Notes under the pieces: model-generated
What the model saw: only the letters and a program-made list of their open reading frames with translations
Databases searched by the model: none
Told to the model about the DNA's origin: nothing
From: Salisaeta longa DSM 21114
GTDB lineage: Bacteria; Bacteroidota; Rhodothermia; Rhodothermales; Salinibacteraceae
NCBI RefSeq assembly: GCF_000419585.1
Contig: NZ_ATTH01000001.1
Span: 394,005-458,004 of the forward strand
DNA length: 64,000 nucleotides
Direction: 5' to 3'
In this document: positions 1 to 64,000 of the stretch, one piece after another
How the letters are laid out: every line of letters starts with the position of its first letter
Numbering within the stretch: the stretch's first letter is position 1
Position numbers and translations under genes: made by a program

Positions 1-423
1 TTCCAGCGCGAGCACCGAGAGCATGGCCGTGAGCCCCGCCGTGCCAATCACCATGGCATCGTGCGGCGCGAGGCCCTCCGGCAGCGCCACCAACTTCTCG
101 GAGGCCACGCGCGCTTCTTGCGTGTAGCCGCCCCACACCGCTTCCCCTAGCTGCCACCCGGTGCCAATGACGCGGTCACCCGGTGCGAAGCGATCGGCGG
201 CGCTCTCTATCACGCGGCCCACGAGGTCGATGCCGGGCACCATGGGGAAGTCGCCCCGAATGATTTTGCCCGCGCCGGTGATGGCAAGGCCGTCCTTGTA
301 GTTGACGCTGGAATACAGCACATCCAGCAGCGTGTCGGCGGGCGGAAGGTCGTCGCGCGTGAGCGATTGCACCGCGCCGGTGTAGCCGTCGTCGGTCGCT
401 TCCAGGACAAACGCGTCAAACAT
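1..423 (-). CDS. acuI: Acrylyl-CoA reductase / quinone oxidoreductase (AcuI/YhdH family), 5' part only
   Basis: The gene starts at an ATG at 423 and runs off the left edge, leaving 141 residues of a family that is usually about 330 long. The visible part is the GroES-like N-terminal half of a zinc-independent medium-chain dehydrogenase/reductase. The early motif SSVNYKDGLAITG is close to the family signature, and it is followed by MVPGIDLVGRV and then GTAGLTAMLSV, the start of the nucleotide-binding half. Members reduce acrylyl-CoA or related enoyl/quinone substrates with NADPH in the cytosol; the substrate here cannot be told from this fragment. It reads in the same direction as the amidohydrolases upstream, about 43 bp after the first, so it could be co-transcribed. 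Confidence 0.8.
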   Translation of the reverse strand, partial: MFDAFVLEATDDGYTGAVQSLTRDDLPPADTLLDVLYSSVNYKDGLAITGAGKIIRGDFPMVPGIDLVGRVIESAADRFAPGDRVIGTGWQLGEAVWGGYTQEARVASEKLVALPEGLAPHDAMVIGTAGLTAMLSVLALE

Positions 424-466
424 AGATCGGGAATGGGTGAATGAGCAAAGCGTGGGCGCAGCAGAA

Positions 467-1666
467 TCAGTCGCAGGTTTCGTTGGCGATGGCGCCGTTT
501 ACGATGACCGTGCAGGCATGGCTGGTGTAGCTCAGCGGGTCGCCGTCAAAGAGCACAAGGTCGGCGTCTAGCCCCGGGGCAATGCGCCCCACCCGGTCGC
601 CCATGCCAATGATGTTGGCGGCGCTTCGGGTGATGCTGGCCAGGGCAGCCTGGCGCGGGAGCCCGTAGGCGGCAGCCATGGCGGCTTCGTAGAGCACCAC
701 ACGCGTCTTGGGGACGTAGGCTTCGTACCCGCTCTGAATGGCAAACGGAATGCCGGCCTCGTACAGCGTGGCGGCGGTGGTGACGGCAGCGTTCTTGGCC
801 GATCCAAACGGACGAATCATGGTGGGGTGCAAGATGACCGGCGCCCCGGCGGCCTTGATCTCGTCGGTAAGCAGGTACGCTTCGGCGGCGCCATCGAGGA
901 TAAGGTTGAAGTCAAACGCCTCAGCTAGCCGTAGCGCCGCCTGAATGTCGTGCGCCCGGTGGGCGGTAATCAGGGCGGGCACCTCGCCGCGCAGCACCTT
1001 CGCCAGGGCTTCCATCTCCAGCGTGGGCGTGGCGTCGTCGTTGGCCATGTACTGCTGCGCCTCCAGAAACTTGGCGCGCAGCATGGCCATGCCTTTGGCC
1101 CGGGTGCCGGGGCTCTTGAAGTGCTCGCTTACGGCAGGGCCGAGGGTCATGGCGACGGTGGTCATCGAGTCGACCAGCACGTCGCCGATGGTTTCGCCGT
1201 GCGTCTTGAACGTGGCCGTTTGGCCGCTGATGAGCGCGCCGGGTGCGTGGCCGCTGTTAACCGTGGTGACGCCGAGGTTGCGCACAAAGTGCACGAGCTG
1301 TTCGCGCGGGTTGTAGGCATCGAAGGCGCGCAGGTGCGGCTGGATGGGGGCCGAAGTGTCGAGCTGGTCCTGGTCGGCCGGTACGTTGTAGAGGCCCGAG
1401 AGGCCCACGGTGGCATGGGCATCCACGAAGCCGGGCGTGAGCACCGACGTTTCGAGAACGCGCGCGCCGGCCGGGATGGAAACCTCCCCGGCGGGGCCGA
1501 CGGCGGCAATGGTTGTTCCGTCAACCACCACGACGCCGTTTACGATGGGCGGGCCGGTCATGGTGTAGAGCGTATCGGCACGGATGGCCAGTTGGGCATG
1601 GGTTGCAGCCGGAAGGCACACCCCGAGGCCAAGGAGGAGTGCAACAAATGAAAGAAGGCGACGCAT
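467..1666 (-). CDS. Secreted amidohydrolase-family protein with degenerate metal ligands
   Basis: This 399-residue protein has a Sec signal peptide (residues 1-24, ending THA) and then an amidohydrolase composite/TIM-barrel domain of the imidazolonepropionase-like type, ending in the usual VGRIAPGLDADLVLFDGDPL segment. It is a paralogue of the next gene upstream (1712-2998). Compared with that copy it has lost several expected ligands: the metal-binding DxHxH reads DAHAT (82-86), the LHH triad reads LDG (near 258), and the HTDDP catalytic-Asp motif reads QSGYE (near 311). Two histidines in the AHRAH stretch (236, 239) remain. It may therefore be a non-catalytic partner or use a changed active site. 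The 45-bp spacing to its paralogue suggests one transcript. The substrate is unknown. Confidence 0.85.
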   Translation of the reverse strand: MRRLLSFVALLLGLGVCLPAATHAQLAIRADTLYTMTGPPIVNGVVVVDGTTIAAVGPAGEVSIPAGARVLETSVLTPGFVDAHATVGLSGLYNVPADQDQLDTSAPIQPHLRAFDAYNPREQLVHFVRNLGVTTVNSGHAPGALISGQTATFKTHGETIGDVLVDSMTTVAMTLGPAVSEHFKSPGTRAKGMAMLRAKFLEAQQYMANDDATPTLEMEALAKVLRGEVPALITAHRAHDIQAALRLAEAFDFNLILDGAAEAYLLTDEIKAAGAPVILHPTMIRPFGSAKNAAVTTAATLYEAGIPFAIQSGYEAYVPKTRVVLYEAAMAAAYGLPRQAALASITRSAANIIGMGDRVGRIAPGLDADLVLFDGDPLSYTSHACTVIVNGAIANETCD

Positions 1667-1711
1667 AAGCAGACAACGGTTGGTAGTGAGAGGGGCGACG
1701 GGCGGGGCGCG

Positions 1712-2998
1712 CTATTCGGTGAGGCCGTGAATGTGGTGCATGGTGCCCTCAAACACACGATAGCCGCCCGTGGCGTACTTCCGGTGGGCAGGGTTGCTGA
1801 GGTCAAACACCTTCTGCCCTTCCACCCATGTCTGCTCCACGTTGGTGTACACGCTGAGCGGATCGCCGGAGAGCACGATGAAGTCGGCATCCTTGCCCTG
1901 CTCCAGCGTGCCCACGTTGTCGGCCATGTTGAGCATCTTGGCGCCGTTGATGGTGAGGGAGCGGAGGGCCGTGGCCCGCGACATGCCGGCGCGCACGCCG
2001 AAAGCGGCCGACCGTAGGAACCAGCGCGAATCGGTGATGGGGTCGTCGGTGTGGTACGCCACAAGCGCTCCGGCGTCTTCCAACACGGCCCCCGTCCGGT
2101 ACACCAGCTCGTCGGCTTCGTGCTTGCCGCCCGGCGCGTCGATCACGATGATGGATGCCGGCACGTTGGCGGCGGCAATCTCGTCGGCCACCTTCCACCC
2201 TTCGCTCACGTGGTGCAGCACCAGCTCGAAGTCAAACTCCTGACTGAGCCGAATGGCCGTCATGATGTCGTCATGGCGGTGGGTGTGGAAGTGGACCGTG
2301 CGTTTGCCTTCCAGCACCTCTACGAGGGCTTCCATTTGCAAGTCGCGCTTCGGCGGGTCGTCCGATTGCAGCTTGGCGCGGTACTGCTGCGCCTTCAAGA
2401 AGAGCGCGCGCGCCTTGGCGGCGGCCTTCGCGCGCGTTCCCGGAAACGGCGGGTCGCCCTGCGGATTGGTGCCGTTGGCCATTTTCATACCGCCGCAGAT
2501 GTCGGTTTGCGGGTTGTCGCACACCATCAGGTCGTCGATGGTGCCGCCGCTTCGGAGCTTCAGGTAGGTCGTTTGCCCGCTCATGAGGTGGCCGGAGCCG
2601 CTCATCACGTTCACCGTGGTGATGCCGCCGGCTCGCGCGCGCATCATCGACGGGTCGCGCACATTAATCGCGTCGAGCGTGCGCACGGCGGGGTGCAAGG
2701 CGGCCGACCGGTCGCCGCCGCTTACGCTGCCCACGTGCGAGTGCGTATCCACAAGCCCCGGCATGATGACCTTGCCGCGCACGTCGTGGCGTACGGCGTC
2801 GTCGGGAATGGCCACCGCGTCGGCGGTGCCCACGGCCTGGATCAGCCCGTTCTGAACGATGAGCACGCCCTCGGGGATGGGCGCGCTGGCGATGGGGACG
2901 ATCCGGGCGCCCACAAACGCATGCGGGGCCTCTTGGGCATGCGCGGCGGGCGCGATCCACACAAGGGCGAGAAGGACAGCGAGGAGACGACGGCGCAT
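1712..2998 (-). CDS. Secreted amidohydrolase (imidazolonepropionase-like), metal ligands intact
   Basis: This protein has 428 residues and a Sec signal peptide (1-22, AHAQ). The amidohydrolase fold is indicated by DTHSH at 84-88, a histidine cluster HFHTHRH at 236-242, LHH at 261-263 and HTDDP at 316-320, which supplies the catalytic aspartate. The family signature GTLEQGKDADFIVLSGDPL lies near the C-terminus. These are the normal ligands of a metal-dependent hydrolase, so it should be active in the periplasm or on the surface; the family includes enzymes acting on cyclic amides and peptides, and the substrate cannot be assigned. It lies directly upstream of a paralogue that has lost most of these residues, and probably shares its transcript. 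Confidence 0.88.
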   Translation of the reverse strand: MRRRLLAVLLALVWIAPAAHAQEAPHAFVGARIVPIASAPIPEGVLIVQNGLIQAVGTADAVAIPDDAVRHDVRGKVIMPGLVDTHSHVGSVSGGDRSAALHPAVRTLDAINVRDPSMMRARAGGITTVNVMSGSGHLMSGQTTYLKLRSGGTIDDLMVCDNPQTDICGGMKMANGTNPQGDPPFPGTRAKAAAKARALFLKAQQYRAKLQSDDPPKRDLQMEALVEVLEGKRTVHFHTHRHDDIMTAIRLSQEFDFELVLHHVSEGWKVADEIAAANVPASIIVIDAPGGKHEADELVYRTGAVLEDAGALVAYHTDDPITDSRWFLRSAAFGVRAGMSRATALRSLTINGAKMLNMADNVGTLEQGKDADFIVLSGDPLSVYTNVEQTWVEGQKVFDLSNPAHRKYATGGYRVFEGTMHHIHGLTE

Positions 2999-3129
2999 AA
3001 GCGGTGCGGGATTGGACGAACAGGCGTGGGAGCGCTCAAACTACGAAAGCGCTTCTACAGACGCAACGCCTGCCGCGGGGTGCGCAGCAGGCGTTGCCCT
3101 TGATGATGTAAGTGGACGTGTTGGCGCGA

Positions 3130-6100
3130 TCAGCGGACAATCATCACCTTTTGCGTGGCCTGGAAGCGCTCGCCGCGCACGCGGAGGAAGTACATGCCAC
3201 TCGCCAGCTGGTCGGCCGCAATGGGCAGGTGAAGCGCCTGTTTCGGCGGCACGGCCCCGTCGTGCAGCACCCGAACGCGTTGGCCCAGCACGTTGTACAG
3301 CGCAGCCGTTACCTTCTGGCGTTGTTGCACGTACAGCGTAGCCCGGCCGCTGCGCGTCAGCGGGTTGGGGGCCACCTTGGAGAGGCGAAAGGCGTCGCGC
3401 AGATCAATCGTGACGGTGGTTGTCCACTGGTCGGTGGAGGTGCCGTCCACATCTTTCTGGCGGAGGCGGAAGGTGTGCGTGCCCGGCGCGAGGTCGGCCA
3501 CGGCAAACTGGTACGTCTGCGGAGCAGAGGCCGTCCCGGCGCCCGCGACAAACGACAGGTTGGTGAAGGCCTCGGCCGTGGGGGCCTTGTGGTCGACGTA
3601 AAAGCCCGCGTTGTTGGTCTCGCTGGCCGTGCGCCACGACAGGCGGGCGCCGTTGGCCGTCGAAACGGCGTTAAAGGCCACAAGCTCGACCGGCAGGGCC
3701 GAGGCGATGCCGCTGGTGGCAGCAATCTGCGGACGCAGGATCAGGTCGGCAGCCAGCGGTGACCATGACGTACCATCGAACGAGCCGCTGCGCCCGCTGG
3801 TGCTTCCGGCGGCTTCGCCTTGCATGGTGAGCGAGCCCGGTCCGCTCGGCGTTAACACCACGAAATAATCGGTGTTGGCTTGCACCTGTACGCCGGTGGG
3901 CACGAGATCTACGCTGTTGGGGCCAAAGGCCGTAAGCTGCTCGGGCGGCACCGTGGTTGCGCCCAGCTTCGTGTCGGGCAGGCCCGCGCTGGAGCTCGAC
4001 CAGACCTCCACGTTGAGCGGCTGCGTAAGTTGAATGGAGCCCGCCGGGCCAGGCGTGAGCAGCGCACCCGTCACGACCCCGCTGATGGAGGGCGTAAACC
4101 GAAGGGCGAGACGTTCGGCGCCGGTGCCACCCAGCGTGTGACCCGTAAGCTCACTAAGGGTGTACGGATCGTGATAGATCAGGTATTCGCGCTGTGCGGA
4201 GCCGCCTAAGAAATTGGTAACGGCTTCCAGGATGTCCAACTTCCCATGCCCAAACACCGGATTCGGCATCGCGCCATATTGCGTGGTGTAGGTGTCCGTA
4301 TCGGCGGCATCCGTCAAATACGTGCGCACCTCGTTGGCCGTAAGCGACTGGCCGGCTTGCATGGCTGCTTCCAAGAGCAGCGCCACCGATCCTGCCACCG
4401 CTGGCGCCGACATGCTCGTGCCCTGGCTTAGACGGTGCAAGCCGTCCTGATCAATGATTCGGAGAGATGATACGTTGCTCATGTCTTGCGAATAGGCCGA
4501 TACCGTACCCATGCCGGGCGCGGTAAGGTCGGGCTTTAGCGCGCCATCGCGCAGCGGTCCGATACTGCTGAATGGCGCAATGTCGTCGCGGAGGTCGAAC
4601 GACTGATCATAGCCAAGGGAGGAGCCGTCGGTGGACGTCCACCGCCAGCGGTGGACGTGCGCCCCTACCGTAATGGCGCCGGCTGCGCTGCCGGGCGTAC
4701 CAATGGTGTACTGCCCGTTGCCGTTATCGAAGCTCCCCGTCAGCGTCTGCGTTGCGGTGGTCCAGCCGTGGTAGCCCGTGGAGGCAGTGCCGTTGTTGGT
4801 AAGCTGGATGCTCCATTGCCCTTCCGCGGGGGCCACTTGGTTTGCGCCTTGTACCTCGTCATAGACTATGTCATAGACTATCACCGACACGTACCGATCG
4901 TTGTTATCGCCATCAACACCGCTTTCGATGTAAATGATGCCGGATCCGGTGGAGTCACCCACCGCCTGGGGGCCCGTGCCGCTTGCTGAAAGGGCCAGTT
5001 GATCGGTGCCGTTGGGCGCGGTGACCGTGATGGTGAGCGGGCCGTTGCCGTCGAGCCAGTATTCGGTGAGAAAATAATCGTTCGGTGCGCCGCTTTTGGG
5101 CGTGTATTCGCCAACCGTCCAGGGTTCGTTGGCGGTAGCGCCGGCCCCAAGGGAGCCCGACACGTGGATGCTGCTCCCGCCATCGTTCCCGGCCGACACG
5201 ACGGCCACACGATTCGGAGCCGTGCCGGGATCAGGCGATCCGTCGTTGGGCGTTCCGTCGGTGAAGGCATCAACGGCCAGGTCGAGCGCGCTCGTGCCGT
5301 CGTGCGGGCCGCCCTGCGACCCGAGGCTCATGTTTACCACGACGGGCTTGTTCTGATTGGCTGCGACCTGCCCGCAGTAGGTCATGCCGTCAATGATATT
5401 AGTGTTGGGAAAGGAGCCGTTGCCCGCTTTGACCACGACAATGTCGGCCTTTGGGGCCATGCCGCGATGCTCGGGCGTCGCCTGCGCGCCGCTGTTTACA
5501 AGCGCGTATCCGCTGCTGGCCGCGGTGCCGGCTACATGCGTGCCGTGGCCATCGGTATCCGTCGCACTGACGGTGCCCGCGTTGATGTCTGCCGCGGTAT
5601 ACTCCGCGCCGTAATCCAGCCCGCTGAAGCTTGCATCCCGATCGGCCGGAGTGGTTGTGGTACTCGCGGTCTGATCCCACAGGAAGAGAATGCGCGTATC
5701 GCCGTTGGCATCCACGAAGTCGCCGTGGTCATAGTCAATGCCCGAGTCGATAACGCAGGTGATGACGCCTGCGCCCTGGTAGGCCGTGTTGTTCACCGCG
5801 CCGTTGTTGAGCGTGCGTGCTCCCACCTCGCGAGCGGTTTCGTCGTTGTGCGAGTGGGCCATGGTTGCCGTTTCGATGCGGCGCACCGCCGAAAGGCCGG
5901 CGAGCGTGCGCAGCTCACGGCGCGTGGCCCGCACCGTAGCCCGGCCCGCAAAGACGCTTCCCACCGAAATCCCGGCCTGTCGCAGCGCAGTGACGTTGGT
6001 GGTATGGACGATGGCGGGAAAGCGCACCGTGCCGCCGTGGGTGACGGCGGTTGCCTCAAGCACGGGCAACGGAAGGGCGCGGGCGCTGCGTTTGGCCATC

Positions 6101-6252
6101 GGAGCCGGCGCGGGCGTCGACAGGAGCATCTGGAAGGCACCGTCGAGCTTTTGGCGCTCGGCGGCGGTCAACGGCCGATCTTGGGCATGAACGGGCGTCA
6201 CGGCGAGGCCCGCGAGAAGGAACGCACAACAAAGAGAAAACAGACGATTCAC
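3130..6252 (-). CDS. Subtilisin-like serine peptidase (S8) with T9SS sorting domain
   Basis: This protein has 1040 residues. A signal peptide (1-24, VHAQ) is followed by an inhibitor-I9-like propeptide (about 28-130). The S8 catalytic domain has Asp169 in VIDSGIDY, His236 in DGHGTHVAGT, the oxyanion Asn in SAGNDGG (356) and Ser613 in GTSMSAPAVAG. A roughly 190-residue insertion between the Asn and Ser blocks resembles a pre-peptidase C-terminal or PA-like jelly-roll region. The last 80 or so residues, starting at VAPNPLTRSG and ending FQATQKVMIVR, match the type A sorting domain that directs cargo through the type IX secretion system. It is therefore a secreted, surface-attached or extracellular protease. 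The gene upstream (6266-6649) encodes a lipoprotein similar to the propeptide, only 13 bp away, which suggests a protease/inhibitor pair. Confidence 0.93.
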   Translation of the reverse strand: MNRLFSLCCAFLLAGLAVTPVHAQDRPLTAAERQKLDGAFQMLLSTPAPAPMAKRSARALPLPVLEATAVTHGGTVRFPAIVHTTNVTALRQAGISVGSVFAGRATVRATRRELRTLAGLSAVRRIETATMAHSHNDETAREVGARTLNNGAVNNTAYQGAGVITCVIDSGIDYDHGDFVDANGDTRILFLWDQTASTTTTPADRDASFSGLDYGAEYTAADINAGTVSATDTDGHGTHVAGTAASSGYALVNSGAQATPEHRGMAPKADIVVVKAGNGSFPNTNIIDGMTYCGQVAANQNKPVVVNMSLGSQGGPHDGTSALDLAVDAFTDGTPNDGSPDPGTAPNRVAVVSAGNDGGSSIHVSGSLGAGATANEPWTVGEYTPKSGAPNDYFLTEYWLDGNGPLTITVTAPNGTDQLALSASGTGPQAVGDSTGSGIIYIESGVDGDNNDRYVSVIVYDIVYDEVQGANQVAPAEGQWSIQLTNNGTASTGYHGWTTATQTLTGSFDNGNGQYTIGTPGSAAGAITVGAHVHRWRWTSTDGSSLGYDQSFDLRDDIAPFSSIGPLRDGALKPDLTAPGMGTVSAYSQDMSNVSSLRIIDQDGLHRLSQGTSMSAPAVAGSVALLLEAAMQAGQSLTANEVRTYLTDAADTDTYTTQYGAMPNPVFGHGKLDILEAVTNFLGGSAQREYLIYHDPYTLSELTGHTLGGTGAERLALRFTPSISGVVTGALLTPGPAGSIQLTQPLNVEVWSSSSAGLPDTKLGATTVPPEQLTAFGPNSVDLVPTGVQVQANTDYFVVLTPSGPGSLTMQGEAAGSTSGRSGSFDGTSWSPLAADLILRPQIAATSGIASALPVELVAFNAVSTANGARLSWRTASETNNAGFYVDHKAPTAEAFTNLSFVAGAGTASAPQTYQFAVADLAPGTHTFRLRQKDVDGTSTDQWTTTVTIDLRDAFRLSKVAPNPLTRSGRATLYVQQRQKVTAALYNVLGQRVRVLHDGAVPPKQALHLPIAADQLASGMYFLRVRGERFQATQKVMIVR

Positions 6253-6265
6253 GGTACGTACGTGT

Positions 6266-6649
6266 TTAGTTGGAGGCTGGGGATGCGGTACCGCTCAGTT
6301 CGATCGACTCGACGGCCGGCAGGCGCACGGCTTGCCGGATCTCATCGGGCGTAAAACGAGCCGTCGCAATGCGCCCGCGCACCGTATTCCACGCCAGATC
6401 GCTGTTGCGCAGGGCCACCGGATCGGTGGTGCGCACGATGACGGCGTACACCGGCGTGCCATCCGGTCGCGTTGCCACCGGCGCTACGCCCGGTCGTTGC
6501 GGGACCTGGCCCTGAACGATGGCCTGCAGCGCCGGACTCAACTTGGCGCGCTCGGCGGCCGTCAGCGAGGAGGAGTTGGCGCACCCGCCCACCGCAAGGG
6601 CCACGACCAGCAGCCCGCTAAAAAATAAGATGTAGCTGTGTGCGGTCAT
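6266..6649 (-). CDS. Small lipoprotein resembling the propeptide of the adjacent subtilase
   Basis: This protein has 127 residues from the ATG at 6649. A hydrophobic signal ends in a lipobox (VGGC, Cys23), so it should be lipid-anchored. The mature part begins SLTAAERAKL and contains YAVIVRTTDPVALR, then RGRIATARFTPDEIRQAVRLPAVESIELS. The downstream subtilase propeptide has the same order: PLTAAERQKL, FPAIVHTTNVTALR, AGRATVRATRRELRTLAGLSAVRRIETA. That is the I9 inhibitor beta-alpha-beta-beta-alpha-beta layout. Free-standing I9 proteins are known as subtilisin inhibitors or intramolecular-chaperone relatives, so the inferred role is inhibition or folding of the neighbouring protease. The gap to the protease start is 13 bp, consistent with an operon. 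A longer frame beginning at 6694 is possible but lacks the clean signal. Confidence 0.75.
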   Translation of the reverse strand: MTAHSYILFFSGLLVVALAVGGCANSSSLTAAERAKLSPALQAIVQGQVPQRPGVAPVATRPDGTPVYAVIVRTTDPVALRNSDLAWNTVRGRIATARFTPDEIRQAVRLPAVESIELSGTASPASN

Positions 6650-6754
6650 GTGCGTCTGGCGGTGGATGGGGCATGGGATGAGCGTCGGGTTCATCTAACT
6701 ACTGAAATCGTCACGCAAATGCAACGTGCAGGTTCTGTAGGCAGGGCAATCGCA

Positions 6755-7060
6755 CCAATGTGCGGCAGGTTTTTGCTCGCTTGGGGAGATTGCCACGTAC
6801 CAAAGCCATGACCTACGGCTTCCCCTCCGGAATGACCTAAAGGCCCCAACCTCGTTTTCATCGCATGGTGCGTTCCTGCTCGTTTGCGGAGATTGCCACG
6901 CTCACTTCGTTCGCTCGCAATGACATGAATAGTTAGGTGAGGGCTCAAACGTCGATGGTTCAATTGGACATTCGGGTGGGTTTGGTCAACTGCACGCCCA
7001 ACGCACAAAAAAGCAGTACGCTCCTTGTCATCGCGAGGAATGAACGCATGTGAATGACGT
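6755..7060 (-). repeat. Interspersed intergenic repeat, element A copy 1 (inverted relative to copy 2)
   Basis: Read on the minus strand, this stretch matches 26897-27148 in block order: a CGTCATTCACRTGCGTTCAT start, then CGCGTTGGGCGTGCAG or a close variant, then GTCATTGCGAGCGA, then GGGGCCTTTAGGTC, and finally GAGCAAAAACCTGCCGCAC. The blocks are 10-25 bases each, separated by diverged sequence. I see no coding frame with protein-like composition. It fills most of the gap between the lipoprotein gene and pgm. Confidence 0.75.
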
Positions 7061-7274
7061 GGGGCCTTGGTCATGCCACTGGTACGCATGCGAGCGACGC
7101 GGAGGGCGAAGGTACAGAAAGAAACGCGTAGGCCCTGCCGGGCATCCCACAAGCATTGCGGTACAATCGGTCCATTTTCCAGCGTTTGCAACACCGTCCG
7201 CGCCGGTCGATAAGGAGACACGCATCTGTGCCGTTTCGGATGTACGCGCACCGCTCACCAACCGTCTGTTCCTC

Positions 7275-8933
7275 ATGCCCATCCACGAATTGGCCGGCCA
7301 GCCGGCGCCCGACGAGGTTTTGCTCGACGTTCCAAAGCTCTTGGCGGCGTATCAGGAGCTTGCGCCCGATCCTACGGTGCCGGCCGAGCGCGTGTCGTTT
7401 GGCACCTCGGGGCATCGGGGCAGCGCCTTCAACGCCACGTTCAACGAAGCGCACATCCTGGCCATCGCGCAAGCCATTGCCGAGTACCGCGCGCAGGCCA
7501 ACATCGACGGCCCGCTCTTTTTGGGGATGGATACGCACGCCCTCTCGCCGCTCGCGCATGCCACATGCCTGGAGGTGTTCGCGGCCCACGGCCTCGACGT
7601 GATGGTGGCGGCCGATGACGGCGTTACGCCCACCCCGGCGGTCTCGCACGCCATCCTCAGCCACAACCGCTCAGCGCAGGGCGGCACGGCCGATGGTGTC
7701 ATCATCACGCCGTCGCACAACCCGCCGGCCGACGGTGGCATCAAGTACAACCCGCCCACCGGCGGCCCGGCCGGTCCCGAGGTGACGTCCTGGATCGAAG
7801 CCCGCGCCAACGATTTGTTGGAGCAGGACCTTGCGGGCGTGCAGCGGCACGGCCAAGAGGCCGCCCGCCGCGCCGACACCACGCACACGTTTGACTACAT
7901 GGGCCGTTACGTGCGCGACCTCGACGCCATCATCGACATGGAGGCGATCCGCACCTCGGGGCTGTCGCTGGCGGTCGATCCGCTGGGCGGTGCCGGGGTC
8001 GACTACTGGGGCGCCATCGCCGAGCACTACAACCTGCCGTTGGAGGTGCTGCGCACCGACGTCGATCCGACCTTTCGGTTCATGACGCTCGACTGGGACG
8101 GCTCCATCCGCATGGATCCGTCGTCGCCCTACGCCATGCAGTCGCTCATTGCGCTCAAGGACCGCTACGACGTGGCCTTTGCTTGCGATACCGACCACGA
8201 CCGCCACGGCATCGTGACGGGCAGCGATGGCCTCATGCAGCCGAATGCGTATCTCGCGGTCATGCTCGATGCGCTCCTGGCCGATCGCTCCCACTGGGGC
8301 CCGCGCGTGGGCGTGGGCAAAACGGTCGTGACCACCCGCCTGCTCGACCGCATCGCCGCCGCCCACGACCGCTCCATCACCGAGGTGCCGGTCGGCTTTA
8401 AGTGGTTCGTGGAGGGCCTCGCCGACGAAACGCTGGGCTTCGTGGGGGAAGAGAGCGCCGGGGCGTCGTTCCTGCGCACCGATGGCACGGTGTGGAGCAC
8501 CGACAAGGATGGCATCATCGCATGCCTGCTGGCCGCAGAAATTACGGCCAAACAGGGGCAAGATCCGGCCGAACGCTACGACGCGCTGACAGCCATCTAT
8601 GGTGCGCCGTCGTACGAGCGGGTCGAGGCGCCGGCTACGCGCACGCAAAAGCGCGTCCTCAAGCAGCTCTCCACCGATCAGGTGACGCAGGACGAGCTGG
8701 CGGGCGAACCCATCACGGCGGTACGCACCCGCGCGCCGGGCAACGATGCGCCCATTGGCGGACTCAAGGTGGAAACGGGCAGCGGGTGGTTCCTGGCGCG
8801 GCCGTCGGGGACGGAAGACGTCTACAAGTTGTATGCGGAGAGCTTTCAGGGGGAGGAGCACCTGCAGGCGCTTCTCGACGGCGCCCGCGCCCTGGTGCAG
8901 CGGGCCTTCGATGACGCGTCTGCTGCGGCATAG
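7275..8933 (+). CDS. pgm: Phosphoglucomutase, alpha-D-glucose specific
   Basis: From the ATG at 7275 this encodes 552 residues, close to the usual 546-550 of bacterial Pgm; an open frame extends 225 bp further upstream but crosses repeat-like DNA. It interconverts glucose 1-phosphate and glucose 6-phosphate in the cytosol. The phosphohexomutase motifs are in order: SFGTSGHRGS near the N-terminus, the phosphoserine loop TPSHNPPADGGIKYN, the Mg-binding loop CDTDHDRHG, the sugar-specificity loop GEESAGAS, and the phosphate-binding loop RPSGTEDVYK near the end. It stands alone on the plus strand after a 600-bp intergenic region. Confidence 0.96.
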   Translation: MPIHELAGQPAPDEVLLDVPKLLAAYQELAPDPTVPAERVSFGTSGHRGSAFNATFNEAHILAIAQAIAEYRAQANIDGPLFLGMDTHALSPLAHATCLEVFAAHGLDVMVAADDGVTPTPAVSHAILSHNRSAQGGTADGVIITPSHNPPADGGIKYNPPTGGPAGPEVTSWIEARANDLLEQDLAGVQRHGQEAARRADTTHTFDYMGRYVRDLDAIIDMEAIRTSGLSLAVDPLGGAGVDYWGAIAEHYNLPLEVLRTDVDPTFRFMTLDWDGSIRMDPSSPYAMQSLIALKDRYDVAFACDTDHDRHGIVTGSDGLMQPNAYLAVMLDALLADRSHWGPRVGVGKTVVTTRLLDRIAAAHDRSITEVPVGFKWFVEGLADETLGFVGEESAGASFLRTDGTVWSTDKDGIIACLLAAEITAKQGQDPAERYDALTAIYGAPSYERVEAPATRTQKRVLKQLSTDQVTQDELAGEPITAVRTRAPGNDAPIGGLKVETGSGWFLARPSGTEDVYKLYAESFQGEEHLQALLDGARALVQRAFDDASAAA

Positions 8934-8972
8934 CCCCGCGGCCCGCTCGTTCTCCAACGGCTGATTTGTTCA

Positions 8973-11042
8973 ATGCGCACGCGTCGGTACTGGTGGCTGG
9001 GATGGGTGGTGTGGGCGGTGCTTGCGCCGCGCGTGTGGGCGCAGGTGCCCGACACCACACAGCAGAGGGATTCGCTACGGGTGGTGGCTGATTCGCTACG
9101 GTCCGATGCACCGGTCACCGACTCGCTACAGGCCGATAGCGTGCAGCGTGCGGCCCGCCGCCCCGATTCGTTGCAGGTGCCGCTGTCGTTTCCGGGGCCT
9201 CCGCCGGGGCGTCCGGTCATCGATTCGCTGCCGGCGCGTTTGCCCATCACCGACGTCTCGCACGTGCTCGCGCGGCGGGCGGGGTCGTTCCTGTACGATT
9301 TGGGGAACGAAGGCTGGCCACACGGGTGGAGCCCCAACGGCCTGAGTCCCAACCGGCCGCAGCTTTGGCTCAACGGGGTGCCCTACGTCAGCCCGATCAC
9401 CGGGCGCCCGCGCTACGACCTGTTGCCGCCGTCGTTTCTGCGGCGCCCCCGCACCACCGCCGCGGGCTTTGGGGCGTGGCTGGGCGTGGAGACGGCCTGG
9501 CGGCCTTATTCCGAAAAGCGGCCCCTCACCGAAATCCGCTACTGGCGCGATAGCAACGGCCTGCAGGCGGTGGAGGTGCTGCACAGCCAACAACACCGGC
9601 TCAACTGGTGGGGGCGCGGCGGCGTGCTTCAGGTTACGGGCGGCTTTGGCGGGCGCGGGGCCAACGGCCCCTATTCGAGCAGCGCACAAGAGCGCACGCG
9701 TCGCCTGTTTGGGCGCATCCGCTACCGGATGCCGCGGCTGAGCGTCTCCCTCACGGACTACGCGACGCGCCTGCGGGTGGAGATGCACGACGGGGTGGTG
9801 CCGCCGGTGCCGTCGTTCTTTCCGTCCATCTACCAGCCGCTCATTGCAAACGTCCTCAACAGCGGCCAGCAGCAGCAAACGCTGCGCAACGACCTGGTGG
9901 GCGCGGTGCGCTGGTGGTGGCGTGCGGATCAGGCGCCGTTGACGGCGCGCGTGGGGTGGACGAGCCACACGTACACGTATTACCCCGACCGGCAGTCGCC
10001 GGCGTGGCGCGTCAAAACGAAAGGCTACCACGCGGCGCTGGCCCAGCCCTGGCACCTGGGGCGGCACCACCTGGCGCTGCAGGTGCGCAGCACGGTGCGG
10101 CCGCAGGTGCGCGGCGATACGGTGATGGCGCCAACGACCGATTCTTTTGTAAGCGCTCGGCTGTCCGATTCGCTCCGCGTCGGGGCGTATGCGCTGTCGG
10201 GGCACGTGGGCGGACGCTGGGCGCCGGGGCGGTGGATGCCTACGGGCCACGTGCGCATCGCGCGCGCCGACGGGTGGGTGCGGCCGTGGGCGCAGGTGCG
10301 CCTGAGCGGGCAGCCGCTGGGGCGTACGGCGCAGGAGGCGTTTGGGCCGTTCACGCAGCCGCTTGCTGGACCCCTCGGCACGCCACGAAGTGTGGGCGCC
10401 ACGCTCGGGGCCCGCGCGCGCTTCGGACCGTTCTCGCTACGCCTGCAGGGCTTTGCGCAGCTCCACACCCGCCTGGTCGACTACTTTGCCACGGGCGATA
10501 CCACCACCATCGCGGCGCGTCAGCTCGCTGCGCCGCTGCAGCGCGTGGGGGCGACCGGACGCCTCACGTGGCGCTCGGAGGCCCGGCGCGGCCTCTACGC
10601 CATCGCCGAGGGCACGGCCGTGCAGGTGCTGAATGCAACCGAGACGCCGCTCCACGCCCGCATCGCCAACACGGTGCCGACGCTGTTTGGCCGTGGCCGG
10701 CTGGGGGCGCGCTTCATTGCGTTTGATGACCTCTACGTGGATCTGTATGTGGCGGGCCGCGGGTGGACGGCGTTCCAAAGCCGCGACTTTCATCCGCCGA
10801 CGGGCCTGCTGGCCGTGCCGCAACCGCAAACGCCGGTGCCGCCCTCGCCGTTGCTGTCGTACGGCCCCTTGGGGGTGGTAGATGTGCAGGCCGAAATCAT
10901 TCTGCGTGGCGCCAAGCTGTTCTTCTCGTACGAGCACGCCGCCGGCGGCACGCCCGTGCAACCCGGCGCGCTCATCGCACCCGTGTATCCGCTGCCGCCG
11001 CAGCTCTTTCGGTTTGGCGTGCACTGGCCCATCCTCAACTGA
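8973..11042 (+). CDS. Predicted outer-membrane beta-barrel protein with TonB-plug-like N-terminus
   Basis: This protein has 689 residues. A signal peptide (about 1-24, RVWAQ) is followed by a low-complexity stretch with repeated DSL words (DSLR, DSLQ) to about residue 68, common in surface proteins of this phylum. Residues about 85-165 look like a TonB-receptor plug: DVSHVLARRAGSFLYD, then RPQLWLNGVPYVSPITGR and a run of short strands. The rest alternates aromatic and polar residues as in a beta-barrel and ends in a strand finishing FGVHWPILN. No TonB box is obvious. The likely role is an outer-membrane channel or receptor, with no substrate indicated. Its 3' end overlaps the convergent methyltransferase gene by 8 bp. 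Confidence 0.7.
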   Translation: MRTRRYWWLGWVVWAVLAPRVWAQVPDTTQQRDSLRVVADSLRSDAPVTDSLQADSVQRAARRPDSLQVPLSFPGPPPGRPVIDSLPARLPITDVSHVLARRAGSFLYDLGNEGWPHGWSPNGLSPNRPQLWLNGVPYVSPITGRPRYDLLPPSFLRRPRTTAAGFGAWLGVETAWRPYSEKRPLTEIRYWRDSNGLQAVEVLHSQQHRLNWWGRGGVLQVTGGFGGRGANGPYSSSAQERTRRLFGRIRYRMPRLSVSLTDYATRLRVEMHDGVVPPVPSFFPSIYQPLIANVLNSGQQQQTLRNDLVGAVRWWWRADQAPLTARVGWTSHTYTYYPDRQSPAWRVKTKGYHAALAQPWHLGRHHLALQVRSTVRPQVRGDTVMAPTTDSFVSARLSDSLRVGAYALSGHVGGRWAPGRWMPTGHVRIARADGWVRPWAQVRLSGQPLGRTAQEAFGPFTQPLAGPLGTPRSVGATLGARARFGPFSLRLQGFAQLHTRLVDYFATGDTTTIAARQLAAPLQRVGATGRLTWRSEARRGLYAIAEGTAVQVLNATETPLHARIANTVPTLFGRGRLGARFIAFDDLYVDLYVAGRGWTAFQSRDFHPPTGLLAVPQPQTPVPPSPLLSYGPLGVVDVQAEIILRGAKLFFSYEHAAGGTPVQPGALIAPVYPLPPQLFRFGVHWPILN

Positions 11043-11769
11043 CGCCCACGCCGGCCGCGGCCCGCGTGGCAAGCGTCCACCGAAACGCCCAGTGCCAGCG
11101 CACATGGGCCGGTCCGAGGCCGGCCGCACGGGCCCACTGCTGCAGCTCGGCGCGCGTAAAGCCGCGGGCCACCGAGGCGGGCGCGTCGTGCCGGTACATG
11201 GACGAGACGGGCAGCACGGCCGCCAGCAGGCGGATGCCCCAGTAGGCTATCGGATGCCGGTGCAGGTCGTTGACGATCAGGCCGAGGCGGGCCGTGCGAT
11301 CCATTTCCGCAAGCACCTCCCGCAGCTCGTCTCCGTAAAAATGATGCAGAAAGAGACTGGCATGCGCCACGTCGCACGCGCCGTCGTCGAGGGGAAGGGC
11401 CCGCGCGTCGCCCACATGCATCGTGACGCGGCCGCGGTGGGCGGCGGAAAGGTGCGCATCGAGCCAGCGGCGGGCGTAGGCCACCGTGGCGGGGTTGGCA
11501 TCGACGCCCGCGGCCGTCACCGTGCACCCGAAGCGCGCGCCGCGGGCTACGAGGTGGGCGAGGTAGTCGGCGCCGCCGGTGCCCACATCCAGCACGTGCA
11601 GGGTGCGCCGCTGCTTGAGGAGCGGATCGAAGCGGGCGTCGGAGGCGCGGTAGCCGCCCAGGAGCCGGTTGGTCCACCGCAGGTTGGCCAGCGCGCCCGT
11701 CAGCCGCTCGTCGGTGATCGAAAAGTCGTCCATCTGTTCGTCGACGTGTAGGCGGCGCGAGCGGTCCAT
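11035..11769 (-). CDS. Class I SAM-dependent methyltransferase
   Basis: This protein has 244 residues. The Rossmann methyltransferase motifs are clear: motif I VLDVGTGGADYL (about residues 59-70), an acidic end of strand 2 in AAGVDANP, then GDARALPLDDGACDVAHAS and FLHHF for motifs II/III. The N-terminus reads DERLTGALANLRWTNRLLGG, a pattern seen in methyltransferases near isoprenoid, polyketide and quinone genes, but nothing next to it confirms such a role. Transcribed alone on the minus strand, it overlaps the preceding barrel gene tail-to-tail by 8 bp and diverges from the kinase-like gene at 11820. Confidence 0.85.
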   Translation of the reverse strand: MDRSRRLHVDEQMDDFSITDERLTGALANLRWTNRLLGGYRASDARFDPLLKQRRTLHVLDVGTGGADYLAHLVARGARFGCTVTAAGVDANPATVAYARRWLDAHLSAAHRGRVTMHVGDARALPLDDGACDVAHASLFLHHFYGDELREVLAEMDRTARLGLIVNDLHRHPIAYWGIRLLAAVLPVSSMYRHDAPASVARGFTRAELQQWARAAGLGPAHVRWHWAFRWTLATRAAAGVGVS

Positions 11770-11819
11770 GTGGCAGAAAACCCTGGGGCGGTGTCAGCGA
11801 TTGCATACAGCCAACGCCC

Positions 11820-12710
11820 ATGCGAACCAACCGTGCCCCTATGCTTCCTGACGCGCTGCGCGCTACGCTCGAACAGACCCTTGGCACCCCGCTCCAGTCG
11901 GCTACGGCCGTGGGGGGCGGCTGCATTGCCCATGCCACGCGGCTTGACACCGCCGCGGGCCGCTTCTTTCTGAAGTACGGCGAGGCAGAGGTGGCCCGCA
12001 CGTTTCCCGCCGAGGCGCGCGGCCTTCGGGCCCTGGCTGCGGCCGATGCCCTCGTCATTCCAGAGGTGATCGCGCAGGATGCGGCGACGCCCGAGCGGCC
12101 CGGCTACCTGGTGCTTTCGTGGATCGAGCCCGGCCCTAAAACGGAGGCCTTTTGGACGGCCCTTGGCGAAGGACTTGCGCAACTGCACCGCGTCACGGGC
12201 GCGGCTTACGGCGACCATCCCGACAACGTCATCGGACGGCTGCCGCAGGCCAATCCGTCAAAGGACGACTGGCCCGCGTTTTTCCGCACGGCCCGCCTGG
12301 CCCCGCAGGTGCAGCGCGCCCGCGCCAACGGACGATGGCAGGCCGCCTGGGACGCTCCGCTCGATGCGCTCTACCGGCGCTTGCCGGAGCTGCTGCCGTT
12401 CGACCCGCCGCCGTCGCGGTTGCATGGCGACTTGTGGAGCGGCAACGTGCTGGCTACGGCCGACGGCCGGGCGGCCCTCATCGACCCGGCGGTCTATCAC
12501 GGCCACCGGGCGGCGGATGTGGCCATGACGGAGCTCTTTGGCGGGTTCGAGGCGCGTTTCTACGAGGCGTACAACGCGGCGTGGCCGCTGCGCGATGCGT
12601 ATGCCCAGCAGCGACCCATCTACAACCTGTATCACCTCATCAACCACTTAAACCACTTTGGCACGTCGTACGCGGCCCGCGTGGCTCGCATCCTTCAACG
12701 GTTTGAGTGA
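11820..12710 (+). CDS. Fructosamine kinase family protein
   Basis: This protein has 296 residues; an ATG at 11841 would give 289. The fold is aminoglycoside-phosphotransferase/protein-kinase-like: FFLKYGE with the ATP-binding lysine (about residue 51), the catalytic loop RLHGDLWSGNVL (about 201-212) and the metal-binding LIDPAVYHGHRAADVAMTELFGGF segment, which is diagnostic of the fructosamine-3-kinase family. Bacterial members phosphorylate ketoamines (glycated amines) or ribulosamines so that the sugar can be released, a repair function in the cytosol. The gene is divergent from the methyltransferase, with about 50 bp between the starts. Confidence 0.9.
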   Translation: MRTNRAPMLPDALRATLEQTLGTPLQSATAVGGGCIAHATRLDTAAGRFFLKYGEAEVARTFPAEARGLRALAAADALVIPEVIAQDAATPERPGYLVLSWIEPGPKTEAFWTALGEGLAQLHRVTGAAYGDHPDNVIGRLPQANPSKDDWPAFFRTARLAPQVQRARANGRWQAAWDAPLDALYRRLPELLPFDPPPSRLHGDLWSGNVLATADGRAALIDPAVYHGHRAADVAMTELFGGFEARFYEAYNAAWPLRDAYAQQRPIYNLYHLINHLNHFGTSYAARVARILQRFE

Positions 12711-12741
12711 GCGCAGCGGCGCTGCGCACTTACATACGAAA

Positions 12742-12769
12742 GGCCGCCCGGCGCCAATGCCGGACGGCC
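12742..12769. terminator. Intergenic hairpin between convergent genes
   Basis: GGCCGCCCGGC and GCCGGACGGCC form a nearly perfect 11-bp stem around the loop GCCAAT. It lies between the stop of the fructosamine-kinase-like gene and the stop of the convergent zinc-ribbon gene, so it could end transcription from either side. No long T-run follows, so this is a weaker call than the other terminators. Confidence 0.55.
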
Positions 12770-12797
12770 CGCGCCGTAGCAAAACAACGCCCGATCA

Positions 12798-13178
12798 TCA
12801 GTTCGTGCACGTAGCCCGCAAGAGATCGCGGCGGTCCGAGAGCTCCTCGCGCCAGTCGCTTTCGTCCACCCGCTCCTCGTCCACGTAATACTCCCATTCG
12901 TCGACGTTGTCGGTCTCAACCACGATGGCGTTGTCCATGTGCGCGATGCGCTTCAGGACGGGCGCGGTGCCCATCTGGTGCACAAACGTGATGGTGCATG
13001 CGCCGTCGGTCGTCTTCTCCTTCACCGACAGCCAGTTGTCGCCGCATACCTGGCAGCTGTAAAACCGAGATTCCTGCTCACCGCCAAGCAGCGACAGGTC
13101 GTCGTCTTCATCATCGAGCACCACTTGCATGGGTTGCAAGCTTTGGCACCCGCAGGTCTTGCACGTCAGCTTTTCCAT
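12798..13178 (-). CDS. Small acidic zinc-ribbon protein of unknown function
   Basis: This protein has 126 residues. CKTCGC at residues 6-11 and CQVCGD at about 43-48 form a two-knuckle zinc ribbon separated by an acidic linker (DDEDDDL). The C-terminal half is strongly acidic, with WEYYVDEERVDESDWREEL, and ends in a cysteine. I do not recognise a named family. Zinc ribbons with acidic tails occur in nucleic-acid-binding and assembly proteins, but nothing here decides between these. It is a single gene, converging on the kinase-like gene and separated by 133 bp from the next minus-strand gene upstream. Confidence 0.8.
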   Translation of the reverse strand: MEKLTCKTCGCQSLQPMQVVLDDEDDDLSLLGGEQESRFYSCQVCGDNWLSVKEKTTDGACTITFVHQMGTAPVLKRIAHMDNAIVVETDNVDEWEYYVDEERVDESDWREELSDRRDLLRATCTN

Positions 13179-13311
13179 AGCAGCAGGTTGGGGATCCGCA
13201 AGAATATGTGCGGTGCCTTAACCCACCAGACCGCCGGTAGATTCCCCACACGTGGTGCAGCAGCTACAGATGAAAGGGGATATGCCAATATGCGCACAAT
13301 TTCCATCTGCC

Positions 13312-16266
13312 CTATCGGCCGACGAACGAATAGTCCTGGTCGGTGGAGCGGTACGCGACGCCCAGGCGCAAGTCGATGTTAAAGACGTAGAAGAACCGGA
13401 ACTCCAGCCCCAGGCCACCGCCCACCGAATGGGCCTGCGCGATGGGCTGCGGGAGGGCTTGTGCGAAAAACGACGCGTCGCCCACGCCGCGCAAGGTTTG
13501 CCCAAAGGCGTAGCCGTAGAGCGCTTCGAAGTAGAGCGGAAAGAGCGAGAAGCCGTCGTCGATAAACGCGAAGGGCTGAACGTACTCGGCCCCGAGGCGC
13601 ACAAAGGTTCCGCTGCCCAGGAACAGACGCTCGCTGAAGGCGCGCGGCACAAACGTGTCGAGGTCGTAGATGCCGCCGCGGTTTTGGGTGAGCAGCCCGC
13701 CCTCAAGCGCCAGTCCGCCGTTGATGGCGCGCAGCCACGGCAGGTACACGCGCGCTTCGGTGATAAGCGCGTGCCGGGCGGCGGTCTCGGACCAGGCTTC
13801 GAGGGTGGCGCTGCTGCTAAGCACCACGCCGGTGTTCGGAATCAGGTCGCGCGGGTTTTGCTGCAGGCGCAGGCCCAGCGTGGCGCGCGGCTCCACCATC
13901 AGGCGGGTGGTGAACGGCGTCGTCTCGTCGCGCAGCTGCACGAACGGCGGCTCGTCGACATCCCGGAGGCGCACGCCACTGTACTCGGCGTCGACCCCCA
14001 GGTTGAGCACCGATTGGTACACGTTGGATTGCAGCGTGATGGGCAGCCGCAGGCCGGCGCCAACGCCAAACTCCTCGGCCACCGCGGGCACCGTTAGGAG
14101 CGCGCTGCTGGATTGGAGTTGCACGGGCGTTGCGAACGGCCGGTTGTAGGCAAACAGGCGCGGCCGCAGCGCCCAGGCTCCGGTTTCTACGCGGGCTTCG
14201 CCCCAGAGGCGGCCGTTCTGGACATAGCTTTCAGCGCTGTAGGCCACCTGCTGCAGGGGATCGGCCCCCGCAATGCCAACGCCAACGCCCAAGCCCAGCG
14301 CGCTGTCGAAGCTATCCTCGTTCAGGGCTTCCTCGACAACGCTGTCCTCGCCAAACCGCACGATGGGTTCAATGAGACGCGGGGCCAGGTGCTGAAGCGG
14401 TTGGTAGTCGGTGGCCGATCCGACCGTTGCTTGGGGCGGCGGGTCATCGAGCGGGGTGCGCCGCAGGCGCGGAAGGCCCGCGGCTTTGCCCACCTGCACC
14501 GATGGCACGGGCGTGGCCTCCTCGATGTTGAACGGCTGCCGCACCAGCACGCGGCGCTCGTTGCGGTACTCCACATACGCCAACGTCTGGCCGTCGGGCG
14601 AGAGCGCGGGCTCGCGGGCAACGTACGGCACGTTGGTAAGCCGGTAGCAGGTCTCCGTTTGGGTGTCGAAGGCGTACGCGTTCACGACGTCGCGTTGCGC
14701 ATCGGACGAGAAGAGCAGGTAGCGGCCTGCGGGGCCCCAGGCCACATCGTAGATCACCGCGTCGGCAAAGCCGATCCAGGGCCGCAGGGTGGCGCGGTCG
14801 CCGGTGACGCGCCCGTGGTAGATGCGCTGATCGCCCTTCACGTTGAGCAGCACGGCCACGCGGTCGCTGTGCGGGGCGGGGGCGATCTGCTGAAAGCGGC
14901 TGTTGACAAAATCGGTGAGCGGCGTCACGCCGCCCGCGGTGATGCGCACCCACTGCGTGTACGAACCGTCCGTTTGGATGGCCCAGCGGGCGCCGTTGGG
15001 GGCATCGACGGGCGCAAAGACGCGGGCGCCGTTGGTGAGGCGCTGCGCGCGGCCCGTGGACACATCGAGGCGGTAGGCGTCTGCAATCGCTTGCGTGGGC
15101 ACAATCGGGTCGGGCACGTAGCGGCTGGCGAGCAGCGCCGAGGAGTCGGCCGACAGGCGGTAGGCGTAGTCGCCGGTGATGGCTTCGGCGTTGATGCGCG
15201 AGCGGGCGCCGGTGCGGGCGTCGATGCGGTAAAACCCGGGGCGCACATCGTACCCGCGGGCGTAAGCCACCAGCGTGCGGTTGTCCAGCCAGTACGGCCG
15301 CCGGTAGTTCAGCCCTCGCTTGCCGTCGATGACGGTGCGCGCGGTAAACGGGCCGAGGCGTTCCAGCCGCTCGGCCGCCGCCTGCGTGTACACCGTCTGC
15401 AGCGAATCCTCCAGCACGTAGGGCCGGTCGCCGGTGGCGTGCCACAGCGTCACGCCGGTTCCCAGAAATGGCATGCGGTTTTGGAAGGCGGCCGCGTCCC
15501 AAAAGACCTCGGGCCACGCCGTATCGTTACGCCGGGCCAGGTGGCGCATCATGAAGCTGCCGGCCAGGTAATGGCGGTCGAACGGTTGGGTGTAAGTCGG
15601 CGATTCCAGAAATTGGGTGACGCTCCACGGATCCTCCGAGGCCATCTTTGCCCAAAAGCGGGCGGTAAAGAGCGGCTCGTTGAGGCGTCCGGCGCCCGCC
15701 TCAAACATGCTTTCGCGGTACACCGCCAGGCCCTCGGTCCATCCGTTGGGCACCGAGAGGTTGTACGCCCGCGCCCAGTCGGGGCCCAGCCAGCGCACCA
15801 CCGAGCCCACGCCCACGGGCGCGTTGATCTCGGCATGAGCGGCGTGCACCTGCTCGTGGGGCGCGACCGCCGCGGGCCACGACGAATAGCGCAGCGGGAT
15901 GGGGCTGCCCTGAATGCTGGGAATTTCAATCTCCTGCTTAAATGGAAGCGGCGTCACGTAGCCGTTTGAGCGGTCGTTGTAGCCATTGAGCACCACCGGC
16001 ATCCGCACGCGCGGGGCCAGGTGCGGGCCCACGATGGAGTCGGTGACGGCGGCGCTTTTCGTGAGGATGCGCCCAAACCGGTACGCGGCCGCTTCGTAGC
16101 CGCGCTGGTAGATGATGTTGTACGCGCCGTACGGCAATACCCGGTAGTGGACGGCGGAGGGGCGGTAGATGGTGCCGTAGGTTGCAGACGCCAGCGAGGT
16201 GGCTGACTGCGCGTGGACCGGCGCGGCCGACGCGCAGAGGAGGAGCAGCAGAAAAACCCAGCGCAT
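13312..16266 (-). CDS. Secreted gluzincin-like / beta-propeller / outer-membrane barrel fusion
   Basis: This protein has 984 residues. The signal peptide is 1-20 (VHAQ). The N-terminal domain has a zinc-protease helix HEQVH (137-141) and, about 37 residues later, NGWTEGLAVYRES, whose glutamate (178) is placed like the third ligand of gluzincin metallopeptidases. Residues about 330-650 carry TolB/WD40-like propeller repeats such as LSPDGQTLAYVEY and LLFSSDAQRD. From about 690 to the end the sequence is an Omp85/BamA-like barrel with alternating strands (GVGVGIAGADPLQ, FFYVFNIDLRLGVAYRS). This three-part layout occurs in Bacteroidota-type genomes, where its function is not established. A surface or periplasmic protease tethered to an outer-membrane pore is the straightforward reading. 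It is transcribed alone. Confidence 0.85.
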   Translation of the reverse strand: MRWVFLLLLLCASAAPVHAQSATSLASATYGTIYRPSAVHYRVLPYGAYNIIYQRGYEAAAYRFGRILTKSAAVTDSIVGPHLAPRVRMPVVLNGYNDRSNGYVTPLPFKQEIEIPSIQGSPIPLRYSSWPAAVAPHEQVHAAHAEINAPVGVGSVVRWLGPDWARAYNLSVPNGWTEGLAVYRESMFEAGAGRLNEPLFTARFWAKMASEDPWSVTQFLESPTYTQPFDRHYLAGSFMMRHLARRNDTAWPEVFWDAAAFQNRMPFLGTGVTLWHATGDRPYVLEDSLQTVYTQAAAERLERLGPFTARTVIDGKRGLNYRRPYWLDNRTLVAYARGYDVRPGFYRIDARTGARSRINAEAITGDYAYRLSADSSALLASRYVPDPIVPTQAIADAYRLDVSTGRAQRLTNGARVFAPVDAPNGARWAIQTDGSYTQWVRITAGGVTPLTDFVNSRFQQIAPAPHSDRVAVLLNVKGDQRIYHGRVTGDRATLRPWIGFADAVIYDVAWGPAGRYLLFSSDAQRDVVNAYAFDTQTETCYRLTNVPYVAREPALSPDGQTLAYVEYRNERRVLVRQPFNIEEATPVPSVQVGKAAGLPRLRRTPLDDPPPQATVGSATDYQPLQHLAPRLIEPIVRFGEDSVVEEALNEDSFDSALGLGVGVGIAGADPLQQVAYSAESYVQNGRLWGEARVETGAWALRPRLFAYNRPFATPVQLQSSSALLTVPAVAEEFGVGAGLRLPITLQSNVYQSVLNLGVDAEYSGVRLRDVDEPPFVQLRDETTPFTTRLMVEPRATLGLRLQQNPRDLIPNTGVVLSSSATLEAWSETAARHALITEARVYLPWLRAINGGLALEGGLLTQNRGGIYDLDTFVPRAFSERLFLGSGTFVRLGAEYVQPFAFIDDGFSLFPLYFEALYGYAFGQTLRGVGDASFFAQALPQPIAQAHSVGGGLGLEFRFFYVFNIDLRLGVAYRSTDQDYSFVGR

Positions 16267-16377
16267 GAAAGGGGCAACGTCAGGGAAAAGGTGAGCCGAA
16301 GGACTTCCAAGATGCCCGACAGCCCACAGAAAAGCAACGACCGGCGCCTCCTGTCACCGAAGGCCCGGCCGTCAACG

Positions 16378-16739
16378 TGATTGATACCTCAAAGGTGCGA
16401 TTAAAAGACGATCATTCTAGTCATACAGATGTCATGAGTCGCTAATTTCAATACCTCAAAGGTGCGATTAAAAGCACGCCTCCAGCGTGATGACATCGAG
16501 CTCACGTCTGGATTTCAATACCTCAAAGGTGCGATTAAAAGCACGCGCTCCGTGACCTGCGTGCTGCTACTCATGCCATTTCAATACCTCAAAGGTGCGA
16601 TTAAAAGTGGATCGCTACCGCGTAGAGGGGCAGCCCACCGAGAATTTCAATACCTCAAAGGTGCGATTAAAAGGTCGTCGTCGAAGGTCGTGCGATGCGC
16701 ACAACGATTATTTCAATACCTCAAAGGTGCGATTAAAAG
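16378..16739 (-). CRISPR. CRISPR array, 6 repeats and 5 spacers, no cas genes in the window
   Basis: The 30-base repeat is, on the plus strand, ATTTCAATACC joined to TCAAAGGTGCGATTAAAAG. Copies start at 16378, 16445, 16512, 16578, 16644 and 16710; spacers are 36-37 bases. The first copy is degenerate in its first six positions while the other five are identical. Read on the minus strand the repeat ends in ATTGAAAT, like the 8-base 5' handle of many type I-B and type III crRNAs, so transcription is inferred to run right to left, with the decayed repeat at the leader-distal end. The leader would then lie at 16740-16920. No cas gene is visible in this window. Confidence 0.96.
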
Positions 16740-16925
16740 CCTACCGTATGCTGCAAAAGATCCCGGCCAAATGCAAATGAACGCGGGGTGCGCGTCGAAT
16801 TTTTCGGGCGCAATGTCGTCGCCCGGCGGTCGCGCATAAACCCCCCGGGGACGACGACATTGTCGCAAGCTCTTGCATGTCAACCATTTAACATCCGTCT
16901 TTTTGCGTAAAGCCCGCGGCCCGCG
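16740..16925 (-). promoter_or_regulatory. Putative CRISPR leader with an 11-bp inverted repeat
   Basis: If the array is transcribed leftward, this gap between the last perfect repeat and the FtsE-like gene is the leader. It contains CAATGTCGTCG at 16811-16821 and its exact reverse complement at 16852-16862, separated by 30 bases containing a run of six C. No convincing coding frame is present. The dyad could be a hairpin or a protein-binding site for transcription or spacer insertion. Confidence 0.5.
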
Positions 16926-16988
16926 ATGAATCCACCGCCACCCATCCGCCGGCCGACGACAATCCCCGCCCCGCGGCGTCCCCATAAC

Positions 16989-17672
16989 CTACAGCGTCTC
17001 GGGGTCCACATCCACCACCTGGCCGTTCATGATGGCCAGCGTACGTGCCGGAAACTGCTTCACGAGCCGGTAGTCGTGCGTGGCCATCAGCAGGGTCATG
17101 CCCTGGCGGTGCAGGCCCAGCAGCAGCTTGTGGATCTCGTTGGCCACCACGGGGTCGAGGTTGCCGGTCGGCTCATCCGCGAGCAGCACCCACGGGTCGT
17201 TGGCAATGGCGCGGGCAATGGCCACGCGCTGCTGCTCGCCGCCCGACAACTCATGCGGAAAGTGGTTGCGCTTGTGGCTGAGGCCCACCTCGCCCAGCGC
17301 CTTCATGGTGCGCTCCTTCACGTCACGGCGCGACGCGCCCGTCACCTGCAGCGCAAACGCCACGTTGTCGTAGGCGCTGCGGTCGGGCAGCAGCTGAAAG
17401 TCCTGAAACACGACGCCAATCTCGCGGCGCAGCATCGGTACGTCGCCCGGGTCGATCATGTCGGAGCGATAGTCCCCGATTTTGGCCGTGCCGGTTTCCG
17501 GAAACACGTCCATGTACAGCATGCGCAGGATGGTGCTCTTGCCGCTGCCGGTGGGGCCAATCAGGTATGCCATCGAGGCCCGGTCGAGGTGCAGCGACAC
17601 GTCGTTCAAGACGCGCTTTGGGGTGCCGTTGGGCAGGGTGTACGTGAGCGTAACGTGGTTGAGGTCGATCAC
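16989..17672 (-). CDS. ftsE: FtsE-like ABC transporter ATP-binding protein
   Basis: This protein has 227 residues from the GTG at 17672, which gives the typical start (V/M)[10 protein letters not shown]; a TTG 15 bp upstream is possible. Walker A is GPTGSGKST, the Q-loop is [12 protein letters not shown], the signature is LSGGEQQRV, Walker B is [13 protein letters not shown] and the H-loop is ATHDYRLV. The length and the [20 protein letters not shown] stretch are those of FtsE, which with the membrane protein FtsX controls peptidoglycan hydrolysis at division. No FtsX gene is next to it: the gene just upstream encodes a short membrane-anchored coiled coil. An alternative is another small ATPase of the lipoprotein-export or MacB class. 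Confidence 0.75.
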
Positions 17673-17690
17673 AGCGGAAGGCGGCAAACG

Positions 17691-18059
17691 TTACGAGCGG
17701 GAATGGAGGGCGCGCGCCATGCGTGAGGCGATGGCCTCCGGGTCGGGCGCATCCGTTGGCGAGGCCTCCAGGTCGAGCAGGGGCGGCGACGGCGCATCGA
17801 GCGCGTTGGCATCTGCCGCGCGGCTGCGGTCCCAGGCCTCGCTCGTCACAATCGTTTCGAGGTGCTCCACGCGGGTGGTGAGGCGCTGCTGTTCGTCGGC
17901 GATGCCGTCGAGCGTTTCGCGCAGCGCGGCCAGTTCTTCTTCGAGCGCGGTCGTCGACGAGCCGAGGCGGCGTTGCTTTTCCCGAAAGGACAGCCACTCC
18001 TTAAACCCGCCGACGAGGATTGCAGCCAGCGGAATGAGGACCCAGATCCATGCAGCCAT
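17691..18059 (-). CDS. Single-pass membrane protein with coiled coil, unknown function
   Basis: This protein has 122 residues from the ATG at 18059. An N-terminal transmembrane helix (WIWVLIPLAAILVGGF, about 4-19) is followed by a charged linker and a heptad-like coiled coil (about 38-75: ALEEELAALRETLDGIADEQ), then a Pro/Asp/Ala-rich tail. The layout resembles PspB/PspC-type or divisome accessory proteins, but I see no family signature. It ends just upstream of the FtsE-like gene and begins 60 bp after the penicillin-acylase stop, so the three may be one transcript, and it could be a membrane partner of the ATPase. Confidence 0.65.
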   Translation of the reverse strand: MAAWIWVLIPLAAILVGGFKEWLSFREKQRRLGSSTTALEEELAALRETLDGIADEQQRLTTRVEHLETIVTSEAWDRSRAADANALDAPSPPLLDLEASPTDAPDPEAIASRMARALHSRS

Positions 18060-18119
18060 AGCAGTACAGGAAGCAGTGAGAAGGGTGTTGGATATACAAC
18101 GCGGCGCCCCCGCCAATCG

Positions 18120-20591
18120 TTACGGCGACGGGCGGAGGGTAGCGCGCTGCCGCACGAGCGAATCGGGCAGGCCCGCCGGAGTTGCGGCCAGGTCAAGGCG
18201 CACGTAGTCAAAGTTGACGTATGGCGTGAGCGACGTGCCGTAGTGCGCACTCAGCGGATGGCCGCTCTGCCCGCCCGGCACCAGGCCGTGGGCGGTGGGC
18301 GGCGTGGTACTAAAGTCGACCACGAGGCGCTGGCTCGCGCTGTGCGTGGTGAGCGTGTCGCGGGCGGGCGAGACGGTCGACGCAAATCCGGGATACGAAA
18401 ACGGACCGCGCCACAGGGCCTGCAGGGCGTCGGTTTGGGACAGGTGCTTGAAGACGACGGCGTGATGGTCGCCCCAGCGCCAGCGGCGGGGCGTCCAGCC
18501 ATAGCGCGCGGCCAGCGTATCGGCCGTAGCCTCCAGCGCGGCGCGTAGCAGGTCGGGCGCCGTTTCGGGCGCGGGTGTCGACTGGATGTCGAACCAGCGC
18601 GACGACGGTTGTTGCCGGATCAGGTCGACGAACGGCGCCACCTCCGGATCGGGCGCCAGCGCGAACACCGGCTCGTCCCAGGCCAGCGCATGCAGCTGAC
18701 GGGTAAACACATAAAACGCCAGCGGCTCGGGCCGGTCGCGGGCCGCGGTGCCATCCCACCGGGCAAACAATTGGCGGAGCGTATCGGCGCGGGCGGAAAG
18801 GCCCGTCAGCGGCCGAAGCAACGGCACCCACACATCGCGCTGCTGCACGTCGACGTCGGCCTGAAAGCGCATCAGGTCGGCCGGGCTGTGGGGCGTGCGG
18901 TGCAGCAGCGTGTCGAGGCGGAGCGAGCGCCAGCCGTCGCGCCAGTCGTGGTTGAGGTAGTGCGGATAGTTGGGGCCGGTGGGCTTCTGGTTGGAGGAGG
19001 TGAGAAAGCCCTGCGCCGGGTCGCGCGCATACGGAAGGTCGTCAAACGGAATGCGGCCCGTCCAGGCGAAGCGATCGGTGGAGCCGTCGAGGAGGCCGCG
19101 CCCGTGGCCCGCGCGGCGTGTGGGCACGTAGCCGGTGGATCGGATGGCGATGTGGCCGTCGCGCCCGGCATACAAAATGTTTTGCATCGGCGTGTCCCAA
19201 AAGCGCAGCGCCTCCTGAAACGCCGCGAGGCTATCGGCGTGCAGCATGCCCCACAGCGCCTGGAGGGTGCGGCTGCGCTTGTGCGCCGTCCACTGAAGGG
19301 CCACCGCGCCGGCTTGCATGCTATCGGGCGGTTCAATGACGGGCCCCCAGTGGGCGTAGCGCAGCGTATCGGGCACCGGCGCGCCGCCATTCACCCGAAT
19401 CGTGTCGTAGACGGTGCGCAGGGGGCGCCAGGTGCCGTTGTAGCGATAGCGCGTGCCGGTCGAATCGAGGGTGAGCGCGTAGTGGTCGATCACGTCGGCG
19501 CCGGTGTTGGTAAAGCCCCAGGCCGTGGTGGGCGTGATGCCTTGAATGGGCAGGGGCGCGCCCGGCACCGTGAGGCCGTACACGTTCATCGTGGGCGTCA
19601 CCAGGTGCGCCTCGTACCAGATGGGCGGCAGCGTGAGCTGCAGGTGCATGTCGTTGGCAAGGAGCGGGGCGCCGGTGGTGGAGCGGGCCGCGGACACGGC
19701 CCAGTTGTTGGAGCCCTTGCCGGGCACAAACCCTTCGGCCACGCCTCCCCGCAGCCCGCGCTGGGTGCGCACGTGACGCGCCAACGCCGCCCGGGCCGCT
19801 GCAACCGCTGCCGTGGGCGCAGCGCCTGTGGCGGCCGGACCAGCAAGCTGCTGCGCCGGCGGAATGATGGGCACGTACAGCCCGGCCGGTTCGTGGGGAT
19901 ACAGCCGCGCGCGGCTCGTCGAATCCATGCGCCTCTGCAGCACACCGTAGGCGGCATCGTCGGTGCCGTACGTCAGGTTGAATGCCATGTACTGCAACAG
20001 CCGCATCGACTGGAGCGGCCGGAACGGCGCCGGGCGGTAGCCAAAGAGCCGAAACATAAACGGCAGGTCGTCTGGCGGCAGCGCCTTGAGGTGTGCGTTC
20101 ACGCCCGCGCTGTACCACTGCAGCACATCCCAGGCGCGGCCGCCGTTGGCCTTGATGCGTTGGAGGTTGCGGCGCGCGCCCCAGTCCATACCGGTGCTGC
20201 GCAAGAAGCGGTCGGTGCGCACCGCCGAGGGGCCCAGTGCCGCCGCGAGGCGACCGGCCGCGACGCGCGGGATGAAGTCGAGCTGGAAGAGGCGGTCGCG
20301 GGCGATGAGGTAGCCCAGCGTGATGATGGCGTCGCGGTCGGAGGCCGCGTAGATGTGCGGCACCCAGCGGGCATCGCGCACCACCGTTACCGGTTGTTGG
20401 AGCGCGGGCAGGCGCAGTGTGGTGCGGGCCGGCGCGCGCGCTTCGGTGCGGGCGGTGCGCCACAGCCCATCGGCCGGGTCTAGAAGCGAAGCAAGCGGTG
20501 CGAGCCCGGCCCACCGCATCGACAGCAATCCAACAAGCACAAGGCCCAGCGCGGTGGCGCCCCACCCCGCCGCGCGGTAGGAGGAAGTCAA
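18120..20591 (-). CDS. Penicillin acylase family N-terminal-nucleophile hydrolase
   Basis: This protein has 823 residues. A hydrophobic N-terminal segment (10-30) acts as a signal anchor. The A-chain part has VVRDARWVPHIYAASD and GYLIARDRLFQLDF, typical of the family. The self-processing site is GKGSNNWAVS, with Ser294 as the new N-terminal nucleophile after cleavage, followed by LLANDMHLQLTLPPIWYE. The C-terminal chain carries FLTSSNQKPTG and the GGQSGHPLSAHYG ending. Members cleave amide bonds of beta-lactams, acyl-homoserine lactones or other N-acyl compounds in the periplasm; the substrate here is not decided by sequence. The ParA-like gene ends 7 bp upstream, so the two are probably co-transcribed. 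Confidence 0.93.
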   Translation of the reverse strand: MTSSYRAAGWGATALGLVLVGLLSMRWAGLAPLASLLDPADGLWRTARTEARAPARTTLRLPALQQPVTVVRDARWVPHIYAASDRDAIITLGYLIARDRLFQLDFIPRVAAGRLAAALGPSAVRTDRFLRSTGMDWGARRNLQRIKANGGRAWDVLQWYSAGVNAHLKALPPDDLPFMFRLFGYRPAPFRPLQSMRLLQYMAFNLTYGTDDAAYGVLQRRMDSTSRARLYPHEPAGLYVPIIPPAQQLAGPAATGAAPTAAVAAARAALARHVRTQRGLRGGVAEGFVPGKGSNNWAVSAARSTTGAPLLANDMHLQLTLPPIWYEAHLVTPTMNVYGLTVPGAPLPIQGITPTTAWGFTNTGADVIDHYALTLDSTGTRYRYNGTWRPLRTVYDTIRVNGGAPVPDTLRYAHWGPVIEPPDSMQAGAVALQWTAHKRSRTLQALWGMLHADSLAAFQEALRFWDTPMQNILYAGRDGHIAIRSTGYVPTRRAGHGRGLLDGSTDRFAWTGRIPFDDLPYARDPAQGFLTSSNQKPTGPNYPHYLNHDWRDGWRSLRLDTLLHRTPHSPADLMRFQADVDVQQRDVWVPLLRPLTGLSARADTLRQLFARWDGTAARDRPEPLAFYVFTRQLHALAWDEPVFALAPDPEVAPFVDLIRQQPSSRWFDIQSTPAPETAPDLLRAALEATADTLAARYGWTPRRWRWGDHHAVVFKHLSQTDALQALWRGPFSYPGFASTVSPARDTLTTHSASQRLVVDFSTTPPTAHGLVPGGQSGHPLSAHYGTSLTPYVNFDYVRLDLAATPAGLPDSLVRQRATLRPSP

Positions 20592-20598
20592 AGCGGCC

Positions 20599-21480
20599 TT
20601 AGGAGGATTTTACAGAGAGCGTAGACGGGTCGTTGCTGGCGCCATCGGACGACGCAGGCGGCGGGGCGTTGCTAGACGTCGAGGCATCGTTTGAGGTCTC
20701 GTCATCGGACGACGCCTCGGCGCCGCCGGTCACGTGGCGCAACAGTTCGTCGGCCGCGTTGGCATAGTCGCGGGCGCCGCGGGCGGTGGCGTCGTGGTTG
20801 AAGACGGTTTTCCCTTCCTCGTGCGCCACGGCAAGCGACGTGCTGGTGCGAATGACCTGCTCCAGCACCTGGTCGCCGTACTTCCGGCGGACGTACTGCT
20901 GGTAGGTGTGGTGGATGCGCTTGCGGGCATCCACCTGCGTAAACAGAAACAGCGGCGGCGCGAGCGACGGGTTGAGGCGCTTGCGGACCAGGTTCACCGT
21001 CTGGTAGGTCTGCTCGGCCCCAATGATGCCCTGATACTCCGGCAGGACCGGAATCACCGCGTAATCGCTAGCCACGAGGGCGTTGAGGCTGTACACGGTC
21101 ACCGCGGCTGCGGTATCAAACACAACCATGTCGTAGTTGAGGGTGAGCTGATCGAGCGTTTCACGCACCCAAAAGACATCGGTGGGTTTGTTGAGGCTGC
21201 GCATCTGTTTGGTGAGGCGCCCCGAGGAGGGAATCAGGTCGAACCCGCTGAGGGAGCGCGCCTGAATGCGCCGGATGTCCAGGTCCGTATCGAACAGCGC
21301 GAGCACCGATTCTTCGGGCGGCGGCTCGCCCACATGCAGCGCGCGCGACAGAAAGCCCTGCGGATCGAGGTCGAGCACGAGCGTGCGCCGACCGGACAGT
21401 CCGAAGGCTGCGGACAAGTGAATGGCCGTGGTCGTTTTACCCGTACCGCCTTTATGGTTACAAATGGTAAGGACCTTCAT
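20599..21480 (-). CDS. ParA/MinD-type P-loop ATPase
   Basis: This protein has 293 residues from the ATG at 21480, which puts the deviant Walker A motif KGGTGKTT close to the N-terminus as in ParA/Soj; an in-frame start at 21528 would add a weak extension. LVLDLDPQG is the switch I/Walker A' region and MVVFDTAAAVTVYSLNAL is Walker B. ARKRIHHTYQQYVRRKYG lies in the C-terminal helical part. Such ATPases position DNA or protein cargo. There is no ParB or parS-like repeat beside it, so it is an orphan member. The last 45 residues are a Ser/Asp/Asn/Pro tail of low complexity. The penicillin-acylase gene follows after 7 bp. Confidence 0.88.
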   Translation of the reverse strand: MKVLTICNHKGGTGKTTTAIHLSAAFGLSGRRTLVLDLDPQGFLSRALHVGEPPPEESVLALFDTDLDIRRIQARSLSGFDLIPSSGRLTKQMRSLNKPTDVFWVRETLDQLTLNYDMVVFDTAAAVTVYSLNALVASDYAVIPVLPEYQGIIGAEQTYQTVNLVRKRLNPSLAPPLFLFTQVDARKRIHHTYQQYVRRKYGDQVLEQVIRTSTSLAVAHEEGKTVFNHDATARGARDYANAADELLRHVTGGAEASSDDETSNDASTSSNAPPPASSDGASNDPSTLSVKSS

Positions 21481-21752
21481 GAACCAGGCCGTCCAATTCC
21501 ATTTAGCGTATTTGTAAGATAGAAGCAACGGCCCGGTCTGTCAAGGACACCTGCATGCCGTTGCTGAGACGCACGGTGAGCAGCGGCAAACGCACGGCCA
21601 CGCACCGCACGGTTGGGCGGGGGAGGACACTTTATCCTACACCTCTACAACGAACCGATTGGCGCACTCATTTGCAACCGATGCGTTACAGAAAATCGCC
21701 GAAACATGTGATCTTTCCGGCAACCAACGGGTTCACGCATTCCCTTTCGTGA

Positions 21753-22550
21753 ATGGCTTGCTGGATGGCTATGGCTCGGTTCGATCCGACGGTGGACTAT
21801 TACGCGCTGCTCGATGTGGCTCCTGACGCCGACCGCGCCACCATACGCCGCGCGTTTCGGCAGCGGGCCAAGCGCGTGCATCCGGACGTGAACCCCGACG
21901 ACCCCGAGGCGGCCCGGCGCTTTCGGCAGTTGCGCACCGCACAGCGCGTGTTGAGCACGCCCGAGCTGCGCCGGCAGTACGATGCCGCCCGCCGCGCGCC
22001 CCCCGACGCCGCCATGTTGCCCGTTCTCACGCTGGCGAGCGACGACAACCTGGGCTGTGTGGCATACTACCTGCCACGGGTCGCCATTGGATTAATGGCG
22101 TGTGTGCTTTTTCTTGTGCTGGAGGCGCTGGGCATGTGGCACGTGGATGCCCCGTGGGTGCTGCTGGGCGCGCTTACCGGCGCGTCGGGGCTCACCGGCG
22201 TCTTTGCCGTCGTCGTGTTTCGCTGGTTTCCGGATACGTCCGATCGCGTGTCGGTGCGCATGGACCGCCGCGGGCTGAAGGTGTGGGTGGCGCAGCACTG
22301 CGTGGCCCGCGTGGCGTGGACGGCCGTTGAGCGGCTCACGCTGCGCCCGGAGGGCCCGCGCCTCGAACTGACGCTCACCGCCGCCGACGTGCTCGAAGCG
22401 GCCGATCCGGTGCTGCCGCAGGTGCACACCAACGCCACGCGCCGCACCGCGGTGCTCGACCTCTCGTGCACGCAGGTCCGCACGACCACCCTCCGCCAAT
22501 GGCTACAGGCTACCGACGCCGTGCCGCCGCTTCAGCCTGCTGCCGCGTAA
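21753..22550 (+). CDS. Membrane-associated J-domain protein
   Basis: This protein has 265 residues; starts at 21765 or 21771 are equally possible. An N-terminal J domain begins DYYALLDVAPDADRATIRRAF with the HPD motif in KRVHPDVNPDDPEAARRF, so it should stimulate a DnaK ATPase. No Gly/Phe region or zinc finger follows. Instead there are two hydrophobic segments (about 103-125 and 132-155) and a C-terminal domain resembling a PH-like/DUF membrane-tail fold, with FRWFPDTSDRVSVRMDRRGLKVW. It is therefore a class III J protein anchored in the membrane. It diverges from the ParA-like gene across about 270 bp with no other feature I can support. Confidence 0.8.
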   Translation: MACWMAMARFDPTVDYYALLDVAPDADRATIRRAFRQRAKRVHPDVNPDDPEAARRFRQLRTAQRVLSTPELRRQYDAARRAPPDAAMLPVLTLASDDNLGCVAYYLPRVAIGLMACVLFLVLEALGMWHVDAPWVLLGALTGASGLTGVFAVVVFRWFPDTSDRVSVRMDRRGLKVWVAQHCVARVAWTAVERLTLRPEGPRLELTLTAADVLEAADPVLPQVHTNATRRTAVLDLSCTQVRTTTLRQWLQATDAVPPLQPAAA

Positions 22551-22643
22551 CCGGCGCGCGGCGTACAATCGTTACACGGCGCTCGGAACGGCAGCACCTG
22601 CGGGCATTCGGTATCCTCCTGTCGTTCACAACTGCTTCCCCTT

Positions 22644-23321
22644 ATGTTGACGCTCTCAGACGGCGGCCGCTTGTTGGATGATGCGTGGATTTGGCGCGGG
22701 CTGTCGCTGACGGTTGACGCCGGCACGCGCTGGGCCGTGGTGGGGCCCTCGGGCGCTGGAAAGACGGTGTTGCTTCGTGCCCTCGCGGGCCTCGATCGGT
22801 TGGATGAGGGCGCCATCACCTTTCAGGCGCGGGCCTTGTCCGATTGGTCGCTGCCCGCCTACCGTGCGGCGGTCACGTATGTGCCGCAGGCCCCGGCGTT
22901 CGTGGAGGGCACCGTGGCGGATAACCTGCGCGTGCCGTTTTCCTTTGCCGTGCACCGCGACCGGTCGTACGATCCCGCCCGCGTGATGGCGTACCTGGAG
23001 CAGCTGGATCAGGCGGAGGACTTTCTGGAGCGGCCGGTGGATGCCCTCTCGGGCGGCGAACGACAGATTGCAGCGTTGCTGCGCGCCCTTCAGCTCGCAC
23101 CGACCATCTTGTTGCTCGACGAGCCCACCGCCAATGTTGACGCCGCGCGCACGCAGCAGATTGAGGCGCTCGTCAACCGGTGGATGGACAGCGCCGACGA
23201 GGCCGCGTTCGTGTGGACGAGCCACGACGCCGATCAGGTCGAGCGCATGACCGACCGGGCGCTTACGCTCCCCGACGGCACCATCCAAGATCCGTCTGCA
23301 ACCGCCACCGTCCATGACTGA
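22644..23321 (+). CDS. fetA: ABC transporter ATP-binding protein, FetA/YbbL type
   Basis: This protein has 225 residues. Walker A is GPSGAGKT, the signature LSGGERQ, Walker B ILLLDEPT and the H-loop TSHDADQV. It is short, like FetA (YbbL), the ATPase of the iron exporter FetAB. Its stop overlaps the start of the permease gene by 8 bp, so the two are translationally coupled. In E. coli FetAB lowers cytosolic iron and protects against peroxide stress; the same job is inferred here from family and gene order. Confidence 0.85.
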   Translation: MLTLSDGGRLLDDAWIWRGLSLTVDAGTRWAVVGPSGAGKTVLLRALAGLDRLDEGAITFQARALSDWSLPAYRAAVTYVPQAPAFVEGTVADNLRVPFSFAVHRDRSYDPARVMAYLEQLDQAEDFLERPVDALSGGERQIAALLRALQLAPTILLLDEPTANVDAARTQQIEALVNRWMDSADEAAFVWTSHDADQVERMTDRALTLPDGTIQDPSATATVHD

Positions 23322-24135
23322 CGCCTACATCTCCATCGGCTACGCGCAGCTGGCCCTCTCGGCCGTGCTCATGCTCGTCAACATCGGGCTGTCGGTGTGG
23401 CTGCGGTTGGGCCTTGGGCGGAAGTTGCTTGTGGCGTCGCTGCGCATGACGGTGCAACTGCTCCTTGTGGGCCTCGTGCTGGAGTGGCTCTTCGAGACGC
23501 GCTCGCCGGCGCTGCTTCTGGGCATTGCCCTGCTCATGGCCGGATTGGCGAGCGTCGCCGCGGTCAACCGCACCGAACGGCGCTTTCCGGGCATCTACTG
23601 GAACAGCCTGGTATCCATCGTGGGGGCGTCGTTTGTGGTGACGGGCGTGGGGCTGTTGGGCGTCGTGCAGGCGCAGCCGTGGTTCGACCCGCAGTATGCC
23701 ATCCCGCTCCTGGGCATGGTGCTGGGCAACGCGCTCACGGGCATCTCGCTGGGGCTCGACCGCCTCATGGAGGGGTGTGTGCAGCAGCGCGGCGTGCTCG
23801 AAACGCTCCTGGGCCTGGGAGCCACGCGCTGGGAGGCCGGGCATCGCATCGTGAAAGACGCCATGCGCACGGCGCTCATCCCCGTGGTGAACTCCATGAT
23901 GGTGATGGGCATCGTCAGCCTGCCGGGCATGATGACCGGACAGATTCTCGCGGGCGCCGCGCCGGCCGATGCGGTGCGCTACCAGGTCGTCATCATGTTC
24001 ATGATTGCCGCCTGCACGGCACTCGCGTCCCTCGGGGCGGTGCTGCTGGGCTTCCGCGTGCTGTTCTCGCGTCGGCACGCCTTGCGCCTCGATCGCCTCC
24101 GCGAAGCCGAAGACAACAACTGGCTGGCCGGGTGA
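23314..24135 (+). CDS. fetB: Iron-export ABC permease FetB (YbbM/UPF0014)
   Basis: This protein has 273 residues and about seven predicted membrane helices. The family signature stretches are present: QLALSAVLMLVNIGLSVWLRLGL at the N-terminus (seen in segments), then NALTGISLGLDRL, then GLGATRWEAGHRIVKDAMRTAL and VNSMMVMGIVSLPGMMTGQI. Membrane partner of the upstream ATPase, overlapping it by 8 bp. It exports Fe2+ or possibly another metal, by family knowledge. Nothing in its promoter points to a specific regulator. Confidence 0.88.
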   Translation: MTDAYISIGYAQLALSAVLMLVNIGLSVWLRLGLGRKLLVASLRMTVQLLLVGLVLEWLFETRSPALLLGIALLMAGLASVAAVNRTERRFPGIYWNSLVSIVGASFVVTGVGLLGVVQAQPWFDPQYAIPLLGMVLGNALTGISLGLDRLMEGCVQQRGVLETLLGLGATRWEAGHRIVKDAMRTALIPVVNSMMVMGIVSLPGMMTGQILAGAAPADAVRYQVVIMFMIAACTALASLGAVLLGFRVLFSRRHALRLDRLREAEDNNWLAG

Positions 24136-24212
24136 ACCGGGGCAAGGCGCTTGTTGTAACGTTCTGGCAGCTTGCTACGTATGATGCAACTGCTACTTGA
24201 AAGCGCTTTTTC

Positions 24213-24630
24213 TCACGTTCCCCAACTGCCCCACACGCGGAGCGACGGCAGCAATAACAGGTCGCCTACGAGGCGGGCCGCGAGCGCTGCGTGCAAGAGC
24301 GCCGCGTGGACGTAGAAGAACGATCGATACGGGATCGGGCGGCCGAGCACCGACGGGAAGATGATGGGGGCGTGGCCGAAGATCATGCTAAAGACAAAGC
24401 CCACGAAGACGGCATGCAGCACGGCGTCGTAGAGCGGACCGGCGGCGGGATTGCCGTAAACCACCATGAGAGCCCCGCCCACGGCCAGCCATCCGTAGCC
24501 CGCGAGGAGACACACGGCGATGAAGCGCGTGAGCCCTCCGCTGTGTACCGTGCGCCGCGCAATGTCGTAAAGGGTGAGCCATGCGGCAATGGCAACAAGC
24601 GCAGCGGGGTGTGCCAGGGAGCGTCATTCA
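24213..24630 (-). pseudogene. Truncated NnrS-like / haem-copper-associated membrane protein remnant
   Basis: About 137 residues can be read in one frame to the stop at 24213. They contain three or four hydrophobic segments and phrases such as FSMIFGHAPIIFPSVLGRP and FFYVHAALLHAALAARLVGDL, typical of the C-terminal part of NnrS-like proteins of about 400 residues. An in-frame TGA immediately precedes RSLAHPAALVAIAAW, and no good start follows (a GTG at 24515 would drop the first helices). An ATG at 24631 (MNDAP) is in another frame: one added base in the adjacent C-run would join it to this frame, giving about 140 residues. It is either a decayed gene or a frameshifted short one, next to the NO-stress genes. 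Confidence 0.55.
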
Positions 24631-24697
24631 TGCGACGCGCATTCGCTGATTCGAGAAGTTGCGACCGGTGTCGTCTGACACGTCAGGATGCTAGCGC

Positions 24698-25201
24698 CTA
24701 CAAACCACCGCGTGCGAGGATGACGGCCAGGATCACGATGATGATGGACGCAACGGCCGTAAGGCGGCCCAGGTAGCTTGCGGCGCGGCGGGTCGGTGCT
24801 GCCGTGGCCTCGTCGGCTTCGATCTGCTTCATCGCGCGCGGGCCGAGATAAAAGTCGTGCACGGCGTTGGCGACGAGCACTAGCCCGACGAAGCCAAGCT
24901 TCCAGGCCAGCGCGTGGCCCCACGGCCCCTGCCATAGCGTGCCGTTCCACAGGTGCGCCCAGGTGTAGCCGTGCGCGTGCAGCAGCAGAAGGCCCGTACC
25001 CACCAGCACCCCAAGGAGCGCCCACCCCACCCACCGGAACCGCAGGCCGAGCCGGTGCAGCAGCGTGGTGCGGACGGGCGCGAGGTCGGGCGCGCGCAGC
25101 ACCGGAACGACCGCCACGCCCAAAAAGACCATCCCGCCCACCCAAACGGTGGCCGCGAGAACGTGCAGGCTTACGATGACAAGGTACCAGCCGTAGGTCA
25201 T
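24698..25201 (-). CDS. CopD-like integral membrane protein
   Basis: This protein has 167 residues with four predicted membrane helices. It starts YLVIVSLHVLAATVWVGGMV, where the His and the WVGG pattern match CopD/DUF2269-type proteins, and has two more helices before a cytosolic loop (LGPRAMKQIEADEATA) and a final helix ending VILARGGL. Such proteins are linked to copper handling or unknown redox roles; the histidines near membrane faces could bind metal or haem. It starts 6 bp after the RIC stop, so it is very likely in the same operon as RIC and the haemoglobin gene. Confidence 0.7.
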   Translation of the reverse strand: MTYGWYLVIVSLHVLAATVWVGGMVFLGVAVVPVLRAPDLAPVRTTLLHRLGLRFRWVGWALLGVLVGTGLLLLHAHGYTWAHLWNGTLWQGPWGHALAWKLGFVGLVLVANAVHDFYLGPRAMKQIEADEATAAPTRRAASYLGRLTAVASIIIVILAVILARGGL

Positions 25202-25207
25202 GGGCCC

Positions 25208-25939
25208 CTAGGATGTTTGTGCGCGCTGGGTCTCAAGCCGGCGGCGCGCCCGCGGAAACAGGATGCTGTTCTCCTTATGCACGTGCCGGTGCATGTCCGA
25301 TGCCAGCGTGTCCAATCCACTCAGCAAGCGCCGAAAACTGCCGCAGGCATCGGGCGGCGGCGTGAAGTCATCGGACAAGGTGCGCAGCGTGCGAAGGGCC
25401 GCGCCGGCTTCGTCGTGTTCGTCCTCGGCCGATGCAATCAGGGCCTCGGCCTCATCCTCGGTCGGCCGCGCATCCCCGGCAGCCAGCGACCGGATCATGG
25501 GGAAGATGGCGGTCTCCTCTTTCTGCATGTGCGCATTGAGTTCCAGCCGCAGCCGCCCAAACACATCCGCGGCGTCGGTGAGCCAGGGGTGGTCGTGACT
25601 GTGCACCTTGCTGACGCGGGCAAAGAGGGCGTCGAGCTCGGGGAGCGTGCGGCGCAGATAGGCGTGGTGCGTATCGACGATGTGGTCGATGAGTGCGGGA
25701 AGGGGACGCGAGGTCCAATCGGTGGCGGGCGCCGTGGCATCGGGCGCGGGCGGGGCAGCGTCGAGCGCTTCAAGCGCCGCCGCCACGGTGCTGGGGGCAA
25801 GCCCGCGCGCCTGGCAGGCCGCTTCAAGGGTTTGGTCGCCGCCGCAGCAGTAATCCAGGTCGAGGCGGTCAAAGAGCACAGCGCGGCGGTCGTTCTGGGC
25901 AACGAGGTCGCCAAGGGATGTTTGGAGGAGGGACGTCAT
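25208..25939 (-). CDS. ric: Iron-sulfur cluster repair di-iron protein (RIC/ScdA/YtfE)
   Basis: This protein has 243 residues. The N-terminal DUF542 domain has the signature LDYCCGG (about 30-36). The C-terminal hemerythrin-like domain carries the iron ligands in DHIVDTHHAYL, HDHPWL, HMQKEETAIFP, EDEHDEAG and HRHVHKENSILFP. RIC proteins restore Fe-S clusters damaged by nitric oxide or peroxide and may release NO from dinitrosyl iron. It lies between a truncated haemoglobin gene and a CopD-like gene and close to the nirK/nos operon, so a role in NO resistance during denitrification fits well. Confidence 0.95.
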   Translation of the reverse strand: MTSLLQTSLGDLVAQNDRRAVLFDRLDLDYCCGGDQTLEAACQARGLAPSTVAAALEALDAAPPAPDATAPATDWTSRPLPALIDHIVDTHHAYLRRTLPELDALFARVSKVHSHDHPWLTDAADVFGRLRLELNAHMQKEETAIFPMIRSLAAGDARPTEDEAEALIASAEDEHDEAGAALRTLRTLSDDFTPPPDACGSFRRLLSGLDTLASDMHRHVHKENSILFPRARRRLETQRAQTS

Positions 25940-26004
25940 GGGATGGTATAGCAGTTAGGAGACAAAAGAGGGATGCCGGAGGCTGTGGGCCGAGCGCGCG
26001 CTGG

Positions 26005-26427
26005 CTATGGCGAGGGCGCCGCATTCGGGTTGAAGCGTGCCGTACCATCACCGGCCTCTAAAACGCCGAGCTTCGACTGAAAGACGGTGGCGATTTGGCG
26101 GGCGCGCTGCTTCATACGCGCGGCCCGCGGCCCGGCGAAGCGCGCATCGACGGTCGCCTCAAACCGCTGAAGCCACCGGCGAAAGTGGCGCGCCTGCAGC
26201 CCCTCAAGCTGGGCGTGGGCGTCGAATGGGCGGCCGCGGTAGGTCCCAGACTGAAAGACGATGGACGTCCAAAAGGCCACCAGGCGGGGCACGTGCGCAT
26301 CGAGGTCGACCGATGCAAAATACGGCCCGAGGAGCGGGTCTTCGGCAATGCCGCGGTAAAACGCGCTGACCACGGCGTGCACATCATCACGCGATTGTAT
26401 ATCGGCGGGCGGCGGGGGCTCGGGCAT
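26005..26427 (-). CDS. Group III truncated haemoglobin
   Basis: This protein has 140 residues from the ATG at 26427; an upstream in-frame start would add 15 unlikely residues. The 2-on-2 globin core begins DVHAVVSAFYRGIAEDPLLGPYF. AFWTSIVFQSGTYRGRPFDAH and then LQARHFRRWLQRFEATVD supply the proximal-side histidine and the family's conserved aromatic residues. Group III globins bind NO or peroxide and are linked with NO detoxification. The gene is followed after 65 bp by ric, and upstream of it lies an AT-rich palindromic region (26587-26617) similar to that before nirK. Confidence 0.9.
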   Translation of the reverse strand: MPEPPPPADIQSRDDVHAVVSAFYRGIAEDPLLGPYFASVDLDAHVPRLVAFWTSIVFQSGTYRGRPFDAHAQLEGLQARHFRRWLQRFEATVDARFAGPRAARMKQRARQIATVFQSKLGVLEAGDGTARFNPNAAPSP

Positions 26428-26586
26428 CACAATCGAAGCATTCGAGGAAAGAGGGCGGGCGTCCAGGCGCACCGCGGCGCGCGATGCATCGCAGCGGCAG
26501 CGATGTTACAGTCGGTTGCATGCGATCAGCCGCCACGGCATCGACCTCTACTGCGGACGGCATCAAAGTTTTCCGCCTTTCGTTGT

Positions 26587-26617
26587 TTAATTAGCCAATT
26601 AACGTTTTATTTAAATA
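26587..26617. promoter_or_regulatory. AT-rich palindromes upstream of the haemoglobin gene
   Basis: TTAATT-AGCC-AATTAA (26587-26602) is a perfect 6-bp inverted repeat, followed by the perfect palindrome TATTTAAATA (26608-26617). They lie about 160-190 bp before the haemoglobin start. The second word resembles the GTATTTAATA words before nirK. A regulator site or promoter is inferred from symmetry and the drop in GC; no binding data support it. Confidence 0.4.
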
Positions 26618-26660
26618 GAAAAGTTTCGGATCGGGAGCTGCTTCCCCACCAGGACAATCG

Positions 26661-26790
26661 AATGCGCCATTGTGAATCCGTCCTGAGCGCTTCAAAGATG
26701 GCTTCTGCTGCCGGGACATGTCGTCGTCATTTTGCAAATCACCACTTAACGGCGTCAGCACGCATAAGCAAGATTGATACAACGGCCCTG
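26661..26790 (+). repeat. Interspersed repeat, element B copy 1
   Basis: Matches 27178-27309 in direct orientation. Shared blocks include GTGAAYCCG, CTGAGCGCTTYAAAG, TCATTTTGCAAATCAC and TCAGCACG, spaced alike, ending in a GCCCTGG word. Divergence between the copies is substantial. There is no coding signal. Confidence 0.7.
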
Positions 26791-26802
26791 GACATCTTGG
26801 AA

Positions 26803-26870
26803 GGGGGCTTCAAGTCATGCCGCAGGTGAGGCCGAAGGCCATCCCGCAGGGCAATCTCCGCAATGGGGCG
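26803..26870 (+). repeat. Partial copy of element A
   Basis: A short copy of the central block of element A: GGGGGCTTCAAGTCATGCCG, then CAGGTGAGGCCGAAGGCCAT, then GGGCAATCTCCGCAATGGGG. It compares with 27061-27131, where CTTTAGGTCGTGCCGTAGG replaces the first part. It lies immediately before the full copy at 26897. Confidence 0.6.
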
Positions 26871-26896
26871 TTTCTGCCCGTACATGGAGATCGCCG

Positions 26897-27148
26897 CGTC
26901 ATTCACGTGCGTTCATTCCTCGCGGTGACAAGTAGAGGGCTGCTGTTTTAGCGCGTTGGGCGTGCAGATGCCCAATTCTGTCCGAACAGCCACCTGAACC
27001 ACCAACGCTTCGTTTTCTCAATTTCCCTCTGTTGTCATTGCGAGCGACCAACGGGAGCGTGGGGGCCTTTAGGTCGTGCCGTAGGTGAGGCCGAAGGTCA
27101 TCGTGAAAAGGCAATCCCCACAAGGGAGCAAAAACCTGCCGCACAATG
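26897..27148 (+). repeat. Interspersed intergenic repeat, element A copy 2
   Basis: Block-by-block match to 6755-7060 in the opposite orientation. It begins CGTCATTCACGTGCGTTCAT, contains GCGTTGGGCGTGCAG and GTCATTGCGAGCGA, and ends GAGCAAAAACCTGCCGCACA. The two copies lie about 20 kb apart. With element B on either side, this fills the 26428-27315 gap, which holds no gene I can support. Confidence 0.75.
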
Positions 27149-27177
27149 CAATCAGCAGGATATGCGGGAAAAGCAAC

Positions 27178-27309
27178 GGCATGAGGAATCGTGAACCCGC
27201 GCTGAGCGCTTTAAAGCCAGCTCACACTTCCGGGGCACATCATGGTCATTTTGCAAATCACTTTTGATCGGCCTCAGCACGAACCTAAAATTGATGCGAT
27301 TGCCCTGGC
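27178..27309 (+). repeat. Interspersed repeat, element B copy 2
   Basis: Direct repeat of 26661-26790 (see there). The two B copies flank the element-A block, giving the order B, A fragment, A, B. It ends a few bases before the stop of the SufR-like regulator gene. Confidence 0.7.
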
Positions 27310-27315
27310 TTCCCC

Positions 27316-28008
27316 TCACGGCGCCTGTTCGTCTGCTGTGGGCACCGGAGGTTCGTCGGTCGAAGGACTGGGTACGGGAAGCGCGTATGAGCAGGAAGCC
27401 GCACCATCGGGCATGTAGCGCGTCCGCTCCACATCGGTGTCGAAAAGCGCCTCATAGAACGCAGCCTCTAGGCGGCACGGTAGGTGGGTGCGCTTCACGG
27501 TCTCGGGAAACGGGCAGTTGCACTCGCGGATGGTAAGTTGGCCCCCGTCGTGTTCAACCTTCGGCATAAAGCCCTCCGCCTCAAGAATGCGCAGAAGCAC
27601 GCGCAGCCGCGCCTCAAGGTCGTCGGAAGCTTCGGCGTCGAGTTGCTGCTGCACGCGCTGGGTGCGCTCGGCCCAGTAGTGTTCAAAAAACGAAGCGACA
27701 AGGTCCTCGGCTGCGTGATCCTCCAGAAACGTAATCAGTTCGCCCAGCAGCTCGCCATCGCGGGACGGAAAGAGGATTTGCGCCCGCGGGGTCATCTTGT
27801 AATACAAACGCGGCCGCCCGCGCCCTTCCGACCGCGTAAAGCGCTCCACAAGGTCTTTTTCTTCCAGCCGCAGCAAGTGCTCGCGCACGGTGGTGCGCGC
27901 CATGTCCAGTGCCTGCATGGCGTCATCGAGCGATAGGCTGCCGCGTCGTTTAATAAGCTGGAGCAGCCGGCGGCGCGTGTCGGATCCTACAAGGTCGAGG
28001 GCACGCAT
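27316..28008 (-). CDS. SufR-like iron-sulfur transcriptional regulator
   Basis: This protein has 230 residues from the ATG at 28008; a TTG at 28083 would add an unlikely extension. The N-terminal winged helix-turn-helix (ALDLVGSDTRRRLLQLIKRRG, TTVREHLLRLEEKDLVER) is of the ArsR/DeoR type. The C-terminal part has the Cys pattern of SufR-family Fe-S sensors: RECNCPFPETV, then THLPCRLEAAFYEALFD, then GAASCSYALP. Such proteins hold an Fe-S cluster and change DNA binding when it is lost or damaged by NO or oxygen. It points away from nirK across a 328-bp region holding palindromic AT-rich sites, so control of nirK/nos and perhaps of the haemoglobin-ric genes is inferred. Confidence 0.82.
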   Translation of the reverse strand: MRALDLVGSDTRRRLLQLIKRRGSLSLDDAMQALDMARTTVREHLLRLEEKDLVERFTRSEGRGRPRLYYKMTPRAQILFPSRDGELLGELITFLEDHAAEDLVASFFEHYWAERTQRVQQQLDAEASDDLEARLRVLLRILEAEGFMPKVEHDGGQLTIRECNCPFPETVKRTHLPCRLEAAFYEALFDTDVERTRYMPDGAASCSYALPVPSPSTDEPPVPTADEQAP

Positions 28009-28230
28009 GAAAGAATACTCGTCTGTGGAGGAGCGGGCGACGGGGGCGCTAGCGGATGCAAGTACGCGCAAGATTGGACGCAAGATAACGTACGGAGAAT
28101 CGCGCGCGCCGGTTCAATGCCGGCATGAACCCCCTTCCATGAAGAGAAGATCAACACCAGACGAAGGAGGTGCCAACGAATCACCGAGATTGTGTGAGTC
28201 CGCCATTTGGCCCGAACTTTCTTAGCGTTC

Positions 28231-28275
28231 GTATTTAGTAGCTACCAGTATTTAATACAACGTACTATTAAATAC
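28231..28275. promoter_or_regulatory. Iterated operator-like palindromes upstream of nirK
   Basis: In the regulator-nirK gap, GTATTTAAT (28248-28256) and ATTAAATAC (28267-28275) form a perfect 9-bp inverted repeat with a 10-bp spacer. A third copy, GTATTTAGTA, stands at 28231-28240. Each arm is also a near-palindrome (GTATT-T-AATAC). The repeat is 62 bp from the nirK ATG, in the expected promoter range. The remainder of 28009-28336 shows no gene. Confidence 0.6.
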
Positions 28276-28336
28276 AGAAAGACGGGCACGGGCTGACGTC
28301 TTTCCACTGATTTTGCCAACTAACCCGCTCGGTACG

Positions 28337-29434
28337 ATGCTACAGACCAACCGCAGGACCGCATCCGATCGTTCAAATGTTTCGCGCCGCTCGTTCATGA
28401 AGGGCCTGGGCACCGCGGCTGCCGCCGGAGGCTTCATGGCCTCGGGGCTGGAGGCCTTTGGTGCCGACTACGCCATGGAGCGGCCCGATATTCCGCTTGG
28501 GCCGGTTGGCCGCAAGGTCAACCGCGTGGCAGCCGACCCGACCGACATTCCGCCGCCCATCCGCCGGCACACCTCCAAGACGCACGACATTACCCTCACT
28601 TCAGAAGAGGTGGTGGCTGAGATTGAGCCCGGCGTCACGTTCAACTTCATGACGTTTGGCGGTCAGGTGCCGGGTCCTATGATTCGGGTGCGACAGGGCG
28701 ATACCGTCAACCTAACCCTGACTAACGACGCCTCCAACCGCATGCCGCACAACGTGGACTTCCACGCGGTGTACGGGCCGGGCGGCGGCGCCGAGGCCAC
28801 GCTTGTAGCGCCGGGGCAGTCGCGCTCGTTTAGCTTTCAGGCCATGTACCCCGGCGCCTTCATCTACCACTGTGCGGTGCCCAACCTGGATTATCACATC
28901 GCCAGCGGCATGTTTGGGATGATCGTGGTAGAACCGCCCGAGGGCTTACCCCCGGTCGACCACGAGTTTTACATCGGGCAGCACGAGGTGTACACGAACA
29001 AAAAGACGGGCGAAGCAGGGCATCACGCGTTCGACTTTGACGCTATGATGGACGAAAAGCCGTCCTATGTGCTTCTAAACGGCGCAAAATACGGCTTAAC
29101 ACCCGATCGGTTGGGCGCGATGGAGGCCAACGTGGGCGAGACGGCGCGCGTGTTTATGGTAACCGGCGGCCCAAACCTCACCAGCAGCTTCCACCCCATT
29201 GGCAACGTGTGGACCGACGTGTGGCGCGAAGGCGCCATTCAAAGTGCACCGGAGAAGAACGTGCAAACCACGCCGGTGGCGCCCGGAAGCTGCGGCATCT
29301 TCCACATGAAGTTTCCCGTGCCGGGGCCCGTCTTTTTGGTCGACCACGCGCTGTCGCGCGTTGCGCGGAAAGGCGCAAAGGCCACCATCAACGTGACCGG
29401 CCCCGAGCAGCCCGACATCTTTGCGGCGCGCTAG
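28337..29434 (+). CDS. nirK: Copper-containing nitrite reductase, Tat-exported (AniA-like class)
   Basis: This protein has 365 residues from the ATG at 28337; a TTG 24 bp upstream is less likely. A twin-arginine signal SRRSFMKGLG is at the N-terminus. Two cupredoxin domains follow. Type 1 and type 2 copper ligands are seen in MPHNVDFHAVYG, YHCAVPNLDYHIASGM and LVDHALSR. The catalytic Asp is in NVDFHA and the catalytic His in SSFHPIGN, the arrangement of the AniA-like NirK class. It reduces nitrite to nitric oxide in the periplasm. First gene of the denitrification operon, downstream of the operator-like palindromes. Confidence 0.96.
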   Translation: MLQTNRRTASDRSNVSRRSFMKGLGTAAAAGGFMASGLEAFGADYAMERPDIPLGPVGRKVNRVAADPTDIPPPIRRHTSKTHDITLTSEEVVAEIEPGVTFNFMTFGGQVPGPMIRVRQGDTVNLTLTNDASNRMPHNVDFHAVYGPGGGAEATLVAPGQSRSFSFQAMYPGAFIYHCAVPNLDYHIASGMFGMIVVEPPEGLPPVDHEFYIGQHEVYTNKKTGEAGHHAFDFDAMMDEKPSYVLLNGAKYGLTPDRLGAMEANVGETARVFMVTGGPNLTSSFHPIGNVWTDVWREGAIQSAPEKNVQTTPVAPGSCGIFHMKFPVPGPVFLVDHALSRVARKGAKATINVTGPEQPDIFAAR

Positions 29435-29445
29435 GCGCCCGGTCC

Positions 29446-29495
29446 GCGCGGAGGGGGCTTGCAAGCACGCAGGGGCCTTCCGCGCTCCTTTTAGT
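29446..29495 (+). terminator. Hairpin after nirK, possible attenuator
   Basis: GCGCGGAGG (29446-29454) can pair with CCTTCCGCGC (29476-29485) with one bulge, followed by TCCTTTTAG. It stands between the nirK stop and the first cupredoxin gene, so it may reduce read-through into the rest of the cluster. Confidence 0.4.
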
Positions 29496-29516
29496 CCTTC
29501 CTTGATGAGGTTCGTT

Positions 29517-29975
29517 ATGACGACTCGTGTATTTGCCTCCCTCCTTTTGTTGCTCTTGGCCCTCGGGGTCGTAGGCCCAACCACCGGCCTGGCCACCGAT
29601 GCGCCCCCGCGCACCATCACCATTGAGCCCCAGGGCAACCAGCTGGCGTTTGCCACCAAAGCGTTCACCGTACAAGCCGGCGAGACGGTGCGGCTGGTAT
29701 TCAAGAACACGGCCACCAGTCCGGCCATGCAGCACAACGTGGTGCTCCTGAACACGATGGACGACGCCGCAGCCACCCGCGTGGGGCAGGCCGCGCTCTC
29801 GGCAGCAGACTTCGTGCCCGACGACCCGGCAGTGATGGCCGCTACGCCGGTGGCCAAGCCCGGCGAAACGGTGTCCGTCACGTTCACGGCCCCCGAAGCG
29901 CCCGGCAAGTACCGGTTCCTGTGCACGTTCCCGGGCCACTATGTGTCGATGCAAGGCACCATGACAGTCAAGTAG
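29517..29975 (+). CDS. Periplasmic cupredoxin (azurin/plastocyanin-like)
   Basis: This protein has 152 residues. The ATG at 29517 has GATGAGG six bases before it as ribosome binding site, preferred over an ATG at 29505. A signal peptide (about 1-27) precedes one blue-copper domain. Ligands are in MQHNVVLLN (His) and CTFPGHYVSMQGTM (Cys, His, Met). It is a soluble one-electron carrier by fold. It is a paralogue of the next gene, 140 bp downstream, and the pair lies between nirK and nosZ, so it probably feeds electrons to one or both reductases. Confidence 0.9.
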   Translation: MTTRVFASLLLLLLALGVVGPTTGLATDAPPRTITIEPQGNQLAFATKAFTVQAGETVRLVFKNTATSPAMQHNVVLLNTMDDAAATRVGQAALSAADFVPDDPAVMAATPVAKPGETVSVTFTAPEAPGKYRFLCTFPGHYVSMQGTMTVK

Positions 29976-30116
29976 GGGAATGCCCCGCGAGGGATGCTTC
30001 AAAGCTTCTTTAGAATAAATCTAATGACGTGATTGCAGCCTGCAGGCAGGCAAGACACGCTCCGTTGTACGACCGCTAAGTACCGCTGTATACTTTTTAC
30101 CAACCCAACCCATCCC

Positions 30117-30653
30117 ATGCAAACGTTTTTCTCGCTTCGCCGCTTGTCTTTGCTGGCGCTTTCGGTGCTGTTTCTTACCGCCTGCGGCGGTTCTAGCGGC
30201 GACGCCTCATCCGCTTCTGCAGAGCAGCAGGCCACCGCTTCGACGTCGCAAGCCACACCGGCCGGCGTTGACAAGCTGGTGACCATCGAGCCGAAAGGCA
30301 ACCAGATGAAGTACAAGCAAACGGAGTTTACGGTAGCGCCCGGGGCCAAGGTGAAGCTCGTGTTTGACAACACCGCAACCAGCCCGTCCATGCAGCACAA
30401 CGTGGTGGTGCTTACCAAAGGCCCCACGGATGAGCACTTTCAGGAGGTGGGTACCACCGGGATGCAGGCCGGCATGAGCAACGACTACGTCCCCGACCTG
30501 CCGCTTGTGTTGGCTGCCACCCCAATTGCCAAGCCCGGCGAAACCGTTTCGGTAACCTTCACGGCGCCGTCAGAGACGGGCGACTACGGCTACGTGTGCA
30601 CCTTCCCCGGCCACTGGGCCACCATGCAAGGCGTTATGCACGTCCGCTCGTAG
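30117..30653 (+). CDS. Lipoprotein cupredoxin (azurin-like)
   Basis: This protein has 178 residues from the ATG at 30117. The lipobox is LTAC, followed by a Ser/Ala/Thr linker that would hold the domain away from the membrane. The blue-copper domain has MQHNVVVLTK and CTFPGHWATMQGVM. It shares TIEPKGNQMKYKQTEF-type spacing with its soluble paralogue upstream and the phrase AKPGETVSVTFTAP exactly. As a membrane-tethered electron carrier next to nosZ it could replace the c-type cytochromes that usually serve clade II nitrous-oxide reductases; none is in the window. Confidence 0.9.
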   Translation: MQTFFSLRRLSLLALSVLFLTACGGSSGDASSASAEQQATASTSQATPAGVDKLVTIEPKGNQMKYKQTEFTVAPGAKVKLVFDNTATSPSMQHNVVVLTKGPTDEHFQEVGTTGMQAGMSNDYVPDLPLVLAATPIAKPGETVSVTFTAPSETGDYGYVCTFPGHWATMQGVMHVRS

Positions 30654-30695
30654 GACGGCGCGCCGCGTTTACTTTACCCATACCCCTTCAATCCC

Positions 30696-32564
30696 ATGCG
30701 TTCTCGAATATCGCAGTCCCTTTCGTTTGTGCTTCTTCTCGCGTTCGGCCTTGGTCTGGCCGGGTGCGGCACGGAATCGTCCTCTACAGGTGCAGACGGC
30801 GGGGCACCGGCCTCGTACGTGCCGCCCGGCGAGAAAGACAACTACTACCTGTTCTACTCCGGCGGCCACTCGGGCAACGTGTGGGTGGCGGGCCTCCCCT
30901 CGCTCCGCATGATCCAAAAGATTCCGGTGTTTACGCCGGCGCCGGGGATGGGCTACGGCTACACGAAGGAGACGAAAGAAATGATGGGCGAGTACACCTG
31001 GGGCGATGTGCACCACCCGGGCCTCTCCAAAACCAACGGGCGGTACGACGGCCGCTGGCTCTTCGTGAACGATAACGCCAACAACCGGATTGCCCGCATC
31101 AGCCTGCGCGACTTCAAAACGAAGCAAATCCTGGGCCCCATCCCCAACTCGATGGGCAACCACGGATCGTCGTTCGTAACGCCGAACACCACGTACGTCC
31201 TCGTCGCAACGCGCTTTTCGGTGCCACTGCCCAAGGGGACGTATGCGCCCGTGGAGACGTACGAGGAAAACTTTAACGGCATCGTCAGCGGCGTCAAGGT
31301 CGACTCCACCACGGGCGAGATGTCCGTCGGCTGGCAGATCAAAACGCCGCCCTTTAACTGGGACCTTGGCTCTACCGGAAAGGGCCCGAGCCATGGCTGG
31401 GCGTTCTGGACGTCCTACAACACCGAGATGGCGCACGACTCGCTGGAGATCAACGCGAGCCAGCGCGATCGGGACTACGCGGCCTTCGTGAACTGGAAGC
31501 GCGCCGCCGAGATTGTGGCGAACGGCAACGCCGGAACCCGCAACGGCGTGCCCTTCATCGACCCGGCGGAGCACGAGGGCGTGATGTACTACGTGCCGGT
31601 TAGCAAGTCGCCGCACGGCATCGACGCGTCGCCCTCGGGCCGTTGGATCGTGGCCTCCGGAAAACTACAGCCAACAGCCACCGTGTTTGACTTCAAGCAG
31701 GTGCTTACGGCCATCGAAAACAAGGACTTTCAGGGCGAATTCCGCGGCGTACCTGTCATCAATTACGAGAGCATCGTGGAGGGCGAAGTCCCGGTGGGGC
31801 AAGGTCCGCTGCACACGCAGTTCGATGGCGAAGGCAACGCCTACACGTCGCTGTACATCGAGTCGTCGGTGGCCAAGTGGAAGCTCCCGCCGTGGGACGA
31901 AGCCACCGCGCAGGACATGAGCAAAGCCGTGGTCGACAAGATCAGCGTGCACTACAACGTGGGCCACATCGTCATTGGCGGCAGCGACACCAAAGACCCG
32001 TATGGGGAGTGGCTCGTGGCCATGAACAAGCTGTCGAAGGGACGCCACATCAGCGTGGGCCCATCGCAGCCCGAAACGAGCCAGCTCATCGACATCTCGG
32101 GGAAAGAGATGAAGATGGTGGCCGAGGCCTACACGCCGCCCGAGCCGCACTTTGCGCAGGTGGTGCACAAAGACGTCATCAACCCGGTTGAGGTCTACGA
32201 GCAGGAAAATAACACGCACCCCGAGGCCGTGTGGGAGCAGCAAAACACCGGCGTTAAGCGCACCGGCCCCAACGAGGTGACGGCGCATGTCATCGCCAAA
32301 CGCAGCCAATACTATCCGGACGAGATTGAGGCGCAGGTGGGCGACACGGTGATCATTCACCTGACGAACATCGAGCAGGTATCGGACATGATCCACGGCT
32401 TTGGCATTGCCGAACACAACGTCAATGCGATTGTGGATCCGGGCGAGACCAAAACCATGGAGTTTACGGTGCAGAAGGCGGGCGTCTTCCCGTTCTATTG
32501 CACGAACTTCTGCTCGGCGCTCCACCAGGAGATGCAGGGCTACCTGGCCGTGCGCCCGCAATAA
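30696..32564 (+). CDS. nosZ: Nitrous-oxide reductase, clade II (Sec-type lipoprotein)
   Basis: This protein has 622 residues. The signal ends in a lipobox-like GLAGC rather than a Tat motif, so it is exported unfolded and lipid-anchored, as in clade II enzymes. The seven-bladed propeller holds the CuZ histidines, for example WGDVHHPG, SMGNHGSS and SKSPHGIDASPSG. The C-terminal cupredoxin domain has the CuA site with CTNFCSALHQEM at 602-613 and an upstream His in DMIHGFGI. It reduces N2O to N2 in the periplasm. It follows the lipoprotein cupredoxin after 42 bp, and a strong hairpin follows the stop. Confidence 0.97.
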   Translation: MRSRISQSLSFVLLLAFGLGLAGCGTESSSTGADGGAPASYVPPGEKDNYYLFYSGGHSGNVWVAGLPSLRMIQKIPVFTPAPGMGYGYTKETKEMMGEYTWGDVHHPGLSKTNGRYDGRWLFVNDNANNRIARISLRDFKTKQILGPIPNSMGNHGSSFVTPNTTYVLVATRFSVPLPKGTYAPVETYEENFNGIVSGVKVDSTTGEMSVGWQIKTPPFNWDLGSTGKGPSHGWAFWTSYNTEMAHDSLEINASQRDRDYAAFVNWKRAAEIVANGNAGTRNGVPFIDPAEHEGVMYYVPVSKSPHGIDASPSGRWIVASGKLQPTATVFDFKQVLTAIENKDFQGEFRGVPVINYESIVEGEVPVGQGPLHTQFDGEGNAYTSLYIESSVAKWKLPPWDEATAQDMSKAVVDKISVHYNVGHIVIGGSDTKDPYGEWLVAMNKLSKGRHISVGPSQPETSQLIDISGKEMKMVAEAYTPPEPHFAQVVHKDVINPVEVYEQENNTHPEAVWEQQNTGVKRTGPNEVTAHVIAKRSQYYPDEIEAQVGDTVIIHLTNIEQVSDMIHGFGIAEHNVNAIVDPGETKTMEFTVQKAGVFPFYCTNFCSALHQEMQGYLAVRPQ

Positions 32565-32586
32565 CCGACTAGACTACGTCGCTGCC

Positions 32587-32618
32587 AGCACCAGGGCGTC
32601 ACCAAACGCCCTGGTGCT
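32587..32618 (+). terminator. Perfect 13-bp hairpin between nosZ and the downstream nos genes
   Basis: AGCACCAGGGCGT and ACGCCCTGGTGCT pair perfectly around CACCAA. No U-run follows, so it may act as an mRNA-stabilising or processing end for nosZ, or as a partial terminator that lowers expression of the maturation genes. Confidence 0.65.
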
Positions 32619-32657
32619 TGGTTGTCGCTGTGCTTACCTCCTGATGACGTGTGTGCT

Positions 32658-33284
32658 ATGCGCCTTTTCCCGCAGTCTCTTCCCGACGTTCTCGATCGCC
32701 GCGTAACCGGCACGGGGCGCCTCCTCCTGATGGCGGGGGCGCTTCTCATCGCGGGCGCTATCGTGCTTCCGCTCTGGCAGATTCACCTCGTGGCCCCGCA
32801 GTACCAAGAGGGCCTCGACATGTACATCTACAGCCACAAGCTGGTGGGCGGCAACGAGGGGCAAGACATCACCGAGATCAACGGCCTGAACCACTACATT
32901 GGGATGCAGGCCATCCAGGAATCTGACTTTACCGAGATGCAGTGGATTCCGTTTGCGCTGGGGGTGTTTGTCTTGCTGGCCCTACGGGCGGCGGTATTTG
33001 CCAAAGTGAGCGCCGTGGTGGATTTGACTGTGCTGTTTGTGTACTTTGGCGCATTTTCCATGTACCGGTTCTACTACCGGCTGTACACGTATTCGCACAC
33101 CCTCGATCCGAGGGCACCAGTCGACATTGACCCGTTTATGCCGGCGCTCATCGGCAAAAACCAGATTGCCAACTTCACGCAGTACAGCTTTCCGCGCGAG
33201 GGCTCGGCGTTGCTGTTGCTGGCGATTGTTTGCTTTGTAGGCGCCATGTGGCTGTCGCGGCCCGCGCATACATCCGAGGCTTAA
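32658..33284 (+). CDS. Nos-cluster integral membrane protein (NosB-like)
   Basis: This protein has 208 residues from the ATG at 32658. About four membrane helices are predicted: LLLMAGALLIAGAIVLPLW, then FALGVFVLLALRAAVFAKV, then VVDLTVLFVYFGAFSMY, and LLLLAIVCFVGAMWL near the end. Loops contain HLVAPQYQEGLDMYIYSHKLVGG and several histidines and tyrosines. Proteins of this type follow nosZ in clade II clusters and are called NosB in some; their role is unsettled, perhaps electron transfer or assembly. Only the position and layout support the name here. Confidence 0.75.
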   Translation: MRLFPQSLPDVLDRRVTGTGRLLLMAGALLIAGAIVLPLWQIHLVAPQYQEGLDMYIYSHKLVGGNEGQDITEINGLNHYIGMQAIQESDFTEMQWIPFALGVFVLLALRAAVFAKVSAVVDLTVLFVYFGAFSMYRFYYRLYTYSHTLDPRAPVDIDPFMPALIGKNQIANFTQYSFPREGSALLLLAIVCFVGAMWLSRPAHTSEA

Positions 33285-33298
33285 GCCCCCTTCGCACG

Positions 33299-34651
33299 AT
33301 GGTCACACGACTACGCTTTCAGAGGCTTTGGCAGGCGGCGCGCTGCGTTGTTCTGGGGCTGGCGGTCGCCGGTCTGGCCGCGCCGGCCGCGGGGCAGACG
33401 CTAGCGCAACGCCTGGCCGCTGCTGCGCCCGGCGATACGGTGGTGGTGCGCGGCGGCATCCATCCCGGGCCGTTTTCGATTGACACGCCGCTCGTTCTCA
33501 TCGGGCGGGGCCGGCCGGTGCTCAGCGGCAACGGAGCGACGCACGTCGTCACGATCAACGCGCCGCATGTGACGGTGCAAGGGTTTGTCATTCGCCGGTC
33601 GGGGAAGCAACTCAACCAAGATCATGCCGGCGTCATGGTTCGCGCGCCGCGCGCTACCGTGCGCGACAACGTGCTGCGCGATGTGCTGCACGGCATCTAC
33701 GTGAAGGGCGTCGGGCATGCGTACATCCAAAACAACCGCATTACCGGCCAAAAAACGCGCGCGCTGGCGCAGCGGGGCAACGGCATCCACCTGTGGAAGT
33801 CGACCCACAACCGCATCGCCGGCAACCGGATTCGGCATACCCGCGACGGCATCTACTTCTCGTTTGCCGACCGCTCGCAGGTGCTGCGCAACACCGTGCA
33901 TCACGTGCGCTACGGCCTGCACTACATGTACTCCGACCACAACACGTTTGCGCACAACGTTTTTTATGGCAACGTGTCGGGGTCGGCATTGATGTACTCA
34001 TCGGAGGTGACGGCGCGCCACAACACCTTCCGTAACAACCGGTCGCAGGGCGGCTACGGACTCCTCGTGCAGTCGCTGGAGGCGTCCACGTTTACCGACA
34101 ATCGCCTGATCGGCAACACGTTTGGGGTATATCTGGAAAACACGAGCAACAGCCGCTTTGAAGGGAACGTAGTGGCGCGCAACTACACGGGCGTGCGGCT
34201 TACGGGCAGCTCGATGGGCAATCGTTTCAGCGGAAATGTGGTGGAGGGCAACCTGCACACCGCGGCGCTCGCGGGCACCCAGGGGGCCAACACGTGGCAC
34301 ATTGGCGGCCGTGGCAACTACTGGGGCCCTACGGGATTGCTGGACCTCACCGGCGACGGCGTGAGCGAGTGGCCGCACCGCACCGTCGATCTGATGGCGG
34401 TGGCCCGGGCCGATTTTCCGCTCGTTGGCGTGCTGGCCGGGAGTCCGGGCCTTGCGCTTGCGGAGCGCGTCGTTCAGCGTGTGCCGCTGGCGTCGGTGCC
34501 CACAATCGTCGATCCGCACCCGCTGATGTACGCGCCGGGCGCCCAGGCGGGCGGCGGCTGGCCGGGCTGGGCCGTGGGCCTGCTGGGCGCTGGGGTGCTG
34601 GTTGGGTGGGGCGGCTACCGATGGATTCTTTCGCTACGCAACGGGGCATGA
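33299..34651 (+). CDS. nosD: NosD, copper-site maturation beta-helix protein
   Basis: This protein has 450 residues from the ATG at 33299, 14 bp after the preceding stop. A signal peptide (about 1-33) precedes a right-handed beta-helix with carbohydrate-binding/CASH-type repeats such as HNRIAGNRIRHTRDGIYF, VLRNTVHHVRYGLHYMYSDHN and RFEGNVVARNYTGVRL. A hydrophobic C-terminal segment (WAVGLLGAGVLVGWGGYRWI) anchors it. NosD works with the NosFY transporter to assemble the CuZ centre of NosZ. Its TGA overlaps the NosF start as ATGA. Confidence 0.94.
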   Translation: MVTRLRFQRLWQAARCVVLGLAVAGLAAPAAGQTLAQRLAAAAPGDTVVVRGGIHPGPFSIDTPLVLIGRGRPVLSGNGATHVVTINAPHVTVQGFVIRRSGKQLNQDHAGVMVRAPRATVRDNVLRDVLHGIYVKGVGHAYIQNNRITGQKTRALAQRGNGIHLWKSTHNRIAGNRIRHTRDGIYFSFADRSQVLRNTVHHVRYGLHYMYSDHNTFAHNVFYGNVSGSALMYSSEVTARHNTFRNNRSQGGYGLLVQSLEASTFTDNRLIGNTFGVYLENTSNSRFEGNVVARNYTGVRLTGSSMGNRFSGNVVEGNLHTAALAGTQGANTWHIGGRGNYWGPTGLLDLTGDGVSEWPHRTVDLMAVARADFPLVGVLAGSPGLALAERVVQRVPLASVPTIVDPHPLMYAPGAQAGGGWPGWAVGLLGAGVLVGWGGYRWILSLRNGA

Positions 34652-35307
34652 TGCTTGAAGTGACGGGACTGACAAAGGCGTTTGGGGCGACCCCGGTGCT
34701 CGATGGGGCGTCGCTCACCGTGGCGCCTGGCACGCTGGTGGCGCTGGAAGGCGCCAACGGCACGGGTAAGACGACGACCCTGCGCTGCTGCGCGGGCCTC
34801 GTGCGGCCCGATGCGGGCACGGTGCACGTTGAGGGCCTCGATGTGCAGGCGCGCCGTGCCGAGGCCCTGCAGCGGCTCGGCTATTTGCCGCAAAACGTGC
34901 AGTTTCACGAGGCCCTGACGCCCCGCCGCGTGCTCCGGTTTTATGCGGCCCTCCGCGGCGTATCCGTAGAGCGTGCGCACGAGGCGCTGGCACGTGTCGA
35001 ACTCCAATCTGCGGCCGACCGCCCCTGCGGCGCCCTCTCGGGCGGCATGCGGCAACGCTTGGGACTGGCGGTGCTGGGCTTGGCGGCGGTGCCGGTGCTC
35101 CTCCTCGACGAACCCGGGTTGAGCCTCGACCCCACGTGGCGCGCCTGGCTGATGGAGTGGCTGCGGGCACGCACCGATGCCGGCGCGGCTGTGCTCCTCA
35201 GCACGCACCTGACGGAGGTGTGGGCGCCGGTGGTGGATCGTCGCCTCCGGTGCGCCAACGGACACATCGCGCCGGTGGAAGCGTCCGCGTCGGCCGCCCG
35301 CTCGTAA
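34648..35307 (+). CDS. nosF: NosF, ABC transporter ATPase for NosZ maturation
   Basis: This protein has 219 residues. The ATG at 34648 overlaps the nosD stop, with a second ATG directly after. Walker A is GANGTGKTT, the signature LSGGMRQRL, Walker B VLLLDEPGLSLDP (Gly in place of the usual Thr after DEP) and the H-loop STHLTEVW. It energises the NosDFY complex that delivers material for the CuZ sulfide/copper centre. It is followed by the permease NosY after 26 bp. Confidence 0.93.
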   Translation: MMLEVTGLTKAFGATPVLDGASLTVAPGTLVALEGANGTGKTTTLRCCAGLVRPDAGTVHVEGLDVQARRAEALQRLGYLPQNVQFHEALTPRRVLRFYAALRGVSVERAHEALARVELQSAADRPCGALSGGMRQRLGLAVLGLAAVPVLLLDEPGLSLDPTWRAWLMEWLRARTDAGAAVLLSTHLTEVWAPVVDRRLRCANGHIAPVEASASAARS

Positions 35308-35333
35308 TCATTTGCTCTGGCTCTCACGATCGT

Positions 35334-36131
35334 ATGCCTACGCTTTCTCATCCGCCGACCCATCGAGCGGCCCTACGCGCCGTGGTGCGCCGCGAGGTGT
35401 TTACCGCGCGCCACAACCGGTACCTGCACGCGGTGGCGCTTGTGCTGCTAGCGGGCGGCCTGGGCGTAGCTGCAACCGCCGGGCGTCCCGCGGCCGTCGC
35501 GTATGGCTTGTTCACGCTGCTTCTGTATGCCGTGCCGCTGTTTGGCGTGCTGGCGGGTGTAAGTAGCGCCCAGGACACGGCGGCCGAGCGCCCCCTACTG
35601 CACACGCAACCGGTCCCGCCGCGGTGGTTTGTGCTGGGCAAGGCCGCCGTGCTGAGTCTGCTGCTCGTGGCGAGCATTGGGCTGGTGGTAGGTGTGGGCT
35701 GGGGGCGTGGGGTATCGCTCGCTGCAGGAGCCATGCTGTGGGGGCTGGGGTCAGCGCTCGCCCTGGTGAGCGTGAGCGCGGGCCTCGCGGTGGGCTATGC
35801 GGCGCAGTCGCGGGCGCGTGGTTTGATGGGCGCGCTCTTGTGTTGGTTTGCGGCGTTTGGCCTCTACGACGGGGCGGCACTGCTCCTGGCGGGCACCGAG
35901 GCGGCGCAGCAGTGGCCGGCCCTGTGGATGGCGGTGCTGCTCATCAATCCGATCGATGCGGTGCGCCTGACCGGGTTGTTTGGGCTAGAGGGCGTGCCGT
36001 TCTCGGTTGCGGGGGCACCAAGCTGGATGCCGGCGGTCATCGCAGGCCTGCCGGCGTGGGTGGTGCTCCTCACGCTGCTGTGGGCCGGCGGGCTGTTGGC
36101 CTACGCGGTGCGCACAAGCACCCAACCGTAA
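35334..36131 (+). CDS. nosY: NosY, ABC transporter permease for NosZ maturation
   Basis: This protein has 265 residues and six predicted membrane helices. The N-terminus RAVVRREVFTARHNRYLHAVAL matches the NosY/ABC-2 permease entry, followed by ERPLLHTQPVPPRWFVLGK in the first cytosolic loop and LLINPIDAVRLTGLFGLEG in the later loop, a phrase conserved in NosY. Last gene of the denitrification operon. NosL, the copper chaperone that usually completes such clusters, does not follow it in the window. Confidence 0.93.
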   Translation: MPTLSHPPTHRAALRAVVRREVFTARHNRYLHAVALVLLAGGLGVAATAGRPAAVAYGLFTLLLYAVPLFGVLAGVSSAQDTAAERPLLHTQPVPPRWFVLGKAAVLSLLLVASIGLVVGVGWGRGVSLAAGAMLWGLGSALALVSVSAGLAVGYAAQSRARGLMGALLCWFAAFGLYDGAALLLAGTEAAQQWPALWMAVLLINPIDAVRLTGLFGLEGVPFSVAGAPSWMPAVIAGLPAWVVLLTLLWAGGLLAYAVRTSTQP

Positions 36132-36202
36132 CTAGGCTATGTCTGACGCCCCATGCGGCACGTCGACGGCCGCCGGCAGGAGCCGCGGGCGACGATCGAC
36201 AA

Positions 36203-36238
36203 CAAAAACGCCGATGCCCACAAGGAGCACCGGCGTTT
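36203..36238 (-). terminator. Rho-independent terminator of tRNA-Thr
   Basis: Read on the minus strand, AACGCCGGTGC and GCATCGGCGTT form a stem with one mismatch, followed by a run of T. It lies directly downstream of the tRNA gene. Confidence 0.7.
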
Positions 36239-36250
36239 GCGAATCAGCGG

Positions 36251-36323
36251 AGCTGACGAGCGGACTTGAACCGCTAACCTGCTCATTACAAGTGAGCTGC
36301 TCTACCAGTTGAGCTACGTCAGC
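36251..36323 (-). tRNA. tRNA-Thr (anticodon TGT)
   Basis: The minus strand folds as a cloverleaf of 73 bases. The acceptor GCTGACG pairs with CGTCAGC, the D arm is GCTCAACTGGTAGAGC, the anticodon arm GCTCACTTGTAATGAGC carries anticodon TGT, and the T arm is GCGGTTCAAGTCCGC. The CCA end is not encoded. A terminator hairpin follows. Confidence 0.95.
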
Positions 36324-36419
36324 GTGTGGATGGCAGCATACAGCATGTGCTGGCTCTGCCTGTAGGTCGTGGTGCTGTCGACCGAAGGGCGCCGGGGAGG
36401 TTCCGCATTCACAGGGGCT

Positions 36420-37040
36420 TCAGGCGGTATCGTCCGATGCCCGGAGGTATTTCTGCCCGAGCCATGCCAGGCCCACCAGAAAGAGCACCACCAGCACGAC
36501 GCGTCCATACGCCCGGAGGTATTCGCCAATGATGCGCCAGTTTTCCCCTACCGCGTAGCCGGCATACGTGATGATGCTTATCCACACCGCGGCGCTGATC
36601 GTGCAGTAAATGGCCGTGCGCGTGGCGTCCATCTGCGCGGCGCCCACCGTAAGCGAAATCACGGAGCGCGCACCGGAGAGAAACCGGTTGGCCAGCACCA
36701 CGCCAAAGCCGTAGCGGTCCATCCACTGCTGGGCGCGTTCGAGCCCCTCCGACGGGAGCCAGCGCATCCGGTCGGGGTCTAGGGCCGCGGCCCCAAAGCG
36801 CCGGCCGATGGCGTACATCGTCATGAAGCCGGCCGCGCCGCCCGCCGTAGCCAAAACGATAACAACCAAGAGATTGAGGCGTCCGATGCCCGCGAGATAG
36901 CCCCCAAACACGACCACGAGGTCGCCGGGAATGGGCGGCACAACGTTTTCGCCGTAGGCCACAAGGAGCAGCACCGCGTACGCCCATGCAGGCGCCAGCA
37001 GCTCCATCCACTCGAAAAAGTTGCCAACCCATTCAATCAT
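36420..37040 (-). CDS. DedA-family membrane protein
   Basis: This protein has 206 residues from the ATG at 37040, which overlaps the ispF stop as ATGA. Hydrophobic helices surround the family signatures [19 protein letters not shown] and [19 protein letters not shown], with the conserved Arg/Gly pairs of the DedA/SNARE-associated fold. DedA proteins flip or recycle undecaprenyl phosphate or polar lipids at the inner membrane. Coupling with ispF links it loosely to isoprenoid supply. Confidence 0.9.
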
Positions 37041-37528
37041 GCGGCCTCGGGCGTTTCGGTTGGATGGAGCGCGCACGTCGCGTAGGCCGCGGCGCCTTCG
37101 CCGGTGCCCACGAAGCCCATGCCTTCACTTGTGGTGGCCTTAACGGACACCTGCGTGACGTTCAGGGCTAGCGTGCGTGCAATGATTTGCCGCATGGCAT
37201 AGATGTACGGGCGCAGCTTGGGACGCTCTAGCACCACGGTTGCGTCGATATTTCCAATCGCGTAGCCCTGCGCGTGTACAGACGTACCCACGCGGGCCAG
37301 GAGGACGGTGCTGTCGGCCCCTTTCCAGGCTGCGTCGGTGTCGGGGAAGTGCGCGCCGATGTCGCCCAACGCGGCCGCGCCCAACAGGGCATCGGCGATG
37401 GCATGCAGCAGCACGTCGGCATCCGAGTGGCCGTCGAGGCCCTTCTCGAAGGGGATGGTGACGCCGCCCAGAATGAGCCGGCGGCCTTCCACGAGGCGGT
37501 GGACGTCGTATCCAAACCCTACCCGCAT
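37037..37528 (-). CDS. ispF: 2-C-methyl-D-erythritol 2,4-cyclodiphosphate synthase
   Basis: This protein has 163 residues from the ATG at 37528, the usual IspF length. [12 protein letters not shown] supplies the zinc ligands Asp8 and His10, and [20 protein letters not shown] supplies His42 and the active-site loop. [11 protein letters not shown] and [15 protein letters not shown] are the remaining signatures. It catalyses the cyclisation step of the MEP isoprenoid pathway. It overlaps dedA by 4 bp and lies after a terminator that follows sucC. Confidence 0.96.
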
Positions 37529-37549
37529 GCGCTCAAGAGGTCTGTGATG

Positions 37550-37583
37550 CACAAACGGCGGGCCGCCCCTCGGCCGCCCGCCT
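37550..37583 (-). terminator. Terminator hairpin after sucC
   Basis: An 11-bp stem with one mismatch (GGCGGGCGGCC with GGCGGCCCGCC on the minus strand) around GAGG, followed by GTTTG. It lies between the sucC stop and the ispF start. Confidence 0.6.
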
Positions 37584-37604
37584 GCGAATGACTCCACGCT
37601 GCCG

Positions 37605-38777
37605 TTACGCAGTCAGTGCCGCTTCCACCTTGTCGGCGGCTTCCTTCAGCAGCACCGCCGATTCAATTTCGACGTCGCTGGCCTCCAGCAGCTCCTTGGC
37701 CTCCTCGGCATTGGTGCCTTGCAAGCGCACGATGAGCGGCACGTGAATGTCGATGTTCTTCGCGGCCTCAATGACGCCCTTCGCCACGCGGTCGCAGCGC
37801 ACAATGCCGCCGAAGATGTTGACGAGGATTGCCTCCACGTTCTCATCTTTCAGGATGATGCGGAAGGCTTCCTCGACGGTTTCGGCGTTGGCCGTGCCGC
37901 CCACATCCAGAAAGTTGGCCGGCTCGCCGCCCGAGAGCTTGATAATGTCCATCGTGGCCATGGCCAGGCCGGCGCCGTTCACCATGCAGCCCACATTGCC
38001 GTCGAGCTTGATGTAGCTGAGGCCGTGCTCGCTGGCCTCTACCTCGGTGGGGTCTTCCTCGTGGATGTCGCGCAGGTCGGCGAGGTCTTTGTGACGGAAG
38101 AGCGCGTTGTCGTCGAGATTGACCTTCGCATCGACGGCCACAATGTCGCCGTCGGGCGTGCGCACCATCGGGTTGATCTCGGCAATGGTGCTGTCGGTCT
38201 CTTCAAAGGCCTCGTACAGGGCCATGATAAAGCGCACGCACTGCTTGAAGGCATCGCCCTCCAAACCCAGCCCGAAGGCCAGCTTGCGTGCCTGAAACGG
38301 CCGCAGCCCTAGCGTCGGGTCTATCCACGCTTTGTGGATGGCGTCCGGGTTCTCCTCGGCAACGGTTTCAATTTCTACGCCGCCTTCGCTAGAGACCATG
38401 ATCACGTTCATGCTCTTGGCGCGGTCGAGCGTCACGCCCACATAGTACTCCTGCGCGATGTCAACGCCATCGGTCACAAGGATCTTGCGCACCTTCTGGC
38501 CTTCGGGGCCGGTTTGGTGCGTGACGAGCTGCATGCCTAGGATGTCGCTGGCATGCGTGCGCACCTCATCCACCGACTCGGCAAGCTTTACGCCGCCGCC
38601 CTTTCCGCGGCCGCCCGCGTGAATTTGCGCCTTTACGACAAAGAGCGAGGCGCCGTCTTCCTTAAGCTCCTCGGCAGCAGCAACGGCTTCGTCAACCGTC
38701 TCGGCGACCACGCCGCCGGGAATGGGTACGCCGTACGAACGGAGAATGTCTTTCGCTTGGTACTCGTGGACTTTCAT
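37605..38777 (-). CDS. sucC: Succinyl-CoA synthetase (ADP-forming), beta subunit
   Basis: This protein has 390 residues from the ATG at 38777; an open frame extends 51 bp further but [12 protein letters not shown] is the family start. The ATP-grasp domain shows [18 protein letters not shown] and [15 protein letters not shown]. The CoA-binding/ligase domain has [30 protein letters not shown] and [10 protein letters not shown]. It makes ATP from succinyl-CoA in the citric-acid cycle with the alpha subunit SucD, which is not next to it. It diverges from the LptF/G-like gene. Confidence 0.97.
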
Positions 38778-38884
38778 GAACGTCGGGCCTTGGATGAACA
38801 GTTGTTTGACCTCAAAGTACAGAGGCACGGGAAGAGTATCTACCCCGCAGCAAAAGTCATTACATATTTTGCAAAGCCCGGTCT

Positions 38885-39967
38885 GTGACTACCTTTGATC
38901 GCCATACTGCAGCGCGCCTCATCAAAACCTTCCTGCTATTTGTAGGCGCGCTGGTGCTGTTTTTTATTGTCCTGCACTGGGTGGAGTACAGCGACGATTT
39001 CTTGGATGGCGGGGCCACGGTCGGCGAGGTGTTTGGGGTGTTCTACCCGAGCTACATTCCGGAGATCGTGCGGCTCATCTCGCCGCTCGCCATCTTTCTG
39101 GCCACCATCTACGTTACGAGCACCCTGGCGCAGGAGCTGCAACTGATTGCGCTGCAAACCACCGGCGTGTCGCTGTATCGCCTCATGATGCCGTACGCGG
39201 CGGTGGGCCTCGTCCTGTCGGTGGGCATGTTTGCGTTTAACGGCTGGGTGGTGCCACGCGCCAACGAGACGGTGGTGCGCTACGAAGATGAGTACCTGCA
39301 CCCCGAGCGGGCCGGGAGCGGAAGCAGCGAGGTGCACCGGCAGAACGGTCCGCACAGCATCTTGAGCGTGGGATACTACAACACCAGCGACTCGGTGGGC
39401 TACGAGGTGTCGCTGCAGCGCTTTGCCGACAGCACGCGCATGGTGGCGCGCCTCGATGCATCGCGCATGGTGTGGGTCGACTCGACCCGTCGCTGGCGGT
39501 TTGAGCGCACCGTACGGCGCACGTTTGCCGGGGGCGCCATCACGCGCACCGAGCTGGGGTCGGTGGATACGACGCTCACCATTTACCCGCGGGATCTGGC
39601 GCGCTCGGCGAACAAAGTGGAGGCCATGACCCTCCCCGCGGCCCGCGATTACCTGGCCGCCATGCGCCGGGCGGGCGTCAGCAACCTGGGGCGCTCGCTG
39701 GTCGCCTACTACACCAAGTTTGCCTATCCGTGGGCCAACCTCATTCTGGTGCTTTTGGGCGTGCCGCTCGCCTCGGTCCGCCGCCGCGGCGGGCAGGCGG
39801 TGCAGTTTGGCATCGGACTCCTGGTTGCGTTTGTGTACCTGGCGGTGCAGAAGCTCTCGGCCCCGCTGGGCTACACCGGGGCCGCGCCGCCGGTGCTGGT
39901 GGCCTGGCTGCCGCACGTCGTCTTTGCCGTGGTGGCGGTTGTGGTTATCGCCCGCACCCGAACGTAG
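38885..39967 (+). CDS. LptF/LptG-family permease (YjgP/YjgQ)
   Basis: This protein has 360 residues with a GTG start at 38885. Three N-terminal helices come first (KTFLLFVGALVLFFIVLHW and following). A periplasmic beta-jellyroll-like part follows (about 130-250, with HSILSVGYYNTSDSVGYEVS), and three C-terminal helices complete it. AKFAYPWANLILVLLGVPLAS-type phrasing and RRRGGQAVQFGIG near the end are typical of LptF/G. With LptB these proteins extract LPS from the inner membrane. Only one such gene is here, so the partner must lie elsewhere. Confidence 0.9.
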   Translation: MTTFDRHTAARLIKTFLLFVGALVLFFIVLHWVEYSDDFLDGGATVGEVFGVFYPSYIPEIVRLISPLAIFLATIYVTSTLAQELQLIALQTTGVSLYRLMMPYAAVGLVLSVGMFAFNGWVVPRANETVVRYEDEYLHPERAGSGSSEVHRQNGPHSILSVGYYNTSDSVGYEVSLQRFADSTRMVARLDASRMVWVDSTRRWRFERTVRRTFAGGAITRTELGSVDTTLTIYPRDLARSANKVEAMTLPAARDYLAAMRRAGVSNLGRSLVAYYTKFAYPWANLILVLLGVPLASVRRRGGQAVQFGIGLLVAFVYLAVQKLSAPLGYTGAAPPVLVAWLPHVVFAVVAVVVIARTRT

Positions 39968-39977
39968 CCCGCGCCGG

Positions 39978-42365
39978 TTAGCGCTGTGCCGCAGGGCCTA
40001 CGCTCCGGCGGATGAGCTCCAGAATGCGCCGGTACTCGTCTGTCCAGGCATCCGGATCCTCGAAGCCGTGCGCCTCCTCCGGGTAGATGGCCAGCTCCCA
40101 GTCGCGTTTCTGCAGCTCGATCAGGCGCTGGCTCAGCCGAAAGATGTCTTGCGGCTGCACGTTGGTATCCACGAGGCCGTGCGCCATGAGCAGCGGGTCG
40201 CTGAGCCCGTCCGCAAAGTAGATGGGCGACGAGCGCGCGTAGGCCAGCGAGTCAGTTTGGGGCGTGTTCAGAATGTTGGCCGTGTACGGGTGGTTGTAGT
40301 GTGCCCAGTCGGTCACGGAGCGTAGGGCCGCGCCGCCGCCAAAGTGATCGGCCTCGGTAAACAGGGCCATCAGCGTCAGGAAGCCGCCATACGAGCCGCC
40401 GTAGATGAAGGTGCGCTCCGGCCCGATGCCCGCGGTCTCTTGAAGGTAGCGCTGCGCATCCACGTAGTCCTGCAGGTCGCGGCCGCCCATGTGCCGGTAG
40501 ATGGCCGTGCGCCAGTCGCGCCCGTAGCCCGCCGATCCGCGGTAATCGACGTTCATGACGGTGTAGCCCAGGTCCGTGAGCAGGTTGTGAAACATGTACT
40601 CACGGAAGTAATGCGTCCAGCCCCGCAGCACGTTCTGCAGGTAGCCGGCGCCGTGCACAAACAGCACAGCCGCGCCGTTCGACGAGTCCGGGCGAAAGAT
40701 TTGCGCGGGCACTTGCACGCCGTCGGAGGCTTCAAAGCGGATGATCGCGGGCCTGCGCCAGTCGTAGGCGAGCCACTGCTCCGTGGGCGACTGCGTGATG
40801 CGCGCGGCCGACGCGCGGGCCGCGTTGTCCTTCAGGTACACCTCGGGCGGACGGTTGGTCACTTCATACAGCAGGCCCCACCGGTCGCCCGTGGGCGAGA
40901 GCGCGCCGTAGTACATGCCGGTCTTCTGGGTAAGGCGCGTGCGCGGTCCGCCATCGACGGGCATGCGGTACAGATGGCGCTCGTACGGCGACGCCTCGTT
41001 GCTGGCAAAGTACCACGTTTGGCCGTCTTGCGACAGGCGCGGGTCAAACACCTCGAAGGCACCGCTCGTGAGCTGGCGCTTCGTGCCGGTTTCCACGTTT
41101 ACGGTGTAGAGGTGGCTGTAGCCGCTGGCTTCGCTCTGGAAGAAGATCCGTTCGTTGTCGGGCAACCAGCCCATGGTCGAGGCGCCGCCCCACCACGAGA
41201 TGCCGGGGCCCGCGATCCATGCCGCGTCGTGCTGCCGGTCCAGCACGGTGAGCTCGCCAGTGGCGGCATCGAGCGCCACAATCCAGCGGTCTTTGTTGTC
41301 ACGGGCGCGCACTTCCAACACCGCGTGGGCGCCATCGCCGCTCCACAGCGGGCCGAAGGCCACCAACGTGCGCTTCAGGGAATCGGCCGACACGTCGTCT
41401 GCGCGATACGGCAGCACATCGTACGCGCCGGGCAGTTGGTGCAGGTTCACCACGTAGGTGGTGTCGCGCTGCAGGTCTTGCACGTACAGCGTAAAGGCAT
41501 CGGGGCCGTGGCCCACCTTGGGGCGGGCTTCCAGCGGCTCTGCAAAGCCCGTCTCGGTCACGTAGTCAATCATTTGGGTCGTGCCGTCGGGACCGTCTTT
41601 TACGGCGGCGAAGGTCACAAACCGGCCGCCGGGGGCCAGCTGCAGCTGCTGGATGGAGCGGCCGCTCGTGTAAAATGTGGGCGGCGGGTCGTCGGCGCGG
41701 GCCTCGCGTCGCTCAGCCGCTTTGTTCTGACGCTCGTTTTGTTGTGCCGTGCGGATCGACTCGAACAGCGCGGTTTGTTGTTCTCGCAAGAACTGTTCGC
41801 GGGGCGTGGGCGCTGGCTTCTTGGGGGCGTCGCCGTCCCGCAGGTCGGTGCGTTGCACGATGAGGCCCGAGGTGCGCGAGAGGGCAAACAGGTTGTCGCC
41901 GCGCCGAAAGAGAACGCGCGTGCCGTCGAGGCTAAACCGGGGCGCGCGCTCTTCCGCCCGCGTCTGCGTCAGGCGCTGCACCGCGTCGCGCTGCCGGTCG
42001 TACACGTACAGGTCGCCCGCATCGGCGTACACCTTGTAGCGAAAATCGGCCGTGTAGGTATGCGTGCCATGCTTCCAGCCGTCAAAGAACGGAATCGCGC
42101 GGCGCTCGCCTGCGCCCACCCGCACCGGTTCTCCGCCGCCGCGCGGCACCTTGTAGAGCGAGTCGCTCGGAAATTGCCCGTTCGGATTCCAATCGAAGTA
42201 CAGGGCGGCGCCGCTCTCGTGCCAGCGGATGTTTTCGGGCCAGTCGCCCACCCACGCGGCCGGGCGCTGCATAATCTGTTGGACGGAGAGCGACGACGAT
42301 TGGGCGTGCGCGGCCCCCGTGAGGCATCCAAGCCACACGGCAAGCAGCAAACAACGGCGAAGCAT
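39978..42365 (-). CDS. Secreted S9-family prolyl oligopeptidase / DPP-IV-like peptidase
   Basis: This protein has 795 residues from the ATG at 42365. The signal peptide is about 1-22 (AHAQ). A beta-propeller with WD-like segments covers about 40-520. The alpha/beta hydrolase domain follows: nucleophile Ser in GGSYGGF, acid in GLVDTNVQP and His in EEAHGFED. VNYRGSAGYGRDWRTA-type sequence precedes the nucleophile. It cleaves short peptides, often after proline, in the periplasm. It converges on the LptF/G gene with an 11-bp gap and lies downstream of a purine-nucleoside phosphorylase gene. Confidence 0.93.
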   Translation of the reverse strand: MLRRCLLLAVWLGCLTGAAHAQSSSLSVQQIMQRPAAWVGDWPENIRWHESGAALYFDWNPNGQFPSDSLYKVPRGGGEPVRVGAGERRAIPFFDGWKHGTHTYTADFRYKVYADAGDLYVYDRQRDAVQRLTQTRAEERAPRFSLDGTRVLFRRGDNLFALSRTSGLIVQRTDLRDGDAPKKPAPTPREQFLREQQTALFESIRTAQQNERQNKAAERREARADDPPPTFYTSGRSIQQLQLAPGGRFVTFAAVKDGPDGTTQMIDYVTETGFAEPLEARPKVGHGPDAFTLYVQDLQRDTTYVVNLHQLPGAYDVLPYRADDVSADSLKRTLVAFGPLWSGDGAHAVLEVRARDNKDRWIVALDAATGELTVLDRQHDAAWIAGPGISWWGGASTMGWLPDNERIFFQSEASGYSHLYTVNVETGTKRQLTSGAFEVFDPRLSQDGQTWYFASNEASPYERHLYRMPVDGGPRTRLTQKTGMYYGALSPTGDRWGLLYEVTNRPPEVYLKDNAARASAARITQSPTEQWLAYDWRRPAIIRFEASDGVQVPAQIFRPDSSNGAAVLFVHGAGYLQNVLRGWTHYFREYMFHNLLTDLGYTVMNVDYRGSAGYGRDWRTAIYRHMGGRDLQDYVDAQRYLQETAGIGPERTFIYGGSYGGFLTLMALFTEADHFGGGAALRSVTDWAHYNHPYTANILNTPQTDSLAYARSSPIYFADGLSDPLLMAHGLVDTNVQPQDIFRLSQRLIELQKRDWELAIYPEEAHGFEDPDAWTDEYRRILELIRRSVGPAAQR

Positions 42366-42394
42366 AAGCAAATAGGGGAAAACGGGAGGAAGGG

Positions 42395-43222
42395 TTACGC
42401 GTCCACGGTGCCCACAATGGCCCGAACCAGGCGCCGCAAGTCGGCACGCACCTGTTGGCCGACCTGTAGCACGTCGTCGTGGTCGAGCGGCTCGGCACCA
42501 ATGCCGGCGGCGGGGTTGGTGATGGTTGAGACGCCCAGCACGCGCATGCCCAGGCGTTGCGCCTGAATCACCTCGGGCACGGTGCTCATGCCCACCGCGT
42601 CGGCCCCCAGCCGTGCAAACGCACGGATCTCAGCGGGCGTCTCGTAGCTCGGACCGGTCGTCCAGATGTAAGTGCCGCGCTTTGTGTCCAGTCCAATCGC
42701 GCGCGCCTTCGCCTCGGCGCGGCGGGTCCACGCGGCGTCGTAGTAGGGGCGATGCAGGGCGCCCTCATGCCGCGGCGTGCGCGGCCCCGGCACGCGGCCC
42801 GCGAGCGGGTTCGCAAAAGCAAAGTTGATGTGGTCGGTGATGAACATCAGCGTCCCCGGATCGAACTGCCGGTTGATGCCGCCGGCCGAGTTGGTCACCA
42901 GCAGCCGCTCGGCCCCCAGCGCGTGCACCAGCCGCACCGGAAAGGTGAGGCGCGTCACCGGATAGCCCTCGTAGAAATGCACCCGCCCCTGAATGAACAC
43001 CACCGGCACGCCATCCAGCTGCCCCAGCACCAACTGTCCGTGATGTCCGGCAACCGTCGACTCGGGATAGTGCGGAATCGCTGACGCTGGAATGCGCACG
43101 GCATCGTCGGCGGCATCGGCCAGGTCGCCCAGCCCAGAGCCCAAGACGAGCGCAAGGGTGGGCGTTTGGTCGGTGCGGGCGCGTACGGCATCAACGGCGT
43201 CGGTAAGGGCGGTAGCTTCCAT
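42395..43222 (-). CDS. punA: Purine-nucleoside phosphorylase, trimeric type (paralogue 1)
   Basis: This protein has 275 residues. Signatures of the trimeric PNP family: LVLGSGLGDLAD (phosphate loop), GRVHFYEGY, LLVTNSAGGIN, GPSYETPAEIRAF (Glu of the purine site), ADAVGMSTVPEV and STITNPAAG, the last with Asn at the purine-contacting position as in enzymes specific for 6-oxopurines. It releases base and ribose 1-phosphate from guanosine or inosine. It lies after recA, separated by a cluster of small hairpins. A second PNP is at 53203-54063. Confidence 0.93.
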   Translation of the reverse strand: MEATALTDAVDAVRARTDQTPTLALVLGSGLGDLADAADDAVRIPASAIPHYPESTVAGHHGQLVLGQLDGVPVVFIQGRVHFYEGYPVTRLTFPVRLVHALGAERLLVTNSAGGINRQFDPGTLMFITDHINFAFANPLAGRVPGPRTPRHEGALHRPYYDAAWTRRAEAKARAIGLDTKRGTYIWTTGPSYETPAEIRAFARLGADAVGMSTVPEVIQAQRLGMRVLGVSTITNPAAGIGAEPLDHDDVLQVGQQVRADLRRLVRAIVGTVDA

Positions 43223-43298
43223 GAACGGAGACGTTGCGTGCGAAACGAGCGAACGATGTGTTCACACCCGTTGCGGCATCGCGTGATCCAGACACCAC

Positions 43299-43343
43299 CC
43301 GTACCGATACGGCGCACCGTGCCGACACGGTACGCTGTGTCGG
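43299..43343 (-). other. Cluster of short competing hairpins between recA and punA
   Basis: Two successive stems share the loop CCGA: CCGTA-CCGA-TACGG (43299-43312) and ACCGTG-CCGA-CACGGT (43316-43331). A third, CCGACAC-GGTACGCT-GTGTCGG (43322-43343), cannot form together with the second. It may act as a terminator or attenuator after recA. Confidence 0.55.
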
Positions 43344-43366
43344 TACAGGACTTGCTTCACAGCGCT

Positions 43367-44425
43367 CTACGCTTCCTCCGCTTCGGCTTCCGCTTCCTCT
43401 TCCGTATCTTCTTCGGGCTCGGCGCCTGCAACGCCAAGCTCCCGGCGAATCGCCGTGCGGATGGCCTCGCGTTCCTCGTCGTGTTCGGCCAGCCACTCCT
43501 TCGTGGCTTCGCGGCCCTGCGCGATGGTGTCGTCATCGTACGAGTACCACGAGCCGCGCTTCTCGATGATGTCGAACTCGGTGCCCAGGTCGATGATTTC
43601 GCCGAGCGAAGAAATGCCCTCGCCGTAAATGATGTCGAACTCCGCCTCTTTAAACGGCGGCGCAACCTTGTTCTTTTTCACCTTTACGCGGGTGCGGTTG
43701 CCCACCACGTCCGAGCCGTCCTTCACCGCGCCGATGCGGCGAATGTCCATGCGCACCGATGAGTAGAATCGCAGCGCGCGTCCGCCCGAGGTCGTTTCGG
43801 GGTTTCCAAACATCACGCCGATCTTCATGCGGATCTGGTTGATGAAGATGAGCGCGGTTTTGGTGCGGTTGATGGTGCCGGCCAGCTTGCGCAGCGCCTG
43901 GCTCATCAGGCGGGCCTGCAGGCCCACGTGGGTGTCGCCCATGTCGCCTTCGAGCTCGGCCTGTGGGACCAGCGCGGCCACCGAGTCGATCACGATGACG
44001 TCCAGCGCGCCGCTGCGCACGAGGGTATCGCAAATGTTGAGGGCCTGCTCGCCGGTGTCGGGCTGCGAGATGAGCAGGTCGTCGATGTTCACGCCCAGCG
44101 CTTCGGCATAGTTCGGGTCGAAGGCGTGCTCCGCGTCAATGAACGCCACCGAGCCGCCAGCTTTTTGCGCTTCGGCCATCACATGAATGGCCAGGGTCGT
44201 TTTGCCCGAAGACTCCGGCCCGTAAATCTCGATGATGCGCCCGCGCGGGATGCCGCCAATGCCAAGCGCAGCGTCCAGCGTAAGCGAGCCCGATGAAATG
44301 GATTTGATGTCACGGTCGGGCTGCTCGCCCATCCGCATGATCGCGCCCTTGCCGTGCTCTCGCTGAATCTGCTTCATCGCCAGATTCAACGCTTTGCCTT
44401 TTTCCGATCCGTTGTCGTTTGCCAT
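43367..44425 (-). CDS. recA: RecA recombinase
   Basis: This protein has 352 residues. Walker A is GPESSGKTT; the MAW motif region [14 protein letters not shown], loop L2 with [19 protein letters not shown] and the Walker B strand [12 protein letters not shown] are all in place. The C-terminal tail is acidic ([15 protein letters not shown]), which in RecA regulates DNA access. It drives homologous recombination and SOS signalling. No inteins are seen. No LexA-type box is recognisable before it. Confidence 0.98.
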
Positions 44426-44597
44426 AACATTCGTTTGTTAGATAAAAGCCCGTTGCCGCGGTGTCCTCCGCTGGTAAATAGACACAGCCCGGCGCAAAAC
44501 ATAAAGTGTGCGGGCGCCTGCTTTGCCTTCGCCGTTGCCCGCTATCAACGCTGCACCGGTGGCGTTGGTTCGAGCATGCACATTGTTTGCACAGTAA

Positions 44598-45224
44598 TTA
44601 TTCGGCGGCAGATGACGACGCTTCGACGGGGGCTTCGGCGGCGGCTGCCGAGGCGGCCGACGGCGGGCTGAAGCAGCCCCGGCAGCGCGGTTCGTAGGCC
44701 TCGGTGGCCCCCAAAAGCACGCGCTCGCCGTCGGTAACCAGGCGCTGCGAGTGGTTGGCGGGGGCACCGCATTGCATGCATACGGCGTGGAGCTTGGTGA
44801 CGTGCTCGGCGACGGCCATGAGCTGGGGGACGGGCTCGAACGGCTGCCCGCGGTAGTCCATATCCAGGCCCGCCACAATCACGCGGGCGCCGTCTTCGGC
44901 GAGCGTCTGGCAGACGGCCAGCAGCGCGTCGTCGAAGAACTGCGCTTCGTCGATGCCCACCACGTCGGCGCCGTCTACGCGGTCGGGAATTTCGGCAGCC
45001 GATGCGACGGATACGGCGGCGATTGCGTTTTCGTCGTGCGAGACGGCCGCCTCGTCGCTGTAGCGGGTGTCCATTGCCGGTTTGAAGGCGCAAATTTGCT
45101 GACGGGCGAAGCGCGCGCGGCGCAGGCGGCGGATGAGCTCCTCGGTTTTTCCACTAAACATCGAGCCACAGATGACTTCAATCCATCCAGCGGCGCGGGT
45201 GCGGTCCACGATATGCGGTTCCAT
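44598..45224 (-). CDS. tdk: Thymidine kinase
   Basis: This protein has 208 residues from the ATG at 45224. The P-loop is [12 protein letters not shown], the Walker B/lid region [10 protein letters not shown] and the substrate loop [17 protein letters not shown]. The structural zinc is held by CMQC and CRGC. This is the type II (tetrameric) enzyme that phosphorylates thymidine in salvage. The last 20 residues are an Ala/Ser/Glu tail. It has its own promoter region on the minus strand upstream of recA. Confidence 0.96.
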
Positions 45225-45380
45225 GCGCAAAAAGACTCATGCAGAAGATCACGGCATCATTAACTAAACGCGTGGCGCGGTCGATTGCCAATGGATTTTA
45301 GCGAAGATGCAGCGCCGGTGGCTCGCTCGCGGGCGCCGGCCGCGACCATCCATACGCCCGAAAAAGCTACACGCCCCAAG

Positions 45381-45416
45381 AAAAAGCGGGCGCCGCTCGA
45401 AGGCCGCGCCCGCTTC
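45381..45416 (-). terminator. Rho-independent terminator of the SGNH-lipase gene
   Basis: On the minus strand, AAGCGGGCGC and GCGCCCGCTT form a perfect 10-bp stem followed by TTTTTC. It lies 32 bp after the lipase stop. Confidence 0.8.
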
Positions 45417-45447
45417 AACCGTTGTGCGATAAAATCCAGCCGGGCGT

Positions 45448-46800
45448 CTATTGCCCCGACAGGACCGCCGGAATGGCGCCACTCAGGTCCGGAATGCTGC
45501 TCTGGTTGGGGTACTGCGCATTGATCGTTTGGATCAACCGCTGCGCGATGAGCTGGTGCGTGGCACCGCTCGGGTGAATGCCGTCGAGGCTAAAGTACGG
45601 CCCAAACAGGTTGGCGGGATCCGTGATGTTCGGAAACTTCGGAATCACGTCATCGGTCGGGTCTGTCGGCGTGTTGGTGCCCACAGCGTACAGCGCGCGC
45701 AGGTCGGGGTTGGGGCTGAGGTACGCCCATCCGTTCGCCTGCGCTTGCTGCTGAATGAAGCCGTTGAACTGCGCCACGCGGGTACGAAGCGTTTGAATCT
45801 CAAGCCCGGTGAGGAGCGAATACGCTGCAAGCGGACCGTCGGCAAAGAGCTGCGGATAGCGCTGGGCGAGCGGCGCATCGTTGGCGCAGTCGAGCGTTAC
45901 CGATGCCCCCTGAGCCGCCGCCAAAAACAGCCCCTGAAAGCCGTAGCGGAAGGGCACGAGTATCTGGTCGCCCACGCCGCCGGCCGCCTGCGGGGCGCAG
46001 CTGTTGGCCACATCGAAGCTGCCCCACGTGGGATAGGTCGCCGCGCCAAACTGATTGATTTGCTGCTCGGCGCCAAAGTACGACACGCCGGGCGACAGGT
46101 ACGGGATGATGGTTGGGTCGGCCACGCCAAACAGCACCGCCCCGCGCAAACGCTCGGCCTGCTTGAGCGTGTTGATCGCTGCCGTGTAGCGGTCCTGGAA
46201 CGCATCGAACGACGTCACCACAGGAGCCGCGTCGGTTCCTACGATGGCTCCGTTCAGCACATCATTGTTTCCAATCCATACCGTTGCAAACGTCGGCTCC
46301 ACATCCAGCGCGGCCTCGGCCTGCGTGCGTCCGCCCAAGACGAACTGCGTGAGCGCGTTGGTTGCTGCGCCCTCATTAGGGCTGTTGGTGGTGAGGCTTG
46401 CAACATTGGCGCCCGGCACGGCCACGTTGTTCAGCGTCGTGGGGATCGGGGGGCGGCGCAAGGCGCACTGCACCGTTGGGTCGCCGCCCACTACGGCGCC
46501 GGTGAGCGCATTGGTGAGCGGGGGCGGGCAGCCGGGGAGCGCGAGCTCCGGCAGGTTAAATTCTGTGCCCATCTGTTGGGCGACGAGCACCGGGTAGGCC
46601 TCCCGCTGCGTGTTGATGTTGATTCCGTTGGACTGAAAGCCCGCGGTGATGGAGTTGCCCAGCGAGACGTAGCGACTGAAGAGGTCGCCGCCGCGCGGAT
46701 CGGGCGGTAGGAGTTCGCCTCCGTCGCAGCCGCTGAGGGCAACGGTGCCGGCCAGGAGGAGCGCCAAGGCGCCAAGCGAAAGACGTCGAAAGATGGTCAT
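45448..46800 (-). CDS. SGNH/GDSL-family lipoprotein esterase
   Basis: This protein has 450 residues from the ATG at 46800. The lipobox is ALSGC (Cys near 25). Block I is SLGNSITAGF with the catalytic Ser, and block III is VWIGNNDVL with the Asn. The C-terminal block V is SLDGIHPSGATHQL with Asp and His. It is a secreted, lipid-anchored esterase or lipase. It follows a FadL/OmpP1-type porin gene by 53 bp in one operon, a pairing that recurs in Bacteroidota and suggests lipid or hydrocarbon uptake with extracellular hydrolysis. Confidence 0.9.
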   Translation of the reverse strand: MTIFRRLSLGALALLLAGTVALSGCDGGELLPPDPRGGDLFSRYVSLGNSITAGFQSNGININTQREAYPVLVAQQMGTEFNLPELALPGCPPPLTNALTGAVVGGDPTVQCALRRPPIPTTLNNVAVPGANVASLTTNSPNEGAATNALTQFVLGGRTQAEAALDVEPTFATVWIGNNDVLNGAIVGTDAAPVVTSFDAFQDRYTAAINTLKQAERLRGAVLFGVADPTIIPYLSPGVSYFGAEQQINQFGAATYPTWGSFDVANSCAPQAAGGVGDQILVPFRYGFQGLFLAAAQGASVTLDCANDAPLAQRYPQLFADGPLAAYSLLTGLEIQTLRTRVAQFNGFIQQQAQANGWAYLSPNPDLRALYAVGTNTPTDPTDDVIPKFPNITDPANLFGPYFSLDGIHPSGATHQLIAQRLIQTINAQYPNQSSIPDLSGAIPAVLSGQ

Positions 46801-46853
46801 GGGTCGTGCAGCTATAAACAAAGGAGCAGGAGGGTGCAGGGGGCAGCGCGCGG

Positions 46854-48281
46854 TTAGAAGTGCAGGGTGAACGTCGTGCCAATCAGGTGCGCGCTGAAGT
46901 TGTACAGCCCGCTATTGAGCGAGGCGAGGTCTTCAACGGATTCACCCGGCAGCGGGCCGCGGATGCGTCCGCGACGATCCTGCTGGCCCAGGTACTGGTA
47001 CGACACGCTGACGTCCAGCAGGTCGAGGGGCCGCCAGCCCAAGCCGGCCGTGAGGTGGTGCCGATCGGCCTCGGGCAGCAGCGGCGTCACCTGGCCATCG
47101 GGCGCTGCTGCTTCGTTGTAGAGGTAGCCGCCACGGACGGTAAATTGCTCGTTTACGTCGTAGCTCGCGCCAAACCGGAAGGCATTGGTATTGCTGTAGT
47201 TCTCATTGCGCACCTCGGTGCCCAGCTTCTCAAAGCGCAGGATCAGCTGGTCGAAGCTCGACCATTCCGTCCAGTGGTAGTCGGCCATTACGGTGAGCTT
47301 TTCCGTTACGTCGACGCTGAGGCCGGCCACGACTTGCGCGGGCATCGTGATGGCGGTTTGCACGTTCTGCTTGGTAAGGTCTCCGCTGCCAGAAAACTGA
47401 CCGGCTACCACGGCGTCCACCGGCGTACCGGCTTGTAACGGTGTACCGGGCACATCGGCCGGAATCACCAATCCTGTTTGAACCTGCGAGAAGTTGGCCG
47501 TACCGTCGTAGTCAAGCTCAATTTGCGAGAGGTACCGCGCGCCAATCGTCACCCGGTCGGTAATGTCGTACGTGAGGCCCACGTGGGCACCGTAGCCGGT
47601 GGCGCCGGTGGCCTCCAGCTGGGCATCGGCAAAGGCGGTGTGGAACGGGATGCCGAGTTGCCCGAAGGTAACGCCGGGTGCCACGTCCTGCTGGGCAAGA
47701 TCGAGCCGCTGCTTCAGCTCCACGCTCCCAATCGCTACAATGGGGCCCGCGCCAATCCGGAGCCCGTCAATAAGCTCGTAGGCCGCGGTGGGCTGGATGT
47801 AAATGCTCTGAACCGCCGCGTTGTAGCTCTCAAACGCGCCCGGAAAGGTCTGCGGGTCCCACTCGGTTTCCAGGCCGTACGGCACGTACACGCCCAGGCC
47901 CACGCCCAATTTCTCATTGATGCCGTAGGTGAGATACAGGTGCGGCGCCGGAATCGGCTGATTCTGCAGCTCGTACGTGTTCTGGGTGTAGTCGCTTGTA
48001 AAGTCGCCCTGCGCGGCAATGAGCGTAGCGCCCAGGCTCACGGTCAGGCCCTCCGTACCGGCCAGCCCGGCGGGGTTGTAGAAGATGGCGCTGCCGTCGT
48101 TGCAGGTGTTGGCGACACCGGCGCCGGCGCGGGCCATCGTGCAGGTGCCTTGTTCATAGACGGAAAAACCCTGCGCGTGTGCGGCCTGCCAGAGACCACC
48201 AGATGCCAGCGTGCTAAGGAGAAAGCCCGCAACAACCAGGCGGGCCACGGCCGAAAGCCGCGAGCGAGTTCGATTGGACAT
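46854..48281 (-). CDS. FadL/TodX-type outer-membrane hydrophobic-compound transporter
   Basis: This protein has 475 residues from the ATG at 48281. After a signal peptide (about 1-37, AHAQ) the hatch domain carries the family NPAG motif in GSAIFYNPAGLAGTEG. The barrel strands contain ITDRVTIGARYLSQIELDY and GASYDVNEQFTVRGGYLYNE. The protein should bring long-chain fatty acids or hydrocarbons across the outer membrane. It is the upstream gene of the lipase operon. The region before it, about 160 bp to the terminator of the next gene, holds no other gene. Confidence 0.93.
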   Translation of the reverse strand: MSNRTRSRLSAVARLVVAGFLLSTLASGGLWQAAHAQGFSVYEQGTCTMARAGAGVANTCNDGSAIFYNPAGLAGTEGLTVSLGATLIAAQGDFTSDYTQNTYELQNQPIPAPHLYLTYGINEKLGVGLGVYVPYGLETEWDPQTFPGAFESYNAAVQSIYIQPTAAYELIDGLRIGAGPIVAIGSVELKQRLDLAQQDVAPGVTFGQLGIPFHTAFADAQLEATGATGYGAHVGLTYDITDRVTIGARYLSQIELDYDGTANFSQVQTGLVIPADVPGTPLQAGTPVDAVVAGQFSGSGDLTKQNVQTAITMPAQVVAGLSVDVTEKLTVMADYHWTEWSSFDQLILRFEKLGTEVRNENYSNTNAFRFGASYDVNEQFTVRGGYLYNEAAAPDGQVTPLLPEADRHHLTAGLGWRPLDLLDVSVSYQYLGQQDRRGRIRGPLPGESVEDLASLNSGLYNFSAHLIGTTFTLHF

Positions 48282-48430
48282 GCGTACCTTGGGGACCAGT
48301 GAACGGAAAGCAGTGAAAGGCGCAGCCGCTGCGCCCATGCAGTCCACAGGTTATTAACGGTGTTAACAAATTGCAAATGAAAACGAAGCGCTTCCAATCA
48401 GCGCGCTCCAGCGTGTGGCGCTTCTGTTTT

Positions 48431-48460
48431 GCAAAAAAGAAGGCCCCGAAATAGGGGCCT
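48431..48460 (-). terminator. Rho-independent terminator of the AhpD-like gene
   Basis: On the minus strand, AGGCCCCT and AGGGGCCT-type arms (7 bp perfect GC-rich stem, loop ATTTC) are followed by TTCTTTTTTGC. It lies 46 bp after the stop of the AhpD-like gene. Confidence 0.8.
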
Positions 48461-48506
48461 CCGTTTGGGAGGGATGGCCCTCCGATGCCCGCGTACTGCA
48501 GCACGC

Positions 48507-49022
48507 CTACTGCTGAAACGCGTCGTCTACCGGCGTTTGGGCAATGTGGTTGACGTAGTTGCTGATCGTCTTGATGCCCAGCAGCGTCACGATCTCATAG
48601 ATCTCCGCCTTGGAAATGTCCTGGGCCGACAGTTCGTCGAGATCGTTCGACGAGAGCCATCCGCGCTTGCCCATAATCCGCCGAGTGGCTTGCACGAGGC
48701 GGCGCAGGCGCTCATCTTCGGGCAGCCCGCCTTCGTTAATGGTTGCGATGGTCGCAGCGTCAAGTCCGGCGGCTTTGCCGGCCGCGGCATGCGCTTTCGT
48801 GCAGTAGTGGCAGTCGTTGTAGCTGGAAATTGCAAGGATGACGGCCTGTTGCTCGGGGCCCGCGAGCACGCCGTCGTCGATGGCGCCGTTGGCCTGCAAG
48901 TAGGTGGCGCCAACGGCCGGGTTGTGCTCCGTCATCTCGGTGATGAGGTTGGGCACGAAGCCCATGGCGTCTTTCGCGGCGCTGCGAACCTCTTGGGCGG
49001 CGTTGGATACGGTGGTTGACAT
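48507..49022 (-). CDS. AhpD/carboxymuconolactone decarboxylase-family peroxidase-like protein
   Basis: This protein has 171 residues. It is an all-alpha fold with the redox motif CHYCTKAHAAAGKA (CxxC with downstream His), the catalytic signature of AhpD-like disulfide reductases or peroxidases. NPAVGATYLQANGAIDDG precedes it. It probably reduces peroxides or serves as an alkyl-hydroperoxidase partner in the cytosol. It is transcribed alone, diverging from pyrC across 230 bp with a palindrome at 49090-49111. Confidence 0.9.
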   Translation of the reverse strand: MSTTVSNAAQEVRSAAKDAMGFVPNLITEMTEHNPAVGATYLQANGAIDDGVLAGPEQQAVILAISSYNDCHYCTKAHAAAGKAAGLDAATIATINEGGLPEDERLRRLVQATRRIMGKRGWLSSNDLDELSAQDISKAEIYEIVTLLGIKTISNYVNHIAQTPVDDAFQQ

Positions 49023-49089
49023 AAACGTTGGGGATTGCTAAAAAGTATCGCGCTTGATTACGCCCTGTTTGTAGGCCCACCCCACCGTG

Positions 49090-49111
49090 CGTTACAACAC
49101 GCAATGTAACG
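49090..49111. promoter_or_regulatory. 7-bp inverted repeat in the ahpD-like/pyrC divergent region
   Basis: CGTTACA and TGTAACG are separated by 8 bases. The site is 68 bp before the AhpD-like start and 143 bp before pyrC. Its placement suits an operator of the AhpD-like gene. Confidence 0.4.
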
Positions 49112-49253
49112 GTTTTGTCAGCAAAGCCATCAGGCGCGCCTGGAGCCGGGCGGGCCGTGAGATCAAAAGAACGCAAAGGGCTCGCATCCAACGCCCGCGA
49201 GACGTACGTTGCAAAAAAAGCAAAGCCCTCCTTCCGATCTGCCTGATTGCCCC

Positions 49254-50543
49254 ATGACGCCCGATTTGCTGATTCAGAATGGCCGCGTGCTCGATCCGGT
49301 AGCGGGCACGGTGCGCACGGCCGACATCCTCATTCGTGATGGAAACATTGCGTCTGTGGGTACAGACGTAGCGGCGTCCGATGTGCCGACGTATGACGCC
49401 ACCGGCCGGCTGGTATCGCCCGGCTGGCTCGACATGCACGTGCACCTGCGCGAGCCGGGGTTCGAGCACAAAGAGACCATCGCCACCGGCGCGCGCGCTG
49501 CGGTGAAGGGCGGCTTTACGGCTGTGGCCTGCATGCCCAACACCGAGCCCGCGATTCATACGCGCGATGTGGTCGAGTTCGTGCGCCAGCGCGCCGCCGA
49601 AACGCCCATCACGGTGCACCCTATCGGCACCGTATCGAAGGAACGCGCCGGAAGGTCGCTTGCCGAAATGGGCGATTTGGCCGCGGGCGGTGCGGTGGCC
49701 TTTAGCGACGACGGCGCGCCCGTCTACGACGCGGGCCTCATGCGCCGCGCGCTCGAATACAGCGCCACGCTCAAGCGCCCCATCATCAACCACATGGAAA
49801 ACCGGGCGCTCAACCCCGACGGCCACATGCACGAGGGCTCCGTGTCGGCGCGGCTGGGCATTGGCGGCATTCCGGGCCTTTCGGAGGATGTGATGGTGGC
49901 GCGCGACATCGAGCTGGCGGCTTACACGGGCGGGCACCTGCACGTGGCCCACATCTCTACGGCGCGTTCGGTAGAACTCGTGCGGCGCGCCAAAGCCGAG
50001 GGCGTGCCGGTCACCGCCGAAGTGTGCACCCACCACCTGGCGCTCACCGACGAGGCGGTAGCATCGAGCGACTTCTCCACCCACACCAAGATGCACCCGC
50101 CGCTGCGTCCGGCCCGCGACGTGGATGCGCTAAAAGCGGGCCTCGCGGATGGCACCATCGATGCGCTGTGCACCGATCATGCCCCCCACGCGCCCCACGA
50201 AAAGGAGGTCGAGTTTACGGCCGCTCCGTTTGGCATCATCGGGCTGGAGACGGCCTGGGGCCTCATCGGCCGCGAGCTCATCGCACCGGGTCACCTGTCG
50301 GTTGAGGAAGCGGTGGGGAAGCTCACCGTGGCGCCGCGCCGCATTCTGAACCTGCCCGCCCCCACGCTGGACGAAGGCGCACCGGCCAATCTCACCATTT
50401 TCGACACCGATACGTCGTGGACGTTCTCAGGCGATGACATCCGCTCCAAGAGCCGCAACACGCCGTTCGTGGGCGCCGCGATGCAGGGCAAAGCGTGGGC
50501 GGTGTATACCAAGGGCACGCTCAACATCTGCGACGAAGCGTAG
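49254..50543 (+). CDS. pyrC: Dihydroorotase
   Basis: This protein has 429 residues from the ATG at 49254; a TTG 45 bp upstream is less likely. DMHVHLREPGFEHKETI carries the HxH zinc ligands. Further metal and substrate residues lie in CMPNTEPAI, HPIGTVS, INHMEN, EVCTHHLALTD and CTDHAPHAPHEKE. This is the class I (allantoinase-like) form used in pyrimidine synthesis to close the dihydroorotate ring. A terminator follows at 50673-50705. Confidence 0.93.
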   Translation: MTPDLLIQNGRVLDPVAGTVRTADILIRDGNIASVGTDVAASDVPTYDATGRLVSPGWLDMHVHLREPGFEHKETIATGARAAVKGGFTAVACMPNTEPAIHTRDVVEFVRQRAAETPITVHPIGTVSKERAGRSLAEMGDLAAGGAVAFSDDGAPVYDAGLMRRALEYSATLKRPIINHMENRALNPDGHMHEGSVSARLGIGGIPGLSEDVMVARDIELAAYTGGHLHVAHISTARSVELVRRAKAEGVPVTAEVCTHHLALTDEAVASSDFSTHTKMHPPLRPARDVDALKAGLADGTIDALCTDHAPHAPHEKEVEFTAAPFGIIGLETAWGLIGRELIAPGHLSVEEAVGKLTVAPRRILNLPAPTLDEGAPANLTIFDTDTSWTFSGDDIRSKSRNTPFVGAAMQGKAWAVYTKGTLNICDEA

Positions 50544-50672
50544 CCAATTGTTTGGGCCTCGCAACCTTTGCCGTGGGCCGCGCCGATGAGCTCTTGACGC
50601 AGCCGCCCCAGATTGCATCGGTCGACCTTCTGGCGGTGAAGTAATCCATCCGGCACCGCAAGAAAGCACCAG

Positions 50673-50705
50673 GCGGCGTTGTCTGCAACGGGCAACGCCG
50701 CTTTT
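50673..50705 (+). terminator. Rho-independent terminator of pyrC
   Basis: GCGGCGTTG and CAACGCCGC form a perfect 9-bp stem followed by TTTT. It stands between the convergent pyrC and thrA genes. Confidence 0.8.
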
Positions 50706-50731
50706 CATGTTGCAACAACCATTTAGCGGCG

Positions 50732-53182
50732 TTACTGTAGCAGACGTAGGATGTCGGCGAAGACGCCGGCAGCAGTCACGCGGGGCCCGGCGCCGGGGCC
50801 CTGCACGATCAGCGGATTGGTTGCGTAGCGATCCGTTTGGAAGCGCACGATGTTGTCGGTGTGGTTGATGCGAGCAAACGGATGCTCGGCGTCGTAGCGG
50901 CGCAGGCGCACGGAGGCGTTGCCCTCCGCATCCACGCGGCCCACGAAGCGGAGCACCTTGCCCTCGGCCTGTGCGGTGCGAAGGATGTCCGTCATCTCGT
51001 CGTCGTACGCAGGCAGTGCGTCCATAAAGTCCTCCACCGGACCGTCGGTGAGGGCGTCGGGCACGAGGCCGTCGACCGAGACGTCGCCTACTTCCAGCGG
51101 TATGCCCATCTCGCGGGCCAAAATCACCACCTTGCGGGCGACATCCATTCCGGAAAGATCGTCGCGCGGATCGGGCTCGGTGAAGCCTTCGTCTTTTGCT
51201 TGCTGCAAGATGGCAGAGAACGGACGTTCGCCATCGAACGCGTTGAAGAGGTACGACAGCGTGCCCGAGAGAATCCCCTCGATGTGGTGCACGCGATCGC
51301 CGGTTTCGATGAGGTTGTGCAGGGTTTGCAAGATGGGCAGCCCGGCGCCCACGGTGGTTTCGTAGAGATAACGTGCGCGGTGCTCGCGGGCCCGGTGCAG
51401 GCGCAGATAGTCCGTCCACGGCGCGGTGCTTGCGCGTTTGTTGGGCGTTACCACGTGGATGCCGCGTTGCAACCAGCCGGCGTACCGATCGGCCACAGCG
51501 CCGCTTGCGGTGCAGTCGACGAGGACGGTGTGCGGGTACGCCTCGCTATGGACGTGATCCACGAACGCATCGAGGTCGGTGGCGGGCGCCGCGTTCAGGT
51601 CGTGGTGCCAGGTGGAGAGGTCGAGGTGTGTGGCGCCACACAGCATCTGCCGCGACGTGCAAAGCCCCCGCACGCGCAGGTCGATGGTGTGATCGCGCAA
51701 GAGCCGCTCGCGCTCGGCGTGTATCTGCTCCACGAGGGCCGCGCCCACGTTGCCCGCGCCAATGATTCCAATAGACACGGTGCGGGGCGACAGGTAGAAG
51801 CCCGCATGCGCCGCCCGCAACGCCCGCTGGGCCGCGTCGCGGTCGACCACCGCGCTGATGTTACGCTCGGAGGCGCCCTGTGCGATGGCCCGCACGTTTA
51901 CGCCGGCGTGGGCGAGGGCGCTAAAGAACGTAGCCGCAACGCCGGGCGTGCCCGACATCTGCTGCCCGACGACGGCAAGGATGCTGCAGTCTGGCGCCAC
52001 GCGCACCGGCTGCACATGCCCCCGGTCGATGGCCGCGTAAAACGCATCGTTGGCCACCTCCGCAGCGGTGTCGGCTTCGGCGGTGGGCACCGCAAAGCAA
52101 ATGGAGTGCTCGCTGGAGCCCTGCGAGATCAGAATGACGGAGATGCCAGCCGCCTCCAGCGCGTCGAACAAGCGCCGCGCGGTGCCAGGCACGCCCATCA
52201 TGCCGGTGCCCTCAAGGGTAAGCAGCGCGACGTCATCAATCGTGGAAAAGCCCTTTACAAGGCGGTCTTCCGTTCCGGTGGCGTCGATGCGGGTGCCGGG
52301 CGCCTCGGGGTTGAAGGTGTTGCGGATGATGAGCGGCAGGTTGTGGGCCATCACCGGCGCCAGCGTGCGCGGGTGGATCACGTGGGCGCCAAAGTAGGCC
52401 AGTTCCAGCGCCTCGTCGTAGGAGAGCGCATCGAGCGGCTGTGCATCGGGCACGTACCGCGGGTTGGCGCTCATCACGCCGTCCACGTCCGTCCATATTG
52501 TCACGCTGTGGGCATCGAACAGCACGCCAAAGAGCGCTGCCGATACGTCGCTGCCGTTGCGCCCCAGGGTGGTGGGCACGCCGGCGGGCGTCGAAGCGAT
52601 GAAGCCGGTGACGACGGCGTGGTCGATGGATGGGTGCTCAGCGCGCCACGCGTTGAAGCGGCGGCGGGTGGCGTCCCAGTCAACCGAGGGGCCGGTGCGT
52701 TCATGCGAGACGATCAGGACATCGCGGGCGTCGAGCAGGCCCACGGTTTTGCCTTGCGCGCGCAGTACGCCGGTGAGCAGCCGGGCGCTCCACTGCTCGC
52801 CAAAGCCGCCAATGAGCGCGTGGGCCGCGGGGGGAACGGCCCGCAGGTGCTGCATGGTGCGGAGGACGTCGGCGATGGCGTCGCGGTCGGTGGCCAGCTG
52901 CGCATGTACGGCCGCTGGATCGTCCAGGAGGGCGGTGGCGGCAGCCCGCTGGTCGGCGATGAGGGCGTCGAGGGGTTCGAGGGGCGGCGCATCGGCCGTG
53001 GGGGCTGCCTGGGCGAGGTCGAGCAGCCGGTCGGTAACGCCGCCCATGGCCGAAACGACCGTGGCTATCGGGCGGCCGGCCTCGTGAACCAGGCGGGCGG
53101 CGCGGAGGAGACGATCGGGCGTTGCGAGGCTTGTGCCGCCAAACTTGTAAACAGCCCAGGCAGCGCTAGAGGGTGCAGTCAT
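50732..53182 (-). CDS. thrA: Bifunctional aspartokinase / homoserine dehydrogenase
   Basis: This protein has 816 residues, the usual length of ThrA/MetL. The kinase domain begins VYKFGGTSLATPD with SAMGGVTD, and includes LGRNGSDVSAALFG and TDVDGVMSANPR. Two ACT regulatory repeats follow (about 320-460), with ISVILISQGSSEHSI and VRAIAQGASERNIS. The dehydrogenase half starts VSIGIIGAGNVGAALVEQI and has GILSGTLSYLFN and DPRDDLSGMDVARKVVILARE. It catalyses steps 1 and 3 to threonine and methionine. It follows the second punA by 20 bp. Confidence 0.97.
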   Translation of the reverse strand: MTAPSSAAWAVYKFGGTSLATPDRLLRAARLVHEAGRPIATVVSAMGGVTDRLLDLAQAAPTADAPPLEPLDALIADQRAAATALLDDPAAVHAQLATDRDAIADVLRTMQHLRAVPPAAHALIGGFGEQWSARLLTGVLRAQGKTVGLLDARDVLIVSHERTGPSVDWDATRRRFNAWRAEHPSIDHAVVTGFIASTPAGVPTTLGRNGSDVSAALFGVLFDAHSVTIWTDVDGVMSANPRYVPDAQPLDALSYDEALELAYFGAHVIHPRTLAPVMAHNLPLIIRNTFNPEAPGTRIDATGTEDRLVKGFSTIDDVALLTLEGTGMMGVPGTARRLFDALEAAGISVILISQGSSEHSICFAVPTAEADTAAEVANDAFYAAIDRGHVQPVRVAPDCSILAVVGQQMSGTPGVAATFFSALAHAGVNVRAIAQGASERNISAVVDRDAAQRALRAAHAGFYLSPRTVSIGIIGAGNVGAALVEQIHAERERLLRDHTIDLRVRGLCTSRQMLCGATHLDLSTWHHDLNAAPATDLDAFVDHVHSEAYPHTVLVDCTASGAVADRYAGWLQRGIHVVTPNKRASTAPWTDYLRLHRAREHRARYLYETTVGAGLPILQTLHNLIETGDRVHHIEGILSGTLSYLFNAFDGERPFSAILQQAKDEGFTEPDPRDDLSGMDVARKVVILAREMGIPLEVGDVSVDGLVPDALTDGPVEDFMDALPAYDDEMTDILRTAQAEGKVLRFVGRVDAEGNASVRLRRYDAEHPFARINHTDNIVRFQTDRYATNPLIVQGPGAGPRVTAAGVFADILRLLQ

Positions 53183-53202
53183 GGAAAGCGGGGACTGAAA
53201 GG

Positions 53203-54063
53203 TTAGGCCGCGATGCGCGCGAGGGCATCGGTGACGAGACGGGTGAGCTGGGGCTTGGCCGCGTCGGCCGCTGCAAGCACATCGTCAATGTGCACCGGCT
53301 CCAGGGCATCGGGGAAGCACTCGTCCGTAATGACGGAAAGCGCGGCTACACGAATGCCCATGTGGCGCGCCACAAGCACCTCGGGCACCGTGCTCATGCC
53401 CACCGCATCGGCACCCATCTGCCGCATGAAGCGGTACTCGGCCTTCGTTTCCAGCGACGGGCCGAGGGCGGCCATGTACACGCCCTGTTGCAGCTTGATG
53501 CCGTGTTCAAGGGCGACATCCTGCAGGCAGCGCCGCAGCGCAGGATCGTACGGCTCGCTCATGTCCGGAAAGCGCGGCCCCCATCCGTCATGGTTTGGCC
53601 CGGTAAGCGGGTTCAGACCCAAGAAGTTGATGTGGTCGGTGATGAGCATGATGTCGGACGCCGAAAAGTGCGGATTGAGGCCGCCAGCGGCGTTCGAGAT
53701 CAGCAGTGTGTCGATGCCCAGCGTACCGAGCACACGTACCGGAAAGCCCAACTGCCAGGGCCCATAATCCTCGTACGCGTGCATGCGCCCCTGCATGGCC
53801 ACCACCGGCGTCTCGTCAAGCGTACCGATCAGCAGGCGGCCGGCGTGCGCATCCACCGTAGACACCGGGAAGTGCGGAATTTCGTCGTACGGCAGCGTAT
53901 GAGTGACGGCCATTCGGTCGGCGAGGCCGCCCAGGCCTGTGCCCAGGATGAGCGCCGTGGAGGGGACCGCATCGGCGCGGGCGGAGATGAACTGAGCCGC
54001 CTCGTCCACCTGATGCCGGTAGGTGGTGAGGTCGTCAGCGGTGCGCAAAGAAGCAGTGCTCAT
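53203..54063 (-). CDS. punA: Purine-nucleoside phosphorylase, trimeric type (paralogue 2)
   Basis: This protein has 286 residues. The trimeric PNP signatures are LILGTGLGGLADRM, GRMHAYEDYGPW, LLISNAAGGLNPHF, GPSLETKAEYRFM and ADAVGMSTVPEVL. At the purine-contacting position it reads VITDECFPD where paralogue 1 has TITNPAAG. That Asp-type variant is common in Bacteroidota and may change base preference. The gene sits between divIVA (51 bp upstream) and thrA (20 bp downstream), probably on one transcript. Confidence 0.93.
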   Translation of the reverse strand: MSTASLRTADDLTTYRHQVDEAAQFISARADAVPSTALILGTGLGGLADRMAVTHTLPYDEIPHFPVSTVDAHAGRLLIGTLDETPVVAMQGRMHAYEDYGPWQLGFPVRVLGTLGIDTLLISNAAGGLNPHFSASDIMLITDHINFLGLNPLTGPNHDGWGPRFPDMSEPYDPALRRCLQDVALEHGIKLQQGVYMAALGPSLETKAEYRFMRQMGADAVGMSTVPEVLVARHMGIRVAALSVITDECFPDALEPVHIDDVLAAADAAKPQLTRLVTDALARIAA

Positions 54064-54114
54064 GAAACGCGTGTCGTATGCAAAGATGGAGACGTGGTGG
54101 TGAAGGGGCCGGTC

Positions 54115-55767
54115 TTAGTCCATATCCTCCAGGATATTCCAGATCTTCTCGATCTCTTCGGTCGAGGCTTCGTCTTCATCCGACGACCGGCTGCGTTGCT
54201 TCTGTGCACTTTTCTCGTCCTCCGACACATCGCGGTTCTGAACATCCTCTTTAATCGCCTCGAACTGTGAGGCCGTCGGCGGATTGGTCTGCGTGGTGTC
54301 CATGGCCTGGGTGTCCAGCTCTTGCGTGTCCCGGGAAGCCGGCTCGTCGTCCTCAGTGGGCGCTTGCAGCGTTTGGGTGTCCATCGAAGACGTGTCGAGG
54401 GCCTGCGTGTCAGGACCTTCGGATGCGTCCTCGGCTTGCTCAAGCGAAGGGAAGAGGGCCTCCATTGCTGCGCCGAGCTCTTGGTCCTCCGCCGCGGCGG
54501 CCGCCATGGTATCCGAGCCAGCGTCGGTGTCTTCAACGGAAAGCTCCTCGGTGGTCGAATCGACGGTTTCAGGTGCTTTCGCTCCGGCATCCTCGTCTGC
54601 TTCCGCTTCGTCCAACGACGGACCCATCGCCATCGCTTCGTCGTCGGGGAACAGGTCCTCCATTACGGCGCCCAGTTCGTCGTCTTCGGCAGCGGCATCG
54701 CGGAGGGTTTCGGGGCCGCTTGCGCCGGTGTCAGACGCTTCGGCCGGTTGCTCTTCGGCTTCATCTGCGGTCTCCCCGCCAAAAACAGCGCCAAAGTCGA
54801 TGTCTTCGTCAGCCGCCTCGCTGCCCGCGTCAGCTGCGGGCGCGTTCGCGTCCTCGGGCGCATCGGCCTCATCGGCCGTCTCGGCAGAGGCCCCGGAAAG
54901 GTCGTTCAGGATGTCATCAAAGGCGTCGAAGGTTTCCGTGCTAGGCTCCGAAGACGTTGGCGTCTCCTCGCCTGGTTCGCCGATGCTGCTCAGGTCATCA
55001 AAGATACCGTCGATGTCATCCGAGGTGTCGGCGGCCTCGCGGGCCGCGTCGGCCTGCGTAGACGGCTCTTCCGGCGGGGCATCCTCCTGTGCCGGGGGCG
55101 CCGCATCCGTCGCTGCTGCGTCGTCGGCAGTCTCGGGTGCGGCATCGGCGGCCTCCTCCGGGGAGACCGCGTGCAGCGTGGTGGTGTCGGGGGCCGTGTC
55201 TTCGTCCGTGGCGTCCTCAGGCGCGGCGGAGACGACGTGCCCGCCCTCGGCATAGCCGGACAGGATATCCATTTCGGCTGCAAGAAACGATCGCAGGCGC
55301 GCGACAATTTCCTGCCGCCGCCCCTGCAGGTGCTGCACCTCTTCGCGCAGTTGGCTGGCCGTCGCCGCGACGTCGTCTTCGGCGGTGCGGCGGATCGCTT
55401 CGGCCTCGGATTTGGCCTCTTGCACAATCGATTGGGCCTTCGCTTCGGCGTCTTGGATGCGCCGGTCGGCCTTGTTCTGGGCCTCGTCGACGATATTTTC
55501 TGCTTTCTGGTTGGCGTTTTCGAGCTGCTGCTCGGCGCTGCTCCGCGTGGTTTCCAGGACCTCCTGGAGCGTCTCTTCGACTTTCTGATAATCGGCCGTT
55601 CGCTGCTCCAGCTCATCGATGCGGTCGTTCAGCCGCCGGCGTTCTTCGGTGAGCTCCTCGACCTGCGAGGCGACCATATCCAAGAAGGTGTCGACCTCCT
55701 CGGGCGCATAGCCGCGCAGGTTCTTTTCGAACTCTTGCTTCCGAATGTCGAGGGGCGTCAAATTCAT
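54115..55767 (-). CDS. divIVA: DivIVA-domain protein with long acidic disordered tail
   Basis: This protein has 550 residues from the ATG at 55767. The DivIVA membrane-binding start is MNLTPLDIRKQEFEKNLRGY with PEEVDTFLD, then a long coiled coil to about 185 (QKAENIVDEAQNKADRRIQD). From about 200 on the chain is very rich in Asp, Glu, Ala, Ser and Thr with short repeated words: ELGAVMEDLFP and ELGAAMEALFP; FDDLSSIG and LNDLSGAS; and DTQ/LDT copies near the end. DivIVA proteins recruit partners to curved membrane at poles or septa. The tail may be a docking region. yggS lies upstream, as in many Gram-positive division clusters. Confidence 0.9.
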   Translation of the reverse strand: MNLTPLDIRKQEFEKNLRGYAPEEVDTFLDMVASQVEELTEERRRLNDRIDELEQRTADYQKVEETLQEVLETTRSSAEQQLENANQKAENIVDEAQNKADRRIQDAEAKAQSIVQEAKSEAEAIRRTAEDDVAATASQLREEVQHLQGRRQEIVARLRSFLAAEMDILSGYAEGGHVVSAAPEDATDEDTAPDTTTLHAVSPEEAADAAPETADDAAATDAAPPAQEDAPPEEPSTQADAAREAADTSDDIDGIFDDLSSIGEPGEETPTSSEPSTETFDAFDDILNDLSGASAETADEADAPEDANAPAADAGSEAADEDIDFGAVFGGETADEAEEQPAEASDTGASGPETLRDAAAEDDELGAVMEDLFPDDEAMAMGPSLDEAEADEDAGAKAPETVDSTTEELSVEDTDAGSDTMAAAAAEDQELGAAMEALFPSLEQAEDASEGPDTQALDTSSMDTQTLQAPTEDDEPASRDTQELDTQAMDTTQTNPPTASQFEAIKEDVQNRDVSEDEKSAQKQRSRSSDEDEASTEEIEKIWNILEDMD

Positions 55768-55944
55768 AATGTGCGGGGGTCGGTAATCGTCGGGGCGGCG
55801 CAAAGCGCAGACAAGATGGGGCGCAGCGAATATATAGCATAGGCACTAGCAGCCTTGCAGGCAACCCGCTGGATAACGTAACACGAACCGTACGTTTGGG
55901 AGTTTCCACCGCGGGGCGTTTCCGTCGTCGGCGCGTCGTGCATG

Positions 55945-56685
55945 CTAGTCGTAGGAGCGCGGGCCAAACACGGCTGTGCCCAGGCGCACCATGGTGCTGC
56001 CTTCCTCGATGGCCACTTCAAAATCGTTCGACATGCCAGTGGAGAGGGTCTCCATCGTGACGCGTGGGTTGTTGCGGGCGTCGTAGGTGGCAAACAGCTC
56101 GTGCATCTGCTTAAACTGGTCGCGTACGTCTTCGGGGTCTTCGGTGAACGAGGCCATGGCCATCAGGCCGCGCACGGCGAGGTGTTCGTGGTCGGCCAGG
56201 GCATCGAGGAACGCGTGGGTGTCTTGCGGCGGGAGGCCGTATTTCTGATCGGCGCCGCTGATGTTTACCTGCACGAGGCAGGGCAGCACCCGGTCGTTTT
56301 TGGCGGCGCGCTTGTTGAGCTCCTCCGCGAGGCGCGGGCTGTCGAGCGCGTCAAACGCATCGGCATGCCGGGCCACAAACTTGGCCTTGTTGGTTTGCAG
56401 GTGTCCAATCATGCGCCAGATGACGTCGCCGCCCGCGTGCTGTCCGGGGCGCGCCTTGGCTTTGTCGCGGAGCTGCCGGGCACGGTTCTCGCCAAAGTGC
56501 ATCAAGCCGGCGGCCTGTCCGGCGTCGATGGCCTGCATCGGGAAGGTTTTGGAGACCGCTACGAGCGTGATGTCATCGGGCGAGCGATCAGCGCGGTCGC
56601 AGGCGGCTTCGATACGGGCGCGTACCTTCGCGACGCGGGCCGCAACCGCGTCGTGCGCAAGCTGAGTATCGGAGGTTGAAGGCAT
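55945..56685 (-). CDS. yggS: YggS/PLPBP-family pyridoxal-phosphate homeostasis protein
   Basis: This protein has 246 residues, the standard size. The PLP lysine is in VAVSKTFPMQ (about 46), followed by MHFGENRARQLRDK, WRMIGHLQTNKAKFV, CLVQVNISGADQKYG and LSTGMSNDFEVAIEEGSTMVRLG. It is a single-domain alanine-racemase-fold protein with no known catalysis that keeps free PLP in balance. It lies upstream of divIVA on the same strand with a gap of about 180 bp, echoing the ylmE-divIVA order of Firmicutes. Confidence 0.95.
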   Translation of the reverse strand: MPSTSDTQLAHDAVAARVAKVRARIEAACDRADRSPDDITLVAVSKTFPMQAIDAGQAAGLMHFGENRARQLRDKAKARPGQHAGGDVIWRMIGHLQTNKAKFVARHADAFDALDSPRLAEELNKRAAKNDRVLPCLVQVNISGADQKYGLPPQDTHAFLDALADHEHLAVRGLMAMASFTEDPEDVRDQFKQMHELFATYDARNNPRVTMETLSTGMSNDFEVAIEEGSTMVRLGTAVFGPRSYD

Positions 56686-56845
56686 AAGCTACAGAAAATA
56701 GGTGCAGGGGGCAGTCCGTTTGTTCAACGGATGAACACGCCCACGTTTCTTGGGACGGGCCCGATTTGCAGGCAGGCGTCGATTTAGTCGCGGATGCCTT
56801 GTATGTTGTGCACGCGTCATACTTTTTCACAACGACCTGCATGCC

Positions 56846-58546
56846 ATGGCTATCGATCGCCGGGCTTTTCTTGAAAGCTGTTCAGCCCTGGGCCTCACCG
56901 GACTGTTCCCCGGGGCGCTTTATGCGCGCGCCGCGGCCCACACGCCGCCCACCATCACCGCGGCGGACATTGCCCATGCGGCCAACCTCGCCGGCCTTTC
57001 GTTTTCGGAAAAAGAGCGCAAGGCCCTGGTGGAGAGCCTGCGGAATAAGCTTGCGCAGTACCAGGCGCTGCGTAAGGAGCCGCTGCCCAACCACCGCCGC
57101 CCGTCTACGGTGTTCGATCCGCGCCTGGGCGGGGCCGCCCTCCCGTCCGGCGACGCGTCGTTTACCTGGCAGCCCCCGGCGGATGTTGCGCGGCCGGCGC
57201 GGGAGGAGGACCTCGCGTATGCCAGCATCGCTACGCTCTCGGCCCTGTTACGCGCGCGCAAGATCACGGCACAGGAGCTCACCGTGCTGTTTCTGGATCG
57301 CCTCAAGCGCCTCGATCCCAAGCTGAAGGCCGTCATCACGTACACCGAGCGCCGCGCGCAGCGTGCAGCCCGACGCGCGGATGCAGAGCTCGACGCGGGT
57401 ACCTGGCGCGGCCCGCTGCACGGCATCCCCTACGGCGCCAAAGATCTGCTTGCCGTGGAGGGCTACCGCACCACGTGGGGCGCAACGCCTTACAAAGATC
57501 AAACGCTCGACACCACGGCCGCGGTCGTGCAGCAGCTAGACGACGCGGGAGCCATTCTCATTGCGAAGCTCTCGCTGGGCGCGCTGGCCTGGGGCGATGT
57601 CTGGTTTGGCGGAAAGACGCGCAATCCGTGGAACGTGTCGCAGGGCAGCAGCGGCTCCTCGGCGGGCCCAGGATCGGCGGTGGCCGCCGGGTGTGTTCCG
57701 TTTGCTATTGGCTCCGAGACGCTGGGCTCCATCGTGTCGCCGTCGACCCGCAACGGCGTCACGGGCCATCGCCCCACGTTTGGGGCGGTAAGTCGCCACG
57801 GTGCCATGGCCCTCTCGTGGACGATGGACAAGCTGGGGCCCATGACGCGCTCTGCCCTCGATGCGGCCCTCGTGTTCGAGGCGATCCGGGGCAAGGATCC
57901 GCGCGACCCCACCACCGTGGCGATGCCGTTTGCGTTCGATCCGTCCTCCGACCTGTCGGCGCTTCGGGTGGGTTACCTGGAGGAGGCGTTTGCGGGAGAC
58001 TACGACAACGCGGCGGCTGATGAGGAGGCGCTCGATGTGCTGCGTGCGGCGGGCGTAACACTCGAACCGCTGTCGCTTCCCACCGATCTTCCCATTGGCG
58101 CGTTGCTCAACACGCTGGAGGTGGAGGCTGCAGCCGCCTTCGATGAGCTGCTGCGCTCCGGCCGGGTCGACGAGCTGGTCAGTCAGGGGGAAAACACGTG
58201 GCCGCGCGTCTTTAAAGGTGCACGGTTTGTGCCGGCGGTGGAGCATGTGCAGATGAGCCGCGTGCGCACCCACCTCATGGAACAGATGCACGCCGCGATG
58301 GGCGACCTCGACGGGTTTGTGTCGCCCACGTTTCAGGGCGGCACGCTCAGCATCACCAATCTTACGGGGCACCCGTGCGTGTGCGTGCCGAACGCGTTTC
58401 GGGCGGTAGAGGGCGCCGGGCCGCAGAAGCAGCCGGGCAGCCTCTCGTTCATCGGGGCGCTGTACCGCGACGATGTGCCGCTTCGCCTTGCGCACGCCTT
58501 CCAACAAGCCACCGACTTTCACCGTCGGCGCCCGCCGCTTAAGTAG
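56846..58546 (+). CDS. Tat-exported amidase with GatC-like N-terminal segment
   Basis: This protein has 566 residues from the ATG at 56846. A Tat-like signal begins IDRRAFLESCSALG. Residues about 36-75 (ITAADIAHAANLAGLSFSEK and following) closely resemble GatC, the small subunit of tRNA amidotransferase. The amidase-signature domain follows with the Lys in GAKDLLAVEGYRT, and SQGSSGSSAGPGSAVAAG plus GSETLGSIVSPS for the cis-Ser and nucleophile Ser. It should hydrolyse an amide in the periplasm. The substrate is unknown. A GatC-GatA-like exported fusion argues against a tRNA role. Confidence 0.87.
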   Translation: MAIDRRAFLESCSALGLTGLFPGALYARAAAHTPPTITAADIAHAANLAGLSFSEKERKALVESLRNKLAQYQALRKEPLPNHRRPSTVFDPRLGGAALPSGDASFTWQPPADVARPAREEDLAYASIATLSALLRARKITAQELTVLFLDRLKRLDPKLKAVITYTERRAQRAARRADAELDAGTWRGPLHGIPYGAKDLLAVEGYRTTWGATPYKDQTLDTTAAVVQQLDDAGAILIAKLSLGALAWGDVWFGGKTRNPWNVSQGSSGSSAGPGSAVAAGCVPFAIGSETLGSIVSPSTRNGVTGHRPTFGAVSRHGAMALSWTMDKLGPMTRSALDAALVFEAIRGKDPRDPTTVAMPFAFDPSSDLSALRVGYLEEAFAGDYDNAAADEEALDVLRAAGVTLEPLSLPTDLPIGALLNTLEVEAAAAFDELLRSGRVDELVSQGENTWPRVFKGARFVPAVEHVQMSRVRTHLMEQMHAAMGDLDGFVSPTFQGGTLSITNLTGHPCVCVPNAFRAVEGAGPQKQPGSLSFIGALYRDDVPLRLAHAFQQATDFHRRRPPLK

Positions 58547-58607
58547 GGTGGCCTCTAGGGCCTTATCTTATACGATTCGTCCGTTCCCCTCAGTACCTAC
58601 TGCCGGT

Positions 58608-59510
58608 ATGGCTGCTCCCTCCTCCTTTTGTTCGGATCGCGCCCGAGCGGCCGCGGTGCCTGTGGCAGGTACCGCCACCGAAGCGCGTCACTGGCTGCTG
58701 ATTGAAGACCCAACGCCGTGGGGGGCTGCGGCTGTGCAGGATGCCGCGTGGTACCCGCAGGTGGCCGATGCGGTGGCCCGCTGGCAGGCTGCGCTCCCCG
58801 ACCTCCGCGTACAGCTGATTCGTCGCGCGCTGAAGACGTGGGACGAGCCGGGGCGCATCCGGTGCTATTTTGTGCGTGCCGGTACGGCGCCGGTGGTGCA
58901 TCAGCGGTCGGTGCCGGCGTATGCGGCGCTTGGTGCGTTGGAGGGCCTCGCGCTGTGGCGGGCGTCGGGTGTGGACGAGGACGCGCCGCCGCTGGTGCTT
59001 ACGTGCACGAACGGGCGCCGCGATGCGTGCTGCGCGAAGTGGGGGCGTCCGGTGGCCGCGGCGGTGCAGGCGGCCGCGCCGCAGCATGCCTGGCAGACGA
59101 GCCACCTGGGCGGGCATCGCTTTGCGCCCACGGTGCTTGCGCTCCCCTACGGCGCCCACTACGGATGGATCGCGCCGGCAGAGGCCCCGGCGCTCGTGGC
59201 TGCGCACCGCGAGGGGCGGCTGTTCGACCTGTCGCGCTACCGCGGGTGCGTGGCCGAGGCACGCCCGGTGCAGGCCGCACGCATCGCCTTGCGCCGTCGC
59301 ACCGCGAGCGTCGACTATGGGGCGATCGAGACGGTACGCGCGGCCGCCGAAGACGATGCGACGTGGCACATCGAACTGCGCCATCGCGGGCGGCGGTACG
59401 GGTCCACCGTGCGCGCCACGGCAGGGCCTGCCATGCGGCTCAGCTGCACGTCGGAGGATGCCAAGCCCACGACGCGCTATGCGGTGGCGTGGGACGATGA
59501 GGCGGCGTAG
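58608..59510 (+). CDS. Sucrase/ferredoxin-like (thioredoxin-fold) protein
   Basis: This protein has 300 residues from the ATG at 58608. The family pattern is TCTNGRRDACCAKWGRP, then TSHLGGHRFAPTVLALPYGAHYGW, followed by SRYRGCVAEARPVQAARI. These Cys/His positions resemble thioredoxin-like [2Fe-2S] ferredoxin folds. Members in plants and bacteria have been named sucrase/ferredoxin-like, but their reaction is unclear. It follows the amidase by 62 bp and converges on the glycosyltransferase-like gene with a 2-bp gap. Confidence 0.85.
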   Translation: MAAPSSFCSDRARAAAVPVAGTATEARHWLLIEDPTPWGAAAVQDAAWYPQVADAVARWQAALPDLRVQLIRRALKTWDEPGRIRCYFVRAGTAPVVHQRSVPAYAALGALEGLALWRASGVDEDAPPLVLTCTNGRRDACCAKWGRPVAAAVQAAAPQHAWQTSHLGGHRFAPTVLALPYGAHYGWIAPAEAPALVAAHREGRLFDLSRYRGCVAEARPVQAARIALRRRTASVDYGAIETVRAAAEDDATWHIELRHRGRRYGSTVRATAGPAMRLSCTSEDAKPTTRYAVAWDDEAA

Positions 59511-59512
59511 GG

Positions 59513-60574
59513 CTACGGGCGGGTCGTTTGGCGCCACACGTGGCCCAGCTGCTTGCGAAGCTCGAACGGAGCCGGCGGCATCAGCACAAAGTTGACCGCC
59601 CGGCGGGCACTCAGGGGCATGGCACGCGTCCACTGCACGGGCCGCGTACGCGCCAGGCGCGGCAGGTCGTCGTACAGCACCTGGGCCCAACGCTTGGCGA
59701 TGGCTGCCGGAGTGAACGAGCGCGCGCGGCGGCGGGCGTGCCGCACCATGGCACGGTAGCGCACCGGATCCGACCGCAGCGCGTCAATGGCGTGAAGGGC
59801 GTCGCGGGGCGTTTCAATCTCGATGTAGTCGAGGGGCGACTGCCGCAGCTCGCGGTAGGCATACTCGGGCCCTAGCAGCGACGGCACGCCCGCATGCCAG
59901 GCGTTGATGAGCTTCGATGCGGGCTTCTCGCACCGCAGGCCGCCGTCGCCCAGGTCGGGGCGCACCGCAAGCGAGAGGTCGGCCGTGCGGTAGTCGTGCC
60001 AGCGCGGGATGGTGCCCTGCGTCTCGGCAGACGCAATTTCGAACGTCAGCCCGCGGGCCTCCAGGGCCTCGTACCAGGCATCGGAACGAAAGTCTTTCTG
60101 CAAGCTGCCAAACCCGCCCTTGAACACGATGTGCTCGATGCGCACGTCGCGGGTCGCGTCGCGCGGGATGAGCCCGGGCTGCGGCCAGTGCGGGACGAAG
60201 AACGTCCGGCGGTCGTCCGCAAATCGACCGTTTTGTACGATGTCGGCGTCGCCCAGCGGCGAGCGAAACCCGATGACGTCGGCCCGGATCGTAGCGACCA
60301 GGATGTTGCGGTGGCGTGCCGGTTGAAACTGGGCCTGAAAGGCGGCTTGCTGCTCGGGCTCGGGCATGAGCACCACGATGCCTTCAGCAGGAAGCGTGGC
60401 CGCGAGGCGGGCGTCGTAGCCGAAGTGCGTGAGCCAGCAGCACGTTTGCAGCAGCCAGGCGCGGCGGCGTTCCTTTCCCTCGTGGCTCCAAAATGCCGGA
60501 TCGTGCAGGTCGAGCGTCGGCGCCTGTTCGATCTCCTCGGGGTACGGATAGAAAAAGGTGACGGGGACAGCCAT
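59513..60574 (-). CDS. Glycosyltransferase-like protein
   Basis: This protein has 353 residues from the ATG at 60574. The C-terminal half has the GT-B style donor region: LRCEKPASKLINAWHAGVPSL is preceded by a two-residue linker from LGDGG, and is followed by LLGPEYAYRELR. An N-terminal Rossmann-like half contains VVLMPEPEQQAAFQAQ and VIGFRSPLGDADIVQNG. Such domains transfer sugars in cell-envelope synthesis, but neither donor nor acceptor can be read from it. It stands alone on the minus strand. Confidence 0.6.
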   Translation of the reverse strand: MAVPVTFFYPYPEEIEQAPTLDLHDPAFWSHEGKERRRAWLLQTCCWLTHFGYDARLAATLPAEGIVVLMPEPEQQAAFQAQFQPARHRNILVATIRADVIGFRSPLGDADIVQNGRFADDRRTFFVPHWPQPGLIPRDATRDVRIEHIVFKGGFGSLQKDFRSDAWYEALEARGLTFEIASAETQGTIPRWHDYRTADLSLAVRPDLGDGGLRCEKPASKLINAWHAGVPSLLGPEYAYRELRQSPLDYIEIETPRDALHAIDALRSDPVRYRAMVRHARRRARSFTPAAIAKRWAQVLYDDLPRLARTRPVQWTRAMPLSARRAVNFVLMPPAPFELRKQLGHVWRQTTRP

Positions 60575-60698
60575 GATGCGGCGGGGGCAGGCGGTATGCA
60601 GGGTGAACGCCCCAACGTAGCAGGGTGGGGCCCGCGGTGCATTCGCCGTACGCGGATGCTGCCTGCGCTTTTGGCGCACATCGCCCTGTGCGCGCCCA

Positions 60699-63602
60699 TC
60701 AGGGCTCGGGGAGCGCCGCGCACAACCACTCGGCCGGGTGCTGGGCGGTGCGCGGCGTGGTGTCTTTTATTTGCGAGCGGCACGAGAAGCCCGTGGCTGC
60801 GATGCCCGTTGCCGTATCGGCGCGTTCGACCGCGGGCACGAGCCGGTCGCGGGCCATCGTTTTGGAGATGTCGACATGCTCCGCCTCGTAGCCGAAGGCA
60901 CCGGCCATGCCGCAGCAGCCGGCGTCCACCGCCTCCACCGACCAGCCCGGAAGGGCCAGGGCGCGCTCGGTGGCGTCCGTGCCGATGAGCGCTTTCTGAT
61001 GGCAATGCCCATGCAGCATGAGCGCGTCGGTGGCGCCGCGGCGCCACGCGATGTCGTCAAACGCCCCCTCGGTAGCGCGCTGTGCGACGTATTCTTCGAA
61101 GGTGAACGCGTGGTTGGCCACCGCCTCGGCCCGCGGCTCGCCCGGCAGCAGGGCCAAAAACTCGTCGCGGAGCGTGAGCAGGCAACTGGGCTCCAGTCCC
61201 ACAATGGGCACGCCGGCTTGCGCGTAAGGGTAGAGCGCTTCCACGGTCTGCAGGGCGCGCGCCTGGGCGTGGTCCGTAAGGCCCTTCGAGAGGTAGGTGC
61301 GCCCGCAGCACGTGTCGGCCTGCGGCACCTCGACGGCATGACCGGTGCGCGCGAGGAACGCGGCGGCGGCTTTTAAGACGGGCGGCGTGTGCAGGTTGTT
61401 GAACGAGTCGGCAAAGAGGACCACGCGCGGACCGTCGGCGGTCCACTGCTGGCGGCGCGCCCATTGCCGGAACGTGCGCGGCGCAAACGGCGGCAGCTCG
61501 CGGGCCGCGCTGATGCCCAGCAGGCGCTCGCCCACCTGCCGCAGCAGCCCGCGGCGGCTCGACCAGTTGACGAGCGACGCCAGCGGCGTGCCGCTCACCC
61601 AGCGGGCCAGGGTGGGTTGATGCGCAAAGAGCTTCGTGCGCAGCGGCATGTCGTGGGTCTCCCAGTAGTGCCCCAGCCACTCGGTCTTCAGCTTCGCCAT
61701 GTCCACGTTCGAGGGGCACTCCGTCTTGCAGGCCTTGCACTGAATGCACAGGTCCATCACCTCATACATGCGCTCGCTGGTCAGCGCGTCGTCGTCGAGG
61801 CGGCCCGCCAAGGCCATGCGCAGCGCATTGGCGCGGCCGCGGGTGGAGTCCTCCTCGTCGCGGGTGGCCATAAAGCTGGGGCACATCGTCCCCTGCCCGT
61901 GCTTGCGGCAGGCGCCGTTGCCGTTGCACTTCTCCACCATCGCCGTAAAGCCGCCCGCCTCCGAAAAATCCATGACCGACCCAAACGGCTCGGTCCGATA
62001 GTCGGGCCCCATGCGCAGGTTTTGGTCCATGCGGGGGGCATCCACCACGCGCCCCGGGTTGAGGATGTTTTCCGGGTCGAAGATGGCTTTGGTGCGCTGG
62101 CAGAGCCCGTACAATGCGTCCCCCAGCACGGCACGGTTCGTCCAGCCGCGCACAATGCCGTCGCCGTGCTCCGAGGAGGTCACGCCGCCGTACTTGGTGA
62201 CGAGGTCGAGCGACGCCTCGGCGATGGACGCCATCTTGCGGACGTCGTCGGCGTCTTTCGTGTTTATGAACGGACGCACATGCAGGCAGCCGGCCGAGGC
62301 GTGTGCGTAGTACACCGCCCGCGTGCCGGTATCGTCGATGAAAGCGGAGAGCTCGTCGATGTAGTCGGCCAGGTGCTCGACGGGCACCGAGGCATCTTCG
62401 ATGATCGCCCAGGGCTTGTAGTCGCCCTTTACGCCCATCATGAGGCCCAGCCCTTCCTTGCGGATCGACCATGCGTTGGCGATGGCCGCGGGCTCGGTGA
62501 GGCGCACCACGTGCGACCGATGCGCGGAGGCGCGCAGGGTCTGCTCCAGGGCATCCAGCCGGTCGTCGAGCTCCGCAGGCGTCGCGCCGTAGTATTCGGT
62601 GATCAGCACGCCGCCGGGGTCGCCGTCGACGAACGTGAGGCGCTCGGCAAAGCCCGGCGTTTGGCGGGTGCGCTCGATGGCGACGCCGTCGAAGAGCTCA
62701 ACGGCGGCCGGATCGGTGTCGAGCACGGTGGTGACGGCCCGCAGTGCGTCGGCGCGCGTGTCGAAGTGCGCCACGCCCAGGGCCGTGTGGGGGGGCTTTT
62801 CGACGAGGTTGACGGTGAGGGCGGTGGTAAAGGCGAGCGTGCCTTCGCTCCCGGCCAACAGCCGGGCCAGGTTGGGCGTATCGTCGAGCAGGGCCTCCAG
62901 GCGGTAGCCGTTGTTGCGGCGCCAGTGGGCGGGCGTGTCGCGGGCAATGACGTCGCGGTGCTTCGCGCGCAGCGCGTCGAGGTTGCGGTAGATGCGCCCC
63001 TCCAGGCCGTCCGCCCGCAGCCCGCGCTGCCACGCGGCGTGGTCGGTGGGGCCAAACGTGGTGGCCGTGCCGTCGGCCAGCAGCACCTCCGCCGAGCGCA
63101 CGTGGTCGATCATGTTGCCGTAGCGGATGGAGTGCGTGCCGGTGGAGTTGTTGGCGAGCATGCCGCCCAGGGTGGCGCGGCTGCTGCTTGCGGGATCGGG
63201 GCCCACCATCAGGCCGTGCGCTGCGGCCGCTTCGTTGAGGGCGTCGAGCGTAAGGCCGGGCTGCACGCGGGCCCAGCCCTCCGCGGCATTAAGCTCCAGG
63301 ATCTGATTGAGGTGCTTCGTGCAATCGATGACGAGCGCCGCGTTGACGCCTTGTCCCGCCAGCGACGATCCGCCGCCGCGCGGCAGCACCGGCACATCCA
63401 TGCGATGGGCGACCTCCAGGGCGGCCTGCACGTCACCCGTGTGTTGGGGGACGAGCACCGCAACGGGGGTAACGGCGTACATACTGGCGTCGGTGGCATA
63501 CAGCGCCCGCGTCATGGGATCGTCGTGCAGGGTGCCGGCCAGCTGGGGGCGCAGCTCGGCACACAGCGCCTGGTGGTGTTCGGTGAGGGGAGTGGTGGGC
63601 AT
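60699..63602 (-). CDS. FAD/Fe-S D-2-hydroxyacid dehydrogenase (YdiJ/GlcD-GlpC fusion type)
   Basis: This protein has 967 residues. The FAD-binding domain has PRGGGSSLAGQGV and GGMLANNSTGTHSIRYG, and the FAD-linked oxidase C-terminal domain lies at about 290-530. Two 4Fe-4S motifs follow: CNGNGACRKHGQGTMCP (about 570-590) and CIQCKACKTECPSNVDMAK. Two CCG domains end the chain, with QADTCCGRTYLSKG and DAGCCGMAGAFGYE. The layout matches E. coli YdiJ and related D-lactate/D-2-hydroxyglutarate dehydrogenases that pass electrons to quinone. The true substrate among these cannot be told from the sequence. Confidence 0.93.
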   Translation of the reverse strand: MPTTPLTEHHQALCAELRPQLAGTLHDDPMTRALYATDASMYAVTPVAVLVPQHTGDVQAALEVAHRMDVPVLPRGGGSSLAGQGVNAALVIDCTKHLNQILELNAAEGWARVQPGLTLDALNEAAAAHGLMVGPDPASSSRATLGGMLANNSTGTHSIRYGNMIDHVRSAEVLLADGTATTFGPTDHAAWQRGLRADGLEGRIYRNLDALRAKHRDVIARDTPAHWRRNNGYRLEALLDDTPNLARLLAGSEGTLAFTTALTVNLVEKPPHTALGVAHFDTRADALRAVTTVLDTDPAAVELFDGVAIERTRQTPGFAERLTFVDGDPGGVLITEYYGATPAELDDRLDALEQTLRASAHRSHVVRLTEPAAIANAWSIRKEGLGLMMGVKGDYKPWAIIEDASVPVEHLADYIDELSAFIDDTGTRAVYYAHASAGCLHVRPFINTKDADDVRKMASIAEASLDLVTKYGGVTSSEHGDGIVRGWTNRAVLGDALYGLCQRTKAIFDPENILNPGRVVDAPRMDQNLRMGPDYRTEPFGSVMDFSEAGGFTAMVEKCNGNGACRKHGQGTMCPSFMATRDEEDSTRGRANALRMALAGRLDDDALTSERMYEVMDLCIQCKACKTECPSNVDMAKLKTEWLGHYWETHDMPLRTKLFAHQPTLARWVSGTPLASLVNWSSRRGLLRQVGERLLGISAARELPPFAPRTFRQWARRQQWTADGPRVVLFADSFNNLHTPPVLKAAAAFLARTGHAVEVPQADTCCGRTYLSKGLTDHAQARALQTVEALYPYAQAGVPIVGLEPSCLLTLRDEFLALLPGEPRAEAVANHAFTFEEYVAQRATEGAFDDIAWRRGATDALMLHGHCHQKALIGTDATERALALPGWSVEAVDAGCCGMAGAFGYEAEHVDISKTMARDRLVPAVERADTATGIAATGFSCRSQIKDTTPRTAQHPAEWLCAALPEP

Positions 63603-63699
63603 GCGTCAACCAGAAACGGCACGAAAAGAATAGATGGACACTTACCATACGAAGGGCCGCGGTGCGGGTTTGCGTGGCGCGCAGCATGTAGCAGGCGCG

Positions 63700-64000
63700 T
63701 CACTCGTAGCGCAACGATTCGATGGGGTCGAGCCGGGCCGCTTTGTACGCCGGGTAGCCGCCAAAGACAACGGCAATGCCCGTAACGCCCAACACCGCCG
63801 CCACGGCCCACAGCCAGGGAAAGGCCGCACTGATGTCAAAATAGAGCGCCACGCCATTGCCAAACAGTCCGCCCAGCACAATGCCTGCGAGGCCGCCGAT
63901 TTGGCACAGCACAATCGCCTCAATGAGAAATTGCTGGAGGATGTGCCGGCGCTTGGCGCCAATGGCCTTGCGCACGCCAATCTCGCGGGTCCGCTCGGTT
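63700..64000 (-). CDS. MacB/FtsX-type ABC permease, C-terminal part
   Basis: The gene is cut by the window edge. The visible 99 residues begin TERTREIGVRKAIGAKRRHI, the hallmark of MacB/LolC/FtsX permeases. FLIEAIVLCQIGGLAGIVLG and later helices complete it, and it ends PAYKAARLDPIESLRYE. The start and the periplasmic domain lie outside. It could be part of an efflux or lipoprotein-release transporter. It is about 100 bp upstream of the FAD/Fe-S dehydrogenase gene and co-directional. Confidence 0.9.
   Translation of the reverse strand, partial: TERTREIGVRKAIGAKRRHILQQFLIEAIVLCQIGGLAGIVLGGLFGNGVALYFDISAAFPWLWAVAAVLGVTGIAVVFGGYPAYKAARLDPIESLRYE

Follow-up and report, generated by a model that had tools for sequence, protein, structure and literature searches.

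NosZ is the only enzyme known to act as a biological sink for N2O, and it is limited by the supply of copper to its CuZ centre. Among the described systems, the clade II cluster of Bacteroidota has the order cytc-nosZ-nosB-nosL-nosD-nosF-nosY (PMC9697520). N2O respiration in Wolinella requires NosB, for which two motifs are given, among them LNHYIGM (PMC9697520, PMC11102522); fusions of NosB and NosL are also known, for example in Flavobacterium and Dyadobacter (PMC9697520). NosL is considered a copper chaperone dedicated to CuZ (PMC6530538). A clade I cluster without nosL, nosRZDFYX, has been described in Methylocystis, where other copper proteins are thought to substitute, and the lack of nosL and nosC in the Gemmatimonadota draft 'Ca. 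Methylotropicum' has been ascribed to fragmentation (PMC11102522). At the level of whole genomes, the 'initiator-terminator' class carries nir and nosZ without nor, and represents 4% of denitrifier genomes, or 9% when only those of Bacteroidota are counted (PMC12569097).

We analysed a stretch of 64,000 nucleotides (the window) from Salisaeta longa, a salt-lake-type bacterium whose genome (G000) comprises 3.40 Mb in three contigs and is 98.5% complete. The window carries eight closely spaced genes, head to tail on the plus strand (28313–36131). It shares with the Bacteroidota cluster the class of NosZ, as well as NosB, NosD, NosF, NosY and their order. In contrast, it has no NosL domain, and no small lipoprotein cytochrome c precedes its nosZ; it encodes cupredoxins instead, and its NosZ is only 45–48% identical. 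The Methylocystis cluster also lacks NosL, but its NosZ is of the clade I, TAT type, it includes NosR and NosX, and it represents an unrelated event. The missing NO step matches the gene set of the 'initiator-terminator' genomes, a class that is silent on operon make-up and NosL (PMC12569097), and is not new in itself; the N2O half, however, is a previously unnamed operon type, azurin-nosZBDFY. We favour, with a probability of about 0.68, the reading that this joined nirK-azurin pair and NosL-free, azurin-type nos operon would be fed by azurins and would work at both ends of denitrification with no dedicated NO reductase (NOR). The features of the locus are the following.

25208–25939, minus strand: RIC/YtfE-type di-iron Fe-S repair protein (TIGR03652, 230 bits, above the cut-off; Hemerythrin and ScdA_N domains)
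26005–26472, minus strand: truncated bacterial globin (PF01152, 26 bits, passing the cut-off of 21)
27316–28083, minus strand: SufR-like regulator of the winged-helix type, transcribed divergently from nirK and having conserved cysteines (TIGR02702, 61 bits, below the cut-off of 179)
28231–28275, no strand: candidate operator with three GTATTTARTA half sites
28313–29434, plus strand: nirK, copper nitrite reductase with a TAT signal (TIGR02376, 406 bits, cut-off 296)
29505–29975, plus strand: azurin-like cupredoxin 1, pairing with nirK (PF00127; type 1 copper motif H...CTFPGHYVSM)
30117–30653, plus strand: azurin-like lipoprotein cupredoxin 2, pairing with nosZ (PF00127; lipobox; CTFPGHWATM)
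30696–32564, plus strand: nosZ, clade II, with a Sec/lipoprotein signal (TIGR04246, 816 bits, cut-off 625)
32658–33284, plus strand: nosB (LNHYIGM motif; no Pfam or NCBIfam match)
33299–34651, plus strand: nosD (TIGR04247, 374 bits, above the cut-off)
34660–35307, plus strand: nosF, ABC ATPase (PF00005; assigned by position and by its place in a tree with other NosF)
35334–36131, plus strand: nosY, ABC permease (45–55% identity to NosY of other azurin-type operons; no Pfam match)
36249–36323, minus strand: tRNA-Thr (TGT), directly downstream of nosY

A sequence-only reading of this DNA had given the order nirK, cupredoxin, lipoprotein cupredoxin, nosZ, membrane protein, nosD, nosF and nosY, which is the order we find, all on the plus strand. 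Of the extent that it assigned, 28337–36131, the end and the gene positions stand, and the start moves to 28313, where nirK probably begins. A scan for terminators inside the block gave no signal above chance, and the block would be expressed as one operon. The direct repeats within it are the two azurin genes, no attachment repeats were found around the downstream tRNA-Thr, and an Rfam scan of 24000–38000 returned nothing except the tRNA.

Upstream of the block, two of the three half sites form a perfect palindrome with 8-bp arms (28250–28273; 0 expected in shuffles), and we regard the set, placed between the SufR-like gene and nirK, as a candidate operator. No common palindrome was found in the promoters of the relatives' nirK, eNOR and nos genes. 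The regulator is named SufR-like only, given its score below the SufR cut-off; its relatives adjoin NirK, and in the sister genome G072 they adjoin an eNOR-like gene. An NnrS-like remnant is also present. RIC, the globin, this remnant and the SufR-like regulator suggest that the cell encounters NO.

The window NosZ belongs to the clade II, Sec-dependent type, as the model of the TAT type (TIGR04244) gives 466 bits, below its cut-off. The seven CuZ histidines of 1qni are aligned to the same residue (H79, H80, H128, H270, H325, H376 and H437), and so are the CuA side-chain ligands (H526, C561, C565, H569 and M572); N2O reductase activity is predicted from the sequence. NirK, which is present in few members of the window's family, is 69–71% identical to that of relatives in the order (G036–G042, probably Rhodothermus) and 64% identical to a NirK of G072. 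In those nirK relatives, an azurin gene lies directly 3' of nirK (loci L204 and L197). The two cupredoxins of the window score 65 and 69 bits against TIGR02695, below its cut-off of 105, and are therefore called azurin-like; both keep the type 1 copper ligands H, C, H and M (HN...CTFPGHxxxM). In the tree, on branches of moderate support (80–93, not starred), azurin 1 groups with the nirK-linked azurin (L204; 27 bp after nirK in G037) and azurin 2 with the nosZ-linked azurins of the relatives. The simplest reading is that the block would consist of two joined modules, nirK-azurin and an azurin-type nos operon, each with its own cupredoxin. Among the mapped nos loci of the order, nirK stands beside the nos operon only in the window genome. 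The sequence-only reading had missed this, and also that the absence of NosL and cytochrome defines a monophyletic operon class shared with Verrucomicrobiota.

This class emerged from a survey of 114 genomes of the order, 44 of which encode a NosZ above the cut-off, and from the mapping of 99 loci, which fall into three architectures. Type C, cytc-nosZ-nosB-nosL-nosDFY, is that of Bacteroidota and the ordinary Rhodothermales, and frequently has its nosB fused to nosL. Type B, a five-haem cytochrome with nosZ-nosB-nosD-nosF-nosL-nosY, occurs in Acidobacteriota, Ignavibacteria, Kryptonium and others. Type A, azurin-nosZ-nosB-nosD-nosF-nosY, has neither NosL nor cytochrome and comprises the window's clade together with Opitutaceae and Chthoniobacterales. 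Within the window's family there are accordingly two kinds of NosZ, the ordinary one (G054, G076) and a distinct one (G000, G056, G064, G065, G067, G068, G072), and G073 carries the distinct kind in a broken form, with internal stops. Type A was found in 13 genomes, seven that we infer to be Salinibacteraceae-like and six Verrucomicrobiota, and NosL in none of the 13: it was absent from the azurin-type Rhodothermales relatives by Pfam and from all six Verrucomicrobiota draft genomes searched genome-wide, with both controls positive. Similarly, the lipoprotein cytochrome c that partners NosZ in relatives was detected neither in the window genome nor in seven azurin-type relatives (one with the broken nosZ), while the four ordinary genomes used as controls were all positive; a cytochrome gene is present in 12 of 13 ordinary Rhodothermales loci, the remaining contig being cut. 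Judged by gene content and trees, the NosL-free, cytochrome-free state is a discrete monophyletic operon class and not a local loss.

A tree of 60 NosZ sequences places all type A members on one side of a branch with 99% SH-aLRT, and type A is also one clade for NosD (99%), NosB (98%) and NosF (97%). Since four protein trees give the same clade, we conclude that the operon moved as a unit. The window NosZ is 63–70% identical to those of Verrucomicrobiota versus 45–48% to ordinary Rhodothermales NosZ. Vertical inheritance with the family's ordinary NosZ was rejected by the AU test (p 2e-41), as was a single clade with all sampled Rhodothermales NosZ (p 6e-5). By these comparisons, the azurin-type nos module is one that spread horizontally between Rhodothermales and Verrucomicrobiota. 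The operons of Opitutaceae and Chthoniobacterales (L116, L117, L118, L119, L123 and L141) have the same azurin-nosZ-nosB-nosD-nosF-nosY content, in genomes without NosL, and share the one clade for four proteins; they differ from the window in having no adjoining nirK and in their diverged azurins, that of L141 being divergent and 1.3 kb away. The sister lineage to type A in the NosZ tree is a Gemmatimonadales locus (L121), which resembles the window in that a nirK-like gene, a gene for a plastocyanin-like cupredoxin and nosZ-nosB share a single stretch of a genome without NosL. However, its NirK shares only 36% identity and does not reach the NirK cut-off, its cupredoxin is of another type, and its contig ends after nosB. 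Because nosZ is preceded in this lineage by genes for a NirK-like protein and a plastocyanin-like lipoprotein, and the genome lacks NosL, type A may be younger than both the cupredoxin donor and the absence of NosL.

The polytopic protein encoded after nosZ, which had been called simply a membrane protein, carries INGLNHYIGM and can now be identified as NosB through its LNHYIGM motif. A homologue is present in 43 of the 44 NosZ genomes of the order; in the remaining one, nosZ lies where a contig ends. When the predicted structure (mean pLDDT 92.8, pTM 0.86) was searched with Foldseek, claudins and TARP auxiliary subunits consistently headed the list (E 0.0017, VIA Z up to 11.6). Helices and strands follow one another in the model in nearly the order seen in these proteins; Pfam and PDB profiles reveal no relation by sequence between NosB and claudins. 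We predict from this model that NosB has a claudin-like fold. The helix preceding TM2 has the conserved LNHYIGM at its end, which is where TARPs touch their partner, and because of this position it is tempting to put forward the hypothesis that NosB may be a docking subunit.

How would such an operon work? Electrons would probably pass from menaquinol to alternative complex III, then to the azurins, and finally to NirK and NosZ. The genes for alternative complex III are present, and SCO and caa3 genes adjoin them; ActD was identified through a Pfam family of its own, and the subunits otherwise through features of their sequences and the arrangement of the genes. NirK would convert nitrite into NO, and NosZ would convert N2O into N2. 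Because NosL is absent and the NosZ ligands are intact, we infer a maturation that does without NosL and would depend on NosB, the NosDFY transporter and general copper proteins such as SCO. The NO produced by NirK would be released to neighbours or slowly removed by the terminal oxidases and the globin, with RIC repairing the damage, so the cell would act at both ends of denitrification and not in the middle. A wider proposal, namely that a monophyletic, horizontally mobile clade II nos class, spanning Salinibacteraceae-like Rhodothermales and Verrucomicrobiota and with a sister in Gemmatimonadota, builds CuZ without NosL, is fed by cupredoxins and not by cytochrome c, and requires for its NosZ no accessory proteins besides NosDFY and NosB, a membrane partner of claudin fold, seems to us evenly poised between right and wrong.

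The sequence-only reading had noted the lack of Nor, NosL and a cytochrome c partner in the operon, and this lack extends to the whole genome. A search with PF00115 returned three matches only, the caa3, ba3 and cbb3 oxidases, and no NOR of the NorB, qNor or eNOR type; NosL (PF05573) and Hcp had 0 matches genome-wide, and no flavodiiron protein scored above the cut-off, the sole match being sub-threshold and beta-lactamase-like. With no NOR found at 98.5% completeness, the genome does not qualify as that of a complete denitrifier, with nir, nor and nosZ together. The norB/qNor, NosL and nos cytochrome genes that would have made this an ordinary split cluster were all sought and none was found; the suggested recourse to a distant NO reductase finds no support among the known types searched (NorB, qNor and eNOR, flavodiiron protein, Hcp), and the gene content fits the proposed consumption of nitrite and N2O without a dedicated NOR.

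Could the ba3 (or cbb3) oxidase be the missing NO reductase, so that nitrite is fully denitrified to N2? Oxidases of both types reduce NO slowly, the ba3 enzyme is closely related to that of Thermus, and in G067 the ba3 genes directly follow the nos operon, with a cbb3 gene 6 kb further. However, in alignments with solved structures, which for ba3 extend along the entire protein to Thermus ba3, both ba3 and cbb3 retain the active-site Tyr that marks oxygen reductases, where eNORs have Gln (PMC8756737); moreover, their orthologues also occur in relatives without NirK. This idea is unlikely, although it survives best of the alternatives. The ba3-type gene (L002) was also considered as an eNOR and rejected, as its GHAVVYFW has Tyr, not Gln, in the alignment with Thermus ba3.

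A second alternative concerns copper: an azurin, or another copper protein, might replace NosL as the copper donor to CuZ, whether or not it also carries electrons. Azurin gain and NosL loss coincide throughout the type A clade, a coincidence that counts as one evolutionary event only, and G000, G068 and G072 have two azurins each. Against this, azurin-type sites are electron-transfer sites, the azurins of Rhodothermales and Verrucomicrobiota lie far apart in the tree, and in G067 the nos operon is not accompanied by an azurin gene. We are doubtful of a copper-donating azurin, and slightly more so than of an NO-reducing oxidase.

It could also be argued that a NOR exists in the unassembled 1.5% of the genome or is too divergent to be seen. 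The sister genomes G068 and G072 encode a two-subunit eNOR-like enzyme whose subunit I reads HGTQQ or HGSQQ versus HAVVY in the oxidases, Gln in place of the active-site Tyr being the mark of eNORs (PMC8756737). The G072 gene lies near SufR-like, RIC and azurin genes, and the window genome keeps the same accessory genes. With such an enzyme in both sisters and 98.5% completeness, a loss or an assembly gap in the window genome is possible. However, PF00115 caught the sisters' eNOR-like genes at 176–183 bits and found nothing similar in the window genome, which is in only three contigs; a hidden NOR is thus quite improbable.

Still less likely is an ordinary split cluster, in which NosL would be encoded at another site and go undetected by the Pfam model. 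That model has a sensitivity of about 80% in the order, as it missed 7 of 37 ordinary NosZ genomes; these were rejected as exceptions, since in all three examined NosL is a domain fused to NosB, and fused domains do escape it. A more sensitive, home-made NosL model, in contrast, detected NosL in 13 of 13 ordinary Rhodothermales nos loci and in 0 azurin-type loci, and the absence is repeated in 13 genomes of two phyla. Finally, decay of the nos operon into a non-functional remnant, recalling the broken nosZ of G073 and the several relatives without nosZ, is hardly credible in the window genome, where all genes are open and the CuZ and CuA side-chain ligands are kept.

In the openly accessible literature searched, we found no papers on azurin with clade II nosZ without NosL or on the structure of the Salinibacter nosZ operon; it is possible that the azurin-type, NosL-free class was noticed earlier in Opitutus papers. 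Our preferred reading, a NosL-free nos operon fed by azurins and joined to nirK-azurin, has several implications. It serves as a warning that nosL or nosC missing from draft genomes need not mean assembly loss. Furthermore, it means that the usual haem donor is exchangeable for a cupredoxin. Above all, a NosL-free lineage present in two phyla makes the question of which accessory proteins NosZ needs testable with very few components (Z, B, D, F and Y).

High-confidence structure prediction gives the product of nosB, the membrane protein gene of the azurin-type nos operon, a claudin/TARP-like fold. The structure model has four helices, a periplasmic beta sheet and a helix that bears the conserved LNHYIGM motif, and in structure comparison all top PDB matches to it belong to the claudin/TARP superfamily. 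Pfam and PDB profile searches found no support for this kinship at the sequence level. Three features of the window are considered here:

32658-33284, nosB
28231-28275, three GTATTTARTA half sites in the promoter region between the divergent nirK and SufR-like regulator genes
24213-24515, short NnrS-like C-terminal fragment, match below the cut-off

Two of the three half sites form a perfect palindrome; no such set is expected by chance, and it does not occur again in the rest of the window. The NnrS-like fragment adjoins a CopD-like gene and looks like a remnant.

Related loci were mapped in other genomes:

L121:5173-9833, nirK-like gene, plastocyanin-like lipoprotein gene and nosZ-nosB together, on a Gemmatimonadales contig
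L040:5866-7152, azurin-type nosZ interrupted by stops, in G073
L037:8288-17688, azurin-type nos operon followed by CRP-like regulator and ba3 oxidase genes, in G067
L195:5514-7780 and L198:1896-4182, eNOR-like pairs, in the sister genomes G068 and G072

The Gemmatimonadales contig represents a lineage sister to the azurin type, and NosL is absent from its genome. The G073 nosZ is a decaying copy, whose contig has none of the other azurin-type operon genes. In G067, no azurin gene adjoins the nos operon, and a cbb3 gene lies about 6 kb further along. As a side observation, nosZ occurs as a tandem pair on several Pontibacter contigs (L151, L156, L164, L175, L193), and each copy is accompanied by a separate cytochrome and NosB. 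In G037, probably a Rhodothermus, the NosZ (L043:8494-10317) has a very long branch in the tree, at 1.88 changes per column, and NosL is encoded far from nosZ.

Each eNOR-like pair comprises a CuA subunit and a subunit I in which Tyr is replaced by Gln; in G072, SufR-like, RIC and azurin genes lie nearby.
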